A DNA stretch of 64,000 bases from Rhizorhabdus histidinilytica (lineage in GTDB: Bacteria; Pseudomonadota; Alphaproteobacteria; Sphingomonadales; Sphingomonadaceae), in assembly GCF_900167915.1 (NCBI RefSeq), contig NZ_FUYM01000014.1, positions 1-64,000 of the forward strand, written 5' to 3'. A program made the position numbers and the translations under genes. This document shows positions 1 through 64,000 of this stretch, one piece after another. Each line of letters opens with the position of its first letter. Position 1 is the stretch's first letter. The notes below the pieces were generated by a model. That model was not told the origin of the DNA and did no database searches. It was given only the letters and a program-made list of their open reading frames with translations.

Positions 1-132
1 TGGCACAAGCAGACACCCCGCACCGAATTGTTCGTCGCCCCGGGCATGACCCAGTCCTCCGTCATGCTCGAACGCAAGGACGACTTCATCGCCGCCTTCA
101 CCGCATTCCTGCAACGAAACCACAAGGACTGA
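1..132 (+). CDS. C-terminal end of a protein cut by the window edge, possibly an alpha/beta hydrolase
   Basis: An open frame enters from the left edge and stops with TGA at 130-132, leaving 43 C-terminal residues. They end FIAAFTAFLQRN followed by HKD, an amphipathic final helix of the kind that closes many alpha/beta hydrolases. That is only a resemblance, since no catalytic residue lies in the visible part. The stop is 5 nt before the pyroglutamyl peptidase start, so the two genes are probably co-transcribed. The function is not established. Confidence 0.45.
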   Translation, partial: WHKQTPRTELFVAPGMTQSSVMLERKDDFIAAFTAFLQRNHKD

Positions 133-137
133 CCGCG

Positions 138-785
138 ATGAAGACCGTCATCGTCACCGGCTTCGGTCCCTATCTGGAAGAGGCCCAGAACCCCAGCGGT
201 GCCATCGCCCAAGCCATCCATGGAACCGAGAAGGACGGGGTTCGCATCCACGGCCTGGTCCTGCCGGTCAGCGCCGGCGCGGTGCGGGCGTTGCTCGAGG
301 AGGAGGTGCGAAGGCTCCGTCCTGACGTGCTGATCGTCACCGGCGTGACGCGGGGGCGCGTCGCCGTGGCCGCGGAGCGGGTCGCCGTCAATGTCATGGA
401 TTTCCCGATCCCCGACGTCGACGGGCGCGCGTTCATCGATGAGGCCGTCATCGATGACGGGCCGGCGGCCTATTTCTCCACCCTGCCGATCAAGGCGATA
501 TTGCAGGCCTGGAGGGATCGGGACATCCCCGCCTATGTCTCGAACACGGCTGGCACCTATTTGTGCAACCAGACCTTCTATCTGGCCTGCCATCTCGCGT
601 CATCGCTTCCGATGCGGGCAGGCCTCGTCCATATTCCCCTTTCGTCGGCACATGCGGCCGCGAGCCCGACGCCCATTCCTTCGCTGGCGTTGGAGACGAT
701 GTACGAGGCCGTTCTGACGGCCGCTCTGATATCGGCCAATCACGAAGGCGCCGACCTGAAGCTGCAGGCAGGCATGACGTGCTGA
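138..785 (+). CDS. pcp: Pyroglutamyl peptidase I
   Basis: A 215-residue cytosolic cysteine peptidase of family C15, which removes N-terminal pyroglutamate from peptides. The three catalytic blocks are recognisable. Glu80 lies in the stretch GRVAVAAERVAVNVMDF, Cys143 in NTAGTYLCNQTFY, and His165 in AGLVHIPLS. The N-terminus reads TGFGPYLEEAQNPS, matching the family opening GFxPFxxxxxNPS. Length is normal for the family. It follows the upstream partial gene by 5 nt and converges on the tRNA-Thr gene, with a bidirectional terminator between them. Confidence 0.9.
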   Translation: MKTVIVTGFGPYLEEAQNPSGAIAQAIHGTEKDGVRIHGLVLPVSAGAVRALLEEEVRRLRPDVLIVTGVTRGRVAVAAERVAVNVMDFPIPDVDGRAFIDEAVIDDGPAAYFSTLPIKAILQAWRDRDIPAYVSNTAGTYLCNQTFYLACHLASSLPMRAGLVHIPLSSAHAAASPTPIPSLALETMYEAVLTAALISANHEGADLKLQAGMTC

Positions 786-850
786 TCGCTTATCCGGCCG
801 AGCGGCCGAAGGGATGGCGACAGGACGACCGCAATCAAAGGATGCACCGG

Positions 851-877
851 AAAGGGCCGCGAAGCGCGGCCCTTTTT
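851..877. terminator. Bidirectional rho-independent terminator
   Basis: An 11-bp perfect inverted repeat (851-861 with 865-875, loop AAG) starts with AAA and ends in a run of five T. It lies between pcp (plus strand) and tRNA-Thr (minus strand) and can serve both transcripts. Confidence 0.8.
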
Positions 878-886
878 CATTGCATG

Positions 887-961
887 TGGTGCCGGCTGAG
901 GGATTCGAACCCCCGACCTTCGGTTTACAAAACCGCTGCACTACCACTGTGCTAAGCCGGC
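887..961 (-). tRNA. tRNA-Thr (anticodon TGT)
   Basis: Read on the minus strand, the sequence folds into a full cloverleaf. The acceptor stem is GCCGGCT/AGCCGGC, the D stem GCAC/GTGC, and the anticodon loop TTTGTAA has TGT at 34-36. The T loop is TTCGAAT, the discriminator is A, and CCA is encoded at 889-887. The anticodon stem has a G27-A43 mismatch at its base. It is followed by the terminator at 851-877. Confidence 0.93.
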
Positions 962-981
962 ACGCTCCGCGCCCTCATGCG

Positions 982-1851
982 TCAGGGAATGCCGAACGTC
1001 CAGCCCTCGACGGCGGCGATCTCCGAAGAAAGTGCCGACGGGTGCCAGAGGTCCGCGCGGGCGGCCGCCTCGGCCAGCCACGCGGCGGTCAGGATCGCGT
1101 CGGTGCTGTGGTCGTCATAGCGCGCCAGCCGGGGCGGGCGGCGGATGCCGTAGCCGGCGAGGCCCGCGCGGAGGCGGTCGGCGTCGCGCATCTTGCTGCC
1201 GCCGCCGAGGCCTGCGGTTCGCGCGGCGACGGTCGTGTAGATTTCGACGATCGCCGGCCCCGTTTCCGGCAGCGGATCGAACGGCCAGACCGGCACCCGG
1301 CCGTCCAGCCGGTGGAGCAGCCGCATGCCGGTCAGGCTCGACTTGCCGACCTGCGCGGCGCCGACCAGGTTGAAGCAGCTCGTCGCCGGGCCGTGGCGGC
1401 CGTCGCGGCAGAGGCGCTCGACCAGGCGGTAGCGGCCATTGCCGGCGCCGAACAGGTCGCCCTGCCTCCCGCCATGGCGCCGAAAGTGGCGGCTCGCCTC
1501 GACATGGTCGACGAAGGCACCCGCCTCCAGGTGCGGGTCGCCGGCGCAGATCTCGTCGACCAGCCGCCACAGTGCGCGGGCGTCGGCCGGGCTCTCCGCC
1601 CAGCCGGGGAAATAGCCGCCGGCGTCGAGGAAGGGGAAGGCGGTCGAGAAGTCGATCCCGACCAGCAGGTCGCTGTCGCGCCGGGCATGGTCGAGCAGCC
1701 AGTCGAGCACCGCGCCGCGCGACCAGGTGCGCTCGATCAGCTTCGGGGTCCGGCCCGGTCCGTCGCTGACCGCGACTGCGACGCCCTTCTGCCGATCGCC
1801 CTTCGCCCCCGACCAGTCGATGCAGGCGAAACGGCGGAAGCGGCGGATCAT
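982..1851 (-). CDS. Predicted RNase H-fold nuclease-like protein (DUF429-like)
   Basis: A 289-residue protein with two acidic beta-strand motifs typical of RNase H-like folds. The first is FACIDWSGA near residue 10 and the second is GIDFSTAFPF near residue 65. A late acidic patch, YDDHSTDAILTAAWLAE, lies near residue 245. This layout resembles the DUF429 group of predicted nucleases, but the reaction is unknown. Its start overlaps the stop of the MmcQ/YjbR gene by 4 nt, and that gene overlaps rarA in the same way. The three therefore form one operon with a DNA-metabolism flavour. Confidence 0.55.
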   Translation of the reverse strand: MIRRFRRFACIDWSGAKGDRQKGVAVAVSDGPGRTPKLIERTWSRGAVLDWLLDHARRDSDLLVGIDFSTAFPFLDAGGYFPGWAESPADARALWRLVDEICAGDPHLEAGAFVDHVEASRHFRRHGGRQGDLFGAGNGRYRLVERLCRDGRHGPATSCFNLVGAAQVGKSSLTGMRLLHRLDGRVPVWPFDPLPETGPAIVEIYTTVAARTAGLGGGSKMRDADRLRAGLAGYGIRRPPRLARYDDHSTDAILTAAWLAEAAARADLWHPSALSSEIAAVEGWTFGIP

Positions 1852-2198
1852 GCCTTCTTCTTGGCCGGACGGGGCTTCGGCCGCTTCTTCGCCAGCGCCT
1901 GCCCGTGCGCGCGCTCGATCATCGCCAGCACCCGTTCGGGGTCGGCGCCGTCGTAGCGGACCAGCACGGCGGGCCAGCCCTCATAATGGGGCGTCTGCCA
2001 ATAGGTGCCGGGATCGGTCTCCTTGAGCATGTCGACGGTGTCGCGGTCGATCATCAGGCAGAAGCTGCCTTCCTCGCGCCCCGGCGCGACGAAGGCGTTG
2101 CCATTGGCCTTGACCGCCGGACCGCCATAATGGGTCGATCGCTCGGCCCCGGGCAGGCCGGCCGCGAAGCTCATGACCCTATCCCAATCGAGCCTCAT
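1848..2198 (-). CDS. MmcQ/YjbR family protein
   Basis: A protein of 116 residues from the ATG at 2198. It contains THYGGPAVKANGNAFV and a strand-rich core ending in an alpha helix and a Lys/Pro/Arg-rich tail. This is the CyaY-like fold of the MmcQ/YjbR family, sometimes called DNA-binding although its function is not firmly known. The ATG at 2198 was preferred over the upstream ATG at 2231 because it forms an exact ATGA overlap with the rarA stop. The downstream junction is also a 4-nt overlap. Confidence 0.75.
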   Translation of the reverse strand: MRLDWDRVMSFAAGLPGAERSTHYGGPAVKANGNAFVAPGREEGSFCLMIDRDTVDMLKETDPGTYWQTPHYEGWPAVLVRYDGADPERVLAMIERAHGQALAKKRPKPRPAKKKA

Positions 2199-3511
2199 TT
2201 GCTGCCGCGCTCCTGCCGCAGCCGGTCCCAATAGGCGATCCGCTCCGCGATCTTCGCCTCGAAGCCGCGCGGGGAGGGGGTGTAGAAGCTCTGCGGCGAC
2301 ATCTCCTCGGGCCAGTAATCGTCGCCCGAGAAGGCCTCCTCGGCGTCATGGTCATAGGCATAGCCCTTGCCGTAGCCGACGTCCTTCATCAGCTTGGTGG
2401 GGGCGTTGAGGATATTCTTCGGCGGCATCAGCGAGCCGGTGTCCTTCGCCGATCGGAACGCTGCCTTCTGCGCGACATAGGCCGCGTTCGACTTGGGCGC
2501 GGTCGCCAGGTAGAGGCAGGCCTGCACGATCGCCAGCTCGCCCTCGGGCGAACCGAGGAAATCGTAGGCGTCCTTGGCGGCGAGGCACTGGACCAGCGCC
2601 TGCGGATCGGCAAGCCCGATATCCTCGCTGGCGAAGCGGACCAGCCGGCGCAGCACGTAGAGCGGCTCCTCGCCCGCCGTCAGCATCCGCGCGAGATAGT
2701 AGAGCGCCGCCTGCGGGTCCGATCCGCGCAGCGATTTGTGCAGCGCCGAGATCAGGTTGTAGTGCCCCTCGCGATCCTTGTCGTACACCGCCATCCGGCG
2801 GTGGAGCAGTGCGGCGAGCTCCCCCGGTTCGAGCGGATGGTCGATCGCGATGGAGAAGAGCGTCTCGACCTGGTTGAGCAGGAAGCGGCCGTCACCGTCG
2901 GCCGATGCGATCAGCGCCTCGCGCGCTCCTTCGGTCAGGGGCAGGGGGCGCTCCTCGATCTCCTCGGCGCGCGCGATCAGCTTGCCGAGTGCGGCGGCAT
3001 CGAGCCGGTTGAGGATCAGCACCTGCGCCCGGCTGAGCAGCGCCGCGTTGAGCTCGAACGAGGGATTCTCGGTGGTCGCGCCGACCAGCACGACGGTGCC
3101 GTCCTCGACATAGGGCAGGAAGCTGTCCTGCTGGGCGCGGTTGAAGCGGTGGATCTCGTCCACGAACAGCAGCGTCCGGGTGCCGATCCGCGCATGCTCG
3201 CGCGCCTCGGCGAAGATCTTCTTGAGGTCGGCGACGCCCGAGAAGACCGCCGAGACTGGCGCGAAGCGCAGCCCCACCGCATCGGCGAGCAGCCGCGCGA
3301 TCGTCGTCTTGCCGGTACCGGGCGGGCCCCACAGCACCAGCGAGGACAGGCGTCCCGCCGCGACCATGCGGCCGATCGCGCCTTCGGGACCGGTGAGATG
3401 TTCCTGCCCGATCACGTCTGCCAGCGTGCGGGGCCGCAGCCGTTCGGCGAGCGGCGCAGCGTCGGTGGGGACGAAGCCGGCGGCGGGTTCGGGCGCAAAG
3501 AGGTCGGCCAT
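2195..3511 (-). CDS. rarA: Replication-associated recombination protein A (AAA+ ATPase)
   Basis: A 438-residue member of the RarA/MgsA/WRNIP1 family, a clamp-loader-like ATPase acting at stalled replication forks. Walker A is GPPGTGKT at 62-69, Walker B is LLFVDE at 114-119, and sensor 1 lies in VGATTENPSFELN around 143-155. The C-terminal half has the tetramerisation region seen in the family (SLRGSDPQAALYYLARML; QKAAFRSAKDTGSLMPP). Length fits RarA. It is the first gene of a three-gene operon reading leftward and is divergent from the PadR gene. Confidence 0.93.
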   Translation of the reverse strand: MADLFAPEPAAGFVPTDAAPLAERLRPRTLADVIGQEHLTGPEGAIGRMVAAGRLSSLVLWGPPGTGKTTIARLLADAVGLRFAPVSAVFSGVADLKKIFAEAREHARIGTRTLLFVDEIHRFNRAQQDSFLPYVEDGTVVLVGATTENPSFELNAALLSRAQVLILNRLDAAALGKLIARAEEIEERPLPLTEGAREALIASADGDGRFLLNQVETLFSIAIDHPLEPGELAALLHRRMAVYDKDREGHYNLISALHKSLRGSDPQAALYYLARMLTAGEEPLYVLRRLVRFASEDIGLADPQALVQCLAAKDAYDFLGSPEGELAIVQACLYLATAPKSNAAYVAQKAAFRSAKDTGSLMPPKNILNAPTKLMKDVGYGKGYAYDHDAEEAFSGDDYWPEEMSPQSFYTPSPRGFEAKIAERIAYWDRLRQERGSK

Positions 3512-3576
3512 CGCGACGATATAGGGGCGGGATCGCAGGCCGGACAGGGGGCTTGGAAAGTCCCTTGCAAAAACTC

Positions 3577-3617
3577 TTTCAAGATATATCTTGGAACTAT
3601 CGAGATTGATTCGAGAT
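3577..3617. promoter_or_regulatory. Palindromic operator in front of the PadR gene
   Basis: A perfect 14-bp palindrome, CAAGATATATCTTG, occupies 3580-3593, with outer TT/AA pairs at 3577-3578 and 3595-3596. A direct repeat of TCGAGAT follows at 3600-3606 and 3611-3617. This AT-rich patch lies about 40 nt before the PadR start in the rarA-padR divergent gap. It is a good candidate for autoregulation, because PadR proteins bind AT-rich palindromes near their own promoters. Confidence 0.6.
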
Positions 3618-3633
3618 CACCAGAAGTTGGAGA

Positions 3634-4263
3634 ATGACATTGTTTGGATTTCACAAAGGACATCGGGAGCATGGCCGCCACGGTGGCTTCCATGGCGGCC
3701 TCCGCGCGATGCGCGGCCGTCACCACGGTTTCGGCGGCGGTTTCTTCGATCCCTTCGGGGAGGGCTTCGGTGGCGGCATGGGCGGCCGGCGGGGCGGCGG
3801 CCGGCGTCGCGTGTTCGACGGGACGGAACTGCGCCTGATCCTGCTCGCGCTGATCGGGGACCAGCCGCGCCACGGCTATGACCTGATCAAGGCGATCGAG
3901 GAGCGGACCGGGGGCACCTATGCGCCCAGCCCGGGCGTCATCTATCCGACGCTGACGATGCTTGAGGACATGGGCCAGATCGCCGAGCAGGCGGCCGAGG
4001 GCTCGAAGCGGCTGTTCGGCATCACCGACGCCGGCAAGCTCGAGATCGGCGAGCAGGGCGAGAAGATCGAGGCGCTGTTCGCGCGGCTCGACGCGCTGGG
4101 CGAGGAGCAGGGCGGCGGCGAAAGCCGGATGCCGGTTCGCCGGGCGATGATGAACCTCGCCATGGTGCTGCGCGACCGGCTGACGCGCGATCGCGGCGGC
4201 GAGCTTGCCCATGACGTGGCGGCGATCCTCGACGACGCGGCCCGCAAGATCGAGCGGCTGTGA
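3634..4263 (+). CDS. PadR-family regulator with His/Gly-rich N-terminus (YqjI-like)
   Basis: A 209-residue protein. Residues 1-60 are very rich in His, Gly, Arg and Phe (HKGHREHGRHGGFHGG, then GRHHGFGGGFF). The rest is a PadR winged-helix domain with the diagnostic HGYDLIKAIEERTGG and PSPGVIYPTLTMLEDMG, followed by a helical dimer region. The architecture matches E. coli YqjI, a metal-responsive PadR protein whose N-terminal extension binds nickel/iron. By analogy it may repress iron or siderophore-uptake genes. Here cysteines are absent from the extension, so metal binding would rely on His. The start has a TTGGAGA ribosome site, and a palindrome lies just upstream. Confidence 0.8.
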   Translation: MTLFGFHKGHREHGRHGGFHGGLRAMRGRHHGFGGGFFDPFGEGFGGGMGGRRGGGRRRVFDGTELRLILLALIGDQPRHGYDLIKAIEERTGGTYAPSPGVIYPTLTMLEDMGQIAEQAAEGSKRLFGITDAGKLEIGEQGEKIEALFARLDALGEEQGGGESRMPVRRAMMNLAMVLRDRLTRDRGGELAHDVAAILDDAARKIERL

Positions 4264-4592
4264 GCTTGGCGATGACGACGAGCGCCACCGCAACGGTGCC
4301 GACCGCATCCGCCAGCCGCTACCTCCAGCAGCTCTGCAAGCATTGGGCACATAACCTGAAGGTCGAATTCACCCCCGTCCACGGAACGGTCGTCTTCCCG
4401 CGCGATGCACGCGGGGCCGACCATCCGGGGGACGGGCTCGCCACCTTCGACGCGACCGACACGACGCTGGAGGTGCGCATCGACGCCAGCTCTGACGAGC
4501 AGCTCGACGCGCTGAAGGGAGCGGTGGCCCGCCACCTCGACCGCTTCGCCTTTCGCGAGGCGCCGTTGAGCTTCGACTGGAAAGCGGCCTGA
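4260..4592 (+). CDS. DUF2218 domain-containing protein
   Basis: A small cytosolic protein of 110 residues from GTG at 4260, or 106 from ATG at 4272. It has the DUF2218 pattern RYLQQLCKHWAHNL near the N-terminus and a C-terminal strand-helix block with HLDRFAFREAPLSFDW. DUF2218 occurs alone or attached to siderophore-interacting ferric reductases, so pairing with a YqjI-like PadR regulator points to iron homeostasis by context. The GTG overlaps the PadR stop, indicating translational coupling. Confidence 0.75.
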   Translation: MSLAMTTSATATVPTASASRYLQQLCKHWAHNLKVEFTPVHGTVVFPRDARGADHPGDGLATFDATDTTLEVRIDASSDEQLDALKGAVARHLDRFAFREAPLSFDWKAA

Positions 4593-4608
4593 CCGGCTGG
4601 CTTTTCGC

Positions 4609-5790
4609 TCAGGGCACCGGGCTCTGCCGGGTGACCCTGACCCCCGCCTGGTGCTGGCGGACGATCCTTATATAGGCGTCGACCAGCTCCTGGTTGACCT
4701 GATCCCAGCCGTAGCGCTCGCTGGCCTTCAGGCCGGCCTGCCCGATCGTCCGCCGCATCTCGGGATCGACGCACAGCGCCTGCAGCGCATCGGCGAAGGC
4801 CTGGGTGCGGCCGGGGGCGATCAGCCGGCCGGTCACGCCGTCCTCGATCAGGCTCTCGCTGCCGGTCGCGCGCGCCGCGACGACGGGCAGGCCGGCGGCC
4901 ATCGCCTCCAGCGTGACGTTGCCGAAGGTCTCGGTGACCGAGGGATTGAACAGCATGTCCATCGACGCCACCGCGCGGCCGAGGTCCTCGCCGGCCTGGA
5001 AGCCTGCGAAGACTGCGCCAGGCAGGCGCTTCTCGAACCATTCGCGCGCCGGGCCGTGGCCCACCACCAGCACCTTGTGACGTACCTGCCGCCGTTCGAG
5101 TTGGTCGATCGTGTCGGCGAACACGTCGAGGCCTTTTTCCATCACCAGCCGGCCGACGAAGCCGATCACCACCTCGTCGGTCCCGATCCCCAGCGACCGG
5201 CGCCAGTCGTCGCAGCGCCGCTCGGGCTTGAAGATGGTGCGGTCGATACCGCGCGACCAGATACCGACGTCATAGCTCATCCGCTGGTCGCGCAGCAGCT
5301 GCGCCATCGATTCGGACGGTGCGAAGATCGCGTCGCAGCGGCGATAGAAGCGGCGCAGCAGCGCTTCGACCATCGGTTCGAGGAAGGCGAGGCCGTAATA
5401 GCGGAAATAGGTCTCGAACCGGGTGTGGACCGACGCCACCACCGGCAGCTTGCGACGCAGCGCGAGCGACACGGCGCGATGGCCGAGGATCTCGGGGCTC
5501 GCGACATGCATGATGTTCGGGTTGAACCGGCTGATGTCGCGCTTGACGCTTGGCGGGATCATCAGTGGAAAGCGATATTCGGCGCGTCCGGGAACTGGCA
5601 GGGAAGGGATGCTGACCAGGTCACCGGTCGGCGGAAAGGCCGGTTGCTCGACGGTCGGCGAATAGACGCGCACCGCCGCGCCCTGACCCAGCAGATAGCC
5701 TACCAGCCGGTTCAGCGCCTGGTTCGCGCCATCGCGCACATAGTTGTAGTTGCCCGTGAACAGGGCGATCCGAAGCTGGGACGCATCCAT
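4609..5790 (-). CDS. Glycosyltransferase family 4 (MgtA/SQD2-like)
   Basis: A 393-residue GT-B enzyme. The N-terminal domain starts with ALFTGNYNYVRDGANQALNR. The C-terminal donor domain carries GFVGRLVMEKGLDVF near 210 and the EX7E-type motif SVTETFGNVTLEAMAAG near 290. The N-terminal motifs resemble alpha-mannosyltransferase MgtA and sulfoquinovosyl-diacylglycerol synthase SQD2, so a membrane lipid such as a sphingolipid or diacylglycerol is a plausible acceptor; that is inference. It stands alone, converging with the DUF2218 gene and diverging from the permease-like gene. Confidence 0.82.
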   Translation of the reverse strand: MDASQLRIALFTGNYNYVRDGANQALNRLVGYLLGQGAAVRVYSPTVEQPAFPPTGDLVSIPSLPVPGRAEYRFPLMIPPSVKRDISRFNPNIMHVASPEILGHRAVSLALRRKLPVVASVHTRFETYFRYYGLAFLEPMVEALLRRFYRRCDAIFAPSESMAQLLRDQRMSYDVGIWSRGIDRTIFKPERRCDDWRRSLGIGTDEVVIGFVGRLVMEKGLDVFADTIDQLERRQVRHKVLVVGHGPAREWFEKRLPGAVFAGFQAGEDLGRAVASMDMLFNPSVTETFGNVTLEAMAAGLPVVAARATGSESLIEDGVTGRLIAPGRTQAFADALQALCVDPEMRRTIGQAGLKASERYGWDQVNQELVDAYIRIVRQHQAGVRVTRQSPVP

Positions 5791-5936
5791 CGCGACGCCT
5801 TAGGAGGCAAAGCCCTTCATCGCAACCGGAACAGCCGGGCAACGAAAGGGTTGTGATCCTGAAACGATGTCGATGGAGCGCCGACATCGCCCGCAAGGAA
5901 CGGAAAACACGGAACAATCCTAAAAGGGGACGTGCG

Positions 5937-6347
5937 ATGGATCAGTTTTTCACACGTGTCGCTGCCCGGATCGCCAGCGCGGTGGGCCAGCCGCTGGCCT
6001 TCATCATCGCCTTCTGCGCGATCATCGCCTGGGCAGTGAGCGGCCCGATGTTCGGTTTTTCGGATACCTGGCAGCTGATCGTCAACACGACGACGACGAT
6101 CGTGACCTTCCTGATGGTGTTCCTGATCCAGAATGCGCAGAATCGCGACGCCGCGGCGATGCAGGCCAAGCTCGACGAACTGCTTCGCGCCGTCGCCGAT
6201 GCGCGCAACCGTTATATCGGCATCGAGCATCTGACCGAGAAGGAGCTCGAGAAGATCCGTAGCGAAATCGAGGAGGAGTTCGCGCCGGGCGAGGACGGCA
6301 AACCCCATCACACCGACAGCATTCGTCATCTCATCCGTCGGCGCTGA
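5937..6347 (+). CDS. Low-affinity iron permease family membrane protein
   Basis: A protein of 136 residues from ATG 5937, which has AAAAGGGGA just upstream. Two hydrophobic segments (about residues 18-38 and 48-66) are followed by the family signature FLIQNAQNRDAAAMQAKLDEL. A charged cytosolic tail, GIEHLTEKELEKIRSEIEEE, follows. This is the bacterial small form of the low-affinity Fe/Cu permease family. A transport role in bacteria is not proven. An ATG 84 nt upstream is in frame but has no comparable ribosome site. Confidence 0.85.
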   Translation: MDQFFTRVAARIASAVGQPLAFIIAFCAIIAWAVSGPMFGFSDTWQLIVNTTTTIVTFLMVFLIQNAQNRDAAAMQAKLDELLRAVADARNRYIGIEHLTEKELEKIRSEIEEEFAPGEDGKPHHTDSIRHLIRRR

Positions 6348-6354
6348 GATTTCC

Positions 6355-6444
6355 GTCATTCCAGCGAAATCTGGAAGCTCTTTTCTTTCTCTTGGCTTGT
6401 GATTGTTTCCTGAGAGAAAAAATGAAATCCCGGCCTTCGCCGGG
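6355..6444. repeat. Composite palindromic intergenic repeat
   Basis: The gap between two convergent genes holds a hairpin TTCCAG-N6-CTGGAA, a central TTTCTC/GAGAAA pair and a hairpin TCCCGGC-CTTC-GCCGGGA. In translation such elements give the familiar IPAKAGIS and DFAGMT strings. It is probably a REP-type element and may also stop transcription from both sides. Confidence 0.6.
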
Positions 6445-6457
6445 ATGATGACCGGGA

Positions 6458-7795
6458 TCAGGCCAGCTCGACACCGCCCTCCATCCACGCCTTGAGTGCC
6501 TCGCCGGCGCGTTCGGCCATCATCGCCTTGCGGTCGCCCTTGCGCTTGCGGCCGCTCTTTGCGCCTTCGAGCGGCGGGAACAGGCCGAAGTTTACGTTCA
6601 TCGGCTGATAGCCGTCGGCCTCCGCGCCGCCGGTGATATGGCCAAGCAGAGCGCCGAGCGCGGTGACGGCGGGCGGCGTCTCGATCGGCCGGCCGAGCAG
6701 CTCGGCCGCTGCGAAGCGGCCCGCGAGCAGGCCGATCGCCGCCGATTCCACATAGCCTTCGCAGCCGGTGATCTGTCCGGCGAAGCGGATGTTCGGGCGC
6801 GACTTCAGCCGCAGCGTGCCGTCGAGCAGTTTGGGGCTCTGGATGAACGTGTTGCGATGGAGGCCGCCGAGCCGTGCGAACTCGGCCTTTTCCAGCCCCG
6901 GGATGGTGCGGAACAGGCGGACCTGTTCGGCATGCTTCAGCTTGGTCTGGAAGCCGACCATGTTCCACAACGTGCCGAGCGCATTGTCCTGGCGGAGCTG
7001 GACGACCGCATAGGGCCAGCGGCCGGTGCGCGGATTGTCGAGGCCGACCGGCTTCATCGGGCCGTAGCGCAGCGTGTCGACGCCGCGTTCCGCCATCACC
7101 TCGATCGGCATGCAGCCGTCGAAATAGGGCGTGTCCTTCTCCCACTCCTTGAACGCGGTCTTCTCGCCATCGAGCAATGCCTGGTGGAAGGCCAGATACT
7201 GCTCCTTGTCCATCGGGCAGTTGATGTAGTCCTTGGTTTCGCCCTTGTCCCAGCGCGACGCCATCCAGGCGACGTCCATGTCGATCGAATGATGATGAAC
7301 GATCGGCGCGATCGCGTCGAAGAAGGCGAGCGCGTCGGCTCCCGTCGCGGCGCCGATCGAGTCCGCCAGTGCCGCGGCGGTCAGCGGGCCGGTGGCGACG
7401 ATCGCGGGGCCGTCCGCCGGCAGCGCGTCGACCCGTTCGCGGACCAGCTCGATCAGCGGATGATCGGCGACGGCGCGGGTGACCGCCTCGGCATAGCCCT
7501 CGCGATCGACAGCGAGCGCGGAGCCGGCGGGGACGCGGTGCGCGTCGGCCTTGGCCATGATCAGCGATCCCAGCGATCGCATCTCGGCGTGAAGCAGGCC
7601 GACCGCGTTGGCCGGGTCGTCCGAACGGAAGCTGTTCGAGCAGACCAGCTCGGCGAGGCTGTCGGTCTGGTGGGCGGGCGTGGCCTCGACCCCGCGCATC
7701 TCGGAGAGGCGCACGCGAATGCCCGCCTGGGCAAGCTGCCACGCGGCTTCCGAACCGGCGAGGCCGCCGCCGATGACATGTATCTGATGAACCAT
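6458..7795 (-). CDS. trmFO: Methylenetetrahydrofolate-tRNA-(uracil-54-C5)-methyltransferase, FADH2-dependent
   Basis: A 445-residue folate/FAD enzyme that makes ribothymidine at U54 of tRNA. The N-terminal FAD-binding motif is [16 protein letters not shown] (about residues 6-21). Further family blocks are [18 protein letters not shown] near 42, [17 protein letters not shown] near 195 and [19 protein letters not shown] near 345, where GidA-like and TrmFO proteins contact FAD. Length is typical. It converges on the permease-like gene; the gap holds a composite repeat. Confidence 0.95.
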
Positions 7796-7863
7796 GGCCG
7801 CGCTTTACGGGCCCGGTCCCGCGATCGCAACGGCCGGGATCGCCCCATCCCGGCCGCGCGGCG

Positions 7864-8040
7864 TCAGGTGAGCTTGGCCACAACCCAGCCGATCATCGCC
7901 CAGAGCAGCGCCGATCCGCCGATCGCGATCAGCAGCCCGACATAGGGCGGGTAGCGATCTTCCTGTCCGACGTCGAGCAATCCCACCGGAATGCAAATGA
8001 TGGCAGTGCGAGCATGTGCATGGCGTCCACGGCCTTTCAT
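7864..8040 (-). CDS. Small predicted inner-membrane protein
   Basis: A 58-residue protein from ATG 8040 (GGGAGA lies upstream), ending in one strong membrane helix, YVGLLIAIGGSALLWAMIGW, before the tail VVAKLT. The first half is basic. No family was recognised. The frame stays open upstream to an ATG at 8127, but that extension looks non-coding. It lies between trmFO and the entericidin-like gene on the same strand. Confidence 0.5.
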   Translation of the reverse strand: MKGRGRHAHARTAIICIPVGLLDVGQEDRYPPYVGLLIAIGGSALLWAMIGWVVAKLT

Positions 8041-8184
8041 CGATCCATTCTCCCCCGCCGCCCGGAAACGAACCTGCTCGTTGCGGGCGCCGGGATTGCT
8101 TTTACAGGATCCCGGAATCGAAAGCATCGGGGGGCTAGACCAATGTCTAAGCCCGGGCGCGGATCGTGCGCCGGCCGCTGTGGG

Positions 8185-8226
8185 AAAAAATTGCCTCCGG
8201 TGCCGGGATCGCCGGGCGCCGGAGGC
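8185..8226 (-). terminator. Rho-independent terminator of the entericidin-like gene
   Basis: A 12-bp stem (8193-8204 with 8215-8226, one wobble pair) is followed on the minus strand by a run of six T (8190-8185). It begins 8 nt after the stop codon of the small lipoprotein gene. Confidence 0.8.
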
Positions 8227-8233
8227 CCGCCCC

Positions 8234-8365
8234 TTATTTGAAGGTGGCGCGGTCGCCGGCCTCGCCGACCGACTGGATGTCGCGGCCGAGGCCTTTCACG
8301 GTGTTGCAGGCACAGAGCGCCAGGAGCGCGCAGCCCAGAACCGTCACCGCCAGCATGTTTCGCAT
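8234..8365 (-). CDS. Entericidin A/B-family small lipoprotein
   Basis: A 43-residue gene with its own GGGGAGA ribosome site and terminator. The product starts MRNMLAVTVLGCALLALCAC, with a type II signal peptide and lipobox LCAC. The mature tail, NTVKGLGRDIQSVGEAGD, matches the entericidin signature (NTxxGxGxDIxxxGxxI). Entericidins are tiny outer-membrane or periplasmic lipoproteins, first described as a toxin-antidote pair in enterics. In alphaproteobacteria a single copy is common and its role is unclear. No second copy is visible nearby. Confidence 0.88.
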   Translation of the reverse strand: MRNMLAVTVLGCALLALCACNTVKGLGRDIQSVGEAGDRATFK

Positions 8366-8447
8366 CGCTTATATCTCCCCTGCGTACGAGGCGAAGCGTT
8401 AGCGGGCCGCTTCCCGCACTGTCCATATCAAAACGATGGCGGTACGA

Positions 8448-9608
8448 TCATCCGCGGCTCACCCGCTCGAGCCCCAGCCAGCCGGCCATCGCCGCAAGCT
8501 CCTCGTCCAGTTCGGCCCGGGTCGCGGCCGGGGCGTCGGGTTCGAGGTGGGTCGACAGCACGCGCAGCATCGACGCTTGCCGGTCGGCCTTCAGGTCGAC
8601 CCGTGCGACCAGCCGGTCGCCGAGCAGGAAAGGCAGGACGTAATATCCATAGCGGCGCTTCTCTGCGGGGGTGTATATCTCGATCCGATAGTGGAAGCCG
8701 AACAGCCGTTCGGTGCGATCGCGCTCCCAGATCAGCGGGTCGAACGGCACAAGCAAGGCGCGGGCGTTCACCCGGCGCGGATGGCGTGCGTCACGGTGGA
8801 GCCAGGCGGGGCGCCGCCAACCCGCAATCGATGCGGGCAGCAGCACGCCTTCCTCGGCCAGCTCGGCGATCGCCGCCCTGGTGTCGGCGACGCCGGTCCG
8901 GAAATAATCGCGCAGGTCGGTCTCGGTTGCGATGCCGAGCGCCGCGGCGGCGCGGCCGACCAGCGCGCGGTGCGCCGTCGCCTTGTCTGGGGTGGGGAGT
9001 GCCAGGATCGCCGGCGGGATCACCCGCTCGGTCAGGTCGTAGACGCGTTCGAACCCGCCGCGTCGGGTCGCGGTGGTGATATGGCCGGCCCAGAACAACC
9101 ATTCGAGCTTGCGCTTGCTGTCGCCCCATTCCCACCAGCCGCTGCGGCTCTTGCCATCATCGAAGTCGGAGACGGCGAGGGGCCCTTCGGCTCGGATGCG
9201 GTCGAGCACGGCATCGACCTCGTCGCGCTTTTCGCGCGCATAGACGCGTAGCGACGACCAGCCCCGCTCGCCGCGGTCAGCCTCGGCCATGCGCCAGCGC
9301 AGCATCGGATGGAGGTCGAGCGGCAGCAGTGATGCCTCATGCGCCCAATATTCGAACATGCGCCGCTTCGATCGCCGGCCCCAGGCCGCCTCGTCGAGCG
9401 CGGCGCGGTCATAATGGCCGAGCCGTGAAAAAGCGGGGAGATAATGGGCGCGCGACAGGACGTTGACGCTGTCGATCTGGTGCAGCCCCAGCCGGTCGAG
9501 CGTGCGGCGCAGGTGAAGGGGGCCGGGCGCCTGCGGCCGGGCCGCGCCGAAGCCCTGCGCGGCGAGCGCGATGCGGCGCGCCTGGGCGAGCGACAGCGTC
9601 GCGGTCAA
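8448..9608 (-). CDS. YcaQ-like winged-helix DNA glycosylase family protein
   Basis: A protein of 386 residues if it starts at TTG 9608, which overlaps the TGA of the preceding gene and has GGAG 7 nt upstream. It carries the HTH_42/YcaQ features: QIDSVNVLSRAHYLPAFSRL near 40, FEYWAHEASLLP near 75, WWEWGDSKRKLEWLFWAG near 150, and a C-terminal barrel-like domain with VPFDPLIWERDRTERLFGF. E. coli YcaQ unhooks interstrand DNA crosslinks, so this protein is probably a DNA repair glycosylase of that group. An in-frame ATG exists at 9725, but it would overlap the upstream gene by 120 nt. Confidence 0.8.
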   Translation of the reverse strand: MTATLSLAQARRIALAAQGFGAARPQAPGPLHLRRTLDRLGLHQIDSVNVLSRAHYLPAFSRLGHYDRAALDEAAWGRRSKRRMFEYWAHEASLLPLDLHPMLRWRMAEADRGERGWSSLRVYAREKRDEVDAVLDRIRAEGPLAVSDFDDGKSRSGWWEWGDSKRKLEWLFWAGHITTATRRGGFERVYDLTERVIPPAILALPTPDKATAHRALVGRAAAALGIATETDLRDYFRTGVADTRAAIAELAEEGVLLPASIAGWRRPAWLHRDARHPRRVNARALLVPFDPLIWERDRTERLFGFHYRIEIYTPAEKRRYGYYVLPFLLGDRLVARVDLKADRQASMLRVLSTHLEPDAPAATRAELDEELAAMAGWLGLERVSRG

Positions 9609-9865
9609 CGCCGCTCCATCCGTCGGGCCGCCCAGGCATAGTCCTCGGCGGCCTTGCGGTCCCTGGCGTCCCTGAACGCGACTTCGGGATCGGGAGCGCC
9701 GCCGAGCGCATGGAGCAGGATCCACAGCGCGAAGCGCCGGCCGGAATCTCGCTCGGTGCCGAACGCGATCTCGACACGCTGGCGGCCCTCCTCGATCGTC
9801 GCCTCGTCGAGAGCGTCAAGGTCGTCGGTGCCGAAATAGTGGAGGAGCAGCGCGTCGAGATCCAT
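9605..9865 (-). CDS. Small conserved-type hypothetical protein
   Basis: An 86-residue acidic helical protein starting MDLDALLLHYFGTDD and containing FALWILLHALGGAPDPEVAF. No enzyme motif was recognised. The start at 9865 keeps the well-structured part. An ATG at 9916 has a better ribosome site (GGGGGGAT) and would add 17 basic residues, so the start is uncertain. It overlaps the YcaQ-like gene at TTGA, so the two are translated together. Confidence 0.65.
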   Translation of the reverse strand: MDLDALLLHYFGTDDLDALDEATIEEGRQRVEIAFGTERDSGRRFALWILLHALGGAPDPEVAFRDARDRKAAEDYAWAARRMERR

Positions 9866-10040
9866 GCGTCGAGCGATGCCGTGGGCCCTGCGCGAAGGCA
9901 AGCCCCCGATCGCCATTCGTATATCCCCCCATTGACCTTCCGGCCGCAAAGGCGGTGAGATCGGATTTGCGGCGCTGGAACGATTTCGCGGATCGGCAAT
10001 TCGTCTGGCGCATTATGCTCCGAAAGGAGGGAGCGCGACG

Positions 10041-10664
10041 ATGCTTGAACATCTTCCCCGCTGGCTGGGAGCCATGCTGCGCAATGTCCGCGCGGGCCAT
10101 TCGAAGCTGGTGATCGCCCAACCGGAACTGGAGATCGGCGACACGGTGATCGACCTGAGCAGCCCCGCCTTCGCGTCGGGCGCGCGCCTGCCGGTGCGGT
10201 TCACCGCGGACGGCGAGGGCGTGTCGCCGCCGCTGCTGTGGGGAGAGGTGCCGCCCGGCACGGCCAGCCTCGCGCTGATCGTAGAGGACCCCGACGCTCC
10301 GGCGCTCCAGCCCTTGGTCCATGCGCTGGTCTGGAACATCCCGCCCGACGAACGGCACCTGCCGGAAGGCGCGATCGTCGCCGATGGCGAGGGGGCGTCG
10401 ACGGGGCCCGACGTCGGTCGCAACAGCCTGTTCGAAGGCTGGCTGCCGCCCGATCCGCCGACCGGTCATGGCAGCCACGACTATGTCTTCCAGCTCTTCG
10501 CGCTCAGCGAGACGATCGAGATCGGTACCAATCCCGGCCGGTCGGGGTTGGTGCGCGGGCTGCAAGGGCGGGTGCTCGGCGCCGGCATGCTGGTCGGCAC
10601 CTATTCGCGCGGTGAGGAGGCGCCGCTCGGCGGGCAAGGCGTGGCGGGCGTGTCGCCTGCCTGA
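10041..10664 (+). CDS. YbhB/YbcL family Raf-kinase-inhibitor-like (PEBP) protein
   Basis: A 207-residue protein with a strong AAAGGAGG ribosome site. The phosphatidylethanolamine-binding fold is marked by LIVEDPDAPAL near 80, the ligand-site His in PLVHALVWNIP near 97, and GSHDYVFQLFALSETIEI near 150. Bacterial members have no settled function; small-ligand or lipid-headgroup binding is suggested by the fold. About 35 residues precede the domain and form a short helix without a clear signal peptide. It is followed by alkB after a 3-nt gap. Confidence 0.85.
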   Translation: MLEHLPRWLGAMLRNVRAGHSKLVIAQPELEIGDTVIDLSSPAFASGARLPVRFTADGEGVSPPLLWGEVPPGTASLALIVEDPDAPALQPLVHALVWNIPPDERHLPEGAIVADGEGASTGPDVGRNSLFEGWLPPDPPTGHGSHDYVFQLFALSETIEIGTNPGRSGLVRGLQGRVLGAGMLVGTYSRGEEAPLGGQGVAGVSPA

Positions 10665-10667
10665 TCG

Positions 10668-11246
10668 ATGGCGGATCTCTTCGGCGAGCCGATCGTGCCT
10701 GGCCTGGCCTATGGCGAAGAGGTCGTGACGGCTGAGGAGGAAGCGGACCTCATCGCGGCGATCGACGACTGCGGCCTCGCCCCGTTCCGCTTCCAGGGCT
10801 TCCTCGGCAAGCGCCTGACCCGGACGTTCGGCTGGAGCTATGATTTCGACAAGGGCGGCTTCGCTCCGGCGCAGCCGCTTCCCGGCTGGTTGTCGCCGCT
10901 GCGCCGCCGCGCCGCGCGCTTTGCAGGTTTGGAGCCCGACGATCTCGTCCACGCGCTGCTGATCCGTTACGATCCGGGGGCCGGCATCGGCTGGCACCGG
11001 GATCGTCCGCAGTTCGGCGAGGTGATCGGCGTCTCGCTCGGCCAACCGGCCACCCTGCGCTTCCGTCGGCGCCGTCCCGACGGCTTCGATCGGCGATCGC
11101 TCCTGCTCCGGCCCCGCTCGGTCTACCATCTGCACGGCGAGGCGCGCTGGACATGGGAGCATGGGATCGCACCCATGCCCGCGACCCGCTGGTCGATCAC
11201 CTTCCGGAGCCTGTCCGAAAAGGGGCTGCTCCACGCCCGAGGATGA
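10668..11246 (+). CDS. alkB: Alpha-ketoglutarate-dependent DNA repair dioxygenase AlkB
   Basis: A 192-residue Fe(II)/2-oxoglutarate dioxygenase that reverses alkylation damage such as 1-methyladenine. The iron ligands are visible: His110 and Asp112 in GWHRD, and His165 in WEHGI. The 2-oxoglutarate-binding arginines are R174 and R180 in RWSITFR. The fold start YDPGAGIGWHRDRPQFGEVIGVSLG is typical, and length is normal for the short bacterial form. It starts 3 nt after the PEBP gene and converges on the LOG gene. Confidence 0.9.
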   Translation: MADLFGEPIVPGLAYGEEVVTAEEEADLIAAIDDCGLAPFRFQGFLGKRLTRTFGWSYDFDKGGFAPAQPLPGWLSPLRRRAARFAGLEPDDLVHALLIRYDPGAGIGWHRDRPQFGEVIGVSLGQPATLRFRRRRPDGFDRRSLLLRPRSVYHLHGEARWTWEHGIAPMPATRWSITFRSLSEKGLLHARG

Positions 11247-11252
11247 GGGCGG

Positions 11253-12152
11253 TCAGGCCGCCTTGGAGGGATCGCGATGGCGGTAGGAGCGCTCGCGGGT
11301 GGCATAATAGAGGCTGAGCTTCTCCCAGGCCTCTTCCGCCGTCTCGACGAAGCGGAACAGGTTCAGGTCGTTCTCGCCGATCACGCCTTCCTCGACCAGT
11401 GCCTCGAAATCGACGACCCGGCGCCAGAAATCCTTGCCGAACAGGAAGATCGGCAACTGCGCCATCTTGCCGGTCTGGACCAGGGTGAGCAGCTCGAACA
11501 ACTCGTCGAAGGTGCCGAAGCCGCCGGGAAAGGCCGCGACGGCGCGGGCGCGCAGCAGGAAGTGCATCTTCCTGAGCGCGAAATAGTGGAACTGGAAGCT
11601 CAGGTGCGGCGTCACATAGGCGTTCGGCGTCTGCTCGAACGGCAGGACGATGTTGAGGCCGATCGATTCCGCGCCGACATCGTGCGCGCCGCGATTGGCG
11701 GCTTCCATGATCGATGGGCCGCCGCCCGAACAGACGACGAACTGGCGCTTGCCGTCGGCGTCGAGCGGGCATTGGCTGGCGATCTGGGCCAGCTTGCGGG
11801 CTTCGTCATAGTAGCGGCTCTTGGCCTGCAATCGCTCGGCGATCCGCCGCTGCTTGGGGGTGACGGCCGACTTGACCAGCGCCTCGGCCTTGCCCGGCTC
11901 GGGGATGCGGGCCGAACCGTACATCACGAAGGTCGATCCGATGTTCGCTTCCTCGAGCAGCAGCTCGGGCTTCAGCAGCTCGAGCTGGAAGCGCACCGGG
12001 CGCAGGTCGTCGCGCAGCAGGAAGTCGGTGTCCTGGAAGGCGAGCTTGTACGCGCTGTCAGTGGTTTGCGGGGTTTCCGTGGCGGTCTTGGCGACCGCCG
12101 CATCCTCCTTGGCCCGGGGGAAGACGCGCTTGGGTACTTTTCTGTGTGCCAT
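11253..12152 (-). CDS. LOG-family nucleotide 5'-monophosphate nucleosidase
   Basis: A 299-residue Rossmann-fold protein of the TIGR00730/LOG family, which hydrolyses ribose from nucleoside monophosphates. In some organisms this releases cytokinins. The signature PGGFGTFDE is at 209-217, and a second phosphate-binding block, CSGGGPSIMEAANRGA, at 141-156. It has a long N-terminal arm of about 70 residues, like the larger PpnN-type subgroup, so nucleotide salvage is more likely than hormone synthesis. It converges with alkB, leaving a 6-nt gap. Confidence 0.85.
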   Translation of the reverse strand: MAHRKVPKRVFPRAKEDAAVAKTATETPQTTDSAYKLAFQDTDFLLRDDLRPVRFQLELLKPELLLEEANIGSTFVMYGSARIPEPGKAEALVKSAVTPKQRRIAERLQAKSRYYDEARKLAQIASQCPLDADGKRQFVVCSGGGPSIMEAANRGAHDVGAESIGLNIVLPFEQTPNAYVTPHLSFQFHYFALRKMHFLLRARAVAAFPGGFGTFDELFELLTLVQTGKMAQLPIFLFGKDFWRRVVDFEALVEEGVIGENDLNLFRFVETAEEAWEKLSLYYATRERSYRHRDPSKAA

Positions 12153-12213
12153 ATCTCTCTGTTACAGATAGTCGGCTTTCGCCGATATTACAGGGGCGGG
12201 CAGGCGCGGATTT

Positions 12214-12930
12214 CTATCGGCAATAGGGACCGCTGCCCATATCGAAATGGAAATGGTCGTGGTGGAGCGCGTTGGCGTCGGGCCCCAGCACCACCGAGAA
12301 GCGTCCACAGGCGGCCTTGTGAAGCGCGCGGAGGAAGCCCCGCACCTGCTGATCGTCGCCGTTCCAGCCGTCCCTGACGCTGATCCGCCGCCCGTCGCGC
12401 AAGCGAAAGGCGGCGATGTCTACGGCATTGGCGCGGCCATGTTCGGACAGGCGGTTGCCGGCCTGGTTGTTGACCGGCCGGCAGGCGAAGCTGCCGAAGC
12501 TCTCGATCCGGACGACGTCGGAGCCCAGCCAGCGCTGTGCCATCGTCGGCACGTCCTGCCGTACCCAGCGGACGAAGGGCAGCGCGGCCCCGCATTTGAC
12601 CGCGCCGAGATTGGTCACCGGAATGCCGATGGCGACCAGCTTGACTGCGGAGGTGGCCGAGCAGCCATTGTCGAAACGGCGGTCGGCCAACGCCTCGACC
12701 TGCGCGCCCTCGGCCCGCAACGCGGCCAAACACTGCCGGAAACGCTCGGGTGTCTCGATCGGCGGCGTCCAGCCGCGGCGCGGGGCGCGCGGGGAGGGGA
12801 TACATCCGGCCAGTGCGGTCAGGACGACGAGAAGGCCCGGCAGGAGCCGATGGCGGCGGAGGGGGAAACGGCGGCGGCTGCCGGCAGGGACGAGGGACGA
12901 CACCCCGCCACCATAGTCAGCCGCGTTCAT
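12214..12930 (-). CDS. Extensin-like C-terminal domain lipoprotein
   Basis: A protein of 238 residues from ATG 12930. After a basic N-terminus comes a hydrophobic stretch, LLPGLLVVLTALAGC, with a lipobox (LAGC), so it is probably a periplasmic lipoprotein. The body matches the extensin-like family: NLGAVKCGAALPFVRW, RPVNNQAGNRLSEHGRANAVDI and HHDHFHFDMG. The His/Asp cluster (SEHGRANAVDI and HxHFHxD) resembles the zinc site of LAS-type peptidoglycan carboxypeptidases, suggesting a cell-wall role. It overlaps the YdeI-like gene by 14 nt. Confidence 0.78.
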   Translation of the reverse strand: MNAADYGGGVSSLVPAGSRRRFPLRRHRLLPGLLVVLTALAGCIPSPRAPRRGWTPPIETPERFRQCLAALRAEGAQVEALADRRFDNGCSATSAVKLVAIGIPVTNLGAVKCGAALPFVRWVRQDVPTMAQRWLGSDVVRIESFGSFACRPVNNQAGNRLSEHGRANAVDIAAFRLRDGRRISVRDGWNGDDQQVRGFLRALHKAACGRFSVVLGPDANALHHDHFHFDMGSGPYCR

Positions 12931-13519
12931 ATTTCCAGTTGAGACGCTTGCCCTCCTCAAGCTGGGCGATCGTCGCGTCGAGCCGCTTCCGGCGCGTCTC
13001 GTCGCGCTTCGCTCCGGTGATCCATTCGATATATTCGCGTCGCTGCCCCGGCGGGAAGCTTTCGAAAGTAACGGCGGCGCGCGGCGAGGCGGCGAGCGCG
13101 GCCAGCAGGTCGGCGGGCGGCTCAGCCGGCGGCTTGGGGTGCTTGAGGGGGCGGGGCACCTTCTCGCCGCTTTCGATCAGCCGGGCCGCCTGGGCGATCA
13201 TCTCGGCGAGCATGGCGGGGGCGGGAAGATCGGCGATGGTGGCGATCCGGCCGAACTGGCCCATCGCATCCTTTGCGTCAGGGGCCTGCCCGCCGGTCAC
13301 GCGGCGGCCCTGCCAGAACCCGAAGGCGACGTGCGCCTTGAAGGCCGCCATGCTGCAAAGAATGGTTCCGTCGAGGACGAAGTGCGGGAAACCCCATTTG
13401 ATCGTTTCCTCCGCCGCGGGGCAGCTCTGCCGGACCAGATCGCGAAGATGAACGAGAATCGGCCGGGCAAAAAGAGCAGCCCGGTCAATATAGGCGTCGA
13501 TGCGGGGATCGCTCTTCAT
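12917..13519 (-). CDS. YdeI/OmpD-associated family protein (DUF1801 plus OmdA-type tail)
   Basis: A protein of 200 residues from ATG 13519. The N-terminal part has the DUF1801 pattern IDRAALFARPILVHLRDLVR and EETIKWGFPHFVLDG. The C-terminal half has PADLLAALAASPRAAVTFES and the OmdA-type ending REYIEWITGAKRDETRRKR. Members are small cytosolic proteins of unknown reaction. Its 3' end overlaps the extensin-like gene, with which it is co-directional. Confidence 0.8.
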   Translation of the reverse strand: MKSDPRIDAYIDRAALFARPILVHLRDLVRQSCPAAEETIKWGFPHFVLDGTILCSMAAFKAHVAFGFWQGRRVTGGQAPDAKDAMGQFGRIATIADLPAPAMLAEMIAQAARLIESGEKVPRPLKHPKPPAEPPADLLAALAASPRAAVTFESFPPGQRREYIEWITGAKRDETRRKRLDATIAQLEEGKRLNWKYERG

Positions 13520-13669
13520 GGCTCGATGCTGTCCCATGATGGTCCGAAACCGAGACGAAATCGTCCGAAAGTCGGAAGAGTTTACGTTTCAACCCCTTTC
13601 CCCTGATGAACATATCGCGCACACTCCGATGCGGAAAGGGCGCCTGCGGCGTCCGATCGGGGTGGGAAT

Positions 13670-14263
13670 ATGAACGGATTTTCCAGCGGGCTGGGCCTTG
13701 GGCTCGGCGCCGCCCTCATGCTTTTGTCCGGGCCCGCCCAAGCGGCGGACCCGTCGCCGCGGGCGAACGCGATCGCGGCGGCCGATGCGGCGGCCGGGCT
13801 GCCCGCCGCGCAAGAGCCCGGCGTGCCGGTCTGCGCGACACCGCCGGAATCCGGCCGGAAGCTGGCGGGCGACATGGAGCTCGGCTCCGAAGGGCACAGC
13901 ATCGAGCTGCAGAACAGCGGCATGCGCGATGCGCTGGTCAAGATCCGACATGCCGATACAGGCCGGTTGGCGGCAAGCTTCTTCCTGCGCCAGCAGGAGG
14001 CGCTGACGATCGAAGGCGTGCCTGACGGTCGCTACCTGATCCAATATGCGTTCGGCCCGGCGCTCGCGGCCGACTGCAGGTCCTTCACCCGAATACTCAA
14101 GGCCAATCAGATGCCCGAGGCAGACGAACTGGCCACGCAGGTGATTGACGACGACGAGCATACCGAGGTGAAGCGGTCGAGCCTCTCCTACGACATCTCG
14201 GTGAGCGAGAGCGCCAATGTGAAGCCCGTCGCGATCGATGCGGCGGTGTTCAACGCGGAATGA
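13670..14263 (+). CDS. Exported protein of unknown function
   Basis: A 197-residue protein with a signal peptide (LGLGLGAALMLLSGPAQA, cleavage expected after AQA near residue 25). The mature part is beta-rich and contains IELQNSGMRDALVKIRHADT and EALTIEGVPDGRYLIQYAFG. That looks like a small Ig-like or carrier domain, but no family was recognised. Two cysteines could form a disulfide. It is the first gene of a three-gene exported-protein set and overlaps the next gene as ATGA. Confidence 0.6.
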   Translation: MNGFSSGLGLGLGAALMLLSGPAQAADPSPRANAIAAADAAAGLPAAQEPGVPVCATPPESGRKLAGDMELGSEGHSIELQNSGMRDALVKIRHADTGRLAASFFLRQQEALTIEGVPDGRYLIQYAFGPALAADCRSFTRILKANQMPEADELATQVIDDDEHTEVKRSSLSYDISVSESANVKPVAIDAAVFNAE

Positions 14264-14949
14264 ACATGCAGGGCCCGATCGGCTATCCGCCGCCCACATT
14301 GGTGCGAAAGCGGTCGGGTCTGCGTGCGCGGCTGGCCGTCGTGCTGGCGGCGATCGCGCTGGCCGCGGGCGGCTATGGCCTCACCCGTCTGATCCAGTCG
14401 CGGGAGGCTTCGGCGCCGACGGGCGACAGCCGGCGCGATGTCGCGCCGGAGGCGGTGACGGCGTCGGCCGACACGCCCGCGGCGGCGATGCCCGACTCGG
14501 CGGCCACGGTGGTGGTCGAGGCACCGACCGACGCCGCGCCCGCCGACCAGCCGGTGGACGCCCGACGCGCCAACGCATGGTATTATGTCGCGCGGCTGGG
14601 CGACGGCCCCGGCGCGATCTACAGCCGAACGGGCGGCCAGTGGAGTTATGCGTTCGCCTGCACCAGCGCGACGCGGACGATCGAGATCATCGCCATCGGC
14701 ACCGGATCGCCGGGCAGCTTCGACCAGCAGGCGATCACCGTCGGCAAGGTCAAGCTGATGATGGATGCCAGCTACTCGCCGGATGGTGGCGGCACGATCA
14801 GCACGACGCTGCCGGCCGGTCATGCCTTCTTCGATGCGCTCGACGGATCGGTGCCGATGACCATCCAACTCCATGCGACCCGCAAGGCGGTGGTGCCGAT
14901 CGGCCCCGCCGTCGTTCGTCTGATCCGCGACTGCCGCGGTCGCAGATAG
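14260..14949 (+). CDS. Membrane-anchored periplasmic protein of unknown function
   Basis: A 229-residue protein. One N-terminal helix (LRARLAVVLAAIALAAGGYG, about residues 23-42) anchors it. A low-complexity Ala/Pro/Asp linker of about 60 residues follows, then a folded domain from WYYVARLG to the end. The domain has one Cys in FACTSATRTIEII and one in the terminal IRDCR. The same layout recurs in the next gene (see findings). Translationally coupled to the preceding exported protein. Confidence 0.6.
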   Translation: MNMQGPIGYPPPTLVRKRSGLRARLAVVLAAIALAAGGYGLTRLIQSREASAPTGDSRRDVAPEAVTASADTPAAAMPDSAATVVVEAPTDAAPADQPVDARRANAWYYVARLGDGPGAIYSRTGGQWSYAFACTSATRTIEIIAIGTGSPGSFDQQAITVGKVKLMMDASYSPDGGGTISTTLPAGHAFFDALDGSVPMTIQLHATRKAVVPIGPAVVRLIRDCRGRR

Positions 14950-15008
14950 GACAAAAGCCAAACCTCCCAGGGGTTTCCTTCGCCGCCTCGATCCGCCATG
15001 GACGGTGG

Positions 15009-15539
15009 ATGGCCTTCCGATCGACCGATATCCGACCGTTCGCCACGCTGTTGCTGCTGACGCTCAGCGGCTGCGCCGCGACCACCTCCGCGCCGCCCGC
15101 ACCGGTGCCGTCACCGGCGCCTCCGCCCGCTCCCGCGCCAATCGCGCATGCCGGCGACTGGCGCGACTGGCCGCTTGCGCCAGGGACGTGGCGCTATGTT
15201 CCAGGTACGCCGGTCTCGGCGGCGCGTTACGGCGACGGGCAGGTGTCGCAGCTCGTCGTCCAATGCGACGCGGCGAAGCGGCAGGTGACGATCATGCGCG
15301 CGGGGACCAGCGCGCAGATCGAGATCATTGCCTCGACCCGCAGCGCGCGCTTCCCCGCCGGGCATGTCGTCGATCGCGGCGCGGCGATGAGCGCCGTGAT
15401 CCTGAGCGCGAACGATGGCTTCCTGGACGTGATGGCGTTCAGCCGGGGGCGGATCGCGGTGCGCTCGCCGGGGCTTCCCGACCTGGCGGTCCCGGCCTGG
15501 GCCGAACCGGCGCGAGCCATCGAGGATTGCCGAAAATAG
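15009..15539 (+). CDS. Lipoprotein related to the preceding gene product
   Basis: A protein of 176 residues from ATG 15009. The signal peptide FATLLLLTLSGC gives a lipobox LSGC near residue 22, then a Pro/Ala linker of about 25 residues. The C-terminal domain shares with the upstream protein the pattern W-x-YV, a strand ending in Cys (VVQCDAAKRQVTI), a GT turn and a terminal EDCR. The pair of cysteines may form a disulfide. Function unknown; it is probably part of the same envelope operon. Confidence 0.6.
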   Translation: MAFRSTDIRPFATLLLLTLSGCAATTSAPPAPVPSPAPPPAPAPIAHAGDWRDWPLAPGTWRYVPGTPVSAARYGDGQVSQLVVQCDAAKRQVTIMRAGTSAQIEIIASTRSARFPAGHVVDRGAAMSAVILSANDGFLDVMAFSRGRIAVRSPGLPDLAVPAWAEPARAIEDCRK

Positions 15540-15604
15540 AAGATATTACAAGGCTTGTTCGCAGCGCTGCGATGACCCATGTTCGAGTCCTCGGCAACAT
15601 TGCG

Positions 15605-15618
15605 AAAGGAGGTGATCC
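15605..15618 (+). promoter_or_regulatory. Ribosome binding site with 14-nt complementarity to 16S rRNA
   Basis: AAAGGAGGTGATCC is the exact complement of the usual 3' end of bacterial 16S rRNA. Such a perfect match is far stronger than normal and sits at ideal spacing from the ATG at 15620. Confidence 0.75.
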
Positions 15619-15619
15619 G

Positions 15620-15676
15620 ATGTCTCATGGTTCAGCATGGAGGTCGGTTCTGTCCGTTCGGGGAACGCGCTTCTAA
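15620..15676 (+). CDS. Very short open frame (18 residues) behind a perfect ribosome site
   Basis: The product reads MSHGSAWRSVLSVRGTRF, then TAA. It is basic and hydrophilic. No family was recognised and nothing this short can be assigned from composition alone. The reason to list it is the 14-nt anti-16S match immediately upstream and the terminator about 50 nt downstream, which together suggest a real small transcript. It could be a leader peptide, a ribosome-occupancy element or part of a small RNA. Confidence 0.4.
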   Translation: MSHGSAWRSVLSVRGTRF

Positions 15677-15721
15677 GAGGCGCCATGGTTCTCCGGGCCG
15701 GCACTCCGGCCGCTGACCATG

Positions 15722-16168
15722 TTAGGGGTTGTCGGGACTCAGGTCCCGGCAACTCTTTTCATTTCCGGGTTGGTCGATTCCCGCCGCCCGCTTTGCAACC
15801 CGCGCCTGCCACAGCATCAGGAGCGGCACGACCACCAGCTCCATCGCCAGTCCCAGCCGGTGCGGCAGGCTCGGCGCGCCGATCGCCGCCCAGCTCAGCA
15901 GCCGCGCCAGCCCGCCGGTCACCACCATCGCGCCGAGCAGACGAAAGCGCGGCCCCTGACGCTCGATTGCCGGGATGGTCCAGGCGAACGCCACGCCCAG
16001 CATCAGGAAGATGCCCGACAGGTAGCGGAAATGGCTGTCGAGATCGGCCGGTACCGCGCCGGGCCGCAGCATCGCCGCACCGCGCAGAACGCCGTCGATC
16101 CCGGTCAGAACCGGCACCAGGCAAGCGACCGCGACGACGCCCTGCAACAGCCTGCGTTCGCTGATCAT
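15722..16168 (-). CDS. DUF4345 family membrane protein
   Basis: A 148-residue protein with four predicted membrane helices. The family pattern is visible: a first helix VAVACLVPVLTGIDGVLRG, then DSHFRYLSGIFLMLGVAFAW and GLARLLSWAAIGAP. The C-terminal tail is polar. DUF4345 proteins have no known biochemical role. The start overlaps the stop of the DUF2721 gene as ATGA, so the two membrane proteins are made together. Confidence 0.8.
   Translation of the reverse strand: MISERRLLQGVVAVACLVPVLTGIDGVLRGAAMLRPGAVPADLDSHFRYLSGIFLMLGVAFAWTIPAIERQGPRFRLLGAMVVTGGLARLLSWAAIGAPSLPHRLGLAMELVVVPLLMLWQARVAKRAAGIDQPGNEKSCRDLSPDNP
15728..15758 (+). terminator. Rho-independent terminator
   Basis: An 11-bp stem (15728-15738 with 15743-15753, one wobble pair, loop TCAG) is followed by TCTTTTC. 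It would end the plus-strand transcript carrying the 18-residue frame. It lies inside the last codons of the convergent DUF4345 gene. Confidence 0.65.
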
Positions 16169-16638
16169 TCGCGTTCCAGCAGCTCGTCCTGGATGCGGGT
16201 GGCATGGACCGCGATGCGAACCTCGTAGAGGAAGAGGCCGAGGCCGGCGATCAGCAGCAGCATCGCCAGCACGAAGATGATCGCGATCGGTTGCGCCAGC
16301 GCCAGGTCGAACAACACCGCGGTGAACAGTCCGGCGATGACGATGCAGATCAGCACGGCGCTGATCGTGCAGAGGATCAGCGCGCCGTTGGCGTGGCGCA
16401 TCCGCTCGTCGATCCAGCGGAGCTGCTGCACCTGATAGGGATGGGCGGGATCGTTCTTCGCAGTGAAATTCTGCTCGATCCAGCGCGACCGGTCGATGAC
16501 GCGGGCGAGCCGTCCGGTCAGCATGTTGAGCATCGCGCCGATCGCCGTCAGCAGGAAACAGGGGGCCATCGCGAGCTGGATGGTGTGTGCGATGTCGTTG
16601 AGTGCGAAGCTGTCTCCCATCGGCATGGGATGGGTCAT
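16165..16638 (-). CDS. DUF2721 family membrane protein
   Basis: A protein of 157 residues from ATG 16638, with alternative starts at 16626 and 16620. It has DUF2721 features: an N-terminal helix, IAHTIQLAMAPCFLLTAIGA, and the cytosolic LNMLTGRLARVIDRSRWIE. Two closely spaced C-terminal helices contain ALILCTISAVLICIVIAGLF and IIFVLAMLLLIAGLGLFLYE. Function unknown. It is the upstream member of a two-gene operon with the DUF4345 protein. Confidence 0.8.
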   Translation of the reverse strand: MTHPMPMGDSFALNDIAHTIQLAMAPCFLLTAIGAMLNMLTGRLARVIDRSRWIEQNFTAKNDPAHPYQVQQLRWIDERMRHANGALILCTISAVLICIVIAGLFTAVLFDLALAQPIAIIFVLAMLLLIAGLGLFLYEVRIAVHATRIQDELLERE

Positions 16639-16819
16639 GCGCCTGTCGTGGTCAAGCCGCCCGTGATGACGCCCACGCACCGGCGCATACGTCCGCTGCA
16701 ACCAGTGCAGGCGATGCAATTGGGCCTCTGGCTTATGCATTTGCACGCCATGGCTTCGTCAGGGATGCTGCTCCGCACAATAAAGAGGACCTGCTGGCAC
16801 CATTTGAAGGGAGATTGTG

Positions 16820-17101
16820 ATGAAGACGTTTCTTACGCTCGCCATTCTGTCCTCGGTCGCCACGGCACCGGCGATGGCGGAAAGCTTCACCCGCGACGGT
16901 GTCACCTATGACTATAGCGTCAGGACGGTCGGGCCCGCGACGCTGATATCGGGCACCATCGTCAACAGCGGCCAGTCTTTCCGATTGAGGCTCCGCGACG
17001 GCCGCGTCACCGGGCAGGTCGGCTCCTGGCCGGTCAGCTTCAAGGCCGATACGACCGCCGTCGCCGCCACCGGCAACAGCCCGGTCTTCGCTGCCAACTG
17101 A
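16820..17101 (+). CDS. Small exported protein of unknown function
   Basis: A 93-residue protein with a clear Sec signal peptide, MKTFLTLAILSSVATAPAMA, cleaved before ESFTRDG. The mature 73 residues are beta-rich and include DGVTYDYSVRT and GQSFRLRLRDGRVTGQVG. No cysteine and no recognised family. The ATG at 16820 was chosen over the adjoining GTG because GAAGGGAGA is well spaced for it. It has its own terminator, so it is a single-gene unit. Confidence 0.65.
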   Translation: MKTFLTLAILSSVATAPAMAESFTRDGVTYDYSVRTVGPATLISGTIVNSGQSFRLRLRDGRVTGQVGSWPVSFKADTTAVAATGNSPVFAAN

Positions 17102-17125
17102 TCGGCGGCAGCCCCCCCGAATGCG

Positions 17126-17158
17126 GAAAGGGAGGCGTGACCGCCTCCCTTTCTTTTT
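17126..17158 (+). terminator. Rho-independent terminator
   Basis: A perfect 12-bp stem (17126-17137 with 17142-17153, loop TGAC) is followed by TTTTT. It closes the small exported-protein gene. Confidence 0.9.
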
Positions 17159-17199
17159 GTCCATGATATGTTGCGCCGCAACGAAGTTGCGGTGACCGC

Positions 17200-18408
17200 T
17201 CAGCCCGCAGTCTTCGAACCGACGTTGACGCCCATCGACAGGAGGTAGCGTTTCACGTTGCGCGCCGCCTGCCGGATGCGCTGCTCATTCTCGACCATCG
17301 CGATGCGGACATAGCCTTCACCGTCCTCGCCATAGCCGACGCCCGGCGCGACGGCGACGCCGGCATGGGTGAGGAGTTGCTTCGAGAATTCGAGGCTGCC
17401 GAGATGCGCGACCGCCGGCGGCAGCGGCGCCCAGCAGAACATCGACGCGCGGGGGGAGGGGATGTCCCATCCGGCGCGGCCGAAGCTCTCGACGAGCACG
17501 TCGCGACGCTTCTTGTAGAGCTCCCGATTCTTCTCGACGATGTCCTGCGGCCCGTTGATCGCCGCGACCGCCGCCGCCTGGATCGGCGTGAAGGCGCCAT
17601 AGTCGAGATAGGACTTCACGCGCGTCAGCGCCGAGATCAGCGTCTTGTTGCCGACCGCGAAGCCCATCCGCCAGCCCGCCATGCTGTAGGTCTTGGACAT
17701 GGAGGTGAACTCGACCGCGACGTCCTTCGCCCCCGGAACCTGAAGGATGGAGGGGGTAGGGACGCCATCATAATAGAGCTCCGAATAGGCGAGGTCGGAC
17801 AGCACCCAGATGCTGTGCTCCTTCGCCCAGGCGACCAGCCGCTCGTAGAAGGCGAGGTCGACCACCTCGGCGGTCGGGTTCGACGGATAGCCCACGACCA
17901 GTACCGACGGCTTCGGCACGGTGAACTTCACCGCGCGGTCGAGCGCTTCCCAATAGCGCTCGTCGGGCGTCGTCGGCACCGAGCGGATCGTGGCCCCGGC
18001 GATGATGAAGCCGAAGGTGTGGATCGGATAGCTCGGGTTCGGCGCCAGCACGACGTCGCCGGGCGCGGTGATCGCCTGGGCGAGATTGGCGAGACCCTCC
18101 TTCGAGCCGAGCGTCACGACGACCTCGCTCTCGGGATCGAGGTCGACCCCGAAGCGGCGCTGATAATAGCCGGCCTGCGCCTTGCGGAGCCCCGGAATGC
18201 CCTTCGACGCCGAATAGCCGTGGGCGTCGGGCTTGCGGGCGACCTCGCACAGCTTGTCGATGACGTGCGGCGGCGGCGGCAGGTCGGGATTGCCCATGCC
18301 CAGGTCGATGATGTCCTCGCCCCGCGCTCGCGCCGCTGCCCGCATCGCGTTGACTTCGGCGATGACGTAGGGCGGCAGGCGCTTGATGCGGTAGAATTCC
18401 TCGGACAT
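17200..18408 (-). CDS. Class I/II aminotransferase, AlaC / LL-diaminopimelate aminotransferase type
   Basis: A 402-residue PLP enzyme. The Schiff-base lysine is Lys239 in SMSKTYSMAGWRMGF. Cofactor-binding residues are Asn177 (GYPSNPTAE), Asp205 and Tyr208 (LSDLAYSELYYDG). The N-terminal IDLGMGNPDLPPPPHVIDKL is typical of the AlaC/DapL group. Close relatives are named either glutamate-pyruvate aminotransferase AlaC or LL-DAP aminotransferase, and sequence alone does not separate them. It is divergent from phaC, across a 127-nt gap that should hold both promoters. Confidence 0.85.
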   Translation of the reverse strand: MSEEFYRIKRLPPYVIAEVNAMRAAARARGEDIIDLGMGNPDLPPPPHVIDKLCEVARKPDAHGYSASKGIPGLRKAQAGYYQRRFGVDLDPESEVVVTLGSKEGLANLAQAITAPGDVVLAPNPSYPIHTFGFIIAGATIRSVPTTPDERYWEALDRAVKFTVPKPSVLVVGYPSNPTAEVVDLAFYERLVAWAKEHSIWVLSDLAYSELYYDGVPTPSILQVPGAKDVAVEFTSMSKTYSMAGWRMGFAVGNKTLISALTRVKSYLDYGAFTPIQAAAVAAINGPQDIVEKNRELYKKRRDVLVESFGRAGWDIPSPRASMFCWAPLPPAVAHLGSLEFSKQLLTHAGVAVAPGVGYGEDGEGYVRIAMVENEQRIRQAARNVKRYLLSMGVNVGSKTAG

Positions 18409-18535
18409 TTCACTTCCTTTGGGTTTCGGACTTGGCGAGCGGGGATCGATCCCCCATGGTCGCCGACGCGACCTATACAGATTCTGCGCGCCGATTGCAG
18501 GCGCATCGTGAAAAAAGCTTGGGCAGGAGCTTGGC

Positions 18536-20302
18536 ATGGCGGACACGGGCGAAGATCGCGGCGCATCCGGGACGGGGGAGGCGTTCGAGCTGCCTTCGCT
18601 CGAGGAGGTCCAGCATTGGACCGGCGTGATCGGCCAGGCGCAGCAGATGCTAATGGAGCATATGGCGGAGGCGATGGCCCAGGCCCCCGCCGAACTGCCG
18701 CTGCCGACCATGCCGGCGCCGGTCTTCCCGGATCCCGAGAAGCTCGCCGACCAGCAGAGCGAGTTGATGAAGGCGAGTCTCGGCCTGTTCGGCCAGCTGA
18801 TGGAGGAGGGCGCGGGAAAGGAGGCTGCGCGCGACCGGCGTTTCAAGGCGGCGCAATGGCGCGAGACGCCGCTGTTCGGCGTCATCGCCGATGCCTATCT
18901 GCTGCTGTGCGATGCCTGGCTGAAGGGCGTCGACGCGCTCGAAGGGCTGCCGCCCAAGCAGCGCGAGCAGCTCAAATTCGCCACCCGCGTCGTCGCCGAT
19001 GCGATGTCGCCGGCCAATTTCGCGCTGACCAACCCGCAGGTGCTGGAGCGCATTTTCGAGACGCGCGGCGAGAATCTGCTGCGCGGGCTGGAGCATATGC
19101 TGGCCGACATCGGCAAGGGCAAGCTGACCCATAGCGACACCGATGCGTTCGAGCTCGGCCGCAATATCGCCGCGACGCCGGGAAAGGTGATCCACGAGAC
19201 GCCGCTCTACCAGCTGATCCACTACAGCCCCGTCACCGAAAAGGTGGTGGAGGTGCCGCTGCTGATCTTCCCACCGTGGATCAACCGCTTCTACATCCTC
19301 GATCTCAACCCGAAGAACAGTTTCATTCGCTGGGCGGTCGCCCAGGGCTTTTCGGTGTTCGTCGTCTCATGGAAGTCGGCCGACGAGAGCATGGCCGACG
19401 TGACGATGGACGACTATGTCGTGCGCGGGCAGGTCGATGCGATCGATACGGTCCGCGCGTTGCTGGGCGTCGATCATGTCCACACCGTCGGCTATTGCGT
19501 CGCCGGTACCGCGCTGGCGATGACGCTCGCCTATCTTGCCGCGAAGGGTGAGGCGGACAAGGTGAGGAGCGCGACCTTCTTCACCGCGCAGGTCGACTTC
19601 AGCGAGGCGGGTGAGCTCAACCTGTTCGTCGACGACGAGCAGCTCAAGCTGATCGATGCGCTGACCCAGGGGAGCGGCGTGCTCGACGGCCGTTTCATGG
19701 CGGCGACCTTCAACCTGCTGCGCGGGCGCGACCTGATCTGGCACTATGTCGTGCAGAACTATCTGCTAGGTGAGGACTATCCCGCCTTCGACCTGCTCCA
19801 TTGGAACGGCGACGTCACCAACCTGCCCGCCAAATGGCACCGCGCCTATCTGGAGAATCTCTACCGCGACAATCTGCTGGTCCGGCCGGGCGCGCTGTCG
19901 ATCGACGGGGTGCCGATCGATCTGCGGCGGATCAAGACACCGGCCTATGTCCAGGCCGGACGCGAGGACCATATCGCCCCGTCGCGGAGCGTCTGGAAGA
20001 TCACCGGGCATCTCGCGGGGCCGCTGCGCTTCGTGCTGGCGGGGTCCGGGCACATCGCCGGGGTGGTCAATCCGCCCGAGGCTGGCAAATATCAATATTG
20101 GACCTGCGAGGCGCCGGCCGAGACGCTCGAAGCGTTCGAGGCGGCGGCGAGCGAGACCAAGGGAAGCTGGTGGCCCGACTGGCAGGCCTGGACGCGCGCG
20201 CTGGCGCCGACCGAGGTCGCGGCGGAGGGTGCGCGGCGCCCTGGCGAGGGCTCTTTGCCGGCGATCGAGGATGCTCCGGGCCGCTACGTGCGGACGCCCT
20301 GA
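18536..20302 (+). CDS. phaC: Class I poly(R)-hydroxyalkanoic acid synthase
   Basis: A 588-residue enzyme that polymerises (R)-3-hydroxyacyl-CoA on the PHA granule surface. The lipase-like box GYCVAG is at 319-324 with the nucleophile Cys321. The triad is completed by Asp478 (GREDHIAP) and His506 (GSGHIAGV). Further PhaC blocks are PPWINRFYILDLNPKNSFIR near 246 and HWNGDVTNLPAKWHRAYLEN near 422. Length fits class I, which works without a PhaE/PhaR partner. A phasin gene follows 198 nt downstream on the same strand. Confidence 0.95.
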   Translation: MADTGEDRGASGTGEAFELPSLEEVQHWTGVIGQAQQMLMEHMAEAMAQAPAELPLPTMPAPVFPDPEKLADQQSELMKASLGLFGQLMEEGAGKEAARDRRFKAAQWRETPLFGVIADAYLLLCDAWLKGVDALEGLPPKQREQLKFATRVVADAMSPANFALTNPQVLERIFETRGENLLRGLEHMLADIGKGKLTHSDTDAFELGRNIAATPGKVIHETPLYQLIHYSPVTEKVVEVPLLIFPPWINRFYILDLNPKNSFIRWAVAQGFSVFVVSWKSADESMADVTMDDYVVRGQVDAIDTVRALLGVDHVHTVGYCVAGTALAMTLAYLAAKGEADKVRSATFFTAQVDFSEAGELNLFVDDEQLKLIDALTQGSGVLDGRFMAATFNLLRGRDLIWHYVVQNYLLGEDYPAFDLLHWNGDVTNLPAKWHRAYLENLYRDNLLVRPGALSIDGVPIDLRRIKTPAYVQAGREDHIAPSRSVWKITGHLAGPLRFVLAGSGHIAGVVNPPEAGKYQYWTCEAPAETLEAFEAAASETKGSWWPDWQAWTRALAPTEVAAEGARRPGEGSLPAIEDAPGRYVRTP

Positions 20303-20418
20303 TTCGCATTTGCGAAATATTTTGACGTTATTCTGGAACCGCCCGGGTAGATGGGCGTTGGCCCGGCGCGTCTGAAATCCCGAATTTCAGCCAGAAAATT
20401 GCAGTGCCGTTACGTTTA

Positions 20419-20479
20419 TGTTGCACTGCACAATACATCTTGCATCAGCTCAAAAATACGCATATTGTGCATCGCAACA
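20419..20479 (+). promoter_or_regulatory. Inverted repeat upstream of the phasin gene (PhaR-type operator candidate)
   Basis: TGTTGCACTGCACAAT at 20419-20434 is matched at 20464-20479 by ATTGTGCATCGCAACA, an inverted copy with 14 of 16 positions conserved. A further TTGCATC lies between them. TGC-rich sites such as CTGCN3-4GCAG are bound by PhaR, the repressor of phasin genes in alphaproteobacteria. Position and sequence fit, but the regulator is not in the window. Confidence 0.5.
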
Positions 20480-20499
20480 TCAAAGACGGAATCGATTCG

Positions 20500-21303
20500 A
20501 TGGCGGACAGGCTTCCCGGCAAGGATAAGGCGGCATCGGCGACCAAGGCAGATGCCAAGGCGCCTGTGCAGGCCAAGCCCGTCGTGGCGAAAGCCGCGGC
20601 GCCCAAGCCGGCCGATCCCAAGCCGGCTCCCGTGGCGGCTGAGATCGCCGCGAAGCCGGCGCCGGTCGCTCCGACCGCCAAGGTCGAACCCGTCGCGGTG
20701 AAGGCGCAGCCGGCGAAGGCCGTCGCGCCGGAAAAGCCGGCGGTGGCTCCCGCCGCAAAGACTGTTTCGCCGTCGGTCGTCAAGGTTGCGACGCCCGCGG
20801 TCAAGCCCGCCCCGGCAGCGTCAAAGCCGGAAACGAAGGGAGTGCGCGTCATGGCCACCACCGTTCCACCCCAGCCCAAGGCTGCTGCTGAAAAGGTCAA
20901 TATTATGATTTCCGATTTCAACGATCGTGCGAAGGCCGCCTTCGAGAAGACTGCCAAGGCCGGCGAAGAGCTGGGCGAGTTCACCAAGGGCAATTTCGAG
21001 GCGTTCGCGACCTCGGCGAAGACTGCCGCCAAGGGCGCCGAGTCGCTCGGCCAGGAACTGGCCGACTATGGCAAGAAGAGCTTCGAGAGCGCTTCGGCCA
21101 CGATCAAGAGCCTGGCTGCGGTGAAGACCCCGACCGAGCTGTTCCAGATCCAGAGCGACTACGCCAAGTCGGCGTTCGACAGCGCCGTCGCGGAAGCGTC
21201 GAAGCTGAGCGAAGCCTGGCTGAAGCTGGCCGGCGAGGTCGTCCAGCCGATCTCGAGCCGCTACGCGCTCGCTGCCGAGAAGTTCAAGTCCGCGGCGCTC
21301 TGA
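20500..21303 (+). CDS. Phasin family protein with long Ala/Lys/Pro N-terminal arm
   Basis: A 267-residue PHA granule-associated protein. Residues 1-135 form a low-complexity Ala-Lys-Pro-Val arm. Residues 150-267 are amphipathic helices with the phasin_2 pattern: [58 protein letters not shown] and a final AEKFKSAAL. The basic arm resembles those of phasins that also bind DNA or PhaM-like partners; that is inference. It lies next to phaC but has its own operator-bearing leader and a terminator at 21325-21356. Confidence 0.85.
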
Positions 21304-21324
21304 TTTCCCTTTCGCTGCGAGTTT

Positions 21325-21356
21325 ACGGCCGCTTCCCTCGGGAGGCGGCCGTTTTC
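21325..21356 (+). terminator. Rho-independent terminator of the phasin gene
   Basis: ACGGCCGC (21325-21332) pairs with GCGGCCGT (21345-21352), with extra pairing in the loop, followed by TTTTC. It lies 21 nt after the phasin stop. Confidence 0.8.
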
Positions 21357-21472
21357 ATTGGCGGCTCCATCGGGTCGCCGATCGGGCGAAGCGGTCGCCA
21401 GCCTCTTGCCGAAGGGGCCCGGCGTGCCATATTCTCTCCATGTCCCCCATTTGTGTGAGTCCCGCGCCGATC

Positions 21473-21835
21473 ATGAGCCAATCCGCCTTCACCACTGCCC
21501 CGACCGGCATGGCCACGCGCAAGGATGGCGATGACAACGGCACCGGCCTTGGCCTGGCCACGCGCACCCGGACGCGGACCAAGAAGCCGTCGCCCTACAA
21601 GGTGCTGATGCTCAACGACGACTATACGCCGATGGAGTTCGTCGTCCTGTGCCTGCAGCGCTTCTTCCGGATGAACCTGGAGGATGCGACCCGGGTGATG
21701 CTCCACGTCCACCAGAAGGGCGTCGGGGTGTGCGGCGTGTTCAGCTACGAGGTCGCCGAGACCAAGGTGAGCCAGGTCGTCGACTTCGCCCGCCAGAACC
21801 AGCACCCGCTCCAGTGCACGCTGGAAAAGGCGTGA
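21473..21835 (+). CDS. clpS: ATP-dependent Clp protease adapter protein ClpS
   Basis: A protein of 120 residues from ATG 21473; ATGs at 21440 and 21509 are also possible and none has a strong ribosome site. It delivers N-degron substrates to ClpAP. The conserved substrate-binding core [17 protein letters not shown] is present, followed by [20 protein letters not shown], where the HxxG and Met/Val residues line the pocket. About 35 variable residues precede the core. ClpA is not adjacent. Confidence 0.9.
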
Positions 21836-21859
21836 GCCCACTCCTGTCTTCTCATTGAT

Positions 21860-21887
21860 CGTCATTTCCGCTTTCGCGGGAATGACG
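21860..21887. repeat. Short palindromic REP-like repeat
   Basis: A 12-bp stem (21860-21871 with 21876-21887, one wobble) of the CGTCATTCCCGC type with loop TTTC. It lies between convergent clpS and the beta-propeller-like gene and resembles part of the composite repeat at 6355-6444. Confidence 0.65.
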
Positions 21888-21915
21888 AAAAAGGGAGGGG
21901 CGTGAACGGTTCGAC

Positions 21916-22692
21916 CTATTCCCCCACGACCTCGGGCACCCGGCTGGCCACCAGTTCGCGGGCCTTGCGTTCGATCGACCAGAGCAGCCGCTTGTCCTTC
22001 GGGTCCCAGGCGATCGCCTGGCCGTTGGTCGGAATCGGGATGGTCGCGACGTGGCGCAGGATCGATCCGGCTTCGGGCAGCGCCACGACATAGAGTTCGG
22101 GCCGGTCGTGGCCGGTGACGTAGAGCCATCCGTCCGCGCCCCAGGCGCCGCCCGACGAGCTGTAGGGCGCCATCCGGTCGAGTATCTCGGGCGGGAACAG
22201 CCATGCGCCCTGTTCGGCGAAAGTGCGGTCGAAGCGGACGAGGGTCGTCAGTCGATGGTCGCGCCCCGGCTCGCCGCCCTTGCCGTCATAATTGGCGAAA
22301 CACGCCCACCAGCTTCCGTCATGCCAGTCGAGCCAGGTGAGCGAGCCCCGGCCGGGGCCGAGGCTGCGGCTGGCGACATGCTTCATCGCGCGGGTGTCGA
22401 ACCATTCGATCGAGCTCGCCATCGGCACGTCGGGATAGTTGGACGCCGCGCAGACGAGCCGGTCCTTCAGGGTGATGCAGGAGTTCATATGCTTGAACGC
22501 GGCCTTGTCGCCCTGCCAGCGGGCGATCACCCGCCCGCTCGCCGGATCGATCTTGCTGATCGCGGCATTGTCGATCGCATAGAGGTGGCGGCCGTCGGAC
22601 ACCGCGCCCTGGCGGGCGTCCTCGGCCGGCACGCGCCGCACTTCGGTCGCGGCGGGCAGCGCCAGTACCGCGGCCAGGACGATCGCCAGCAT
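21916..22692 (-). CDS. Secreted beta-propeller-like protein partnered with a TonB receptor
   Basis: A protein of 258 residues with a short signal peptide, MLAIVLAAVLALPAATE. Repeated strand motifs end in SIEWFD, TLVRFDRTF, WLYVTGHDRPELYVV and IAWDPKDKRLLWSIER, as in small propeller or quinoprotein-like folds. HMNSCITLKDRLVCAASNYP and GGAWGADGWLYVTGHD look like conserved surface loops. No catalytic activity can be assigned. The ATG shares its A with the TGA stop of the TonB-dependent receptor, so the pair is coupled and may serve one uptake substrate. Confidence 0.6.
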   Translation of the reverse strand: MLAIVLAAVLALPAATEVRRVPAEDARQGAVSDGRHLYAIDNAAISKIDPASGRVIARWQGDKAAFKHMNSCITLKDRLVCAASNYPDVPMASSIEWFDTRAMKHVASRSLGPGRGSLTWLDWHDGSWWACFANYDGKGGEPGRDHRLTTLVRFDRTFAEQGAWLFPPEILDRMAPYSSSGGAWGADGWLYVTGHDRPELYVVALPEAGSILRHVATIPIPTNGQAIAWDPKDKRLLWSIERKARELVASRVPEVVGE

Positions 22693-25307
22693 CAGAACTT
22701 CACCGACACGCCGCCGTAGAAGGTCCGGCCATAGCGTTCGTTCTGGATGATCCAGTCGGTCCGCTTGTCCTGATACTGGCGCGTGGGTTCGTCGGTCAGG
22801 TTCTGCGCCTCGGCATAGACGCGGATATTGTCGGTGATCGTCACGCTGATCTTCGCATCCAGCCGGCGCAGGTCGTTGTTGTACTGGTCCTGATACGCCA
22901 CGCCGCCCGGCGCGAGAAGGGACTTGCCGGTGTTGTGATAGGCGATCGAGCCTTCGAGCGGGCCCTTCTGGTAGAACAGCTCCGCCCCGTAGAGGTAGCG
23001 CGACTGCTGGGGAAAGGTCGAGCTGCGGCCGTCGGGCAGCTTCAGCGTCGAGCTGGTATAGGTGCCGGTCAGGCTGACGCCGAGACCGGACAGCAGGCCC
23101 GGCAGGAAGGTGAACTGCTGCTGGAACTGGCCCTCGATGCCGATGATGTCGCCGCGATCGGCGTTGAGCGGCTGCGAGGTGTCGAGGATCGCATAGGTAC
23201 GGCCGTCGACGGTGACGTCGGTCTGGGTGAAGGTCTGGGTGAAGATCGGGTTCTTGATGAACTTGGCGAACACGCCGACGCTGAGCAGGCCGCCCTTGGC
23301 GAAATACCATTCGGCTGTAGCGTCGAGATTGTCGGAGCGATAGGGCTTCAGATCGGGATTGCCGAACGAGATCGACCCCTCGAACGTGCCCGGCGCGGCG
23401 CCCGCCTCGTAGTTCAGCGCGCCGCTTGGCGAGAGCTGACTGTAATTGGGGCGGCCTATACTGCGCGTATAGGCGAAGCGGAAGACGGTGTCGTCCGACG
23501 GCGTCACCCGGACGAGCAGGCTGGGTAGCCAGTCGTCATAGCTGTTGCGGCTGTTGCTGGGCGCCACCACGGTCGCGCCGCCAGCGGGCGTATCGAGCCG
23601 GAAGCCGGTGATGCGCAGCTTGGTCCGCTCGTAGCGCAGGCCCGGCGTCACCGTCACCTTGCCGAGCACCAGGTTCGCCATGACATAGCCGGCGGTCACG
23701 TCCTCATCGACGACGAAGTCGTTGAGTGTCGCGTTGTTGAGGCTGGTCGCGCTGTCCAGCACGAAATAGGGGCCGGGTAGGTTGGCGGCGGTGAAGGCGC
23801 GGATCGCGTCGAGGTCGATCACCGGCGCTACGCCATAGGGCTTGCCGGCCTTCGGATAGGACAGCACCGGATCGCCGGCGAGGCCGAACTGGGCGAGGGT
23901 GAAGCGGCTCGCCGCGTTTCCGCCGCGCGTCCAGGTGTCGTTGCGCGAGTCGAAGTCCTTGTCGGTCGCGCGATATTTGCCGCCGACCTTCAGGAAGCTG
24001 CCCTGGCCGAGCGAGCTCAGGTCGTAGGTCAGGTCGACCTTGCCCTGCCAGATATCCTCGTCGCCGCGTTCGTTCTGCTCGGTATATTGGCGGAAGTTCA
24101 TCTGCGACGGCGAGCATTCGTTGCGTGGGGCGGCGCTGAACACCGTGTCGCTGAAATCGAAGTCGACCGTGCCGGGGTTGCAGCGGAACTGCCAGAGCTG
24201 ATTCGGTTCGCGCACCTCGTTGTGGACGCGGGCGAGGACATAATCGAGCTTGAGCGCGTCGAAGCGGCTCGATCCGCCGATCATGCCCGCGAGCACCGAC
24301 TTGGCCTTGTGCTCCTGCCGCAGGTCCTGGCGTCGTTCCGGTCCGGTGCCGCTGCCGACGCCGGCATTGGGAGTGCCGCTGACGGTGCCCGACACGCCGC
24401 CGGGATGAAAGGCGAAGGCGGGGGAGTTGATGAGCGCGTCGGTCGCGAAGTCGAGCCGGTAGCGCTGGCGATACTCGTCCTCGGTGAACTTGCTGTAGAT
24501 GCCGCGGACGTAGACCTGGTGATCGTCGCCCGGCCGCCAGTCGAGCGATCCGGTGGCGCCGATCCGTTCGCGCTTCAGGCTGTAGTCGGTATATTTGATG
24601 TTGGTCGGCAGGCCGCCGCGCGCCGCGCCTGCCACCGGCCGCCAGTCGTCCGGATAGATGCCGTAGCTGGTGTAGGTGCGATCCGAATAGCTGCCGCCCA
24701 GCGTGATGCCGAACTGCTCGTCGCTGCCGAAACGTCCGGCGACGGCGGCATCGCCGCGGATCGGGCGCTTGTCGTTGAGCTCCTGATAGCCGACCTGGCC
24801 GTTGGCGACGACGGTGAAGCGGTCGCGGAAGTCGAAGGCGGTCTGGGTGACGAGGTTGATCGTGCCGCCGATCCCCTGGCCGTCCATATCGGGCGTCCGC
24901 GCCTTGTTGACCTCGACCCGGTTGAGGAGCTGGCCAGAGATGATGTCGAGCGGCAGTGCGCGGGTCTGGCCGTCGGGATTGCCGATCTCGATTCCGTTGA
25001 CCGTATAGCCGTTGAGGTCCGACGGCACGCCGCGCACCGCGACGTAACGGCCTTCACCCTGGTCGTAGGTGACGCCGACGCCGGGCAGCCGCTCGACGAC
25101 TTCGGCGACGTTGCGGTCGGGCAGGCGGCCGATCTCGTCCGACGCGGCGATGTCGGCGATGCCGATGGTGAAGCGCTTCGCCTCGATCGCGCGCTCCTGC
25201 TGGGCGCGCTGGCCCGAAACGACGATGTCCCCGTCGCCCTCGGCCGCCAGGGCGGCGCTGGAGAGACAGAGCAGGGCCACGCCTGCAAGCAGAGTCGATC
25301 GCGTCAT
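22692..25307 (-). CDS. TonB-dependent outer-membrane receptor
   Basis: An 871-residue receptor. The signal peptide is MTRSTLLAGVALLCLSSAALA. The plug domain spans roughly residues 40-160, with GRLPDRNVAEVVERLPGVGV, YVAVRGVPSDLNGYTVNG and DGQGIGGTINLVT. The beta-barrel ends in YGRTFYGGVSVKF with the terminal aromatic needed for outer-membrane insertion. It resembles the large Xanthomonas/Caulobacter-type receptors used for carbohydrates and other nutrients. No N-terminal secretin/STN signalling domain is visible. The ligand is unknown. It is divergent from murA. Confidence 0.9.
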   Translation of the reverse strand: MTRSTLLAGVALLCLSSAALAAEGDGDIVVSGQRAQQERAIEAKRFTIGIADIAASDEIGRLPDRNVAEVVERLPGVGVTYDQGEGRYVAVRGVPSDLNGYTVNGIEIGNPDGQTRALPLDIISGQLLNRVEVNKARTPDMDGQGIGGTINLVTQTAFDFRDRFTVVANGQVGYQELNDKRPIRGDAAVAGRFGSDEQFGITLGGSYSDRTYTSYGIYPDDWRPVAGAARGGLPTNIKYTDYSLKRERIGATGSLDWRPGDDHQVYVRGIYSKFTEDEYRQRYRLDFATDALINSPAFAFHPGGVSGTVSGTPNAGVGSGTGPERRQDLRQEHKAKSVLAGMIGGSSRFDALKLDYVLARVHNEVREPNQLWQFRCNPGTVDFDFSDTVFSAAPRNECSPSQMNFRQYTEQNERGDEDIWQGKVDLTYDLSSLGQGSFLKVGGKYRATDKDFDSRNDTWTRGGNAASRFTLAQFGLAGDPVLSYPKAGKPYGVAPVIDLDAIRAFTAANLPGPYFVLDSATSLNNATLNDFVVDEDVTAGYVMANLVLGKVTVTPGLRYERTKLRITGFRLDTPAGGATVVAPSNSRNSYDDWLPSLLVRVTPSDDTVFRFAYTRSIGRPNYSQLSPSGALNYEAGAAPGTFEGSISFGNPDLKPYRSDNLDATAEWYFAKGGLLSVGVFAKFIKNPIFTQTFTQTDVTVDGRTYAILDTSQPLNADRGDIIGIEGQFQQQFTFLPGLLSGLGVSLTGTYTSSTLKLPDGRSSTFPQQSRYLYGAELFYQKGPLEGSIAYHNTGKSLLAPGGVAYQDQYNNDLRRLDAKISVTITDNIRVYAEAQNLTDEPTRQYQDKRTDWIIQNERYGRTFYGGVSVKF

Positions 25308-25439
25308 AGGATAATCCCCTTTTTTCCGTCGGGCGGCGGATAGTCGGGAGGGATGACGCCACGGTTCCCGTTGGATGACGTTTTCGGGACGGTCATCCTG
25401 CCGCTTGAGGCGGAGCGGACTCCCCGATAAACGCGGTTC

Positions 25440-26723
25440 ATGGATCGCATCACGATAAGGGGCGGCAACCGCCTCAAGGGCCGCCTGCCGATTTCAGGGG
25501 CCAAGAACGCGGCGTTGACGCTGCTGCCTTGCTCGCTCCTCACCGCGGAGCGGCTGACCCTCACCAATCTGCCGCGTCTCGCCGACGTCGACAGCTTCGG
25601 CCACCTGCTCAACGAGCTCGGCGTCTCGACGACGATGAGCCGCGGCAATGGCGAGACCATCGGCCGGAAGCTCACCATGTCGGCGGGCACCATCGCCTCG
25701 ACCGTCGCGCCCTACGACATCGTCCGCAAGATGCGTGCGTCGATCCTCGTGCTCGGGCCCCTGGTCGCGCGGGCGGGAGAGGCGACCGTCTCGCTGCCGG
25801 GCGGCTGCGCGATCGGCAACCGTCCGATCGACCTGCACCTCAAGGCACTCGAAGCGCTGGGTGCGGAGATCGAGCTGGCGGCCGGCTATGTGAAGGCGAT
25901 CGCGCCGTCGGGCGGCCTGCGCGGCGGACGGATCAGCTTCCCGGTCGTGTCGGTCGGTGCCACCGAGAACGCGCTGATGGCCGCCGTCCTCGCCCAGGGC
26001 GAGACGGTGATGGAGAATGCCGCGCGAGAGCCTGAGATCGTCGATCTCGCCCGCTGCCTCGTCGCGATGGGCGCCGAGATTGACGGCATCGGCACTGACC
26101 GCCTCGTCGTCCAGGGCAAGACGAGCCTGCACGGCGCCGAATATGAGGTGATGCCCGACCGGATCGAGGCAGGCAGCTATGCCTGCGCCGCGGCGATCAC
26201 TGGCGGCGAGATCGACCTGGTCGGCGCCCGGACCGACGATATGGAGGCGATCCTGCAGGGCCTGCGCACCGCCGGTGTCGGGATCGAGCCGTTCGATGGT
26301 GGCATCCGCGTGACCGCGAACGGCAAGCTGCGCCCGCTGACCCTTTCGACCGCGCCGTTCCCGGCCTTCCCGACCGACATGCAGGCGCAGTTCATGGCGA
26401 TGCTCGCGATGGCGGATGGAACCAGCGTGCTGACCGAGACGATCTTCGAGAATCGCTACATGCACGTTCCCGAACTGACCCGCATGGGCGCGGACATCCA
26501 GGTCCATGGCCGCACCGCGATCGTCAAGGGCGTCGACCGCATCGTCGGGGCCGATGTGATGGCGACCGACCTGCGCGCCTCGATGAGCCTGGTGCTCGCC
26601 GGCCTCGTCGCCGAGGGCGAGACGCGGGTCCACCGGGTCTATCATCTCGACCGCGGCTATGAGCGGCTCGAGGAGAAGCTGTCGGCGGTCGGCGCGGATA
26701 TCGAGCGCGAAAGCGACGGCTGA
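25440..26723 (+). CDS. murA: UDP-N-acetylglucosamine 1-carboxyvinyltransferase
   Basis: A 427-residue enzyme catalysing the first committed step of peptidoglycan synthesis, transfer of enolpyruvate from PEP to UDP-GlcNAc. Lys22 lies in the conserved SGAKNAAL. The active-site cysteine is Cys123 in [15 protein letters not shown], the fosfomycin-sensitive form. Asp-containing [19 protein letters not shown] (about 238-256) and [18 protein letters not shown] (about 313-330) are as expected. Length is normal. It is monocistronic here, with a palindromic repeat 40 nt after the stop. Confidence 0.96.
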
Positions 26724-26764
26724 GCGATCTAGAGTATCGCGCATTTCGTTGGTGCATCTGCTTC

Positions 26765-26864
26765 CGCTCATCCTGAGGAGCCATTGAGCGAAGGCGAGAT
26801 GGCGTCTCGAAATATCCTTCGAGACGGGCCTTCGCCAAGCCTCGGTCCCTCCTCAGGATGAGCG
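26765..26864. repeat. 100-bp triple-nested palindromic repeat
   Basis: A perfect 16-bp outer arm (26765-26780 with 26849-26864, CGCTCATCCTGAGGAG), a middle arm GCGAAGGC/GCCTTCGC (26788-26795, 26828-26835) and a perfect 9-bp inner arm CGTCTCGAA/TTCGAGACG (26803-26811, 26818-26826). It could form a cruciform. It lies between convergent murA and the hemerythrin gene. The type is a dispersed intergenic REP/BIME-like element. Confidence 0.8.
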
Positions 26865-26886
26865 GGTCAGAGGAATAGCTCGACCG

Positions 26887-27447
26887 TCAGGCGCGTTCGA
26901 CCTCGTCGGGCTGCGCCTCGCAGGTCTTGCCGGTCTCGCCCGTCGCCATGATCTGGTTGTAGAGCTCGGCCTGGCGCGACCGGAGCCTCTCGCCCAACGC
27001 ATCGAGGTCGAGCCGGCCTTTGTCATGCGCCGCGCGGGCGTCCTCGAACAGTTCCTCGTCCTCCTCGTCGATATGGTGGACGGTCTCCTCACCGAGGACG
27101 TGGACCTTCGAGGCGAACAGTTCCTCGTCGCCGTCGAGTTGCTCGAGCTCGGCGATGATGCGCTTGCCTGACTGATGCTCGACGATACCTTCGTTGACCT
27201 CGTCGTCGCCGATCACCGGCTTGAGCGCGGGGTAGAGTATCTCCTCCTCGATCGCCATATGGACGGTCAGCCGCATGCACAGTTCGCGGGCGATCTCGAC
27301 GCGCCGCGTCGGACGCGCCTCCTCGGCTTCGTCGAACAGTTCCCGGAAGACATGATGTTCTTCCTTCAGCAGGCTGATCGCCATCGGATCGTCTGCCGCG
27401 ATCCGGTGCTTTCCCTCGGTGTTGCGCGAACCATATTTGCCCGGCAC
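26887..27447 (-). CDS. Hemerythrin HHE domain protein
   Basis: A protein of 186 residues from GTG 27447, which has a very strong AAAGGAGGT ribosome site. The four-helix hemerythrin domain carries the iron-ligand set His31/32 (EEHHVFRELFDE), His63 and Glu67 (HMAIEEEILYPALKP), His91 (EHQSGKRIIAE) and His124/125 (TVHHIDEEDEEL). Such proteins bind a di-iron centre and act in oxygen or nitric-oxide sensing and stress tolerance. An EcfG-type promoter lies 38 nt upstream, placing it in the general stress response by inference. Confidence 0.88.
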   Translation of the reverse strand: MPGKYGSRNTEGKHRIAADDPMAISLLKEEHHVFRELFDEAEEARPTRRVEIARELCMRLTVHMAIEEEILYPALKPVIGDDEVNEGIVEHQSGKRIIAELEQLDGDEELFASKVHVLGEETVHHIDEEDEELFEDARAAHDKGRLDLDALGERLRSRQAELYNQIMATGETGKTCEAQPDEVERA

Positions 27448-27484
27448 GGCCGACCTCCTTTGTGAAGAATTTCCATTTCGGATC

Positions 27485-27510
27485 AACGGGCCGGGGCTGA
27501 CCGATGTTCC
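27485..27510 (-). promoter_or_regulatory. EcfG-type general stress promoter
   Basis: On the minus strand the sequence is GGAAC, 17 nt, CGTT, an exact match to the alphaproteobacterial EcfG consensus. It ends 38 nt before the hemerythrin GTG. Confidence 0.7.
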
Positions 27511-27636
27511 CATCGCCTTGGTTAATCCATAACGGACCAATTGCCTGCTGACAGCCATGGGAGGGGCGCTAGTTCTTAACGGACATGGCACGCGGGGGCG
27601 AGCGAGCGGGTTGATGCGGCGTGCTGGAGGTCGCGA

Positions 27637-28521
27637 ATGACATATTGGGGCTCGGCTCCGATCATCCTGGTTTCCGCCGACACGGAGGAGGGGGTGGCGG
27701 CGGCGGCGAGAAGCGTTGAAGCCACTGGAGGACGGATCGCGGCATCGGTCGATATCGATACCGCGGCGGAACGGCTGGAGAGCCAGGTGGCGATCGACCT
27801 GGTCTGGGTCGATATCGCGGCCGATCATGGCCCGATCCTGGACCGGCTTCTCGAACGGCTGGTTGTGGGCACCGAGCGCGGCGATTTCGCGGCGCTGATC
27901 GTGATCCCGTCGGAACTGGTCGACATCGTCGCGTCGCAGATCGGCGGCAGCGCCGTCAGCATCCTGGTCGGCCGCAACGAGCGGGCGCTGGACGCTGCAT
28001 TGGCCGATCGGCTGGCGCGCGCGGCGCCGCAGCTTCGCGAGGACGGTGGCGACGAGGCGATCCGGCGCCACGACTTTCCGATCGAGAGCTTCGAGCAGGT
28101 GCACCGGCCTGTCCCAGTCGTGCGTGAAGGCGGCAGCGACGGGGAGGGGATCGGCTACGAGCCGCCGCCCCGCCCTGCGGTCATCGATGCCGGTGCGATC
28201 CGCGACATGATCCGTGCTCGTCGCCTGCGCGACGAGTTGTTCGGCGCCGGGCTGTTCGCCGATCCGGCCTGGGACATGCTGCTCGACCTGATGGCCGCGC
28301 GGCTCGAACGCCGCCCGGTCGCCGTATCGAGCCTGTGCATCGCCGCGGCGGTGCCGGCGACGACGGCGCTGCGCTGGATCAAGCAGCTGACCGAAGCGGG
28401 CTTGCTCCGCCGGGTCGCTGATCCAGATGACGGCCGGCGCGTGTTCATCGAGTTGACCGACCATGCCGCGTCGGTGATGGAGGCCTATTTCACGGCGATG
28501 CCGGCCGGCGCGCGGGGCTGA
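27637..28521 (+). CDS. Winged-helix MarR-type regulator with receiver-like N-terminal domain
   Basis: A 294-residue protein with a CTGGAGG ribosome site. Residues 185-294 form a MarR-like winged helix: RRLRDELFGAGLFADPAWDM, then SSLCIAAAVPATTALRWIKQ as the recognition region and the wing DPDDGRRVFIELT. Residues 8-135 alternate hydrophobic strands and helices like a response-regulator receiver (PIILVSADT, DLVWVDIA, ALIVIPSEL, SILVGRNE), but the phosphoacceptor pocket is not intact. A linker of about 50 residues joins them. The target genes are unknown. Confidence 0.65.
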   Translation: MTYWGSAPIILVSADTEEGVAAAARSVEATGGRIAASVDIDTAAERLESQVAIDLVWVDIAADHGPILDRLLERLVVGTERGDFAALIVIPSELVDIVASQIGGSAVSILVGRNERALDAALADRLARAAPQLREDGGDEAIRRHDFPIESFEQVHRPVPVVREGGSDGEGIGYEPPPRPAVIDAGAIRDMIRARRLRDELFGAGLFADPAWDMLLDLMAARLERRPVAVSSLCIAAAVPATTALRWIKQLTEAGLLRRVADPDDGRRVFIELTDHAASVMEAYFTAMPAGARG

Positions 28522-28537
28522 CCGGCCGGCTGGAAGA

Positions 28538-29857
28538 TCAGCCGATCGCGCGCAGCGCCTGTTCGAAGTCGGCGATCAGGTCGTCCGGGTCCTCGATGCC
28601 GATCGAGATGCGGACCAGATTGTCGCCGATGTCGAGCGCGCGCTTGCGCTCCTCGGACACCGACAGGTGGGTCATGCCGGCGGGATGGCTGGCCAACGTC
28701 TCGGTCCCGCCCAGGCTGACCGCCAGCTTGGCGATCTTGAGCGCGTCGAGGAAGGCGAAGGCTTCGCGCTCACCCCCCTTTAGGTAGAGCGAGAAGGTCG
28801 ATCCCGCGCCGTCGCAATGTCGCTGGTAAATGTCGGCCTGGCGCGATCCGGGCTGGAGGAATCCGAGATAGCCGACCCGGTCGACCTGCGGCCGGCCGCG
28901 CAGCCATTCGCAGACTTTGGCGGCGTTCTCGCCGGCCCGGCTCATCCTGAGTTCGAGCGTTTCGAGCGAGCGCAGCAGCATCCATGCGGTGTTGGGATCG
29001 GTGATCGTGCCGATCGTGTTGCGCATCGCGCGGACCGGATCGAGCAGCGCCTTGGCCCCGACCACGCCGCCAGCCACCAGGTCGCTATGGCCGCCGGCAT
29101 ATTTGGTCAGCGAGTAGACCACCAGCTCGGCACCATGCCGCAGTGGCTTCGACCAAAGTGGGCCGAGGAAGGTGTTGTCGATCGCAATCGGCGGCTTCTC
29201 GTCCTCGCCGGCGAACAGCCGGTCGCGCACGTCGCGGACCGCCTGCACGTCGACCAGCGCATTGGTCGGATTGGCGGGGCTCTCCAGATAGATCAGCGCG
29301 ACCCGGCCCTTCGCCTTGGCGGCGGAGATCACCGTGTCGATCTCCTCCGGCGTGGCGCCGGCCGGGAAATCGAGCCACGATACGCCAAACCGACCGAGGA
29401 TGCGGGCGATCAGCGTCTCGGTGGCGGCATAGAGCGGCGCCGAATGGACGATCACGTCGCCGGGACGGACCAGGCTGAGCAGCAACGTGGCGATCGCCGA
29501 CATGCCGCTGGAGAAGCTCAGCGCGTCCTCCGCATCCTCCCAGATGCCGAGCCGGTCCTCCAATATCTCTTGGTCCGGGCCGTTGAAGCGCGAATAGACG
29601 AGGCCCTCGGCCCCACCCGGCCGTTTGCCGGTGACGCCCTCGAAATGGCGCTTTCCGGCGGCGGCGTTCTCGAAGACGAAGGTGGAAGTCAGGAAGATCG
29701 GCGGCTTGAGAGCACCTTCCGACAGCATCGGATCATAGCCATGCCCCATCATCAGGGTGGAAGGCTTGAGCCTGTGGCCGCCGATCTCGAGGACCTCGGG
29801 CTTGGGGCGCCGGCGCGGTGTCGTGCCGCTCAGCGTATGTTCGGTATTTTTGGGCAT
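28538..29857 (-). CDS. Cystathionine gamma-synthase family PLP enzyme
   Basis: A protein of 439 residues from ATG 29857 (AGGA upstream). It is a Cys/Met-metabolism PLP enzyme with YSRFNGPDQEILEDRLGIWE near 110, SSGMSAIATLLLSL near 135 and the Schiff-base lysine in VVYSLTKYAGGHSDLVAGG near 245. The ending SHPAGMTHLSVSEERKRALD is typical. The family includes cystathionine gamma-synthase, O-acetylhomoserine sulfhydrylase and methionine gamma-lyase, and motifs here do not decide between them. An XRE regulator gene lies directly upstream on the same strand and may control it. Confidence 0.85.
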   Translation of the reverse strand: MPKNTEHTLSGTTPRRRPKPEVLEIGGHRLKPSTLMMGHGYDPMLSEGALKPPIFLTSTFVFENAAAGKRHFEGVTGKRPGGAEGLVYSRFNGPDQEILEDRLGIWEDAEDALSFSSGMSAIATLLLSLVRPGDVIVHSAPLYAATETLIARILGRFGVSWLDFPAGATPEEIDTVISAAKAKGRVALIYLESPANPTNALVDVQAVRDVRDRLFAGEDEKPPIAIDNTFLGPLWSKPLRHGAELVVYSLTKYAGGHSDLVAGGVVGAKALLDPVRAMRNTIGTITDPNTAWMLLRSLETLELRMSRAGENAAKVCEWLRGRPQVDRVGYLGFLQPGSRQADIYQRHCDGAGSTFSLYLKGGEREAFAFLDALKIAKLAVSLGGTETLASHPAGMTHLSVSEERKRALDIGDNLVRISIGIEDPDDLIADFEQALRAIG

Positions 29858-29947
29858 GGATATCCTGCGCATATCTTTTGTGATGGGCAGGAAGATGCGC
29901 CTTGCCCACTGCGCTGACAAGCGGGAGGGCCTTCAGGCGAGACGAAG

Positions 29948-30511
29948 TCAGGCGAGCGGCCGGAGCAACTGGATGGCAACCGCCAGCCACGGCGCGTCGA
30001 CGATCTGCTGGCGTGATCCCTGGCCGGGGGGCAGGATCTGCAAGCGGTGGCCGTCATGGTCGATCAGCCTGCCGAAGACGAAGCGCCCACCCGCGCGCGG
30101 CGCCAGCACGTCGCGATTGAGCGCCTGGCCGAAGGAGCGCAGGTCGAGCCGCTCCAGCCAGATCATGTCGCCGGTGCGATATTCGCCGACGCTGGTTTCG
30201 ACGAGCATGGTCAGCCCGCTATAGGAGGGGCGGGGCAAGGCGGCGATCTGTGGCTGGCGCGGCGCGGCGGCGCCGTCGGGGCCGAGCAGGGCGAGGATGT
30301 CGAGCGTGGCCTGTTCGGGAACGCGGACCAACTCGGCGGCTTCGACGCCGAGCGCGGCGGCGATGCGGTTGAGCCAGCGGATCGAGACGGTCCGCATCCC
30401 GGTTTCGAGCCGGCCGATCGTCTGCGCCGTCGTCGGCGGTACGCAGCGGTCCGCTACGTCCTGGAGCGTCATTCCCTTGGCGCGCCGTACTTCGCGGATG
30501 CAGCTTCTCAT
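29948..30511 (-). CDS. XRE-family transcriptional regulator
   Basis: A 187-residue protein. The N-terminal helix-turn-helix is residues 5-60: IREVRRAKGMTLQDVADRC, TTAQTIGRLETGMRTVSIRW and LNRIAAALGVEAAELV. The C-terminal 100 residues form a beta-rich domain (GEYRTGDMIWLERLD; RDVLAPRAGGRFVFGRLID) similar to the ligand or S24-like part of phage-type repressors. No self-cleavage Ser-Lys pair can be claimed. It lies 90 nt upstream of the gamma-synthase-family gene and is divergent from the SOUL gene. Confidence 0.75.
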   Translation of the reverse strand: MRSCIREVRRAKGMTLQDVADRCVPPTTAQTIGRLETGMRTVSIRWLNRIAAALGVEAAELVRVPEQATLDILALLGPDGAAAPRQPQIAALPRPSYSGLTMLVETSVGEYRTGDMIWLERLDLRSFGQALNRDVLAPRAGGRFVFGRLIDHDGHRLQILPPGQGSRQQIVDAPWLAVAIQLLRPLA

Positions 30512-30642
30512 CGGCTCCTGACCCAGGCGGCTGGTAAAGCGGTGGCTGCATAGCGAAGTGCGCCTGCCCGGTACAAGGACGGGCCGGAAGAAACTGGCAA
30601 TTCCCGGGAGGCCCGCCTATTTCCGGCGCGAACGGAGGATCG

Positions 30643-31239
30643 ATGGCGAAGATCGGCTGGGGCAAGATATTGGCGGGCGTGGCCACTGCCGCCGCGGCCG
30701 GCGCGGCCTATGTCTATTTCAAGCAGCGCGCAGCGCGGGCGCCGATTCACGAGACGCTGGCAAGCGACGGGCCATTCGAGATTCGCCGCTATCCGGCCCT
30801 GCTCGTCATCGAGACCGCCCAATATGGTAAGCGCGACCGTGCGCTCGGCAACGGCTTCGGCCTGCTCGCCGACTATATGTTCGGCGAGGGACGCGGCGGC
30901 GAAGAGATTCCGATCACCATGCCGGTGCTGGCCGGAGCGCTGCCCGGCGATGCGTGGCGCATCCGGTTCCTGCTGCCGCAGGGCATCGATCGCGAAAGCC
31001 TCGATCCGCCCGGGCCGGGGATATCGCTCGCCGAGATCCCGGCGCGCGAGGTCGCCGTCATCTCGGTTCCCGGCAAGCCGACCGACCGTCTGTTCGCGGC
31101 GAAGGCGGACGAGCTCGGGCGCTGGATCGAGGGGCAGGGGCGCAGGGCCGCCGGGGATGTCGAGCACGCCTATTACAACTCGCCGCTCAAGCCCGGCACG
31201 ACTCTGCCCAACGAGCTGTTCATTCCGCTCGCGACCTAG
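30643..31239 (+). CDS. SOUL heme-binding family protein
   Basis: A 198-residue protein. An N-terminal hydrophobic helix (ILAGVATAAAAGAAYVYF) anchors or exports it. The SOUL/HBP domain follows with FEIRRYPALLVIETAQYG near 45, EEIPITMPVLAG near 88 and RIRFLLPQGID near 107. It ends YYNSPLKPGTTLPNELFIPL. The family binds heme or tetrapyrroles weakly. The bacterial role is unknown; heme handling near the membrane is a guess from the family. A 7-bp hairpin lies 17 nt after the stop. Confidence 0.85.
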   Translation: MAKIGWGKILAGVATAAAAGAAYVYFKQRAARAPIHETLASDGPFEIRRYPALLVIETAQYGKRDRALGNGFGLLADYMFGEGRGGEEIPITMPVLAGALPGDAWRIRFLLPQGIDRESLDPPGPGISLAEIPAREVAVISVPGKPTDRLFAAKADELGRWIEGQGRRAAGDVEHAYYNSPLKPGTTLPNELFIPLAT

Positions 31240-31255
31240 GCAAAAGGGCATCGGA

Positions 31256-31275
31256 CTGTGGCGGAAAAGCCACAG
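31256..31275 (+). terminator. Weak stem-loop after the SOUL gene
   Basis: CTGTGGC (31256-31262) pairs perfectly with GCCACAG (31269-31275) around GGAAAA. No T-run follows, so it is more a 3'-end or leader structure than a strong intrinsic terminator. The rest of the 31240-31482 gap is the long leader of the ompA gene. Confidence 0.4.
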
Positions 31276-31482
31276 GTGGCAATAGTCGCGAAATTTTTTC
31301 CGTTGATCGCAACCCTTTCACCGAAAGCTCGTTTAGCGGCTGTCTGGGGGATCCGATGCGGTTCCGGAATGGATGTCGTTTCCGGATCGGTTCGTCGCAG
31401 AAACGGATGCGCTTGCGCGTATCCGGGTGATTGGGTTAGGTGAACGCAGTTCCATTGGGAACCTGTTGGAAAGGGGAATGAT

Positions 31483-32604
31483 ATGCGCAAGCTTGCCATC
31501 CTGGCGGCCCTAGCATCTACCGCGCTCGCAGCGCCGTCCTTTGCTCGTGACAACGCCTGGTACGTCGGTGTCGAAGGCGGTGGTATGTTGCATGAGGACA
31601 TGAAGTTCGACGTCGGTCCGTCGACGCTGTCGCCGGGCGGCCGTGCAACGGTCGACTCCAAGACCGGTTTCGACGTCGACGGCATCGTCGGCTATGATTT
31701 CGGCATGTTCCGCCTTGAAGGCGAAGTCGGTTACAAGCGTGACCGCGTGAACAGCTTCACGACCAGCGCGTCGCGCACTCCCGCCGCTGTCGGTGGCGCC
31801 GGTGCTCCGGCCGGGACCTATCCGGACGCTTCGGGCAAGAACAGCGCCCTTAGCTTCATGGTCAACGGCCTGCTCGACTTCGGTGGCGAGGAAGGCTTCT
31901 CGGGTTACATCGGCGGTGGCGCCGGTATCGCCCGCGTCAAGTTCGCCGGCTACAATGTGTCGGGCGACGACTTCCTGAACGACTCGGACTCGAAGTTCGC
32001 CTGGCAGGCGATCGCCGGTGTCCGTTATCCGGTGTCGACCAACGTCGACGTCGGCCTGAAGTATCGCTACTTCAACGTCAAGGATGCGAAGGTATTCGAC
32101 CGCCTCGGCGCCGAATATGAGGGCACGTGGCGTTCGCACAGCCTGCTGCTGAGCCTCGTCTACAACTTCGGTGAGCCGGCTGCTCCGCCGCCTCCGCCGC
32201 CGCCCCCGCCGCCGCCGCCTCCGCCCCCGCCGCCTCCGCCGCCGCCTCCGCCGGTGGTCGAGACTCCGGGTCCGTTCATCGTGTTCTTCGACTGGGATAA
32301 GTCGGACATCACGGCGGAAGCCGCGTCGATCCTCGACAATGCTGCCAACGCCTATGCGACGACCGGCCAGGCGCGGGTCCAGCTTGCCGGCCACGCCGAC
32401 AAGTCGGGTAGCGACCAGTATAACGTCGGCCTCTCGCAGCGTCGTGCCGACGCGGTGAAGGCCTACCTCGCTGGCAAGGGCGTGCCGGACTCGGCGATCA
32501 CGACGGAAGCGTTCGGTGAGAGCCGTCCGCTGGTCGACACCGCCGACGGTGTCCGCGAGCCGCAGAACCGTCGCGTCGAAATCACCTTCGGCGCCGGCAT
32601 GTAA
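31483..32604 (+). CDS. OmpA-family outer-membrane protein with 23-proline linker
   Basis: A 373-residue protein. The signal peptide is MRKLAILAALASTALAAPSFA. Residues 22-230 form an eight-strand OmpA-like barrel starting DNAWYVGVEGGG and ending LLLSLVYNFGE. Residues 235-257 are 23 consecutive prolines. The C-terminal peptidoglycan-binding domain has FFDWDKSDIT, AGHADKSGSDQYNVGLSQRR and EPQNRRVEITF, with the Asp and Arg that contact diaminopimelate. It links outer membrane and cell wall. The strong terminator at 32644-32670 suggests high expression. The proline run should need EF-P for translation. Confidence 0.93.
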   Translation: MRKLAILAALASTALAAPSFARDNAWYVGVEGGGMLHEDMKFDVGPSTLSPGGRATVDSKTGFDVDGIVGYDFGMFRLEGEVGYKRDRVNSFTTSASRTPAAVGGAGAPAGTYPDASGKNSALSFMVNGLLDFGGEEGFSGYIGGGAGIARVKFAGYNVSGDDFLNDSDSKFAWQAIAGVRYPVSTNVDVGLKYRYFNVKDAKVFDRLGAEYEGTWRSHSLLLSLVYNFGEPAAPPPPPPPPPPPPPPPPPPPPPPPVVETPGPFIVFFDWDKSDITAEAASILDNAANAYATTGQARVQLAGHADKSGSDQYNVGLSQRRADAVKAYLAGKGVPDSAITTEAFGESRPLVDTADGVREPQNRRVEITFGAGM

Positions 32605-32643
32605 GCGGCTGTGTCATCGATCCGTCGATGACGCGCAGAATTG

Positions 32644-32670
32644 GGGTCGGCCTTCGGGCCGGCCCTTTTT
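32644..32670 (+). terminator. Rho-independent terminator of ompA
   Basis: A 9-bp GC-rich stem (32644-32652 with 32657-32665, one wobble) closes on a stable TTCG tetraloop and is followed by TTTTTC. Confidence 0.9.
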
Positions 32671-32752
32671 CTTTGTCCTCAACACTTTATTCAGCGATGG
32701 GGATGGGGCATTGTCGGCATCCGTTGGGGGCTGCCGATGAAGGAGATATAGC

Positions 32753-33301
32753 ATGTCCCGCACCCGTTCGCTTTCTATGGGCCTCCTTGCCGCATTGCCG
32801 ATCCTGCTGGCCGCGCCCGCCGTGGCGTTGGCGCATGATCATGGCCATGGCGGCGGGGCGATGGCCGACCTGATCGACGGCCAGGGCCAGACCAAGGGCA
32901 AGGCGACGATCCGGCAGGGCAAGGACGGCATTGAGGTCGACGTGAAGGCGGTCGGCCTGCCGGCCGGCGTCCACGCCGTCCACGTCCACACCACCGGTAC
33001 CTGCACCGGCCCCGACTTCACCAGTGCGGGCGGGCATTGGAACCCCGGCAAGAAGCAGCATGGCCACGACAATCCGGCCGGCGCCCATATGGGCGACATG
33101 CCGAACATGACGGTCGGTGCCGACGGCACCGGCGAACTCAAGACCGTGATCAAGGGCGGAATGCTGACCGACGGTGCCATGCCGCTGCTCGATGCGGACG
33201 GCGCTGCCGTCGTCGTCCATGCCGCCGCCGATGACTATAAGACCGATCCGACCGGCAATGCCGGCGGCCGTCTCGCCTGCGGCGTGATCAAGGCCGAATG
33301 A
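32753..33301 (+). CDS. sodC: Cu/Zn superoxide dismutase family protein
   Basis: A 182-residue periplasmic protein with signal peptide MGLLAALPILLAAPAVALA and then a His-rich start, HDHGHGGG. Copper and zinc ligands are recognisable in VHAVHVHTTGTC near 77, SAGGHWNPGKKQHG near 94, HMGDMPNM near 115 and VVVHAAADDYKTDP near 155. The disulfide partner is in GGRLACGVI. The conserved arginine of the active-site lid is present in GGRLAC. It detoxifies superoxide in the periplasm. The stop overlaps the phosphatase start as ATGA. Confidence 0.88.
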   Translation: MSRTRSLSMGLLAALPILLAAPAVALAHDHGHGGGAMADLIDGQGQTKGKATIRQGKDGIEVDVKAVGLPAGVHAVHVHTTGTCTGPDFTSAGGHWNPGKKQHGHDNPAGAHMGDMPNMTVGADGTGELKTVIKGGMLTDGAMPLLDADGAAVVVHAAADDYKTDPTGNAGGRLACGVIKAE

Positions 33302-33783
33302 CCGACGGCCGGCCGCCGCGCATCCTGTTCGTCTGCCTGGGGAACATCTGCCGTTCCCCCTTGGCTGAGGCGGCAATGCGCGCGGCCGCCGAGCGCGAGG
33401 ATGTTCCGGTCGAGGTCGATTCCGCCGGCACTGGCGACTGGCATGTCGGCAAGGCGCCCGATCGCCGCGCGATCGCGACCGCGTACCGCCATGGCCTCGA
33501 CATCGCCGGGCTGCGCGCGCGCCAGGTCGGCGCCGACGACTTCCGCGCCTTCGACCGGCTGGTTGCGCTCGACCGCAGCAACCTCGATACGCTGCGCGCG
33601 ATCGCGCCCGAAGACGGACGAGCGCAGTTGTCGCTGCTGCTCGATCACGTCGCGGGCCGTGAGGGCGAGGACGTCGCCGATCCCTATTTCGGGGAGGACG
33701 AGGGCTTCGAGCAGGCCTGGCGCGACATCTGCGCCGGCGTCGGCGGCCTGCTTGCCGAACTCGCGGGTCAACCGAGCCGGTAG
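33298..33783 (+). CDS. Low-molecular-weight protein-tyrosine phosphatase
   Basis: A 161-residue cytosolic phosphatase. The P-loop CLGNICRS starts at the catalytic Cys13 and includes Arg19. The general acid is the Asp of ADPYFGEDEGFEQAWRDI near 128. SAGTGDWHVGKAPDRRA is the usual second block. In Proteobacteria such enzymes dephosphorylate exopolysaccharide tyrosine kinases or act more generally, and no partner kinase is adjacent. It is translationally coupled to sodC and overlaps the convergent thpR by 16 nt. Confidence 0.92.
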   Translation: MTDGRPPRILFVCLGNICRSPLAEAAMRAAAEREDVPVEVDSAGTGDWHVGKAPDRRAIATAYRHGLDIAGLRARQVGADDFRAFDRLVALDRSNLDTLRAIAPEDGRAQLSLLLDHVAGREGEDVADPYFGEDEGFEQAWRDICAGVGGLLAELAGQPSR

Positions 33784-34301
33784 CGCGCGATCGCCGAATA
33801 GCTGGCGCCCGATGCGCCAAGGTGGCTCTCGTAGAGCAGGAAATGGTCGAATTGCCCCTCCACCGGGTCGGGCCAGAGGCTGTCCATCGGTAGCCTTCCC
33901 GACGGCGCCTGCCCGCGTGCGAAGCGGGCCAGGGTGATATGCGGCACGAACGCCCGTTCCTCGGGTGGGATCCCCGCCCGCACCAACGCCGCTGTCACCG
34001 CCCCATGGAGCGACTTCACCGGAGGATGCGGCGTCACGCCCGCCCAGATATTGTCGATCCGGCCGCGACGGTCGAAGCAGCCGACTCCGTCGAGCCGCAG
34101 CGTGAAGGCCGGATGGGACACCGCACCCAGCGCCGCGGCGACGTCCTCGGCGACATGGCGATCGACCTCGCCGACGAAACGGAGGGTGAGGTGGAGCTGG
34201 GCGTCGTCCTGCCACCGAGCGCCGGGAATGTCGCCCATCGCGGCGAGCAATGCCTCACGCATCGGAAGCGGCGGACGCAAGGCTATGAACAGGCGGTGCA
34301 T
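33768..34301 (-). CDS. thpR: RNA 2',3'-cyclic phosphodiesterase
   Basis: A 177-residue member of the 2H phosphoesterase family, which opens 2',3'-cyclic phosphates to 2'-phosphates and shows ligase activity in vitro. Both catalytic HxTx motifs are present: His37 in HLTLRFVG and His121 in HITLARF. The N-terminus MHRLFIALRPP is typical. It converges with, and overlaps, the phosphatase gene by 16 nt. Divergent from the Bax inhibitor-1 homologue. Confidence 0.92.
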   Translation of the reverse strand: MHRLFIALRPPLPMREALLAAMGDIPGARWQDDAQLHLTLRFVGEVDRHVAEDVAAALGAVSHPAFTLRLDGVGCFDRRGRIDNIWAGVTPHPPVKSLHGAVTAALVRAGIPPEERAFVPHITLARFARGQAPSGRLPMDSLWPDPVEGQFDHFLLYESHLGASGASYSAIARYRLG

Positions 34302-34443
34302 GCCCCCGATTGTCGCGCCATGTGACGGTAACGCAAGCCTGTTCAGGCGCCTTTCAGGCGCGATATGCTTGAAAAACCAAGTCGTTCCGCCGATATTGCG
34401 GACAGCGCGGCATTTCGCCGCATCATTGGAGAGTGTTTATACC

Positions 34444-35172
34444 ATGGCAAACTGGTCCGACCCCCGAGTAAATGCCGCGCCCGCCGCGACACGAGCGGGT
34501 GTGGCTGACGCAGCCTTTGACGCCGGTCTGCGGTCCTACATGCTCTCGGTCTACAATTACATGGCGTCGGGCGTCCTGCTGACGGGTATCGTCGCGCTGC
34601 TCTTCGCCGAATCCGGCCTGGCCGCGCAGCTCTTCGTCACACCGCTTCGCTGGCTGATCGTCCTGGCGCCGCTCGCCTTCGTCATGGTGCTGAGCTTCGG
34701 CATCAACAAGCTGTCGACCACGGCGGCGCAGGGCCTGTTCTGGGCCTTCGCGGGTGTGATGGGCCTGTCGATGTCGTCGCTGTTCCTGGCCTATACCGGC
34801 TCGTCGATCGCGATCACCTTCTTCGCGACCGCGACCGCCTTCGCCGCGCTCAGCCTGTGGGGCTACACCACCAAGAAGGACCTGTCGGGCTTCGGCACCT
34901 TCCTGATCATGGGCGTCGTCGGCCTGCTGGTCGCTTCGCTGCTCAACATCTTCTTCAAGTCGCCGGCGCTGAACCTGGCGATCAGCGCCATCGGCGTGCT
35001 GCTGTTCGCGGGCCTGACCGCCTATGACACGCAGAAGATCAAGAGCATGTACTTCTACGTCGCCGGCACCGATTTCGCCGGCAAGTCGGTGGTGATGGGT
35101 GCGCTCACCCTCTACCTCGACTTCATCAACATGTTCACCTTCCTGCTGCAGTTCATGGGCGATCGCCGCTGA
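34444..35172 (+). CDS. Bax inhibitor-1/YccA family membrane protein
   Basis: A protein of 242 residues from ATG 34444. Seven membrane helices fit the BI-1 fold: VYNYMASGVLLTGIVALLF, LIVLAPLAFVMVLSFG, GLFWAFAGVMGLSMSSLFL and later segments. The signature FFATATAFAALSLWGYTTK and the C-terminal GLTAYDTQKIKSMY, with the acidic residues of the pH-sensing pore, are present. Related YetJ is a pH-dependent calcium leak, while YccA modulates FtsH. The role here is unassigned. A strong terminator follows. Confidence 0.92.
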   Translation: MANWSDPRVNAAPAATRAGVADAAFDAGLRSYMLSVYNYMASGVLLTGIVALLFAESGLAAQLFVTPLRWLIVLAPLAFVMVLSFGINKLSTTAAQGLFWAFAGVMGLSMSSLFLAYTGSSIAITFFATATAFAALSLWGYTTKKDLSGFGTFLIMGVVGLLVASLLNIFFKSPALNLAISAIGVLLFAGLTAYDTQKIKSMYFYVAGTDFAGKSVVMGALTLYLDFINMFTFLLQFMGDRR

Positions 35173-35194
35173 TCCCGACGCAGGTCGAATGATG

Positions 35195-35224
35195 AAAGGC
35201 CCGGTGGCGACACCGGGCCTTTTT
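35195..35224 (+). terminator. Rho-independent terminator
   Basis: A perfect 12-bp stem (35195-35206 with 35211-35222, loop GCGA) ends in TTTTT. It closes the Bax inhibitor-1 gene. Confidence 0.9.
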
Positions 35225-35265
35225 CTTTGCCCGCTCCGCGCTATGGTCCGGCGATGGGGGGACGG

Positions 35266-36021
35266 ATGGACTATCTCGGCCTGCGCTTCGACCAGCTCGA
35301 CGAGGATGCGGTGGTCGATCGGCTGCGGGCGCGGACGGCGGACGCGCCTTTCGCCTATCTCGTCACCCCCAATGTCGATCACGTCGTGCGGCTGTCGCGG
35401 CTGTCCGACAATGCGGAGGAATGGCGCGCCTATCGGCGGGCCGGCTGGTCGCTATGCGACAGCCGTATCCTGGCGCTGCTCGCCTCGCTTCGCGGTATCC
35501 GCTTGCCGGTGGTGCCCGGCAGCGACCTGACCGCCCGGCTGTTGCTGGACGTGGCCGCCCCGGGGGATCGGATCGCGCTGATCGGCGGGCGGGAGGGCGA
35601 TCCGACGGTCCTGTCGCGCCTTCGTCCCGATATCGTCTTCGTCCAGCACGTCCCGCCGATGGGGCTGCGCGACGACCCCGCCGCCCGCACCGCCGCCGTC
35701 CGCTTCGCCATTGGCAGCGGCGCACGCTTCATCCTGCTCGCGACCGGATCGCCGCAGCAGGAACTGATCGCCGCCGAGGCGCTCGACCACCCTGATGCGC
35801 GCGGCACCGCGCTCTGTATCGGGGCATCGATCGACTTCCTGGCGGGGCGCGAGAAGCGCGCGCCGCGCTGGATGCAGCGGCTGGCGCTTGAATGGCTCCA
35901 TCGGCTGCTGTCCGATCCGGCCCGGCTATGGCGCCGCTATCTGGTCGAAGGCCCGCGCATCCTGTTGCTCGCCTGGAGGTTCAGACGCCCGCCGTCATCC
36001 GAAAGGCGGGTCGATCCCTGA
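35266..36021 (+). CDS. WecG/TagA/CpsF family glycosyltransferase
   Basis: A protein of 251 residues from ATG 35266. GT26 motifs are visible: VTPNVDHVVRLSRL near 30, AGWSLCDSRILALLASLRG near 55 and RIALIGGREGD near 102. Further on are RFILLATGSPQQELIA near 155 and CIGASIDFLAGREKRAPRWM near 185, with the C-terminal EWLHRLLSDPARLWRRYL. These enzymes transfer ManNAc(A)- or Glc-type residues onto undecaprenyl-linked carriers in cell-surface polymer synthesis. Its 3' end overlaps the convergent GST gene by 41 nt. Confidence 0.88.
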   Translation: MDYLGLRFDQLDEDAVVDRLRARTADAPFAYLVTPNVDHVVRLSRLSDNAEEWRAYRRAGWSLCDSRILALLASLRGIRLPVVPGSDLTARLLLDVAAPGDRIALIGGREGDPTVLSRLRPDIVFVQHVPPMGLRDDPAARTAAVRFAIGSGARFILLATGSPQQELIAAEALDHPDARGTALCIGASIDFLAGREKRAPRWMQRLALEWLHRLLSDPARLWRRYLVEGPRILLLAWRFRRPPSSERRVDP

Positions 36022-36583
36022 TCCGCTCGATATAGGCGGCGATGCGGGGGTGATCGGCGATATCGGGCACCCCGAACATCGCCGCCCAGACGAGTTCCGC
36101 GCCGACATAGACGTCGGCGGCGCTGAACCGCTCGCCCAATATCCACGGGCCGGGGTCTAGCATCGTGTCGAGCGTGTCGAGCACGTCGGCATAGCTGCCA
36201 TAGCCGGCGGTCGTCCGCGGTGCATCGGGCCGCTTGAGCATCGTGTCGAGGATCGCCGGCTCGATCACGCCCGCGCCGAAGAACATCCAGCGTAGCCAGG
36301 TGCCGCGCTGCGGATCGCCGATGGCGGGCGCCAGCCCCTTTTCCGGAAAGGCGTCGGCCAGATAGGCGATGATCGCGCCCGTCTCGGTCACCGTCACGCC
36401 GCGATGGACGATCGCGGGCACCTTGCCCATCGGATTGATCGCCAGATAGTCGGCCTGCCGGCTCTCGCCCTTCTCGAAGTCGATGACCACCAGCCGGTAG
36501 GGGATGCCGAGCTCCTCGAGCAGGAAATGGACCATCTGCGCGCGCGAGCGCGGATTGCCGTAGAGGACCAGTTCGTCGTTCAT
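35981..36583 (-). CDS. Glutathione S-transferase family protein
   Basis: A 200-residue protein. The N-terminal thioredoxin-fold domain has LVLYGNPRSRAQMVHFLLEE (with Ser in the activating position), INPMGKVPAIVHRG with the cis-Pro, and ETGAIIAYLADAFPEKGLAP. The C-terminal helical domain contains LGERFSAADVYVGAELVWA. Substrate unknown. It is the last gene of a leftward series with the dienelactone hydrolase, overlapping it by 4 nt. Confidence 0.88.
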   Translation of the reverse strand: MNDELVLYGNPRSRAQMVHFLLEELGIPYRLVVIDFEKGESRQADYLAINPMGKVPAIVHRGVTVTETGAIIAYLADAFPEKGLAPAIGDPQRGTWLRWMFFGAGVIEPAILDTMLKRPDAPRTTAGYGSYADVLDTLDTMLDPGPWILGERFSAADVYVGAELVWAAMFGVPDIADHPRIAAYIERIRDRPAFRMTAGV

Positions 36584-37461
36584 GCCAGCTTCTCCCGCAG
36601 GAAGGTGAGGGTCCGGTCCCAGCCGAGGGTCGCGGCCGCTTCATTGTAGCGTGCCGCCGACGTGTCGTTGTGGAAGGCGTGCTGGGTGCCCGGATAGTCG
36701 AAGCGGCGGACGTCGACATGCGCCGCCTGCAGCGCCTGGACCCAGGGCCCGGCACCCGCGTTCACCCGGTCGTCGCTGCCCGCATAATGGAGCATGACCG
36801 CAGCCTTGACCTTTGCCGCGTCGGCGGGCGGCGGAGGCGGGCCGTAGAAGGCGACGGCCGCTTTCAGCGCAGTCCCTGCGGTGACCGCCAGCCGATCGGC
36901 CATCGCGCCGCCCCAGCAGAAGCCGACCACCCCGACCTTGCCGCTCAGCAGCTTGTGCGCGGCGAGCCAGTCGATCGTGGCGACGCCGTCGGCGGTGGCG
37001 GCGGGAAGGTCGAGCGCGGCGATCATCGCGCGCGCCTTGTCCTCGTCGGCCGGCGTGCCGCCCTGCGGCGACAGGAAATCGAGCGCGACGCCGACGAAGC
37101 CGGCAACCGCCAGCCGCCGGGCGACGTCGCGCGTATAGGGCTGCAACCCGCGATTCTCGTGGACGACGAGGACGGCGGGGGGCTTCTTCGCATGCTTCTT
37201 CGGGATCGCCATATAACCGAACAACTGATGGCCATTGGCGCCCGGCCAATGCACCATCCGCGCCGTCAGCCGCTTGTCGTCCTCGGCGACGATCGCGGCG
37301 GCGGCGGGATCGGCGGCGATCGTCGCCGCCAGCATCTGTGCGGCCGCCGCACTGCCCGCGAGGCGGGTCATGTCGGCCATGAAGGCGCGGCGATCCTGCG
37401 CGCCATGGGTGAAGCGGTCGTAGAGCGCGATCGCGCGGGCCTTCAGATCCTCATCGTGCAT
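36580..37461 (-). CDS. Dienelactone hydrolase family protein
   Basis: A 293-residue alpha/beta hydrolase. The nucleophile cysteine lies in VVGFCWGGAMADRLA near 182, Glu in VLVVHENRGLQPYTRDVARR near 100, and the acid-base pair in HYAGSDDRVN and GTQHAFHNDTS near 265. An extra helical region of about 75 residues precedes the domain, as in the longer COG0412 members. The true substrate may be a lactone or ester; a chloroaromatic pathway is not present here. Confidence 0.88.
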   Translation of the reverse strand: MHDEDLKARAIALYDRFTHGAQDRRAFMADMTRLAGSAAAAQMLAATIAADPAAAAIVAEDDKRLTARMVHWPGANGHQLFGYMAIPKKHAKKPPAVLVVHENRGLQPYTRDVARRLAVAGFVGVALDFLSPQGGTPADEDKARAMIAALDLPAATADGVATIDWLAAHKLLSGKVGVVGFCWGGAMADRLAVTAGTALKAAVAFYGPPPPPADAAKVKAAVMLHYAGSDDRVNAGAGPWVQALQAAHVDVRRFDYPGTQHAFHNDTSAARYNEAAATLGWDRTLTFLREKLA

Positions 37462-37479
37462 GCTGTCGGCCCTTTCATC

Positions 37480-37839
37480 CTATTGTCCGGCCGGGAGCGG
37501 GGCCGGCGGTGGGGGAGGGGTAACCACCGGCGGCGGGACCGCGACGGTCGGCGCCGCGACCGGAACGGCCGCGGCTTCCTTGCCCGGTTCAACCGCCGGA
37601 CGTGCCTCCGGTTTCGGTGCATGGACCACGGCGCCGCCGTCCTTGGGCATGCCGGCCGCGTCGCCGGTCGTCGCATCGATCGCGGTGATCTGGTCGGACC
37701 GGTCGACGGGTAGGGCGACGTCGTCGATGCTCGTAGCGATCTGAGGGCCGCCGCCGTCCTCCTCGACCACGGGAGGCTTCTCCTTCCCGCAGCCGGATAG
37801 CGTGATCAGCAGCGCGGCAATCAGAAGCGAGCGGCGCAT
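37480..37839 (-). CDS. Proline-rich lipoprotein of unknown function
   Basis: A protein of 119 residues from ATG 37839. The signal peptide LLIAALLITLSGC gives a lipobox LSGC. The remainder is low complexity, with acidic Gly-rich then Ala/Pro/Val-rich stretches ending PPPPPAPLPAGQ. No folded domain is evident, so it may be an envelope spacer. An ATG at 37854 is also possible. It is tightly packed behind the epimerase gene. Confidence 0.6.
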   Translation of the reverse strand: MRRSLLIAALLITLSGCGKEKPPVVEEDGGGPQIATSIDDVALPVDRSDQITAIDATTGDAAGMPKDGGAVVHAPKPEARPAVEPGKEAAAVPVAAPTVAVPPPVVTPPPPPAPLPAGQ

Positions 37840-37843
37840 CGGT

Positions 37844-38842
37844 TCATACCCCATGATAGTCGCGGAACCAGTCGACGAAGCGGGGGACGCCCTCGCTGAT
37901 GTCGGTCGTCGGTCGGAAGCTCAGGTCGCGCTCGATCGCGCCGATATCGGCGAAGGTCTCGCGCACGTCGCCGGGCTGCATCGGTTTCATCTCGCGGATC
38001 GCCGGCCGGCCGCATGCGGCCTCGATCAGGTCGATCAGCCGGGTCAGCTCCTCCGATCGGTGATTACCGATATTGTAGATGGCGTGAGGCGAGACGCTCC
38101 CGCCCGCCTTGGCCTGCCCGTCGTCGGCCGGCGGATTGTCGACGGCCGCGATGACGCCGGTGACGATGTCGTCGATATAGGTGAAGTCGCGCCGCATCTC
38201 GCCGCCGTTGAACACCGAGATCGGCCGTCCCCGCAGGATCGCGTCGGTGAACAGCCATAGCGCCATGTCGGGCCGGCCCCAGGGGCCATAGACGGTGAAG
38301 AAGCGCAGGCCGGTCTGCGGCAGTCGATAGAGATTGGCATAGGTCTCGCTCATCAACTCGTCTGCCTTCTTGGTGGCGGCGTAGAGCGACAGCGGGTGAT
38401 CGACCCGGTCCTCGACCCGGAAGGGCAGCGTCTCATTGCCGCCATAGACCGAGGAGGAGGAGGCGTAGACGAGATGCCCGGCCCGGCGTTCGCGCGCCAG
38501 TTCGAGGATGTTGAGGTGGCCCACGAGGTTGCTTTGCGCATAGGCGCGCGGATTCTCGAGCGAATAGCGGACGCCGGCCTGCGCGCCGAGATGGACGATC
38601 CGGTCGATCTCCAACCCTTCGAGCGCCGCGTCGAGCGCGGCATGATCGGCGAAGTCGCACGGGATGAAGCTGTAGCGGCCGCCGCCCTCCGCAGCGGCCT
38701 TGGCGACGCGGTCACGCTTGAGCTGGACCGAATAATAATCGTTGAGGTTGTCGATTCCGACGACGCTTTCTCCACGGGCGAGCAGGCGTAGCGAACAATG
38801 CATGCCGATGAAGCCGGCGGCGCCTGTGATGAGAATCGCCAT
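37844..38842 (-). CDS. UDP-glucuronate 4-epimerase-like NAD-dependent epimerase
   Basis: A 332-residue extended SDR enzyme. The NAD motif GAAGFIG is near residue 7. The signature GIDNLNDYYSVQLKRDR is characteristic of UDP-glucuronate 4-epimerases. The catalytic Ser-Tyr-Lys set is in YASSSSVYGG and LYAATKKADE. The C-terminal DFTYIDDIVTGV and PMQPGDVRETFADI are typical. It would supply UDP-galacturonate for surface polysaccharides or the lipid A/sphingolipid headgroup. It may share this task with the nearby WecG-type transferase. Confidence 0.87.
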   Translation of the reverse strand: MAILITGAAGFIGMHCSLRLLARGESVVGIDNLNDYYSVQLKRDRVAKAAAEGGGRYSFIPCDFADHAALDAALEGLEIDRIVHLGAQAGVRYSLENPRAYAQSNLVGHLNILELARERRAGHLVYASSSSVYGGNETLPFRVEDRVDHPLSLYAATKKADELMSETYANLYRLPQTGLRFFTVYGPWGRPDMALWLFTDAILRGRPISVFNGGEMRRDFTYIDDIVTGVIAAVDNPPADDGQAKAGGSVSPHAIYNIGNHRSEELTRLIDLIEAACGRPAIREMKPMQPGDVRETFADIGAIERDLSFRPTTDISEGVPRFVDWFRDYHGV

Positions 38843-38938
38843 GCGCCATCCTTAAGGTGTTGGCGGCGGCAGGAAAACCGATCTTCGAGGCTTCCCATTG
38901 CCGCATCGATGCCTATAAGGGCGCCTCGCCGACCATGC

Positions 38939-39013
38939 TGGGGCGTCGCCAAGTGGTAAGGCAGCGGCTTTTGGTGCCGCCATTCGCAGGTTCGAATCCT
39001 GCCGCCCCAGCCA
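38939..39013 (+). tRNA. tRNA-Gln (anticodon TTG)
   Basis: A full cloverleaf: acceptor stem TGGGGCG/CGCCCCA with the U1-A72 pair usual for tRNA-Gln. The D arm starts TCGCCAAGTGGTAAGGC, and the anticodon stem GCGGC/GCCGC frames a loop with TTG. The T loop is TTCGAAT. Discriminator G and encoded CCA (39011-39013) follow. Confidence 0.95.
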
Positions 39014-39039
39014 ACATGTCGATCAGTGCAGCAGTGCGC

Positions 39040-39064
39040 GGAACGTGTCGGCGGCGGCCGGGTT
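39040..39064 (+). promoter_or_regulatory. Possible EcfG-type promoter upstream of the SDR gene
   Basis: GGAAC, 16 nt, GGTT on the plus strand, just after tRNA-Gln. It resembles the sites in the right part of the window but lies 160 nt before the SDR start, so support is weak. Confidence 0.3.
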
Positions 39065-39225
39065 TTACGTCTTGATCGAGTTGCTCGCGACGGTGCTGCG
39101 AATGCGCGCAGTGCCGCAGGCGCCGGACCGTGATCGTTTGGGCCGGTTAGCCCCGAACATCGGGTCCCATATGCGCGCCGTCGAGGTGCTCGCGATCGCC
39201 GCCCCATCGAGAGGAACCCCTCGTC

Positions 39226-39990
39226 ATGTCCGAACGGTCCCGACTTTCCGACGCGCACACCGAACAGCCCTCATTACGGGGACGCAGGGCGGCCATCACC
39301 GGCGGCACCACCGGCATCGGCCGCGCGATCGCTGTGCTGCTGGCGAGCGAAGGGGTCCGCGTCTTCGTCTGCGGCCGCACGTCCGAGCATCTCGATGACG
39401 CGCTCGAGCGAATCCGCGAGGTGGGGGAAGGCGACGGCGTCACGGTCGATCTGTCGCGGCGCGACGATGTCGATCGTTTCTTCAAGGCGGCCGACGCCTA
39501 TCTCGGCGGTCTCGACCTTGCCGTGATCAACGCCGCGATCCCCGCCGAGGCGCTGGCCGACACGTCCGAGGACGACCTCTATTATCAGACCGCGACCGAC
39601 CTGACCGCCTATCTGTCCTGCACGCGGGAGGCGGTGCGCCGGATGCAGGCGGGGGCCGACGTGATCCTCATCGGATCGATGTCGGCCAATTCACGATCGG
39701 CCGGATCGTCGGTCTATGTGGCGGCCAAGGCGGGGATTCAGGGTTTTGCGGAGGCGCTGCGCAAGGAACTGGCGGAAAAGGACATCAAGGTCGGGCTGAT
39801 CGAGCCGGGCTTCACCGGCGCCGACTTCCAATATCCCGATTATCCACCGGAAAAGCAGGTCGAGCTGATTGGCCAACACAAGATGCTGCGGGCCGAGGAC
39901 ATCGCGGTGGCGGCGCACTTCATGCTGCGGCAGCCGCGGCGGACGGCGGTGTCGATGATGCGGGTGGAAACCCGGCTCGACCATCCCTGA
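39226..39990 (+). CDS. Short-chain dehydrogenase/reductase
   Basis: A 254-residue classical SDR. The cofactor motif TGGTTGIG is at 25-32 with CGRTSE after strand 2, favouring NADP(H). The NAA motif is near 102, and the catalytic set is Ser151, Tyr164 and Lys168 in SSVYVAAKAG. The C-terminal part resembles clavaldehyde-dehydrogenase-like and stress-linked SDRs. Substrate unknown. It is a single gene between tRNA-Gln and the glycan operon. Confidence 0.88.
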   Translation: MSERSRLSDAHTEQPSLRGRRAAITGGTTGIGRAIAVLLASEGVRVFVCGRTSEHLDDALERIREVGEGDGVTVDLSRRDDVDRFFKAADAYLGGLDLAVINAAIPAEALADTSEDDLYYQTATDLTAYLSCTREAVRRMQAGADVILIGSMSANSRSAGSSVYVAAKAGIQGFAEALRKELAEKDIKVGLIEPGFTGADFQYPDYPPEKQVELIGQHKMLRAEDIAVAAHFMLRQPRRTAVSMMRVETRLDHP

Positions 39991-40017
39991 GCCGGGACGG
40001 CCGGGCCGCGGTCGCCG

Positions 40018-41043
40018 TCAGGCGACCGATGCCCGGACCCGATCCGGTGCGGTGGGGCGGGGAACCCGCCCGCCGTCGATCTCACCGGCGAACCAGGCGC
40101 AGGTCGCCGCCAAGCCTTCCTCCAGCGATACCCGCGGTTGCCAGCCCAGCAGGCGTTGCGCGCGGCTGATGTCGGGGCGCCGCCGGCGCGGATCGTCGAC
40201 CGGCAACGACCGATGGACGACGTCGGCGTCGCTGCCGGTCAGCGCCAGGATATGCGTCAGCAATTCGTTGACGCTGATCTCGTTGGGATTGCCGAGGTTG
40301 ATCGGCTCGGCCTGGACCTGTTCGCTCTCCATCAGCGCGATCAGCCCCTCCACCATGTCGGAGACATAACAGAAGCTGCGGGTCTGGGTGCCGTCGCCAT
40401 AGATGGTGATGTCGTTGCCCGACAACGCCTGGCAGATCAGGTTCGACACCACTCGGCCGTCGTCGGGGTGCATCTGCGGACCATAGGTGTTGAAGATCCG
40501 GGCGACGCGGACGTCGGTCCGCTCCATCCGGGCGAAGTCGAACGCCATGGCCTCGGCCGCGCGCTTGCCTTCGTCATAGCAGGCGCGCGGGCCGGTGCAG
40601 TTCACCCAGCCGCGATAATCCTCATGCTGCGGATGCGCCTCGGGATCGCCATAGACCTCGCTGGTCGAGGTCAGCAGGAAGCGGGCGTCGGCACGTTCGG
40701 CGAGCCGTAGCAGATGATCGGTTCCGACGACGTTGGTCAGCATCGTATGCTCGGGATTGGCCTGATATTGCGGCGGCGAGGCGGCGCAGGCGAGGTTGTA
40801 GACGCGGCCGATGCTCCAGGTGCGTTCAAGCACGTCGAGCGGCAGCGGATTGACGATGTCGGCCTCGATGAACTCGAAACGCTCGTCCCGTTCCAGGAGG
40901 CGGAGGTTGCTCGGTCGCGCGGTCTGGAGGTTGTCGAGGCACAGCACGGTCTCCCCACGATCGAGCAGCGCTCTGCAAAGGTGCGAGCCGATGAAGCCCG
41001 CCCCGCCGGCCACCAGGGTGATCTGATCGGAACGTTTGCTCAT
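40018..41043 (-). CDS. UDP-xylose synthase-like NAD-dependent sugar decarboxylase/epimerase
   Basis: A 341-residue extended SDR. GGAGFIGSH near residue 13 binds NAD. The UXS-type blocks LACAASPPQYQANP near 84, TSTSEVYGDPEAHPQHEDY near 125 and GPRACYDEGKRAAEAMAFD near 150 match UDP-glucuronate decarboxylase. In that family the ASP-P-Y loop and Glu in TSEVYGDP act in decarboxylation. It would make UDP-xylose from UDP-glucuronate. It is the last gene of the seven-gene operon, coupled by ATGA. Confidence 0.85.
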   Translation of the reverse strand: MSKRSDQITLVAGGAGFIGSHLCRALLDRGETVLCLDNLQTARPSNLRLLERDERFEFIEADIVNPLPLDVLERTWSIGRVYNLACAASPPQYQANPEHTMLTNVVGTDHLLRLAERADARFLLTSTSEVYGDPEAHPQHEDYRGWVNCTGPRACYDEGKRAAEAMAFDFARMERTDVRVARIFNTYGPQMHPDDGRVVSNLICQALSGNDITIYGDGTQTRSFCYVSDMVEGLIALMESEQVQAEPINLGNPNEISVNELLTHILALTGSDADVVHRSLPVDDPRRRRPDISRAQRLLGWQPRVSLEEGLAATCAWFAGEIDGGRVPRPTAPDRVRASVA

Positions 41044-42158
41044 GCCATGGTCCTCTTCGCGTCGGTGGTCTTTTCGGAATCGTCGGGCAGGATGTGGGGA
41101 ACCGCCCTGACCGGTCTCGCCGCTTCCGCGAGATGTCGCTCGAGCTCGGCCGCGCGGTGCACGGCGCTGTGGGAATGAAGGACGCGCTCGCGGGCCGCCC
41201 GGCCGATCTCCCGGCGATCCTGGTCGAGAATGCGGAGGACGCGGTCGCCATGCTCGGCCAGGATGATCTCCCGGTCGGGCTCCAGCAGCGTGCCGATCCC
41301 GGGCCAGACATCGGAAATGATCGGGGTAGCGGTCGCAGCGGCCTCGAACAGCCGTACCGAGGGAGACCAGCCGGCGGCGACCATGTCCGCACGCGTAACG
41401 TTCAGCGTGTAGCGCGAGCTATTGTAGAAGGCCGCATGCTCGGCCGGCGGCAGATGGTCGATCCGCTCGACATTGGCCGGCCAGGCGATGTCGGGCGGAT
41501 ATTGCGGGCCCGCCACCGCGAAGCGCAGGTCGGGGCGTTGTCGCGCTGGTTCGACCAGCAGCCTTTCGAGCATCGGCTGGCGATCGGGACTGTAGGTGCC
41601 AAGATAGGTGAGGTCCCAGCGCTTCGGCAGATCGAGCACCGGATAGGCGTCCGGATCGACCGAGCAGTAGAGCGCCCGCGTCGCCGGCGAGCCGTAGCGA
41701 AGCTCGATCTGCCGCAGCATCGGTCCGCCGGTGAAGGACAGGTAGACGTCGTAGCCCGCAACCAGATCGGCGGAGAGATAGCTGCAGTCGTCGCGCTCCA
41801 GCCGCGCCAGCGTCACAGGGGTGTCAATGTCATAGAAGGCGGTCACCCCTTCGGCGACGTCCTGGACGTAGCGGCCCACCTGGATGCCGTCGGGCACATA
41901 GGAGCCGACGATGACGGCGTCGGCTGCAGAGATCGCGCGTGACCATCTGCGGAGCTCGGCCGTGTCGCGATAGAAGGCGAGACGGCAATAGGTCGGATCG
42001 ACGAGATCGCGCTGCTCGGCATACCAGGGCATGTCGCGTTCGAGGAACAGGATATCATGGCCGCGTGCCGCGAAGGCGTCGAGCAGCGCGCGATAGGTGG
42101 TGGCATGGCCGTTGCCCCAGGAGGAGGACAGGGTGAGGCCGAGGACGACGAGCTTCAT
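41040..42158 (-). CDS. CgeB-like glycosyltransferase (paralogue 3)
   Basis: A 372-residue GT-B-type protein. The N-terminus LTLSSSWGNGHATTYRALL, followed by ARGHDILFLERD, matches the openings of the two preceding genes. The C-terminal donor domain has LTYLGTYSPDRQPMLERLL near 185, NVTRADMVAAGWSPSVRLFE near 253 and the nucleotide-sugar region ATATPIISDVWPGIGTLLEP. This is the Glyco_trans_1_2 (CgeB) pattern. Donor and acceptor are unknown. ATGA overlaps at both ends. Confidence 0.8.
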   Translation of the reverse strand: MKLVVLGLTLSSSWGNGHATTYRALLDAFAARGHDILFLERDMPWYAEQRDLVDPTYCRLAFYRDTAELRRWSRAISAADAVIVGSYVPDGIQVGRYVQDVAEGVTAFYDIDTPVTLARLERDDCSYLSADLVAGYDVYLSFTGGPMLRQIELRYGSPATRALYCSVDPDAYPVLDLPKRWDLTYLGTYSPDRQPMLERLLVEPARQRPDLRFAVAGPQYPPDIAWPANVERIDHLPPAEHAAFYNSSRYTLNVTRADMVAAGWSPSVRLFEAAATATPIISDVWPGIGTLLEPDREIILAEHGDRVLRILDQDRREIGRAARERVLHSHSAVHRAAELERHLAEAARPVRAVPHILPDDSEKTTDAKRTMA

Positions 42159-43243
42159 GCCGCCACCTCGACCTGCTCGGCCAGCTCGCGGAACAGGCGA
42201 TCAACCGCCACGGCGCGCAGTGCATAGCTGTGCTCCGACCGGACCCGCCGGAGGGCGGCCGCGCCGATCTCGATCGCCTGCTCCGGGGTCAGCGTCGCCA
42301 GCAGCTCGGCCACGTCCCGTCCGTCGCGCGCGACCAGCACTTCCTCGCCCGGCTTCAGGAACAGCTCGATCCCTTCCCAGGCGTCGGTGATCAGGCAGGC
42401 CGCGGCGCCGGCCGCCTCGAACACGCGTGTGGCAGGGGAATAGCCGACCTGCGCCATGCTCGATCGTGCGATGTTGAGCACCGCCAGGGGCGACGAGTTG
42501 AAGGCGTTGTGATCGGCCGTGTAGACATGGCCGACGGGGACGACATTGGCAGGCATCGCCGCGTCTGCCCAGCCGTTGCCGCCGATCAGGAAGTGGCGAT
42601 CCGGTAGCGATCGGGCCGGTTCGAACAGGAACTCGGCGACACGCTCCTCGCGATCGGGCAGGCGGTTGCCGAGGAAGGCGAGATCGGCGCGGAAACGAGG
42701 ATCGGCGGGAACCGGATGATGGGTCTCGGGATCGAGCGCGTTGTAGACCGGAACGCAGCGCCGCGCGCCCCAACGGCGATAGGCTTCGATCACGGGCGGG
42801 CCACCGCCATAGGTCAGGACGAGGTCGAGCTCGCAGACCGCGCGGCGCACGGGATGGTCCGGCTGTCCGCTCATCTCGTCCAGCGTAGCGGCGGCGTCGA
42901 CGTCCCAGAATATCTTCAGCGCGTGGGGGCGGGACCGTTCGACGATGCCTTCGAGCAACTCGCGGTCGAACACGCCGACGCCGCTGGCCTTGACGACGAT
43001 GTCGGCATCCGCCGCCTCGGCCAGCACCGACCGCAGACCTTCTGTGGTGGCGGGATAGACGATCGAACGAACCCATTCGGGCGGATCGATGTCACGATGC
43101 TGCTGCCGGTCGAAGGCGTCGGGCTCGTAGAAGCTGATCGCGTGCCCGCGCTTCGCCAATTCGCCCAATATTCCGCGATAATAGGTGGCGGCGCCGTTCC
43201 AATAGGAAGAGAGGAGGCTGGATCCGTAGAAGGCGATCTTCAT
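42155..43243 (-). CDS. CgeB-like glycosyltransferase (paralogue 2)
   Basis: A 362-residue GT-B-type protein. It opens KIAFYGSSLLSSYWNGAATY, followed by YRGILGELAKRGH, and keeps the family C-terminal block: ADLAFLGNRLPDREERV near 195, NIARSSMAQVGYSPATRVFE near 265 and AAACLITDAWEGIELFLKPG near 287. DVDAAATLDEM near 125 corresponds to the region before the hinge. No signal peptide or membrane segment, so it acts in the cytosol or at the membrane face. Coupled by ATGA to both neighbours. Confidence 0.8.
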   Translation of the reverse strand: MKIAFYGSSLLSSYWNGAATYYRGILGELAKRGHAISFYEPDAFDRQQHRDIDPPEWVRSIVYPATTEGLRSVLAEAADADIVVKASGVGVFDRELLEGIVERSRPHALKIFWDVDAAATLDEMSGQPDHPVRRAVCELDLVLTYGGGPPVIEAYRRWGARRCVPVYNALDPETHHPVPADPRFRADLAFLGNRLPDREERVAEFLFEPARSLPDRHFLIGGNGWADAAMPANVVPVGHVYTADHNAFNSSPLAVLNIARSSMAQVGYSPATRVFEAAGAAACLITDAWEGIELFLKPGEEVLVARDGRDVAELLATLTPEQAIEIGAAALRRVRSEHSYALRAVAVDRLFRELAEQVEVAA

Positions 43244-44355
43244 GCGATGCTCCGTGCGGGCAGGGGCGCGGCGATGCCGTCGACGATGTCGAGCAGCTGG
43301 CCGACGCGATGGGCGCAGCTATGGCGGGACCGGATCGTCTCCAGCCCATGGGCGGCGAGACTGGCGCGCAGCCCGGAATCGTGCGCGATGTCGCGCAGAT
43401 GGCGGCTCATCTCCGTACCGCTGCGCGCCGCGAGATAGTCTGTGCCGGTGCGGAACAGGCCTTCGCTGTCGGTCCAGGGCGCCGAGGCGAGCGGGATTCC
43501 GCAGGCGAGCGCCTCGAACATCCGGATCGTCGGGATGCCGGGCAGCCGCGTCGCATAATAGTGGCGCGGGACATGGACGGTCGCAAGCGCACCGGCGAAG
43601 ATCGCGGGCACCTTCGCATTGGGCGCCCAGCCATGATAGCGGACGCCGTAGCGGCGTAGCATGTCGAGCGCCCGATCGGGATAGCGCACGCCGTAGAGGT
43701 CGAGCGGCAGGCCCGCTTCGCGGGCCGGGCGGAAGAGATAGGTCTCCAGCTCCGCGGTGCGCTCGCCGTCGCCCCAGTTCCCGATCCAGACCAGCCCGTC
43801 GCGATCGGTCTCGCCTTTAGCCGGTGGGTGGAAGATGCGCGTATCGGCGGCCTCGTGCCACGTCCACACCCGATCGCCCCAGCCCCAGCGGCGATAGACC
43901 TCCGACAGCGCCTCGCCGAAGGCGAGCACCCCGTCATAGCCGGACAGGTCGAAGGCGCGGATCGCCTTGGGGTCGCTGACCGCACGGTGATGGGTGTCGT
44001 GGAACAGCAGGGTGAAGGCTGCGCCGCGCTTGCGCAGCCGGCCGATGTCGGCGACCAGGCCGGGATCGTTCCATTCATGGACGATCACCAGGTCGGCGCC
44101 ATCGGTCAGGTCGGCGGCGCGGGTTCCGGGGCCGTAGCAGCGGGTCCTGAGCTCGGGATAGGCTTCGGTCATGGCGTCGAGCCCCGCCACGCCATGGTCG
44201 GCGACCAGATTGCTCAGGCTCCAATTGTCGCGGGCTTCGAGCGCCAGCGTCTCATGGCCGCGCCGCTGGAGCTCCGACAGCACGCCGCGCAGGAAATGGG
44301 CATTGCCATGGTTCCAGCAGGACAGCAGTGAATGGGTGAAATAGGCGATCTTCAT
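43240..44355 (-). CDS. CgeB-like glycosyltransferase (paralogue 1)
   Basis: A protein of 371 residues from ATG 44355. It opens KIAYFTHSLLSCWNHGNAHF, then LRGVLSELQRRGHETLALEA, clearly related to the next two genes. The donor domain shows GLVWIGNWGDGERTAELETY near 190, PRHYYATRLPGIPTIRMFEA near 265 and CGIPLASAPWTDSEGLF near 287. Its TLLFHDTHHRAVSDP loop is His-rich, but no metal role is known. Overlaps both neighbours as ATGA. Confidence 0.8.
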   Translation of the reverse strand: MKIAYFTHSLLSCWNHGNAHFLRGVLSELQRRGHETLALEARDNWSLSNLVADHGVAGLDAMTEAYPELRTRCYGPGTRAADLTDGADLVIVHEWNDPGLVADIGRLRKRGAAFTLLFHDTHHRAVSDPKAIRAFDLSGYDGVLAFGEALSEVYRRWGWGDRVWTWHEAADTRIFHPPAKGETDRDGLVWIGNWGDGERTAELETYLFRPAREAGLPLDLYGVRYPDRALDMLRRYGVRYHGWAPNAKVPAIFAGALATVHVPRHYYATRLPGIPTIRMFEALACGIPLASAPWTDSEGLFRTGTDYLAARSGTEMSRHLRDIAHDSGLRASLAAHGLETIRSRHSCAHRVGQLLDIVDGIAAPLPARSIA

Positions 44356-45463
44356 GCCAGCGCCCTCGCTCGTGCCGGAAGGGTGTTGCCGTCGAGCAGG
44401 CGGCGATAGGCGGCCATGGTCGCCGTGCCCGTCGCCACGGGGCAATAGCGGCGCGCCCGGATGCGCGCGGCGTCGCCACGTTCGATCCGAATCCGGGCGT
44501 CGCCGATCAGCCGGTCGATCGCCTCGGCGAAGCCGAAATCGTCGCGCGGATCGACGAAGACGGCGACATCGGCCCACAGCTCGCGAAAGGTCGGGATGTC
44601 GGACAGGACCAACGGGCAACCGGCCATCGCGGCCTCGAGAACCGCGAGGCCGAAAGGCTCGTAGAGCGAGGCTGAAACAAAGACCGGGCGGCTCGCCAGC
44701 CGGTCCGCCACCGCCTCGTCGTCGAGGTGGCCGAGTGGTGCGATGGCGGCGAAGTCGATATGCTCGCCATTGGGGCCGTCACAGGGGCCGGCGGCGCGGA
44801 ACGGTACGCTGAGCCGGGCGGCGGCGCGGTCGAGGGTCGCCAGGTTCTTGGCATCGTCCCACAGCCGGCCGGCCGTGAAGGCGAAGTCGTGCATCGCCCG
44901 AGAGGAAGCGCCGCTGGCGACCCGTCCGTTGTGGATCGCCAGCGGCATGCGGGCGAGGCGATGGTGCGCGGCTGTCGCGGCGGCGAAGCTCCGGCTCGGC
45001 GCGATCGCCAGATCCGCCCTGTCCAGTCCGGCGCGATGGAGCTCGTCCCGCCAGGCGAGATCGGCGGGCAGGGGGCCGCCGCGGACCGCATCCCACCAGG
45101 TGCCGACGCAGCTATGGGCCACCGTCACGACCGGCGCCGGGAAATCGGCCGCGGCGGCCAGCGCGGGGCTGTTGAGGTGGACGATATCTGCGTCGTGGGC
45201 TGCCGCCAGCAGGGCCAGATGCTCCCCAGCTTCCTCGATCCGTCGCGGATCGGCGGCGGTCCAGTCGAGGTCATGTCCGGTCTCGAACAGGCTGAGACCA
45301 TCGATCGCCTCGGCCTGCGCGCGCTGGCGCGGACCGGGCGGAGGGCCGAGCACCGCCAGGGCGATGACCGATCCTTGCGCGGTGAGCGTGCGGCAGAGAT
45401 CAAGCGAATATTGCCAAACGCCGCCGATCGCGTCGCAGCTCATCATGATCCGGGGCGCCGCGG

Positions 45464-45467
<4 letters not shown>
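44352..45467 (-). CDS. Glycosyltransferase family 4
   Basis: A protein of 371 residues from ATG 45467. The N-terminal acceptor domain begins RIMMSCDAIGGVWQYSLDLC, as in many GT4 enzymes. The donor domain has AFTAGRLWDDAKNLATLDRA near 205 and the EX7E motif ASLYEPFGLAVLEAAMAGCP near 280 with both glutamates. It differs from the three CgeB-like paralogues downstream. The sugar is unknown. It sits third in the operon, between the epimerases and the paralogous transferases. Confidence 0.85.
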
Positions 45468-46521
<1,054 letters not shown>

Positions 46522-46525
<4 letters not shown>

Positions 46526-47628
46526 GCCACCAGCCCCCGCGCTTCGAGTTCGGCGCGCGCATGGTCGACCCGGTCGACGGCGGTTCGTTCGGCGACCCAT
46601 TGCGCGAGCTCGGCCAGCCCCTCGCCGAAGTCGCGACTGGCCTGGAAGCCGAGCCTCTCGTCCGCCAGCCGTGTGTCGCAGAAGCAATGGCGGATGTCGC
46701 CGATCCGCGCCTTGCCCAATATCTGCGGCTCGATCTGGTTCTTGCCCATGGCGCGGGCCAGTTCGACGGCGACCTCTGTCACGGAGCGGTCCTGGCCGGA
46801 GCCGATGTTGAAGGTTCCGCCGGCAGCCTGGGGCAGGAACAGCGCGTCGGCGAAGGCGCGGGCCACGTCGTCGACATGGACGAAGTCGCGGCGTTGCTCG
46901 CCATCCTCGAAGATCAGCGGCTGCTGGCCGTTGAGCAGACGGGACGCGAAGATCGCGAGTACGCCGGTATAGGGATTGGAAAGCGCCTGGCCCGGACCAT
47001 AGACGTTGAACAGGCGCAGGCAGACCCCCTCGATTCCATAGGGACGGCTCATGATGTGGGTGGTGCGCTCCTGGACATATTTGTTGAGCGCGTAGATCGA
47101 AGCGAGGCTCGGCCGCTTCCATTCGGGGGTCGCGATCGGTGCCAGCGGGCGTCCGTCGGCATCGAGCGGGTCCCAGCAGACCTGGCCGTCGTGGAGCGTC
47201 CGGCGCTCGGCGTCCTCCACGGCATTCCCCTCCACGTCGCGATAGAGGCCTTCGCCATAAATGCTCATGGAGGAGGCGGTGACGACCCGGCGGACCGGCT
47301 GGTCGATCAGCCGCTCGAACAGTACGGCGGTGCCGACGTCGTTGGCGGAGGTATAGCGCTCCACTTCGTACATCGATTGGCCGACGCCGACCTCGGCCGC
47401 GAGATGGATGACGCTGTCGACGCCACGCAGCGCGCGCGACACGGCGTCCCCGTCACGGACATCGCCACGGAGGAATTCGACGCCCGTCGTGGGCGGGACG
47501 GCATCGGCGCCGTGCACCTGCTCGATGAGGCTGTCGAGGATGCGGACGCGATGCCCGCGGTCGAGCAGCTCCGCCGCGACGGCGCGTCCGATGAAGCCGG
47601 CCCCGCCGGTGATCAGAATATTTTCCAC
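46522..47628 (-). CDS. NAD-dependent nucleotide-sugar epimerase/dehydratase
   Basis: A protein of 368 residues from GTG 47628 with a GAGGGAGA ribosome site. Extended SDR: GGAGFIGRAVAAELLDRGH near residue 8, SSMSIYGEGLYRDVEGN near 130 and IYALNKYVQERT near 177, where YALNK holds the Tyr-Lys pair. RDFVHVDDVARAFADAL follows near 245. It belongs to the broad GalE/RmlB-like group. The exact reaction is unassigned. It is the promoter-proximal gene of the seven-gene operon. Confidence 0.8.
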
Positions 47629-47926
47629 GCGAATCTCCCTCGCTCCATCGCACCGAGGGCGGGCCATCAATCTATGTTAATTACTTGATCTATGTTAGAT
47701 CATATTTGCTATTTGAAATGATTTTAACATGGATTAATGTTTTTGGCTCGCCTTCCTTCAAATATAAGGCCTATTAAGACGAGCTTCTTCATCATCTAGT
47801 TCCGAAGAGTATTTTCGGCTTGGCTTCATTCATGTTCCATTCATCGGATATATTTCAAAATAGCTGAACCAAGTCGCTGTTTCGTGCTTTTGCAGCTTCT
47901 ATGTTGATGCTGCCGTCACAATCCTC
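47629..47926. promoter_or_regulatory. AT-rich divergent promoter region of the glycan cluster
   Basis: This 298-nt gap contains no gene and is far more AT-rich than its surroundings, especially 47668-47800. It holds CTATGTTAA at 47672-47680, CTATGTTAG at 47690-47698 and TTAACATGG at 47724-47732, two in one orientation and one inverted. It separates the leftward seven-gene operon from the rightward phosphatase-methyltransferase-glycosidase-inositol set, so it should carry both promoters and a shared regulator site. Confidence 0.6.
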
Positions 47927-48517
47927 ATGAGCGCGACCATCTTCCTCGCCCGGCATGGCACCCATGACGAAGTCGGTCGGATTCTTTCGGGCCGGTCCGG
48001 CATCGGCCTGTCGTCTGCGGGTCTGGACCAGGCGGCGAGGCTGGCCGCCCATTGCGCTTCGCTGGGCCTGACCGCGATCCATAGCAGCCCGCGTCCGCGT
48101 GCGCGTCAGACAGCGGAGATAGTGGCGAAGGCCTTCGGGCTGGAGCCGATCGTCGTCGACGATCTCGACGAGATCGACTTCGGCGCCTGGACGGGCCGTT
48201 CCTTCGCCGCGCTCGATGCCGACCGGCGCTGGCGCCGGTGGAACAGCCGGCGTGCGCTGGCTCGTCCGCCGGGTGGCGAGACGATGGCCGCCGCGACCGG
48301 TCGGATTGTCCGGCATCTCGACCGGCTGGCGGCGAAGGGATGCAGCCACGTGCTGTGCGTCAGCCATTGCGACATCATCCGCGGCGCGGTCGCCTTCTAT
48401 GCGGGACTGGGCTTCGACCGGATGCTCGAGTTCGAGATCGAACCCGGATCGCTCAGCAGCCTGTTCCTCGACGACCGATGTGCGCGGGTCCTTCAGCTCA
48501 ACGAGGTGCCGCGATGA
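47927..48517 (+). CDS. Histidine phosphatase (phosphoglycerate mutase-like) family protein
   Basis: A 196-residue protein. The RHG motif FLARHGTHDE carries the phosphoacceptor His9. The acid and second His are in ETMAAATGRIVRHL and VLCVSHCDIIRGA (His near 147). IHSSPRPRARQTAEIVAKAFG and LDEIDFGAWTGRSF are standard. It may remove a phosphate from a sugar or inositol phosphate in this cluster; that is inference from the inositol-phosphate synthase downstream. ATGA overlap with the methyltransferase. Confidence 0.87.
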   Translation: MSATIFLARHGTHDEVGRILSGRSGIGLSSAGLDQAARLAAHCASLGLTAIHSSPRPRARQTAEIVAKAFGLEPIVVDDLDEIDFGAWTGRSFAALDADRRWRRWNSRRALARPPGGETMAAATGRIVRHLDRLAAKGCSHVLCVSHCDIIRGAVAFYAGLGFDRMLEFEIEPGSLSSLFLDDRCARVLQLNEVPR

Positions 48518-49296
48518 ACCGTCTGCCGTCTCCGCGGGAGCTGCGTGCCGATATCGAGGCGCTCGGCCCCTGGTTCCATAACATCGACATCCACGGGGTC
48601 TGGACCGCGCCTGACCATTTCCTGGGCGACTATCCGGGCGCGAAATTCCGGCGCTTCGCCAGGGCGCTGCCAAAGGACCTGCGCGGCATGTCGGTGCTCG
48701 ACATCGGGTGCAATGCCGGCTTCTACTCGATGGAGATGAAGCGGCGTGGCGCGGACTATGTGCTCGGCGTCGATTCCGACGACCATTATCTTGCCCAGGC
48801 GCGGTTCGTCGCGGAAGCGCTGGGCTATGCCGACGTCGAGTTCCGCCGGCTGTCTGTCTACGATGTCGCCTTGCTCGGCCGGCGCTTCGACCTCGTCATC
48901 TTCATGGGTGTCTTCTATCATCTGCGCCATCCGCTGCTCGCGCTCGACCTGATCCGCGAGCACGTCGCCGGCGATCTCCTGCTGTTCCAGTCGCTGACGC
49001 GCGGCTCGCGCCGCGTCGCGCCGGTGAAGCCGGACTATGAATTCGACGATCCCGACGACTTCGGCCGGCCCGGCTATCCGAAGCTGCACTTCGTCGAGCA
49101 CCAGTTCGCCCATGACTGGACCAACTGGTGGATACCCAACCGCGCTGCGACCGAGGCGATGCTGCGCAGTGCGGGGTTCGCTATCGAGGCCGGTCCCGTC
49201 GACGAGGTCTATCTCTGCCGCGTCGCCGACATTCCCTATCAGGGCTGGGGCCCGGGGCTCGGCGCGGTCTATCCTGCACGAAAGGCCGACACATGA
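48514..49296 (+). CDS. SAM-dependent methyltransferase (DUF1698/CmoB-like, glycan-cluster type)
   Basis: A 260-residue protein. SAM-binding motif I is SVLDIGCNAGFYSMEMKRRG at about 70-89 with acidic GVDSDDHYLAQA after strand 2. VIFMGVFYHLRHPLLALDLI near 130 resembles the DUF1698/CmoB family. WFHNIDIHGVWTAPDHFLGD near the N-terminus is a conserved entry segment. It likely methylates a sugar or small glycoside rather than tRNA, because it is locked between the phosphatase and the glycosidase by ATGA overlaps. Confidence 0.8.
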   Translation: MNRLPSPRELRADIEALGPWFHNIDIHGVWTAPDHFLGDYPGAKFRRFARALPKDLRGMSVLDIGCNAGFYSMEMKRRGADYVLGVDSDDHYLAQARFVAEALGYADVEFRRLSVYDVALLGRRFDLVIFMGVFYHLRHPLLALDLIREHVAGDLLLFQSLTRGSRRVAPVKPDYEFDDPDDFGRPGYPKLHFVEHQFAHDWTNWWIPNRAATEAMLRSAGFAIEAGPVDEVYLCRVADIPYQGWGPGLGAVYPARKADT

Positions 49297-50213
49297 TCGA
49301 AGCCGCGATGATCTGGAACGAGCCCAACAACAAGTCGCACTGGGATCTGGAGATCGACCCCGACTGGGCCCGCTACGGCGAATGCGTCCGGCTGGCGGGA
49401 AGCGCGATCGCCGCGGTCAATCCCGGACTGCCGCGCGTGCTGGGCGGCATGTCTCCGATCGACCCCTTCTGGCTGAGGCAGGTCGAAGCGCACGGGGCGC
49501 TCGACCATGTCGAGGTCGTCGCGGTGCACGGCTTCCCGCTCGACTGGAATCTGTGGCCGATCCACGCCTGGCCCGACAAGATCGCCGAGATCGAGGCGGT
49601 GACCGACAAGCCGGTGTGGGTGACCGAGGTCGGTGTCGGCTCGTTCGGCGCGGAGGAGGTGCAGGTCTTCGGCCTCAACCGCACTGCCGAGCTGCTGATC
49701 GACCGGGTGCCGCGCATCTTCTGGTACAGCCTGTTCGATCTTCCGCAGAGCTGGGGAGCGACGACGCGCCACCGCGAGGCCGAGGGATCGAGCTATTATC
49801 GCCACTTCTACATGGGCCTCATTCGCGAGGACGGCAGCCCGAAGCCCGCGTTGGAGGATTATGCGCGGGTCGCCTCCCGCATGGGCCTGATGCAGTGGTT
49901 CCATTTCGAGGACCACCGTCTGGACGAGGCGGTGCGCTGGATGCGCAGCCTCGGCGTCCGGCAATTGCGGACCGGCCTGTCCTGGGCCGATTATTTCCGG
50001 CCGGGCGCGCTCGACTGGTTCGACCGGCAGATGGAAGCGCTCGCCGAGTTCGACGTCACCGTCACCTTCTGCTTCACCCCCGAACATCTCGGCATGGTTC
50101 CGCACCATACCAGCGCGCCGGCCGATCCGACCGCCTTCGCCGACTTCTGCGCCGAGATGATCGACCGTTATGCGCCGGCCCGGCCGGCTCTGCCCCGCGC
50201 CATGGGCGCCTAG
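49293..50213 (+). CDS. Clan GH-A-like glycoside hydrolase with permuted motif order
   Basis: A protein of 306 residues from ATG 49293. MIWNEPNNKSHW at the very N-terminus carries the acid/base Glu10 of clan GH-A. WVTEVGVGSFG carries the candidate nucleophile Glu112. The C-terminal third (QWFHFEDHRLDEAVRWMRSL, LRTGLSWADYF, VTVTFCFTPEHLG) resembles strands 1-3 that normally precede the WNEP strand. The barrel may therefore be circularly permuted. No signal peptide, so it is cytosolic; substrate probably a xyloside- or inositol-linked sugar, by context only. Confidence 0.7.
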   Translation: MIEAAMIWNEPNNKSHWDLEIDPDWARYGECVRLAGSAIAAVNPGLPRVLGGMSPIDPFWLRQVEAHGALDHVEVVAVHGFPLDWNLWPIHAWPDKIAEIEAVTDKPVWVTEVGVGSFGAEEVQVFGLNRTAELLIDRVPRIFWYSLFDLPQSWGATTRHREAEGSSYYRHFYMGLIREDGSPKPALEDYARVASRMGLMQWFHFEDHRLDEAVRWMRSLGVRQLRTGLSWADYFRPGALDWFDRQMEALAEFDVTVTFCFTPEHLGMVPHHTSAPADPTAFADFCAEMIDRYAPARPALPRAMGA

Positions 50214-50223
50214 GAGAGGATCG

Positions 50224-51348
50224 ATGCTCGCACCCCCATCGCAGCCCATCAACCTGGCCATCGTCGGCGTCGGCAACTGCGCCAGCTCGCTCGTGCAGGG
50301 GCTCGGCTATTATGCCGATGGCCGCAACGACCCCGCCGGCCTGCGCCAATGGGACATCGGCGGCTATCGGCCCTCCGACATCCGGATCGTCGCAGCCTGG
50401 GACATCGACGCGCGCAAGGTCGGGCGCGACGTCGCCGATGCGATCTTCGCCCGGCCCAATTGCACGACCATCTTCTTCGCCGATCTCGAGCCGACGGGCG
50501 CCGTGGTCGAGATGGGAGCGGTCCTCGACGGAGTCGCCGAGCATATGGGCGACCAGCCCGTCGACCGCACCTTCCTGCCCGCGGATGCGGCGCAGCCCGA
50601 CAAGGGCACGGTCGTTCGGCGGCTGCGCGAGACCGGGACCGACGTCCTGATCAACTATCTGCCGGTCGGATCGCAGGCCGCGACCGAGTTCTACGTCGAA
50701 TGCGCGCTGGAGGCCGGGGTCGCCTTCGTCAACGCCATCCCCGTGTTCATCGCCAGCGAGCCCGCCTGGGCCCGGCGCTTCGCTGCGGCGGGCGTGCCGG
50801 TCATCGGCGACGACATCAAGGCGCAGATGGGCGCGACCATCGTCCACCGCGTGCTCACCGACCTGTTCGCACGGCGCGGGGTGAAGCTCGACCGCACCTA
50901 CCAGCTCAACACCGGCGGCAACACCGACTTCCTCAACATGTCTAACCGGCAGCGGCTCACCTCGAAGAAGATATCGAAGACGGAAGCGGTCCAGGCCGTG
51001 GCCGAGCAGCGGCTCGCCGACGAGGATATCCATGTCGGGCCGTCGGACTATGTCGCCTGGCAGAACGACAACAAGGTCTGCTTCCTGCGGATGGAAGGGC
51101 AATTGTTCGGGGGCGTGCCGATGAACCTGGAGATGCGTCTCTCGGTGGAGGACAGCCCCAATTCCGCCGGTGTGGCGATCGACATGATCCGCTGCGCGAA
51201 GCTGGCCCTCGATCGCGGGATCGGCGGGCCGATCGACTCCGCCTCGGCCTTCTTCTGCAAGCATCCGCCGTTGCAGATGTCCGACGAAGCGGCCCATGCC
51301 GCGCTGGGCCGCTTCGTCGGCGGCGATGCCGTCAGCCCGCAGGCTTGA
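50224..51348 (+). CDS. ino1: myo-Inositol-1-phosphate synthase
   Basis: A protein of 374 residues from ATG 50224, with TAGGAGAG upstream. It converts glucose 6-phosphate to inositol 3-phosphate with NAD. NAD motif VGVGNCASSLVQGLGYY near 15. The catalytic core has IGDDIKAQMGATIVHRVL near 197 and LNTGGNTDFLNM near 233, where Asp and Lys act, and the later KKISKTEAVQ. Length matches the short bacterial/actinobacterial form. It is uncommon in Proteobacteria, so it suggests inositol-containing products of this cluster. Confidence 0.92.
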   Translation: MLAPPSQPINLAIVGVGNCASSLVQGLGYYADGRNDPAGLRQWDIGGYRPSDIRIVAAWDIDARKVGRDVADAIFARPNCTTIFFADLEPTGAVVEMGAVLDGVAEHMGDQPVDRTFLPADAAQPDKGTVVRRLRETGTDVLINYLPVGSQAATEFYVECALEAGVAFVNAIPVFIASEPAWARRFAAAGVPVIGDDIKAQMGATIVHRVLTDLFARRGVKLDRTYQLNTGGNTDFLNMSNRQRLTSKKISKTEAVQAVAEQRLADEDIHVGPSDYVAWQNDNKVCFLRMEGQLFGGVPMNLEMRLSVEDSPNSAGVAIDMIRCAKLALDRGIGGPIDSASAFFCKHPPLQMSDEAAHAALGRFVGGDAVSPQA

Positions 51349-51610
51349 GGTGGCGCGCCAGATGCTTGTTCATCTCGAACATCGAGGCTTCCTTCTTGCC
51401 GAAGATCTTCGACAGCTTGTCGTCGGCCTTGATCGTGCGGCGATCCTTCGCGTCCTGAAGGTCGTTCTTCTTGATGTAGCTCCATATCCGGCTGACCACA
51501 TCCGCGCGCGTCGTCGGCTTGTCGCCGACGATCGCTCCCAACTCCGCCGACGGCTGCACCGCGCGATGCAGCCCGTCCGTCTTCGCGCCCGTCTTCCGGT
51601 TCGTCGCCAT
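51332..51610 (-). CDS. SWIB/MDM2 domain protein
   Basis: A protein of 92 residues from ATG 51610 with GGGAGA upstream. After a basic 20-residue start comes a complete SWIB domain: LGAIVGDKPTTRADVVSRIW, SYIKKNDLQDAKDRRTI, DDKLSKIFGKKEASMFEMNK and the final HLARHLK. Stand-alone SWIB proteins occur in several bacteria and may bind DNA or condense it. It lies on the opposite strand inside the rightward glycan gene set and overlaps the ino1 end by 17 nt. Confidence 0.88.
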   Translation of the reverse strand: MATNRKTGAKTDGLHRAVQPSAELGAIVGDKPTTRADVVSRIWSYIKKNDLQDAKDRRTIKADDKLSKIFGKKEASMFEMNKHLARHLKPAG

Positions 51611-51686
51611 GACATGTCTCCCATTTGCTGGACCCGGCGGAAACGCTCCGCCGGTCGGCCGGCTCCCGATGCCGAGCGAGGATAGG

Positions 51687-52658
51687 ATGAAGCGAACCAG
51701 CATGGCGGCAGTCGTCCTGACCGGCCCCGGAAAGACCCGGATCGATCGGGTTGCCATCCCCGATCCGGGCCCCGGACAGGTCCGCATCCGGCTCGAAGGT
51801 TGCGGGGTCTGCGCCTCCAATCTCGGTCCCTGGGCCGGCCCCGAATGGATGGCGTTCCCGACCGAACCCGGCGCGCTCGGCCATGAGGGCTGGGGGACCG
51901 TCGATGCGCTGGGGGAGGGGGTGTCGAGCCTGCTCGTCGGCCAGCGCGTCGCGGCCCTCTCCTATCGAAGCTATGCCGAGTTCGACATCGCCGACGAGGC
52001 GGCCTGCGTCCCGCTGCCGTCGTCGCTCGCCGGCCGGCCGTTTCCGGGCGAGCCGCTCGGCTGTGCGATGAACATCTTCCGCCGTGCCGATATCCGGGCC
52101 GGGCAGGATGTCGCGATTGTCGGCATCGGTTTCCTCGGTGCGATCCTGACGCGGCTCGCCACCGATGCGGGTGCGCGTGTCATCGCCATCTCGCGCCGGC
52201 CCTTTTCGCTGGAGGTCGCGCGGCGCTTCGGGGCGGCCGAGACGATCGTCCTCGACGACCGCGCCGCCGTCGTCGCGCGCGTCGCCGAACGGACCGGGGA
52301 TCGGCTCTGCGCGCGGGTGATCGAGGCGGTGGGCAAGCAGGAGGCGCTCGACCTGTCGGCGGAGCTGACCGGCGAGCGGGGCAGGCTCGTGGTCGCTGGC
52401 TACCATCAGGATGGGCCACGGCAGGTGAACATGTGGCTCTGGAACTGGCGCGGGATCGACGTGATCAACGCGCATGAGCGCGATCCGGCCGTCTATGCGG
52501 CGGGCATCCGTGACGCGGTCGATGCCGTCGCAGACGGACGGCTCGATCCTTCGCCGCTCTACACCCACAGCTATGGCCTCGACGAGTTGGGCGACGCGCT
52601 CGATGCGACCCGCGATCGGCCCGACGGCTTCCTCAAGGCCTGGGTGCGGCTCGCATGA
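51687..52658 (+). CDS. Medium-chain (zinc-type) dehydrogenase
   Basis: A protein of 323 residues from ATG 51687, where GAGGATAGG precedes it. The catalytic-domain cysteine is in EGCGVCASNLGPW and the second zinc ligand in PGALGHEGWGTVD. The four-Cys structural zinc loop is missing. The Rossmann motif is VGIGFLGAILTRLATDAGAR near 152. It probably oxidises a polyol or sugar alcohol such as an inositol or threitol type; that is inference. ATGA overlap with the Gfo/Idh/MocA gene. Confidence 0.82.
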   Translation: MKRTSMAAVVLTGPGKTRIDRVAIPDPGPGQVRIRLEGCGVCASNLGPWAGPEWMAFPTEPGALGHEGWGTVDALGEGVSSLLVGQRVAALSYRSYAEFDIADEAACVPLPSSLAGRPFPGEPLGCAMNIFRRADIRAGQDVAIVGIGFLGAILTRLATDAGARVIAISRRPFSLEVARRFGAAETIVLDDRAAVVARVAERTGDRLCARVIEAVGKQEALDLSAELTGERGRLVVAGYHQDGPRQVNMWLWNWRGIDVINAHERDPAVYAAGIRDAVDAVADGRLDPSPLYTHSYGLDELGDALDATRDRPDGFLKAWVRLA

Positions 52659-53677
52659 GCCGCGCCGTCAGGCTCGCCTTCCTGGGCGTCGGATGGATCG
52701 GACGGCACCGGATGGAGAAGCTGCTCGCGGCCGGGGCAGAGGCGATCGCGATAGCCGATCCATCGCCCGACAATCTCGCTGGGGCGCTGCGGCTGGCCCC
52801 CGATGCCGTGCCCTGCGGCGATCTCGATGCCCTGCTCGATCGGCAGCCCGACGGGGTGGTGATCGCAACGCCGAGCGCGCTGCACGCGCGGCAGGCGATC
52901 GCGGCACTGGATCGGGGTGTGCCGGTGTTCTGCCAGAAACCGCTCGGTCGGGATGCCCGGGAGGTGGAGGCGGTGCTGGCCGCCGCGCGGCGGGCGGACC
53001 GGTGCATCGGTGTCGATCTGTCCTATCGCTTCACAGCGGCCATGCAGGCGATCAAGGCGTTGCTCGACGCCGGTGAGCTAGGCTCGGTCTACGGCGTCGA
53101 TCTCGTCTTCCACAATGCCTATGGGCCCGACAAGCCGTGGTTCTACGATCCGGCGCAGTCGGGCGGGGGCTGTCTGATGGACCTCGGCGTCCATCTCCTC
53201 GACCTGGCGCTGTGGGCGCTCGACTTCCCCGCCGTTCGATCGGTGTCGGGGCATGTAATGGCGGCAGGCCGGCCCTTGCCCGACCGATCGTCCGGGGTGG
53301 AGGATTATGCGCTAGCCGAGCTGGTTCTGGCTGGCGGCGCGGTCGTTCGGCTCGCCTGTTCGTGGCGCCTTCCGGCAGGGCAGGATGCGGTGATCGCCGC
53401 GGAATTCTACGGGACCGGTGGCGGTGCGGCGATGCGCAATGTGGACGGCTCCTTCCACGACTTCGCCGCCAGCCGCTTTCGCGGTACCGCGGTCGAGCCG
53501 CTCGCCGCGCCGCCCGACGACTGGGGCGGCCGCGCGGCGGTCGCCTGGATGAAGGGGCTGGCCCGGCGAGGCTACGACGCCGAGGCCGATCGCCATGCCG
53601 ACGTCGCGCTGCTGATGGATCGCATCTACGAAGCCGCAGCGCCATCCATCAGATCAGCCATAGATACAGCAGCGTAA
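52655..53677 (+). CDS. Gfo/Idh/MocA family oxidoreductase
   Basis: A 340-residue protein. NAD(P)-binding motif FLGVGWIGRHRMEKL near residue 9, then the family EKP-type motif in VFCQKPLGRDAREVE near 92 (with Gln in place of Glu). The substrate-side GGGCLMDLGVHLLDLALWAL is near 168, with the usual Asp and His. The family includes inositol 2-dehydrogenase and other sugar oxidoreductases, and inositol synthesis nearby makes a cyclitol or sugar substrate plausible. Overlaps the convergent Nramp-like gene by 29 nt. Confidence 0.85.
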   Translation: MSRAVRLAFLGVGWIGRHRMEKLLAAGAEAIAIADPSPDNLAGALRLAPDAVPCGDLDALLDRQPDGVVIATPSALHARQAIAALDRGVPVFCQKPLGRDAREVEAVLAAARRADRCIGVDLSYRFTAAMQAIKALLDAGELGSVYGVDLVFHNAYGPDKPWFYDPAQSGGGCLMDLGVHLLDLALWALDFPAVRSVSGHVMAAGRPLPDRSSGVEDYALAELVLAGGAVVRLACSWRLPAGQDAVIAAEFYGTGGGAAMRNVDGSFHDFAASRFRGTAVEPLAAPPDDWGGRAAVAWMKGLARRGYDAEADRHADVALLMDRIYEAAAPSIRSAIDTAA

Positions 53678-54950
53678 GACCGGCGCCGGTCGATACGAGC
53701 AGGGTCAGCCCCCCGAGCAGGTTGAGTGCGATCCCGTTGATCCGTTCTCCCATGATCCGCCTGCTGTTGGTCATCAGCAGGATCAGGGCCAGCAGCGCCG
53801 GTGTCGTGAAGCCCTGCACCACGCCGGCCCACACGAGCGCGTCCATCGGATCGAAGCCGAGGAAGTTGACGCCGACGCCGAGCGCTGTGAACAGGATGAT
53901 CAGGCCGTAGAAGCCCTTCGCCTCGCGCGGCCGGGCATGGAGGCTCGCTTTCCAGCCGAGCGTCTGGGCGACGTCATAGGCGGCACCCGTGGTCATCACC
54001 GGCACCGCCAGAAAGCCCACCCCCACGACCCCCAGCACGAACAGCGCGCCGGCGGCGTCGCCCGCCAGCGGCCGCAGCGCATCGGCGGCATCGGCCGCGC
54101 TCGCGATCTCGGTCTGTCCCGCCTGGTGCAGCGTCGCGGCGGTCGACAGGATGATGAAGTACATAACGATGTTGGAGAAGATCATGCCGATCCAGATGTC
54201 GCGCCGGCTTTCGTGGAGTTCGGCACGGCTCGCCCCCTTGCGCTGTTGAACCGTGGTACGGCCCAGCGCGATCTCCTCCTCCACCTCCTCGTTCGACTGC
54301 CAACTGTAGAGATAGGCCGACAAGGTCGTACCGATGATCGCGACGACCAGCGTTATGAACTCCCGGTCGAGGCGGATGGTCGGCACGACGGTGGCCCGGA
54401 GCACCTCGGGCCAGTCGGGCCGCGCCAGGATCGCGGCGCCGACATAGGCGAGCAGCGCGAGCGCCAGCCAGCGGAAGACGTTGCGGATCGCGACGTAGGA
54501 ACCGAGGATCTGGAGCGCCAGGATGACGGCGGCGATCGGCGGAACGAGCCAGCGGGGATCGAACGGAAGATAGATGCCCAACGCGGCCGCCATGCCGCCG
54601 AGGTCGGCGCCGGCCTCTACCGTATTGGCGATCAGCGCTCCGCTGAGGAGAGGGTAGAGGAGCCAGCGGGGATAGAAGTGACGGATCGCGTCGAACAGGC
54701 CGCGTCCGGAGACCATCGACAGCTTCGCGGTCAGATAGACCACGGCGAACATCATCGGCATGGTCGCCGGCGCCATCCACAAGATCGGGTTGCCGATCTT
54801 GGCGCCGGCGCTCGCATAGGTGCCGATCGCCGACGGATCGTCGTCGGCGGCCCCGGTGATCAGGCCGAGGCCGAGCGCCCGGCCGAACCCTTCCCGACGG
54901 CCGGCCGGCGCATCCGTGTTTCCGGAAGCCGGAGAGGAGCGACGCAGCAT
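53649..54950 (-). CDS. Nramp-like divalent metal transporter family protein
   Basis: A 433-residue membrane protein with about eleven hydrophobic helices in the LeuT-like Nramp order. The first helix has TGAADDDPSAIGTYASAGA in place of the canonical DPGN metal-binding motif. Helix 6 has FVLGVVGVGFLAVPVMTTGA in place of MPH. These replacements mark the divergent Nramp-related group, some of which carry magnesium rather than manganese or iron. Substrate cannot be fixed here. Confidence 0.8.
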   Translation of the reverse strand: MLRRSSPASGNTDAPAGRREGFGRALGLGLITGAADDDPSAIGTYASAGAKIGNPILWMAPATMPMMFAVVYLTAKLSMVSGRGLFDAIRHFYPRWLLYPLLSGALIANTVEAGADLGGMAAALGIYLPFDPRWLVPPIAAVILALQILGSYVAIRNVFRWLALALLAYVGAAILARPDWPEVLRATVVPTIRLDREFITLVVAIIGTTLSAYLYSWQSNEEVEEEIALGRTTVQQRKGASRAELHESRRDIWIGMIFSNIVMYFIILSTAATLHQAGQTEIASAADAADALRPLAGDAAGALFVLGVVGVGFLAVPVMTTGAAYDVAQTLGWKASLHARPREAKGFYGLIILFTALGVGVNFLGFDPMDALVWAGVVQGFTTPALLALILLMTNSRRIMGERINGIALNLLGGLTLLVSTGAGLTLLYLWLI

Positions 54951-54989
54951 GCGGGCCCTTTCGGTCTGGTTCCTTCTCGGCAGCGCGCC

Positions 54990-57242
54990 TTACGATCCGC
55001 GGCCCTTGGCTGGCTTCCACCGCAGCACGAACTGGCCGCGCGCGGGGACCCGATAGTCGATCCGCCGATCTGACCGGCCGATGGGCCGGACCTCGTCGCC
55101 GTCGATCGAGGAGAGCTTGACGGCCGGCATGCGGCGGCGGGGAAGGCGCAGGATCGACAGGTCGACCTCATAGCCGTCCGCGCCTTCCACCTGGATCGAC
55201 AGGACATGCTCGGCGGTGCGCTCCATCTGGCGGATGAAATGATCGCAGAAGAGGCGGAACGGCGCGCCCTCAACCCAATATTGCGATCGGGTGGCGAACG
55301 TGAAGGCCGCACCCGCGCCATAGACTTCCTGTCCCACCTGGCCGGCCGGCTGGCCGTCGGGGTAGAGGTCCTCGAGCGGGAAGGATAGCGACCGGTCGAT
55401 ATGGCCGTTGCGGATTTGCGCCGCCAGGATCTTCCGCGGCAGCGCGTCGGGATAATAATACCAGGCGCGGTCCAGCGCATAGCGGCAATATTCGCTGACC
55501 AGCGTCCGCACCGCGGGCTCGATGTCGGGGCCGCCATCGCGCAGATAGCGTTCGAACGCCGAGAAGCTGTCATAGCATTCGTACATGGCCATGTACGGCG
55601 CGTCCTGCAGGCAGGTGGCGCCAAGGAAGTTGGAATAGTGCCGCGCCGCGCCGATCTCCGATTTCCAGATCTCGCAATTGTGGAAGAAGCTGGCGAGATA
55701 GACGTAGCTCTGTTCCAGATGCTCGCTCGCGGCGGTGATCCGCCACAGTCTGAGGCAGGCGGCGGCTCCCCAGGCGGTGAGGTTGGCCTGGTAGTTGAGG
55801 TTGAAGCGCATGCCCTTCGCGACCTCGATCGCCGCGCGCGCTTCGTCGAGGTAGCGCTTGTCGTCGGTCAGCTCGAAGCATTGGAGCATCACATAGGCAT
55901 AGAGGCCGCCGACGTCGGTCTGACCTCGATCGTCGTTGGCGGTCGCGGTGATGATCGAGAAGTCGTCGATCTTGAACTGGATCGGCCAGCGATAGTCGAA
56001 ATGCCGCGCCGCCTTGATCGCATAGTCGATCGACCCCAGCAGCAGGCTGCGGGCCTCGGCGTCGCCGTCCAGCGCCAGCCGGCCGAGGTTGAGCAGCGGG
56101 TGATAGAGATACCAACTGTCGACCGCATCGGGGTCCTTGTCCTTGCCGACGTTGGGCAGGTAGCGGCGCAGCGTTCCCAGCTTGGCGTCGTGGAACCGGC
56201 CCAGCCCCTTCTTGAGCTCGGTCTCCATCGCGACCGGCTTGCCGAGCCATTTCGCATAGTCGTGCAGCGCCGCGATCAGCGCCAGCTGCACCATGATGTC
56301 CGGATATTCGCTATCGGTGTAGGGATGGACATAGAGATGCCCATAATGGCGGACGGTCGCCTTGGGCGAGTTCATCAGGTCAACGAGGGTACGTTCCGCG
56401 CGGCCGGCCCAGTCGCGGAACTCGGTCTCCGGCTTGTCGATCAGCGCATAGGCTGAACTGAGCTGCTGCAGGAACAGCCGGGCGATGTCCCGCTCATTCT
56501 TGGCGGGACAGTCGCGGACGATCAGGATCGCGTCCGAGATGGTAACCGTCTCGCCGGCGGGCAACGGGTTGACCGGCGGCGTGCCGCTTTGCGGCGGTGA
56601 TGGCGGCAGATAGCCGAGTTCGGGCCATTCGCCGCCCACGGCGCCGTCGGGCGCGGTATGCGTCGCGGCATAATAGCGGTTCATCGCGGTCAGGTTCTGG
56701 AAGTAGAGCAGGTTGCCGAAGCCCGGCTCGTCCATGACCAGGTAAAGCAGGCCCGTGTTGAGGCCGCGTTGCGCGGCTTCGACATGTCCCTTCGCACCGG
56801 CCGGATCGTCCTTGTCGTCGAGCGGATAGAGGTCGCGCGGCAGGAAGGGGACAAGGAGGGGAGCGGACGGGGTCAGGTCCACCGTCACGCGAAGCCGGTG
56901 CAGGTCGGTATCGCCGATCCGGAAGCTGATCGCGTGGACGCCGATGGGGCTGCGCACCTCGATCCGCGCGGCCTCGTCCTTGCCGGGCCTGAGGGCACGG
57001 GCGGTTCCCTGCGGCGCATAGGCGGCCCTGAGTGCGACGCCGCCACGATCGGGGCGGCGGATCAACGCCCAGACCGAATCCGTGCCTTGCGCGACTTCTA
57101 CGTCGAGATCGCCGAGTTGAAAGACGGCGAGACGTCGGAGCGATCGTTCGGCCAGTTCCTTTCGAAGCGTCAGCAGATAGGGGCTCGCGCCCGGTTCCAG
57201 CCGCCGCGCCTCGACCGCGCTGCCCGGTGCGTCGGCCTTCAT
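54990..57242 (-). CDS. Large protein of unknown function with helical-barrel-like C-terminal half
   Basis: A protein of 750 residues from ATG 57242 (GGAGA upstream). Residues 20-250 are beta-rich. Residues 290-650 are repeated helical pairs with aromatic and acidic patches (YGHLYVHPYTDSEYPDIMVQ, DSWYLYHPLLNLGRLALDGD, QTDVGGLYAYVMLQCFELTD), as in six-hairpin (alpha/alpha) glycosidase or lyase folds. A short beta tail follows. No signal peptide is evident. No specific family was recognised. Context (GH130-like gene and glycan cluster nearby) hints at carbohydrate work. Confidence 0.6.
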   Translation of the reverse strand: MKADAPGSAVEARRLEPGASPYLLTLRKELAERSLRRLAVFQLGDLDVEVAQGTDSVWALIRRPDRGGVALRAAYAPQGTARALRPGKDEAARIEVRSPIGVHAISFRIGDTDLHRLRVTVDLTPSAPLLVPFLPRDLYPLDDKDDPAGAKGHVEAAQRGLNTGLLYLVMDEPGFGNLLYFQNLTAMNRYYAATHTAPDGAVGGEWPELGYLPPSPPQSGTPPVNPLPAGETVTISDAILIVRDCPAKNERDIARLFLQQLSSAYALIDKPETEFRDWAGRAERTLVDLMNSPKATVRHYGHLYVHPYTDSEYPDIMVQLALIAALHDYAKWLGKPVAMETELKKGLGRFHDAKLGTLRRYLPNVGKDKDPDAVDSWYLYHPLLNLGRLALDGDAEARSLLLGSIDYAIKAARHFDYRWPIQFKIDDFSIITATANDDRGQTDVGGLYAYVMLQCFELTDDKRYLDEARAAIEVAKGMRFNLNYQANLTAWGAAACLRLWRITAASEHLEQSYVYLASFFHNCEIWKSEIGAARHYSNFLGATCLQDAPYMAMYECYDSFSAFERYLRDGGPDIEPAVRTLVSEYCRYALDRAWYYYPDALPRKILAAQIRNGHIDRSLSFPLEDLYPDGQPAGQVGQEVYGAGAAFTFATRSQYWVEGAPFRLFCDHFIRQMERTAEHVLSIQVEGADGYEVDLSILRLPRRRMPAVKLSSIDGDEVRPIGRSDRRIDYRVPARGQFVLRWKPAKGRGS

Positions 57243-57333
57243 CCTGTCTCTCCGATTCGTTCGTCGGGCGCCAAAAAATCGGCGGACCGCCGGGCGGCCC
57301 GCCGCAGGGTGGGGAAGGGTGCGGGATCGTCGA

Positions 57334-57609
57334 TCATGGGTGCTGGCGGGGCCTTGCCTGTTGGTTGCCGGTCGGCGTCTGCGCCTGCGCGTTGCCCGCC
57401 GCCTGAAGCGCGTTCTGGGCTTCGGCACCCGCCGATACCGGCTCACGATCGCGGATCGACTCCGCGGCGTTGTCGAGCACCGAAGCGGCGGCGGGATCGC
57501 TCTGCTCGGCCGCATTTTCGAGCTGGTCGGCGGCGTTGTCCGCGGCGGAGTGCCCGCAAGCCGCCAGCAGCAGGACGGCGCATCCGATCACGTAGCGGCG
57601 CGGGATCAC
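57334..57609 (-). CDS. Small Asn/Ala-rich lipoprotein
   Basis: A 91-residue protein. The signal peptide MIPRRYVIGCAVLLLAAC has a lipobox (LAAC) at Cys18. The mature part is hydrophilic, with heptad-like ADNAADQLENAAEQ and VLDNAAESIRDR, then a Gln/Pro-rich end. It may form a coiled coil in the periplasm. It overlaps the preceding small gene as ATGA. Function unknown. Confidence 0.6.
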   Translation of the reverse strand: MIPRRYVIGCAVLLLAACGHSAADNAADQLENAAEQSDPAAASVLDNAAESIRDREPVSAGAEAQNALQAAGNAQAQTPTGNQQARPRQHP

Positions 57610-57797
57610 GGCGTGTCGTCCCCGGCGGCGAGCGCGGTCTCCTCGTCGCGATCGAGCTGGCGGTCGATCTCCTCGGCGATCAGGTCGAGCTGCTCGAAGG
57701 TCGATTTGATCTCGACCGTCTGGCCGTCGTCGATGTTGAAATGGATCAGATAGTCGTGGCCGCGACGTACGATCTCAAAGCCTGTCAGGGTCGCCAT
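57606..57797 (-). CDS. Small acidic protein of unknown function
   Basis: A 63-residue protein. MATLTGFEIVRRGHDYLIHF is followed by an acidic helix, LDLIAEEIDRQLDRDEETAL. The first half looks like a small beta hairpin. No family recognised. GGAGG lies before the start, and an EcfG-like site (TGAAC-N16-CGTT) ends 27 nt upstream. It is the first gene of a pair with the small lipoprotein. Confidence 0.6.
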   Translation of the reverse strand: MATLTGFEIVRRGHDYLIHFNIDDGQTVEIKSTFEQLDLIAEEIDRQLDRDEETALAAGDDTP

Positions 57798-57823
57798 GAC
57801 GCATCCTCCAAAGATGCGGCACG

Positions 57824-57848
57824 AACGACGAAGCTCGGGGGAAGTTCA
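57824..57848 (-). promoter_or_regulatory. EcfG-like promoter (one mismatch)
   Basis: Minus-strand TGAAC, 16 nt, CGTT. One base differs from GGAAC. It ends 27 nt before the ATG at 57797. Confidence 0.5.
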
Positions 57849-57885
57849 TTGGCTTAAGAAAAATTAGAAGATATTTTTCAATATC

Positions 57886-57895
57886 TTAACATAGG
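57886..57895. promoter_or_regulatory. TTAACATA motif site
   Basis: TTAACATAGG in an AT-rich patch between the response regulator stop and the small-gene start. The same core recurs at 47.7, 59.93 and 62.8 kb. Confidence 0.4.
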
Positions 57896-58270
57896 TTACT
57901 CAAAGAAGATCGCGCGGCTCAGTGCCCGGATTACGCCGTCCACGTCGAACGGTTTTTCGCAGCGGACGACATGATCGAAGCGGCCGGGTATCGCCGTCGC
58001 ATCATAACCGGTGGTGAACAGGAACGGCACCTGGCGTCCCTCCAGTGCGTCGGCCAGCGGGAACACCGCTTCACCGTTCAGGTCGACGTCCAGCAGTGCG
58101 CCGTCGATCCGTCCTGCCCCCTCGCTCGCGGCGAAGCCTGCGGCGAGCGAGGCGACGGGGCCGACGATGATCGCCCCCGCGTCGACAAGTTCCGAGCGGA
58201 GGTCCTCGGCAAGGAAATACTCGTCTTCGGCGACCAATATGGCGCAATCGCGCAGCGATGGCGGGGGCAT
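57896..58270 (-). CDS. Single-domain response regulator (CheY-like)
   Basis: A protein of 124 residues from ATG 58270. A receiver domain with no output domain: AILVAEDEYFLAEDLRSEL has the acidic pair, IDGALLDVDLNGE holds the phosphoacceptor Asp, LFTTGYD the Thr, and VVRCEKPFD the Lys. The LDVDLNGE and FTTGYD pattern is typical of receivers that pair with HWE/HisKA_2 kinases. An HWE kinase gene lies at 61.5 kb and could be its partner. Confidence 0.88.
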   Translation of the reverse strand: MPPPSLRDCAILVAEDEYFLAEDLRSELVDAGAIIVGPVASLAAGFAASEGAGRIDGALLDVDLNGEAVFPLADALEGRQVPFLFTTGYDATAIPGRFDHVVRCEKPFDVDGVIRALSRAIFFE

Positions 58271-58407
58271 GGGCACGTCCTTCCAAGGGACAAGTCGCGA
58301 CGCCACCCCACGAACAATCGACAACGTTCGTGTTCGGGGATCGGATCCTCGACACGGCGCGAGAATGGCCCGGTTCGAAGCTTTGCGGCGTCTGGTACTG
58401 GCAGGGA

Positions 58408-59604
58408 TTATGGGCTGGAGGCGGAGACGTCCCGGAAGTGGGCCTTGGGGATGTGCGTTATCCGACAGGCGAGGTCGGCCTCGCCCGAGGCAACGATGTA
58501 ATGGCCGGGGGCGCTCGCCTGCTCGTCTCCGTCGGCGATGCCGGTCGTGAACACCACGTCGCGGACGTAGAGCTGGTGCTCGATCGGCCGGGTGAGCTCG
58601 GCATCGGCTTCGAGGAGGGGAGCATGCTCGGTGTGGAGCACCCGGGAAGGGTCGCGCCGATCGAGCAGCGACCAATAGGTCCGGTAGATGCCGACGATCT
58701 CCTTGGGCTCGACCCCATGCCACAGCGTCAGCCATCCCGCGTCGGTGAGGATCGGCGGCGTCCCGCCGCCCATGCGGGCGGTGGCGATGGTCGCCGCATG
58801 CGGGCGGAGACCGGGCGCCGGGTACGGCTTCCAATGGCGCGCATCGGGGGAGGTCGCCAGGTTTATCGACGGGCCGGCACGCCATTCGCTGCCTGGCGGA
58901 TAGGCGAAGTACAGGTCGCCCAGGGGGCGGGTCTGCGCCCAGTAATGCCCGTCGATCAGGCCTTCGAAGATCAGCATGTCCTTGTTCTGGTGATCGAGGA
59001 CGATGTCGGCGAAGCTCCAGTCCAGGCCGTTGTCGGACGTATAGAGCGTGGTCGAATGACGCTCGGGACTCACCGAGCAGGTCGTCATGAGCCATTTGCC
59101 GGAGACACGGCTGATGCGGGCGTCCTCCACCCCATAGCATTGGAAGCTCCCCTGCGGCGCGATCGCACGATCATAATGCATCGCCACCACCTCAAGGGCG
59201 TCGGGAGACAGCTCGACCGGCAGCAGCCACGACAACGAGGTCAGCGCCATGATTCGCCAGCCGCCGCCGCGTAGCAGGAATTTGCGGGGGTCCGCCGTGT
59301 CGACGAGATCGAGCGGCCAGGCGTCGAGCCGGTAGCGCCCCCCGCCGCGCGGTGCGACCTTGCCGGCCGGCAGGTCGTCCGCTTCCCAGCGGATCGCATG
59401 CACCTTGCCGTCGCGGATGGGATCGCGCAGCGCTTCGGCGATCCGGACCATCGCCAGCAGATTGCCGTTGGGAAGGCGCGTCAGGCCCGGATTGAACGCA
59501 CCCAATATGTAGGTCTCGGCATCCAGATGCCCGGCCAGCGGCGATCGCGCCGGATCGATATCGTCCGGTCGCAGGATCAGGCGGTCGACATGGTAGCGGC
59601 TCAT
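58408..59604 (-). CDS. GH130-like glycosidase/phosphorylase
   Basis: A protein of 398 residues from ATG 59604. A five-bladed beta-propeller pattern with GH130 motifs: GAFNPGLTRLPNGNLLAMVR near 36, YGVEDARISRVSGKWLMTTC near 156, MLIFEGLIDGHYWAQ near 208 and GGGTPPILTDAGWLTLWHGV near 278. GH130 enzymes phosphorolyse or hydrolyse beta-mannosides; the Asp in VEDARI is the usual proton donor. No signal peptide. Substrate may be an internal glycoside of the nearby cluster. Upstream of the response regulator on the same strand. Confidence 0.75.
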   Translation of the reverse strand: MSRYHVDRLILRPDDIDPARSPLAGHLDAETYILGAFNPGLTRLPNGNLLAMVRIAEALRDPIRDGKVHAIRWEADDLPAGKVAPRGGGRYRLDAWPLDLVDTADPRKFLLRGGGWRIMALTSLSWLLPVELSPDALEVVAMHYDRAIAPQGSFQCYGVEDARISRVSGKWLMTTCSVSPERHSTTLYTSDNGLDWSFADIVLDHQNKDMLIFEGLIDGHYWAQTRPLGDLYFAYPPGSEWRAGPSINLATSPDARHWKPYPAPGLRPHAATIATARMGGGTPPILTDAGWLTLWHGVEPKEIVGIYRTYWSLLDRRDPSRVLHTEHAPLLEADAELTRPIEHQLYVRDVVFTTGIADGDEQASAPGHYIVASGEADLACRITHIPKAHFRDVSASSP

Positions 59605-59617
59605 CACTGGGACTCGA

Positions 59618-59830
59618 TCAGATGTCGGCGTCGGCATCGGGGTGGGGGCGGCCCTTGTCGTCGATCCTGGCGGTGGCGCTGTCGAGCTTGTGCGGCCCAG
59701 GCTCCTGCCGGCCGCCGCGGCCTTGGGTGACGTCGAGCGTGTCGACCGGCCGGTCGAGCGTGTCGCTCGGATGGCGGCCCGAACCCTTGGGTTGATGCTC
59801 GGTCGAGATGTTCGGACGGGACTGCGTCAT
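59618..59830 (-). CDS. Small hydrophilic, probably disordered protein
   Basis: A 70-residue protein rich in Asp, Arg, Pro and Gly (for example SDTLDRPVDTLDVTQGRGG). It has no hydrophobic core. A strong AAAGGAGG ribosome site and an EcfG-type promoter ending 26 nt upstream support it as a real stress gene. No family recognised; hydrophilin-like by composition. Confidence 0.55.
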   Translation of the reverse strand: MTQSRPNISTEHQPKGSGRHPSDTLDRPVDTLDVTQGRGGRQEPGPHKLDSATARIDDKGRPHPDADADI

Positions 59831-59855
59831 GACGGCCTCCTTTCAAAGCTGCCAC

Positions 59856-59880
59856 AACCAGTGCACCCATGCCGCGTTCC
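59856..59880 (-). promoter_or_regulatory. EcfG-type promoter
   Basis: Minus-strand GGAAC, 16 nt, GGTT, 26 nt before the ATG at 59830. Confidence 0.55.
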
Positions 59881-59927
59881 CGTCGTTTCGCCGCCGGGTT
59901 GCCGATCCTCTGCGGTGCATTTACTGA

Positions 59928-59938
59928 TATATGTTAAG
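59928..59938. promoter_or_regulatory. TTAACATA motif site in the divergent small-gene promoter
   Basis: TATATGTTAAG, the inverse of the TTAACATA core, lies in an AT-rich patch midway between two divergent EcfG-type promoters (59856-59880 minus and 59984-60009 plus). Confidence 0.4.
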
Positions 59939-59983
59939 ATACTGATCTAATTTATATTTTTGGGAGGGTGGGGCCCGCCTGGC

Positions 59984-60009
59984 GGAACGGCTCCCCACTT
60001 CCGCTCGTT
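59984..60009 (+). promoter_or_regulatory. EcfG-type general stress promoter
   Basis: Plus-strand GGAAC, 17 nt, CGTT, an exact consensus match, ending 39 nt before the ATG at 60049. Confidence 0.7.
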
Positions 60010-60048
60010 CGTCGCCCATCAAGCATGTGGCTTCACGGAGAGGATGCG

Positions 60049-60390
60049 ATGAGCCAGACCAGCAACGGCGGCACCGGCGCGGACGGGAACGGCCCCGACG
60101 CGCGGCGGACCGAGGAGATGCCGCGCCGCGGACCGGCGGGCGACGCCCGGCCGGACTTCGATGGGCCCGATCCGCGGACGCGGGGAGGACAGCCTCAGGA
60201 GGATGTCGAAGATCGCGGCACGGTCGGAATGGTCGAGCCCGACGACTATCCCCAGGCCGATCGTCGCGACAGTCGTCCGACGGATATCCCCAGCGATCCG
60301 GCGGGGCAGGCCCCGGCCGAAGGTGGTGACGACGTGCCGCCCCCGACCCCTGGCTCGCCCCAGCGGTCGAACGGGGGAGGGAGGCCATGA
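60049..60390 (+). CDS. Hydrophilic Gly/Pro/Asp-rich protein, probably disordered
   Basis: A protein of 113 residues from ATG 60049 with GGAGAGGA upstream. Composition is Gly, Pro, Asp, Arg and Gln with no hydrophobic segment (NGGTGADGNGPDARR; GMVEPDDYPQADRRDSRPTD). It behaves like a hydrophilin or stress-protective disordered protein, judged only by composition and by its exact EcfG-type promoter. ATGA overlap with the next small gene. Confidence 0.6.
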   Translation: MSQTSNGGTGADGNGPDARRTEEMPRRGPAGDARPDFDGPDPRTRGGQPQEDVEDRGTVGMVEPDDYPQADRRDSRPTDIPSDPAGQAPAEGGDDVPPPTPGSPQRSNGGGRP

Positions 60391-60572
60391 GCGAGGACGA
60401 TCCCCGCATGCGCGCGCAGAAGCCGGGGCTCGTTCCCGGGCGGCCGCACCATCGCGACGACGAACCCGTGCGCCTCGATGGTAGGCCCGAGCCAGGCAGG
60501 AAACGCCCCGTGCCGAGCGGAGACAGCGCTCTGCCCAAGGAAGATCGGTTCGAGCCGAATGAGCAGCTGTAG
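60387..60572 (+). CDS. Small basic hydrophilic protein
   Basis: A 61-residue protein rich in Arg, Pro, Asp and Glu (PGLVPGRPHHRDDEPVRLDG). No hydrophobic core and no recognised family. It is translationally coupled to the preceding hydrophilic protein and shares its EcfG-type promoter. Confidence 0.5.
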   Translation: MSEDDPRMRAQKPGLVPGRPHHRDDEPVRLDGRPEPGRKRPVPSGDSALPKEDRFEPNEQL

Positions 60573-60700
60573 CCGGATCACTCCCAGAAACTCTTCCGAT
60601 CAAGACGAATCGTTTCCAGCCGTCGACAGCTGGAGTGGCGACCCGTGGAATAACCCATGTATATATGCGCCGCCCGGCATTGGCTTAGGTTTTCATCCTC

Positions 60701-61471
60701 ATGGCGATCGACGGCATTTTGGCAAAGCGACTGGACAATTTCGTATCGCTCGATCCGGACGAGCATGCGCTGCTGGCGCGGCTGACCAGCGAACGCGTCC
60801 GGCGGAGCGCAGCGCGGACCGATATCGTCCGTGAGGGCGAACCTACTCATGTCCTGCGTCTCTTCCTGTCGGGATGGGCCTGCCGGTACCGAACGCTGGA
60901 GGATGGACGCCGGCAAATCCTGGCCTTCCTGCTTCCCGGCGACCTGTGCGACCTCAACAACTATGTCCTTTCCGAGCTGGACCACAGCATCGGCGCGCTC
61001 ACGCCGGTCCAATATGTCGAGATACAGCATGATCGCGTCGCGCAGCTGATGGCTGACCGGCCGCGCCTGGCGCAGGCCTTCTGGTGGCATATGCTGACAT
61101 CGCTCTCGATCCAGCGGGAATGGACGCTCAACCTGTCCCGCAGCGCATTCGAACGGATCGGCAATCTCTTCTGCGAACTGTTCTTCCGCCTGCGCGCGGT
61201 CGGTCTGACCCAGGGGAGGCGCTACGATCTGCCGATAACCCAGATCGAGATGGCGGAGGCGACGGGGCTCACGCCCGTCCACGTCAACCGGACGCTGCAG
61301 GAGATGCGGTCCGAGGGGCTGATCATCCTCAAGGAGCGCGTGCTCGACATTCCCGATATCGCCGCCCTCCAGCAGGCGGTTCTTTTTTCTCCCACTTATC
61401 TGCATCTTCGCTTGGCGGCCGCTTCCTCCAGCGCCACTATGGGGGCGAGGCAGGTGGCCGAGAGCGGATGA
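60701..61471 (+). CDS. Crp/Fnr-family transcriptional regulator
   Basis: A 256-residue regulator. Residues 20-125 form a cyclic-nucleotide-binding-like beta roll (TDIVREGEPTHVLRLFLSGW, RRQILAFLLPGDLCDLNNYV). The cAMP-contact Arg-Ser motif is not obvious, so the ligand is uncertain. The helix-turn-helix is TQIEMAEATGLTPVHVNRTL near 185, followed by the Crp wing. No iron-sulfur cysteines at the N-terminus, so it is not an Fnr-type oxygen sensor. Its stop overlaps the HWE kinase start as ATGA. Confidence 0.88.
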   Translation: MAIDGILAKRLDNFVSLDPDEHALLARLTSERVRRSAARTDIVREGEPTHVLRLFLSGWACRYRTLEDGRRQILAFLLPGDLCDLNNYVLSELDHSIGALTPVQYVEIQHDRVAQLMADRPRLAQAFWWHMLTSLSIQREWTLNLSRSAFERIGNLFCELFFRLRAVGLTQGRRYDLPITQIEMAEATGLTPVHVNRTLQEMRSEGLIILKERVLDIPDIAALQQAVLFSPTYLHLRLAAASSSATMGARQVAESG

Positions 61472-62169
61472 CGGACAGCAACACCGAGATTGCCGCGCTG
61501 CGTGAGGCGTTGCGCAGCGCCGAAACCCGGCATGCCGAGGATTCCGAACGTATACGCCGCCTCGAGCAGGATCTTCAGGAGGTTCGCCAGGAGGCGCGGC
61601 ACTCGATGCGAAACATCCTGTCGGTGGTGCGTTCGATCGCCCGACGATCGGTGGCAAGCGCTCGATCGATCGAGGAATATCGGCAATATATGGACGGGCG
61701 GATCGGCGCCTTCGCACGCGTCCAATCGGCGATCTCGCGCCATCCGGGACGCGGCGTGGACCTGGGATCGCTCGTCGCCGACGAACTGGTCAGCTTCGGC
61801 GTGCGGCTCGACGGACAGGCGACGATCGAAGGGGAGGCAATTCGTCTCCGCGACAAGCCGGCGGGGCTCCTCGGCCTCGCTTTCCACGAACTCGTCGTCA
61901 ACTCGCTGACCTTCGGCGCGTTGGCGGCCGAAGGTCAGTTGCACATAACCTGGCGGCGCCAGGCCGAGGGACCGGCGTCCGATCTGTGGATCCAATGGGC
62001 CGAAAACAGGGTTGCGCCCGGCGCCCTGTCCCGCCAGCCGAAACGGGGCTTCGGCTCGCAGGTGCTCGAAGAGGCGGTCGCCTATGAGCTGGCGGGATCG
62101 ACGCAGATCGACCTGTCGGAAAAGGGCCTGGTCTGCAGCATAAGGCTTCCCGCGTCCTGTCTCGCCTGA
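61468..62169 (+). CDS. HWE-type sensor histidine kinase without a sensor domain
   Basis: A 233-residue cytosolic kinase. A coiled coil covers about residues 5-40. The phosphoacceptor His45 is in RHSMRNILSVVRSIARRS. The ATPase domain has the HWE hallmarks: His140-Glu141 and Asn145 in FHELVVNSLTFGAL, and the Trp-x-Glu motif at 177-179 in IQWAEN. The Gly box GFGSQVLEEAV follows. With no sensor domain, input must come from a partner, perhaps the coupled Crp-like protein. Similar kinases feed the PhyR-NepR-EcfG stress switch. Confidence 0.88.
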   Translation: MTDSNTEIAALREALRSAETRHAEDSERIRRLEQDLQEVRQEARHSMRNILSVVRSIARRSVASARSIEEYRQYMDGRIGAFARVQSAISRHPGRGVDLGSLVADELVSFGVRLDGQATIEGEAIRLRDKPAGLLGLAFHELVVNSLTFGALAAEGQLHITWRRQAEGPASDLWIQWAENRVAPGALSRQPKRGFGSQVLEEAVAYELAGSTQIDLSEKGLVCSIRLPASCLA

Positions 62170-62208
62170 CGGCAGGCCCCGGCGAACGGGGCCTGCCCGG
62201 ACGATCTG

Positions 62209-62661
62209 TCAATCGGCGGCGTAGCTGTGCTTCAGGGCGCTGGCCCGGTCATGGCCCTCGCGAACCGACTGATAGGCCTGCTGGATCACCGATCTGCTGT
62301 CGGGCGACAGGTCCGTATCGGCCAGTGCGGTTTCGTATTTTTCCTTGAGATAGTCCTCGCCTCGTTCGACCTCCTCGATGACCGCGCGGTCGTTCTGGGT
62401 GGTGAACACCTGTCGCAGGTCCATGAAGGTCCGATGCGCGGCGGCGGCGAAGCTGCCTTCGTCCTCCGGCGTGCCACCCCGGCGGCGAACCTCATCCTGC
62501 AGCAGCGACACGACCCGTCGGCGATCGCTGGCGAAGTCGCGGAAGATGTCGGCGAACTTGCCGCTCTCGTCGTCCTCGATGGCATCCTCGAAGCCGCGAA
62601 TGCTGTCGATGGTCGTCTTGATCAGGGTGTTGAGGGTCGAAACATCGTCGTCGCTGGCCAT
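62209..62661 (-). CDS. PA2169/DUF2383 family four-helix protein
   Basis: A protein of 150 residues from ATG 62661 with AAAAGGAG upstream. Helical ferritin-like pattern: STLNTLIKTTIDSIRGFEDA, KFADIFRDFASDRRRVVSLL, then RRRGGTPEDEGSFAAAAHR, FMDLRQVF and EEVERGEDYLKEKYETAL. This matches PA2169-type proteins, small stress-linked four-helix bundles with possible metal ligands. Convergent with the kinase gene (39-nt gap). The TTAACATA motif lies about 140 nt upstream. Confidence 0.85.
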   Translation of the reverse strand: MASDDDVSTLNTLIKTTIDSIRGFEDAIEDDESGKFADIFRDFASDRRRVVSLLQDEVRRRGGTPEDEGSFAAAAHRTFMDLRQVFTTQNDRAVIEEVERGEDYLKEKYETALADTDLSPDSRSVIQQAYQSVREGHDRASALKHSYAAD

Positions 62662-62799
62662 GAGTCTGCTCCTTTTGTGCGGAGCCTCGACAACCGGGAC
62701 TGCCATCGCTTCGCTGCATTCATATCGGCCTGGTGGTGACGGCCCGGTGTGGTTTCGAGACGGTCCGAGAAAGGTTGCCCGGACATCGTCGAAGGGCTT

Positions 62800-62812
62800 G
62801 TTAACATAGGTC
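62800..62812. promoter_or_regulatory. TTAACATA motif site
   Basis: GTTAACATAGGTC, followed by an AT-rich tract, in the divergent gap between the PA2169-family gene and the SRPBCC gene. Confidence 0.4.
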
Positions 62813-62851
62813 AAGATATTAATATTAAAGGACTTCATCCTCGCAACGACC

Positions 62852-62876
62852 GGAACGCCTCGTCCGGTTCCGGGTT
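62852..62876 (+). promoter_or_regulatory. EcfG-type promoter
   Basis: Plus-strand GGAAC, 16 nt, GGTT, ending 30 nt before the SRPBCC gene start at 62907. Confidence 0.55.
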
Positions 62877-62906
62877 CAGCGTCGGTTAGCCGGACTGGAG
62901 GATGCC

Positions 62907-63500
62907 GTGAACGACCATCATCGTCAGGACAGGGGAGACGACGCGCCTCCCGCGACCTCGAAGCAGCGCGACGATGCCTTGGACGAGGTCGCGGGAGGCG
63001 CGGTCGAACCCAAAGGCGATTCACTGACCGGGCGGACCGTGACGATCAACCGGCCGCGGGCAGAGGTCTATGCCTATTGGCGCGACTTCGCGACGCTGCC
63101 GACCTTCATGGACAATGTCGAACGGGTCGACAGGATCGACGAGAAGCGCTCGCACTGGGTGGTGAAGGCGCCGGCCGGCCGCACCGTCGAATGGGACTCG
63201 GTCATCACGGAGGAGCGTGAGGGCGAGACGATCGCCTGGGCATCGACCGAAGGGGCCGACGTGCCCAACAGCGGGCGCATCGATTTCCGCGATGCGCCCG
63301 GTGGGCGCGGCACCCAGGTCACGGCAACGATCGTCTACGACCCTCCCGCCGGGGCGGTCGGAAAGCTGATCGCCAAGATTTTCCAGAGGGAACCCGCCAT
63401 TCAGGCGCGTCGCGACCTTCGCCGTTTCAAGCAGCTCATGGAAACCGGCGAGATCGCGACCGCCGCCCGCACCCGCAAGCAGTTCGAGGAGGAGGCCTGA
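62907..63500 (+). CDS. SRPBCC (cyclase/dehydrase-like) family protein
   Basis: A protein of 197 residues from GTG 62907 with CTGGAGG upstream. After a hydrophilic 38-residue start comes a START-like helix-grip fold: [55 protein letters not shown] and the C-terminal [16 protein letters not shown] helix. This is the COG5637 group often found beside zinc alcohol dehydrogenases and stress genes. Ligand unknown. Its TGA overlaps the ATG of the alcohol dehydrogenase gene. Confidence 0.85.
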
Positions 63501-64000
63501 TGCGCGCGCTGACCTGGCACGGCAAGCATGATGTCCGCGTCGAGACCGTCGACGATCCCGAAATCCTCAACCCGCGCGATGCGATCATTCGGGTCACCTC
63601 CACCGCGATCTGCGGGTCCGACCTTCACCTCTATGACGGTTATATCCCGACGATGCGGAAGGGTGACATCCTCGGCCATGAGTTCATGGGCGAAGTGGTC
63701 GAGACCGGTTCCGGCTCGACTTTGGAAAAGGGGCAGCGTGTCGTCGTGCCCTTCACCATCGCCTGCGGCGGCTGCTTCCATTGCTCGAAGCACCAATATT
63801 CGGCCTGCGACAACGGCAACCCGGCCGACAACCAGGACATCGCGATGGAGCTGTACGGACAGCCGATGTCGGGCCTGTTCGGCTACAGCCACATGACCGG
63901 CGGCTATGCGGGCGGGCAGGCCGAATATGTCCGCGTGCCCTTCTCCGACGTCGGCCCGATCGTCGTCCCCGACGGGATCGACGACGACGAGGTGCTGTTC
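63500..64000 (+). CDS. Zinc-dependent alcohol dehydrogenase (N-terminal part, cut by window edge)
   Basis: 167 residues are visible and the frame runs off the right edge. The catalytic zinc ligands are Cys in [13 protein letters not shown] and His-Glu in [14 protein letters not shown]. The structural zinc loop has four cysteines in [19 protein letters not shown]. This is the group related to formaldehyde dehydrogenase and threonine dehydrogenase, with the long insert [20 protein letters not shown]. It is co-translated with the SRPBCC protein and so falls under the same stress-type promoter. Confidence 0.9.

What the first reader, a model, noticed from the sequence alone, without database searches (positions are those of the whole stretch)
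40018..53677. Possible undescribed inositol/pentose glycan pathway around one divergent promoter
Seen: seven leftward genes (two epimerases, a GT4, three CgeB-like transferases, a UXS-like decarboxylase) and six rightward genes (phosphatase, methyltransferase, GH-A-like glycosidase, inositol-phosphate synthase, MDR dehydrogenase, Gfo/Idh/MocA oxidoreductase) share a 298-nt AT-rich promoter gap. Known: Ino1 makes inositol phosphate, UXS makes UDP-xylose, and Gfo/Idh/MocA enzymes include inositol dehydrogenases. Inference: the cluster builds, methylates and trims an inositol-linked glycan or glycoside. No flippase, polymerase or export gene is present, so the product may be a small soluble glycoside or glycolipid rather than a polysaccharide.
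Basis: partly seen in the sequence, partly recalled or inferred. Interest (0 to 1): 0.7.

Follow-up and report, generated by a model that had tools for sequence, protein, structure and literature searches.

The report
Stress-linked sugar cluster with rearranged glycosidase
A conserved but unstudied set of sugar-building genes, which in related bacteria carries promoters of the general stress response, includes a glycosidase whose protein chain has been cut and rejoined in a different order during evolution, and probably makes a small protective sugar compound.

Summary
The genes are real. Seven tightly coupled leftward genes face HisP-MT-GH-Ino1 across a 298-nt AT-rich gap. The cluster is conserved in many Alphaproteobacteria and partly in other phyla. 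In 240 evenly drawn alphaproteobacterial genomes the left-arm gene CgeB3 and the right-arm methyltransferase (TIGR04290) occur in exactly the same 11. Inositol is not core: Ino1 is in only 4 of those 11, and MDR and Gfo fail the inositol-dehydrogenase cut-offs.

(1) The glycosidase is a natural circular permutant of a clan GH-A barrel: it begins at strand beta-4 and carries beta-1 to beta-3 at its C-terminus. A normal-order sister, fused to the epimerase EpiB, appears in sister clusters instead. (2) In relatives the operon-leading genes carry sigma-EcfG promoters (28 of 40 epiA); eight other genes have none. The window has only a one-mismatch site, conserved in its closest relative.

Best reading: a general-stress-response pathway for a small, methylated, cytosolic oligosaccharide, with inositol a sublineage option. 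The product is unproven.

The parts
46522..47628 (-). EpiA: NDP-sugar epimerase-like SDR, first gene of left arm
   Evidence: PF01370 168 bits; best PDB relatives are epimerase-type SDRs, matched in two pieces
45464..46525 (-). EpiB: SDR of the CDP-tyvelose 2-epimerase type; fused to a normal-order GH in sister clusters
   Evidence: 9rl0 292 bits and 1orr 255 bits, next hit 129 bits; fusion ORF in L108 read, single ORFs in L112-L116 (coordinates)
44352..45467 (-). GT4 family glycosyltransferase
   Evidence: PF13692, PF13439, PF00534
43240..44355 (-). CgeB3, PF13524 glycosyltransferase
   Evidence: same 11 of 240 genomes as the MT
42155..43243 (-). CgeB2, PF13524 glycosyltransferase
41040..42158 (-). 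CgeB1, PF13524 glycosyltransferase
40018..41043 (-). UXS: UDP-glucuronate decarboxylase (UDP-xylose synthase)
   Evidence: 329-332 bits to four UDP-glucuronate decarboxylase 1 sequences (4gll, 2b69, 4m55, 4lk3), next hit 129 bits
47629..47926 (.). 298-nt divergent promoter gap, 41% GC
47778..47803 (-). sigma-EcfG-like site GGAAC-N18-GTC, one mismatch to GGAAC-N17/18-GTT, pointing to epiA
   Evidence: 4.7% of shuffles of the gap reach such a site; block nearly unchanged in L031
47927..48517 (+). HisP: branch-1 histidine phosphatase
   Evidence: PF00300 146 bits
48514..49296 (+). MT: TIGR04290 methyltransferase
   Evidence: 370.7 bits, cut-off 300
49293..50213 (+). GHperm: circularly permuted clan GH-A-type glycosidase (E10 at beta-4, E112 at beta-7)
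50224..51348 (+). Ino1: inositol-3-phosphate synthase
   Evidence: PF01658 124 bits; 412 bits to inositol-3-phosphate synthase 1gr0
51332..51610 (-). SWIB-domain protein between the two right-hand operons; probably not part of the pathway
   Evidence: PF02201 91.5 bits on the longer ORF 51332-51820; in 4 of 80 loci
51687..52658 (+). MDR dehydrogenase, optional member
   Evidence: PF00107/PF08240; 26 of 80 loci
52655..53677 (+). Gfo/Idh/MocA oxidoreductase, optional member
   Evidence: PF22725/PF01408; 24 of 80 loci

Best explanation
This is a general-stress-response biosynthetic cluster for a small, soluble, O-methylated hetero-oligosaccharide made in the cytosol, where it probably serves as a stress protectant. 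UXS supplies UDP-xylose, and EpiB (a C2-epimerase type) and EpiA (probably C4) supply other NDP-sugars. GT4 and the three CgeB-type transferases add up to four residues in turn. The TIGR04290 enzyme methylates the product. The cytosolic glycosidase, here a natural circular permutant, trims or transglycosylates an intermediate. Ino1 and HisP make free inositol, which this sublineage uses as acceptor or residue; MDR and Gfo adjust an oxidation state or epimer. In Alphaproteobacteria the operons are read from sigma-EcfG promoters (PhyR-NepR-EcfG). Shown by calls: gene content, conservation, co-occurrence, the permutation (sequence profiles and a predicted model), and promoter enrichment in relatives. 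Inferred: every enzymatic step, methylation as O-methylation, the order of steps, the solubility of the product, and its protective role.
For: Co-occurrence: MT and CgeB3 in the same 11 of 240 genomes; leaving out the window's genome, chance about 7e-18 under random draw, which ignores relatedness. Of 65 loci with full flanks (all found through MT), 52 hold the left arm, and of these 49 hold GH, 46 HisP, 43 Ino1 and 41 all three. Promoters: exact GGAAC-N17/18-GTT within 250 nt upstream of epiA in 28 of 40, Ino1 23 of 52, HisP 8 of 54, MT 5 of 70, MDR 3 of 25 alphaproteobacterial loci; none upstream of epiB (0/44), GT4 (0/47), CgeB3 (0/48), CgeB2 (0/51), CgeB1 (0/61), UXS (0/28), GH (0/63) or Gfo (0/23); expected about 0.012 per gene. 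Independently drawn clusters, motif fixed beforehand, 300 nt: 7 of 20 gene starts tested, 3 of 8 epiA among them, against about 0.027 expected each. NepR in the window's own genome. The motif agrees with that reported for S. melonis EcfG (PMC6599016, passages). No ORF with four or more predicted spans lies inside the cluster in 80 loci. Enzyme identities.
Against: The window itself has no exact EcfG site, only a one-mismatch site that 4.7% of shuffles reach. The spacing N17/18 was settled after a first look at the same 80 loci with wider spacings. In the independent set 5 of 8 epiA and all 5 MT tested have no site, and related Microvirga loci inflate the first count (without them epiA 13 of 25, Ino1 8 of 37, HisP 8 of 39). 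No expression or metabolite data. Housekeeping exporters elsewhere in the genome could still take the product outside. In L046 and L103 TIGR04290 sits beside polysaccharide-type genes (f11 and f35; these labels are my reading of the sequence). Four glycosyltransferases are many for a compatible solute.
Confidence: 0.45

Rival explanations
1. The cluster decorates a surface glycan, glycolipid or glycoprotein under stress; the oligosaccharide is exported or attached by machinery encoded elsewhere in the genome.
For: CgeB-type transferases are known from surface glycans (recalled). S. melonis has an EcfG-dependent run of glycosyltransferases ending in an exopolysaccharide protein (#3506-3509; PMC6599016 passages). 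TIGR04290 lies beside polysaccharide-type genes in L046 and L103 (labels my reading). S. wittichii induces an exopolysaccharide gene group after salt or PEG (PMC3238334 passages).
Against: No exporter, initiating lipid transferase, polymerase or multi-span protein inside the cluster in the window or in the 80 loci. The GH has no room for a signal peptide, as its chain begins at the first strand.
Confidence: 0.3
2. One reading: an inositol-centred pathway in which Ino1 is essential and MDR and Gfo are inositol-modifying dehydrogenases, for instance an O-methyl-inositol (ononitol/pinitol-like) glycoside.
For: In loci found through MT with the left arm, 43 of 52 hold Ino1 and 46 of 52 HisP. Ino1 closely resembles a solved inositol-3-phosphate synthase. 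Ino1, phosphatase, methyltransferase and two dehydrogenases match the steps of the plant ononitol-to-pinitol route (recalled).
Against: Ino1 in only 4 of 11 cluster-bearing genomes, though other Ino1 types were not sought there. MDR and Gfo in 25 and 23 of 52 left-arm loci, and below the inositol-dehydrogenase cut-offs.
Confidence: 0.18
3. A mycothiol-like low-molecular-weight thiol (inositol, GT4, deacetylase, acetyltransferase).
For: The only NCBIfam match of Ino1 is the mycothiol-type model. Some related MT clusters add PIG-L, a GT4 with weak MshA/BshA similarity and a GNAT.
Against: The window's genome has no PIG-L deacetylase (0 matches). Among full-flank loci PIG-L is in 8 of 65, of which 2 are among the 52 with the left arm. 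Ino1 misses the mycothiol equivalog cut-off (433 against 638).
Confidence: 0.03

Closest known systems
NCBIfam TIGR04290 (meth_Rta_06860) and TIGR04295 (B12_rSAM_oligo): hypothetical-equivalog families
   Same: The MT passes TIGR04290. A TIGR04295-type radical SAM gene is in 15 of 80 related loci (the one scanned, from L062, scores 631 bits).
   Different: They are family names without a described product; neither accession occurs in the paper library. The window's cluster lacks the radical SAM gene.
PslG (GH39-type glycosidase of the Psl locus)
   Same: Best solved relative by profile (E 6.6e-6); 24% identity over 175 residues at 2.3 A. Glutamates in the WNEPN motif and in the beta-7 motif.
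   Different: Strand order is circularly permuted: profile 200-294 matches PslG 25-129 and profile 2-153 matches PslG 131-301.
GHcan, normal-order GH domain fused to EpiB in sister clusters (L108, L112-L116)
   Same: Same pathway neighbours; 31% identity over 179 columns, E 1.5e-31.
   Different: Normal strand order; fused to the epimerase rather than coupled to the MT.
Alphaproteobacterial general stress response regulon (PhyR-NepR-sigma-EcfG)
   Same: Same promoter motif at operon heads in relatives. A protein that I read as topoisomerase IB lies between cluster genes in L113, L115 and L116, and a topoisomerase IB is EcfG-regulated in S. melonis.
   Different: The passages read do not name this cluster; regulon tables in supplements could not be seen. 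The window has only a near-match site.
Inositol-3-phosphate synthase 1gr0 (of M. tuberculosis, recalled) / mycothiol Ino1
   Same: 412 bits over 361 residues.
   Different: Below the TIGR03450 equivalog cut-off; no PIG-L deacetylase in the genome.
CDP-tyvelose 2-epimerase (1orr; 9rl0)
   Same: EpiB 255 and 292 bits over nearly the whole length.
   Different: No 3,6-dideoxysugar genes recognised in the cluster; real substrate unknown.

Membership tests
TIGR04290 methyltransferase | score over the curated cut-off of 300 bits | tested here: met
   370.7 bits
Clan GH-A glycosidase | eight-stranded barrel with catalytic Glu at the ends of strands beta-4 and beta-7 | tested here: met
   AlphaFold2 model pLDDT 89.6, pTM 0.89, eight strands; E10 and E112 invariant in 48 sequences; strand numbering by comparison with PslG and GHcan
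Clan GH-A glycosidase | normal strand order beta-1 to beta-8 | tested here: not met
   profile halves match PslG and GHcan in swapped order; so it would work like a GH-A enzyme but is a permuted form
Clan GH-A glycosidase | hydrolase activity | not testable with these tools
   -
Myo-inositol-phosphate synthase (PF01658) | family domain over cut-off | tested here: met
   124 bits, cut-off 27
Mycothiol Ino1 equivalog (TIGR03450) | score over 638 bits | tested here: not met
   432.7 bits
Mycothiol pathway | PIG-L deacetylase in the genome | tested here: not met
   0 matches in the window's genome; the same search rings in 7 of 14 control genomes
Inositol 2-dehydrogenase IolG (TIGR04380) | score over 355 bits | tested here: not met
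   Gfo 91.3 bits
scyllo-Inosose 3-dehydrogenase IolM (NF041097) | score over 450 bits | tested here: not met
   MDR 73.8 bits
UDP-xylose synthase | nearest solved relatives are UDP-glucuronate decarboxylases, clearly apart from other SDRs | tested here: met
   332 bits, next group 129 bits; no curated NCBIfam model of it was matched over its cut-off
UDP-xylose synthase | decarboxylation of UDP-glucuronate | not testable with these tools
   -
Wzx/Wzy or ABC exopolysaccharide locus | flippase/exporter, initiating transferase and polymerase in the cluster | tested here: not met
   no such family among window members; no ORF with four or more predicted spans inside the cluster in 80 loci and none of 37 recurrent ORF families is multi-span
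sigma-EcfG regulon | GGAAC-N17/18-GTT at operon heads | tested here: inconclusive
   exact sites at many operon heads in relatives; the window has a conserved one-mismatch site only
sigma-EcfG regulon | EcfG-dependent expression | not testable with these tools
   -

The most novel reading that the evidence does not exclude
A new class of stress protectant: a methylated, cytosolic hetero-oligosaccharide made by a mobile cluster (Alphaproteobacteria, with left-arm genes also in Acidobacteria and Verrucomicrobia) and switched on by sigma-EcfG. Its maturing glycosidase exists in nature in two circularly permuted forms that fill the same slot: one fused to a sugar-nucleotide epimerase, the other translationally coupled to the methyltransferase. 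It would be a natural GH-A permutant with a living normal-order counterpart in the same pathway.
Probability: 0.3. Interest if true: 0.75.

Novelty: new variant of a known kind. Interest (0 to 1): 0.55.

Why it matters
The general stress response protects many leaf and soil bacteria, yet much of its output is uncharacterised. This cluster offers a defined, testable product pathway for it. The glycosidase gives a natural pair of normal and circularly permuted enzymes in the same pathway, useful for asking how a barrel enzyme can be re-cut without losing its site. The co-occurrence test also shows that the 'inositol' label is secondary, which redirects product searches.

Tried and rejected
Mycothiol-like thiol: rejected, no PIG-L in the genome. 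Inositol as obligatory building block: weakened, Ino1 in 4 of 11. MDR and Gfo as inositol dehydrogenases: below cut-off. Six-gene right operon: rejected, SWIB gene in between. PF07994 as probe for Ino1 in the own genome: no match; Ino1 matches PF01658 instead. GHcan profile against PDB: no significant match (best E 0.05). My ORF caller picked some antisense ORFs; counts of cluster genes in this report use tblastn, HMM or curated coordinates instead, and only the membrane-span check uses those ORFs. Not all recurrent flanking families were annotated by a family search (10 of the 26 without a window label were scanned or part-scanned). Structural search: many unrelated TIM barrels match the whole GH model at 3.4-4.4 A and rank above PslG, so the permutation claim rests on the sequence profiles and on the half-length 2.3 A PslG match, not on Z rank. 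Foldseek 'pdb' could not be run. Papers: 10 searches showed nothing on this cluster or on a natural permutant of clan GH-A in the listings seen, several of them capped; only passages of PMC6599016, PMC3238334 and PMC8877191 were read, the rest only as listings. Whether the S. melonis run #3505-3509 is this cluster was not tested.
Full report
WHAT IS THERE. The window lies in a 5.47-Mb genome (G000). Its closest relative in the named collection is Sphingomonas sp. SRS2 (L031: MT 80%, GH 82%, Ino1 80% identical). Open reading frames and family scans confirm the seven leftward genes in the order epiA, epiB, GT4, CgeB3, CgeB2, CgeB1, UXS, with overlapping starts and stops. To the right, HisP, MT and GH overlap by 4 nt each and Ino1 follows after 10 nt. 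MDR and Gfo overlap each other but stand behind a SWIB-domain gene on the opposite strand (51332-51610).

ENZYMES. MT passes TIGR04290 (370.7 bits, cut-off 300). UXS matches solved UDP-glucuronate decarboxylases at 329-332 bits, far above other SDRs at 129. EpiB matches CDP-tyvelose 2-epimerases at 292 and 255 bits, next hit 129. EpiA is an SDR matched in two pieces by epimerase-type structures. Ino1 matches inositol-3-phosphate synthase 1gr0 at 412 bits; a five-membered-cyclitol-phosphate synthase is second at 199. Gfo and MDR stay far below the inositol-dehydrogenase cut-offs. The three CgeB proteins have PF13524 only, and the GH only a weak PF11790 (22.4 bits, cut-off 21).

CONSERVATION. 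A scan of one genome per species with the MT found 259 relatives; the best 80 became loci L031-L110, so MT is present in all by construction and the set leans towards the window's own type. 65 loci are 17 kb or longer. The left arm (at least 4 of 5 core genes) is in 52 of 65; of these 52, 49 have the GH, 46 HisP, 43 Ino1, 41 all three, 25 MDR, 23 Gfo, 24 UXS and 15 the radical SAM protein TIGR04295. Ten of the 80 loci come from outside the Alphaproteobacteria by record title (Acidobacteria, Gemmatimonadota, Verrucomicrobia, Bacteroidetes, Methylocaldum). Four of those ten, three acidobacterial (L062, L104, L109) and one verrucomicrobial (L106), carry left-arm genes at 43-61% identity, GT4 lower or unmatched. 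MT and GH matches lie within -30 to +60 nt of each other in 64 of 66 loci that have both in one direction.

UNBIASED CO-OCCURRENCE. In 240 alphaproteobacterial genomes drawn evenly, TIGR04290 passes its cut-off in 11. The left-arm gene CgeB3, searched independently, is found at E <= 1e-60 in the same 11 and no other. Leaving out the window's own genome, a full coincidence of 10 in 239 has a chance of about 7e-18 under random draw; relatedness makes this optimistic, but the 11 lie in 9 families. In 9 of the 11, counting the window's, left-arm genes and MT lie on one contig; in G206 and G264 they lie on different contigs of draft genomes. Ino1 is in 21 of 240 and in 4 of the 11, a mild enrichment (p 0.01; 0.04 without the window's genome). 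The permuted GH is in 4 of 240, all within the 11. Among 60 near relatives, the window's genome included, 7 pass the MT cut-off, so the cluster is patchy. The two arms thus form one system, and Ino1 is an optional part of it.

THE GLYCOSIDASE IS CIRCULARLY PERMUTED. 67 of 80 loci hold this form. The beta-4 acid/base motif WNEPN stands about eight residues into the protein; in several loci a stop codon a few codons upstream forces this short form (for instance L033, L034, L037, L050, L103), in others the start is inferred. In 48 aligned homologues E10 (in WNEPN) and E112 (in the beta-7 motif) are invariant. The profile matches PslG in swapped order: positions 200-294 to PslG 25-129 and positions 2-153 to PslG 131-301 (whole-sequence E 6.6e-6; the first piece alone is weak, 5.0 bits). 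Rhizobium paknamense (L108) and five of the independently drawn clusters (L112-L116) carry instead a normal-order GH domain in one reading frame with EpiB, and L124 shows the end of another at a contig edge. Against the L108 domain the permuted profile again matches in swapped order, 195-297 to 12-116 (40.8 bits) and 5-187 to 119-299 (92.9 bits); profile-profile comparison gives 99.9% for the second part. The AlphaFold2 model (pLDDT 89.6, pTM 0.89) has eight strands, and PslG superposes at 2.3 A over 175 residues (24% identity) along model 1-195 only, as expected of a sequential aligner on a permuted chain. The rotated sequence scores slightly better with PF11790 (26.1 against 22.4 bits). No fetched locus holds both forms, though genome G264 has each on a different contig; 12 of the 80 loci have neither. 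The fusion to EpiB is independent evidence that the GH acts in this pathway, in the cytosol.

REGULATION. The gap in relatives holds sites of the form GGAAC-N17/18-GTT, in line with the sigma-EcfG motif reported for Sphingomonas melonis as GGAAC-N17-20-GTT (PMC6599016, passages read). The exact spacing was settled after looks at the same loci with wider spacings. Counting exact sites within 250 nt upstream on the right strand in 70 alphaproteobacterial loci: epiA 28 of 40, Ino1 23 of 52, HisP 8 of 54, MT 5 of 70, MDR 3 of 25; epiB 0 of 44, GT4 0 of 47, CgeB3 0 of 48, CgeB2 0 of 51, CgeB1 0 of 61, UXS 0 of 28, GH 0 of 63, Gfo 0 of 23. About 0.012 per gene is expected from the site density of these loci. 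The ten other loci have none at the few cluster genes that could be tested. Without the Microvirga loci epiA is 13 of 25, Ino1 8 of 37 and HisP 8 of 39. In the independently drawn clusters, with the motif now fixed and 300 nt allowed, 7 of 20 gene starts have a site: 3 of 8 epiA, HisP in L123 but not L122, CgeB4 in L117, GHcan in L116, UXS in L114 but not L112; Ino1 in L119 and the five MT tested have none. The window has no exact site. It has GGAAC-N18-GTC pointing to epiA, which 4.7% of dinucleotide shuffles reach, but it lies in a block almost unchanged in L031 within an otherwise diverged gap. The genome encodes NepR. Membership in the general stress response is therefore well supported for the cluster as a family and only suggested for this copy.

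HOW IT PROBABLY WORKS. No window member is an exporter, initiating lipid transferase or polymerase by family, and in the 80 loci no ORF with four or more predicted spans lies inside the cluster. Four glycosyltransferases, two NDP-sugar epimerase-type SDRs, UXS, a methyltransferase and a cytosolic glycosidase point to a short, methylated, pentose-containing oligosaccharide. With stress promoters in relatives, a protective soluble compound is my first choice (0.45); export by housekeeping machinery to the surface is the main rival (0.3). Inositol may be the acceptor or a residue where Ino1 is present. All enzymatic steps are inferred from family membership.

NOVELTY. The names TIGR04290 and TIGR04295 suggest that curators had noticed the families; neither accession appears in the held papers. 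Further searches for the cluster, for its link to EcfG, and for circular permutation in clan GH-A or around PslG/GH39 gave nothing on them in the listings seen. The library lacks most subscription journals and some listings were capped, so this is weak evidence of absence.

Noticed in passing
window 47629-47926: The gap holds repeats of TCTATGTT(A/G): two close together near epiA and one before HisP (AGCTTCTATGTTGATG); the last is also in L031 and nearly so in L055. It may be a regulator site.
   Followed up: no
window 54990-57515: An 841-aa leftward protein without any Pfam or NCBIfam match, beside an NRAMP transporter at 53649-54950.
   Followed up: no
L095:8101-14844, L065, L059, L085: A second MT-centred cluster type: a fourth CgeB, a nucleotidyltransferase, MT, in some GHperm, then PIG-L deacetylase, GT4, GNAT and another methyltransferase, mostly without the left arm. 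G206 has this type on one contig and left-arm genes on another.
   Followed up: partly
Microvirga loci, for instance L060, L064, L067: MDR-Gfo is followed by families f13-f15, which I read from sequence as SpoVR, YeaH and PrkA, stress-type genes (labels recalled).
   Followed up: no
L113, L115, L116: A protein that I read as DNA topoisomerase IB is encoded between cluster genes; a topoisomerase IB is among the EcfG-regulated genes of S. melonis (PMC6599016 passages).
   Followed up: no
window 50224-51348: The second-best solved relative of Ino1 is a five-membered-cyclitol-phosphate synthase (6k96, 199 bits), a reminder that the cyclitol made need not be inositol.
   Followed up: no
L122:15725-16742: CgeB2 of genome G104 is matched in two pieces (1-29 and 47-353), so that copy may be interrupted or misassembled.
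   Followed up: no
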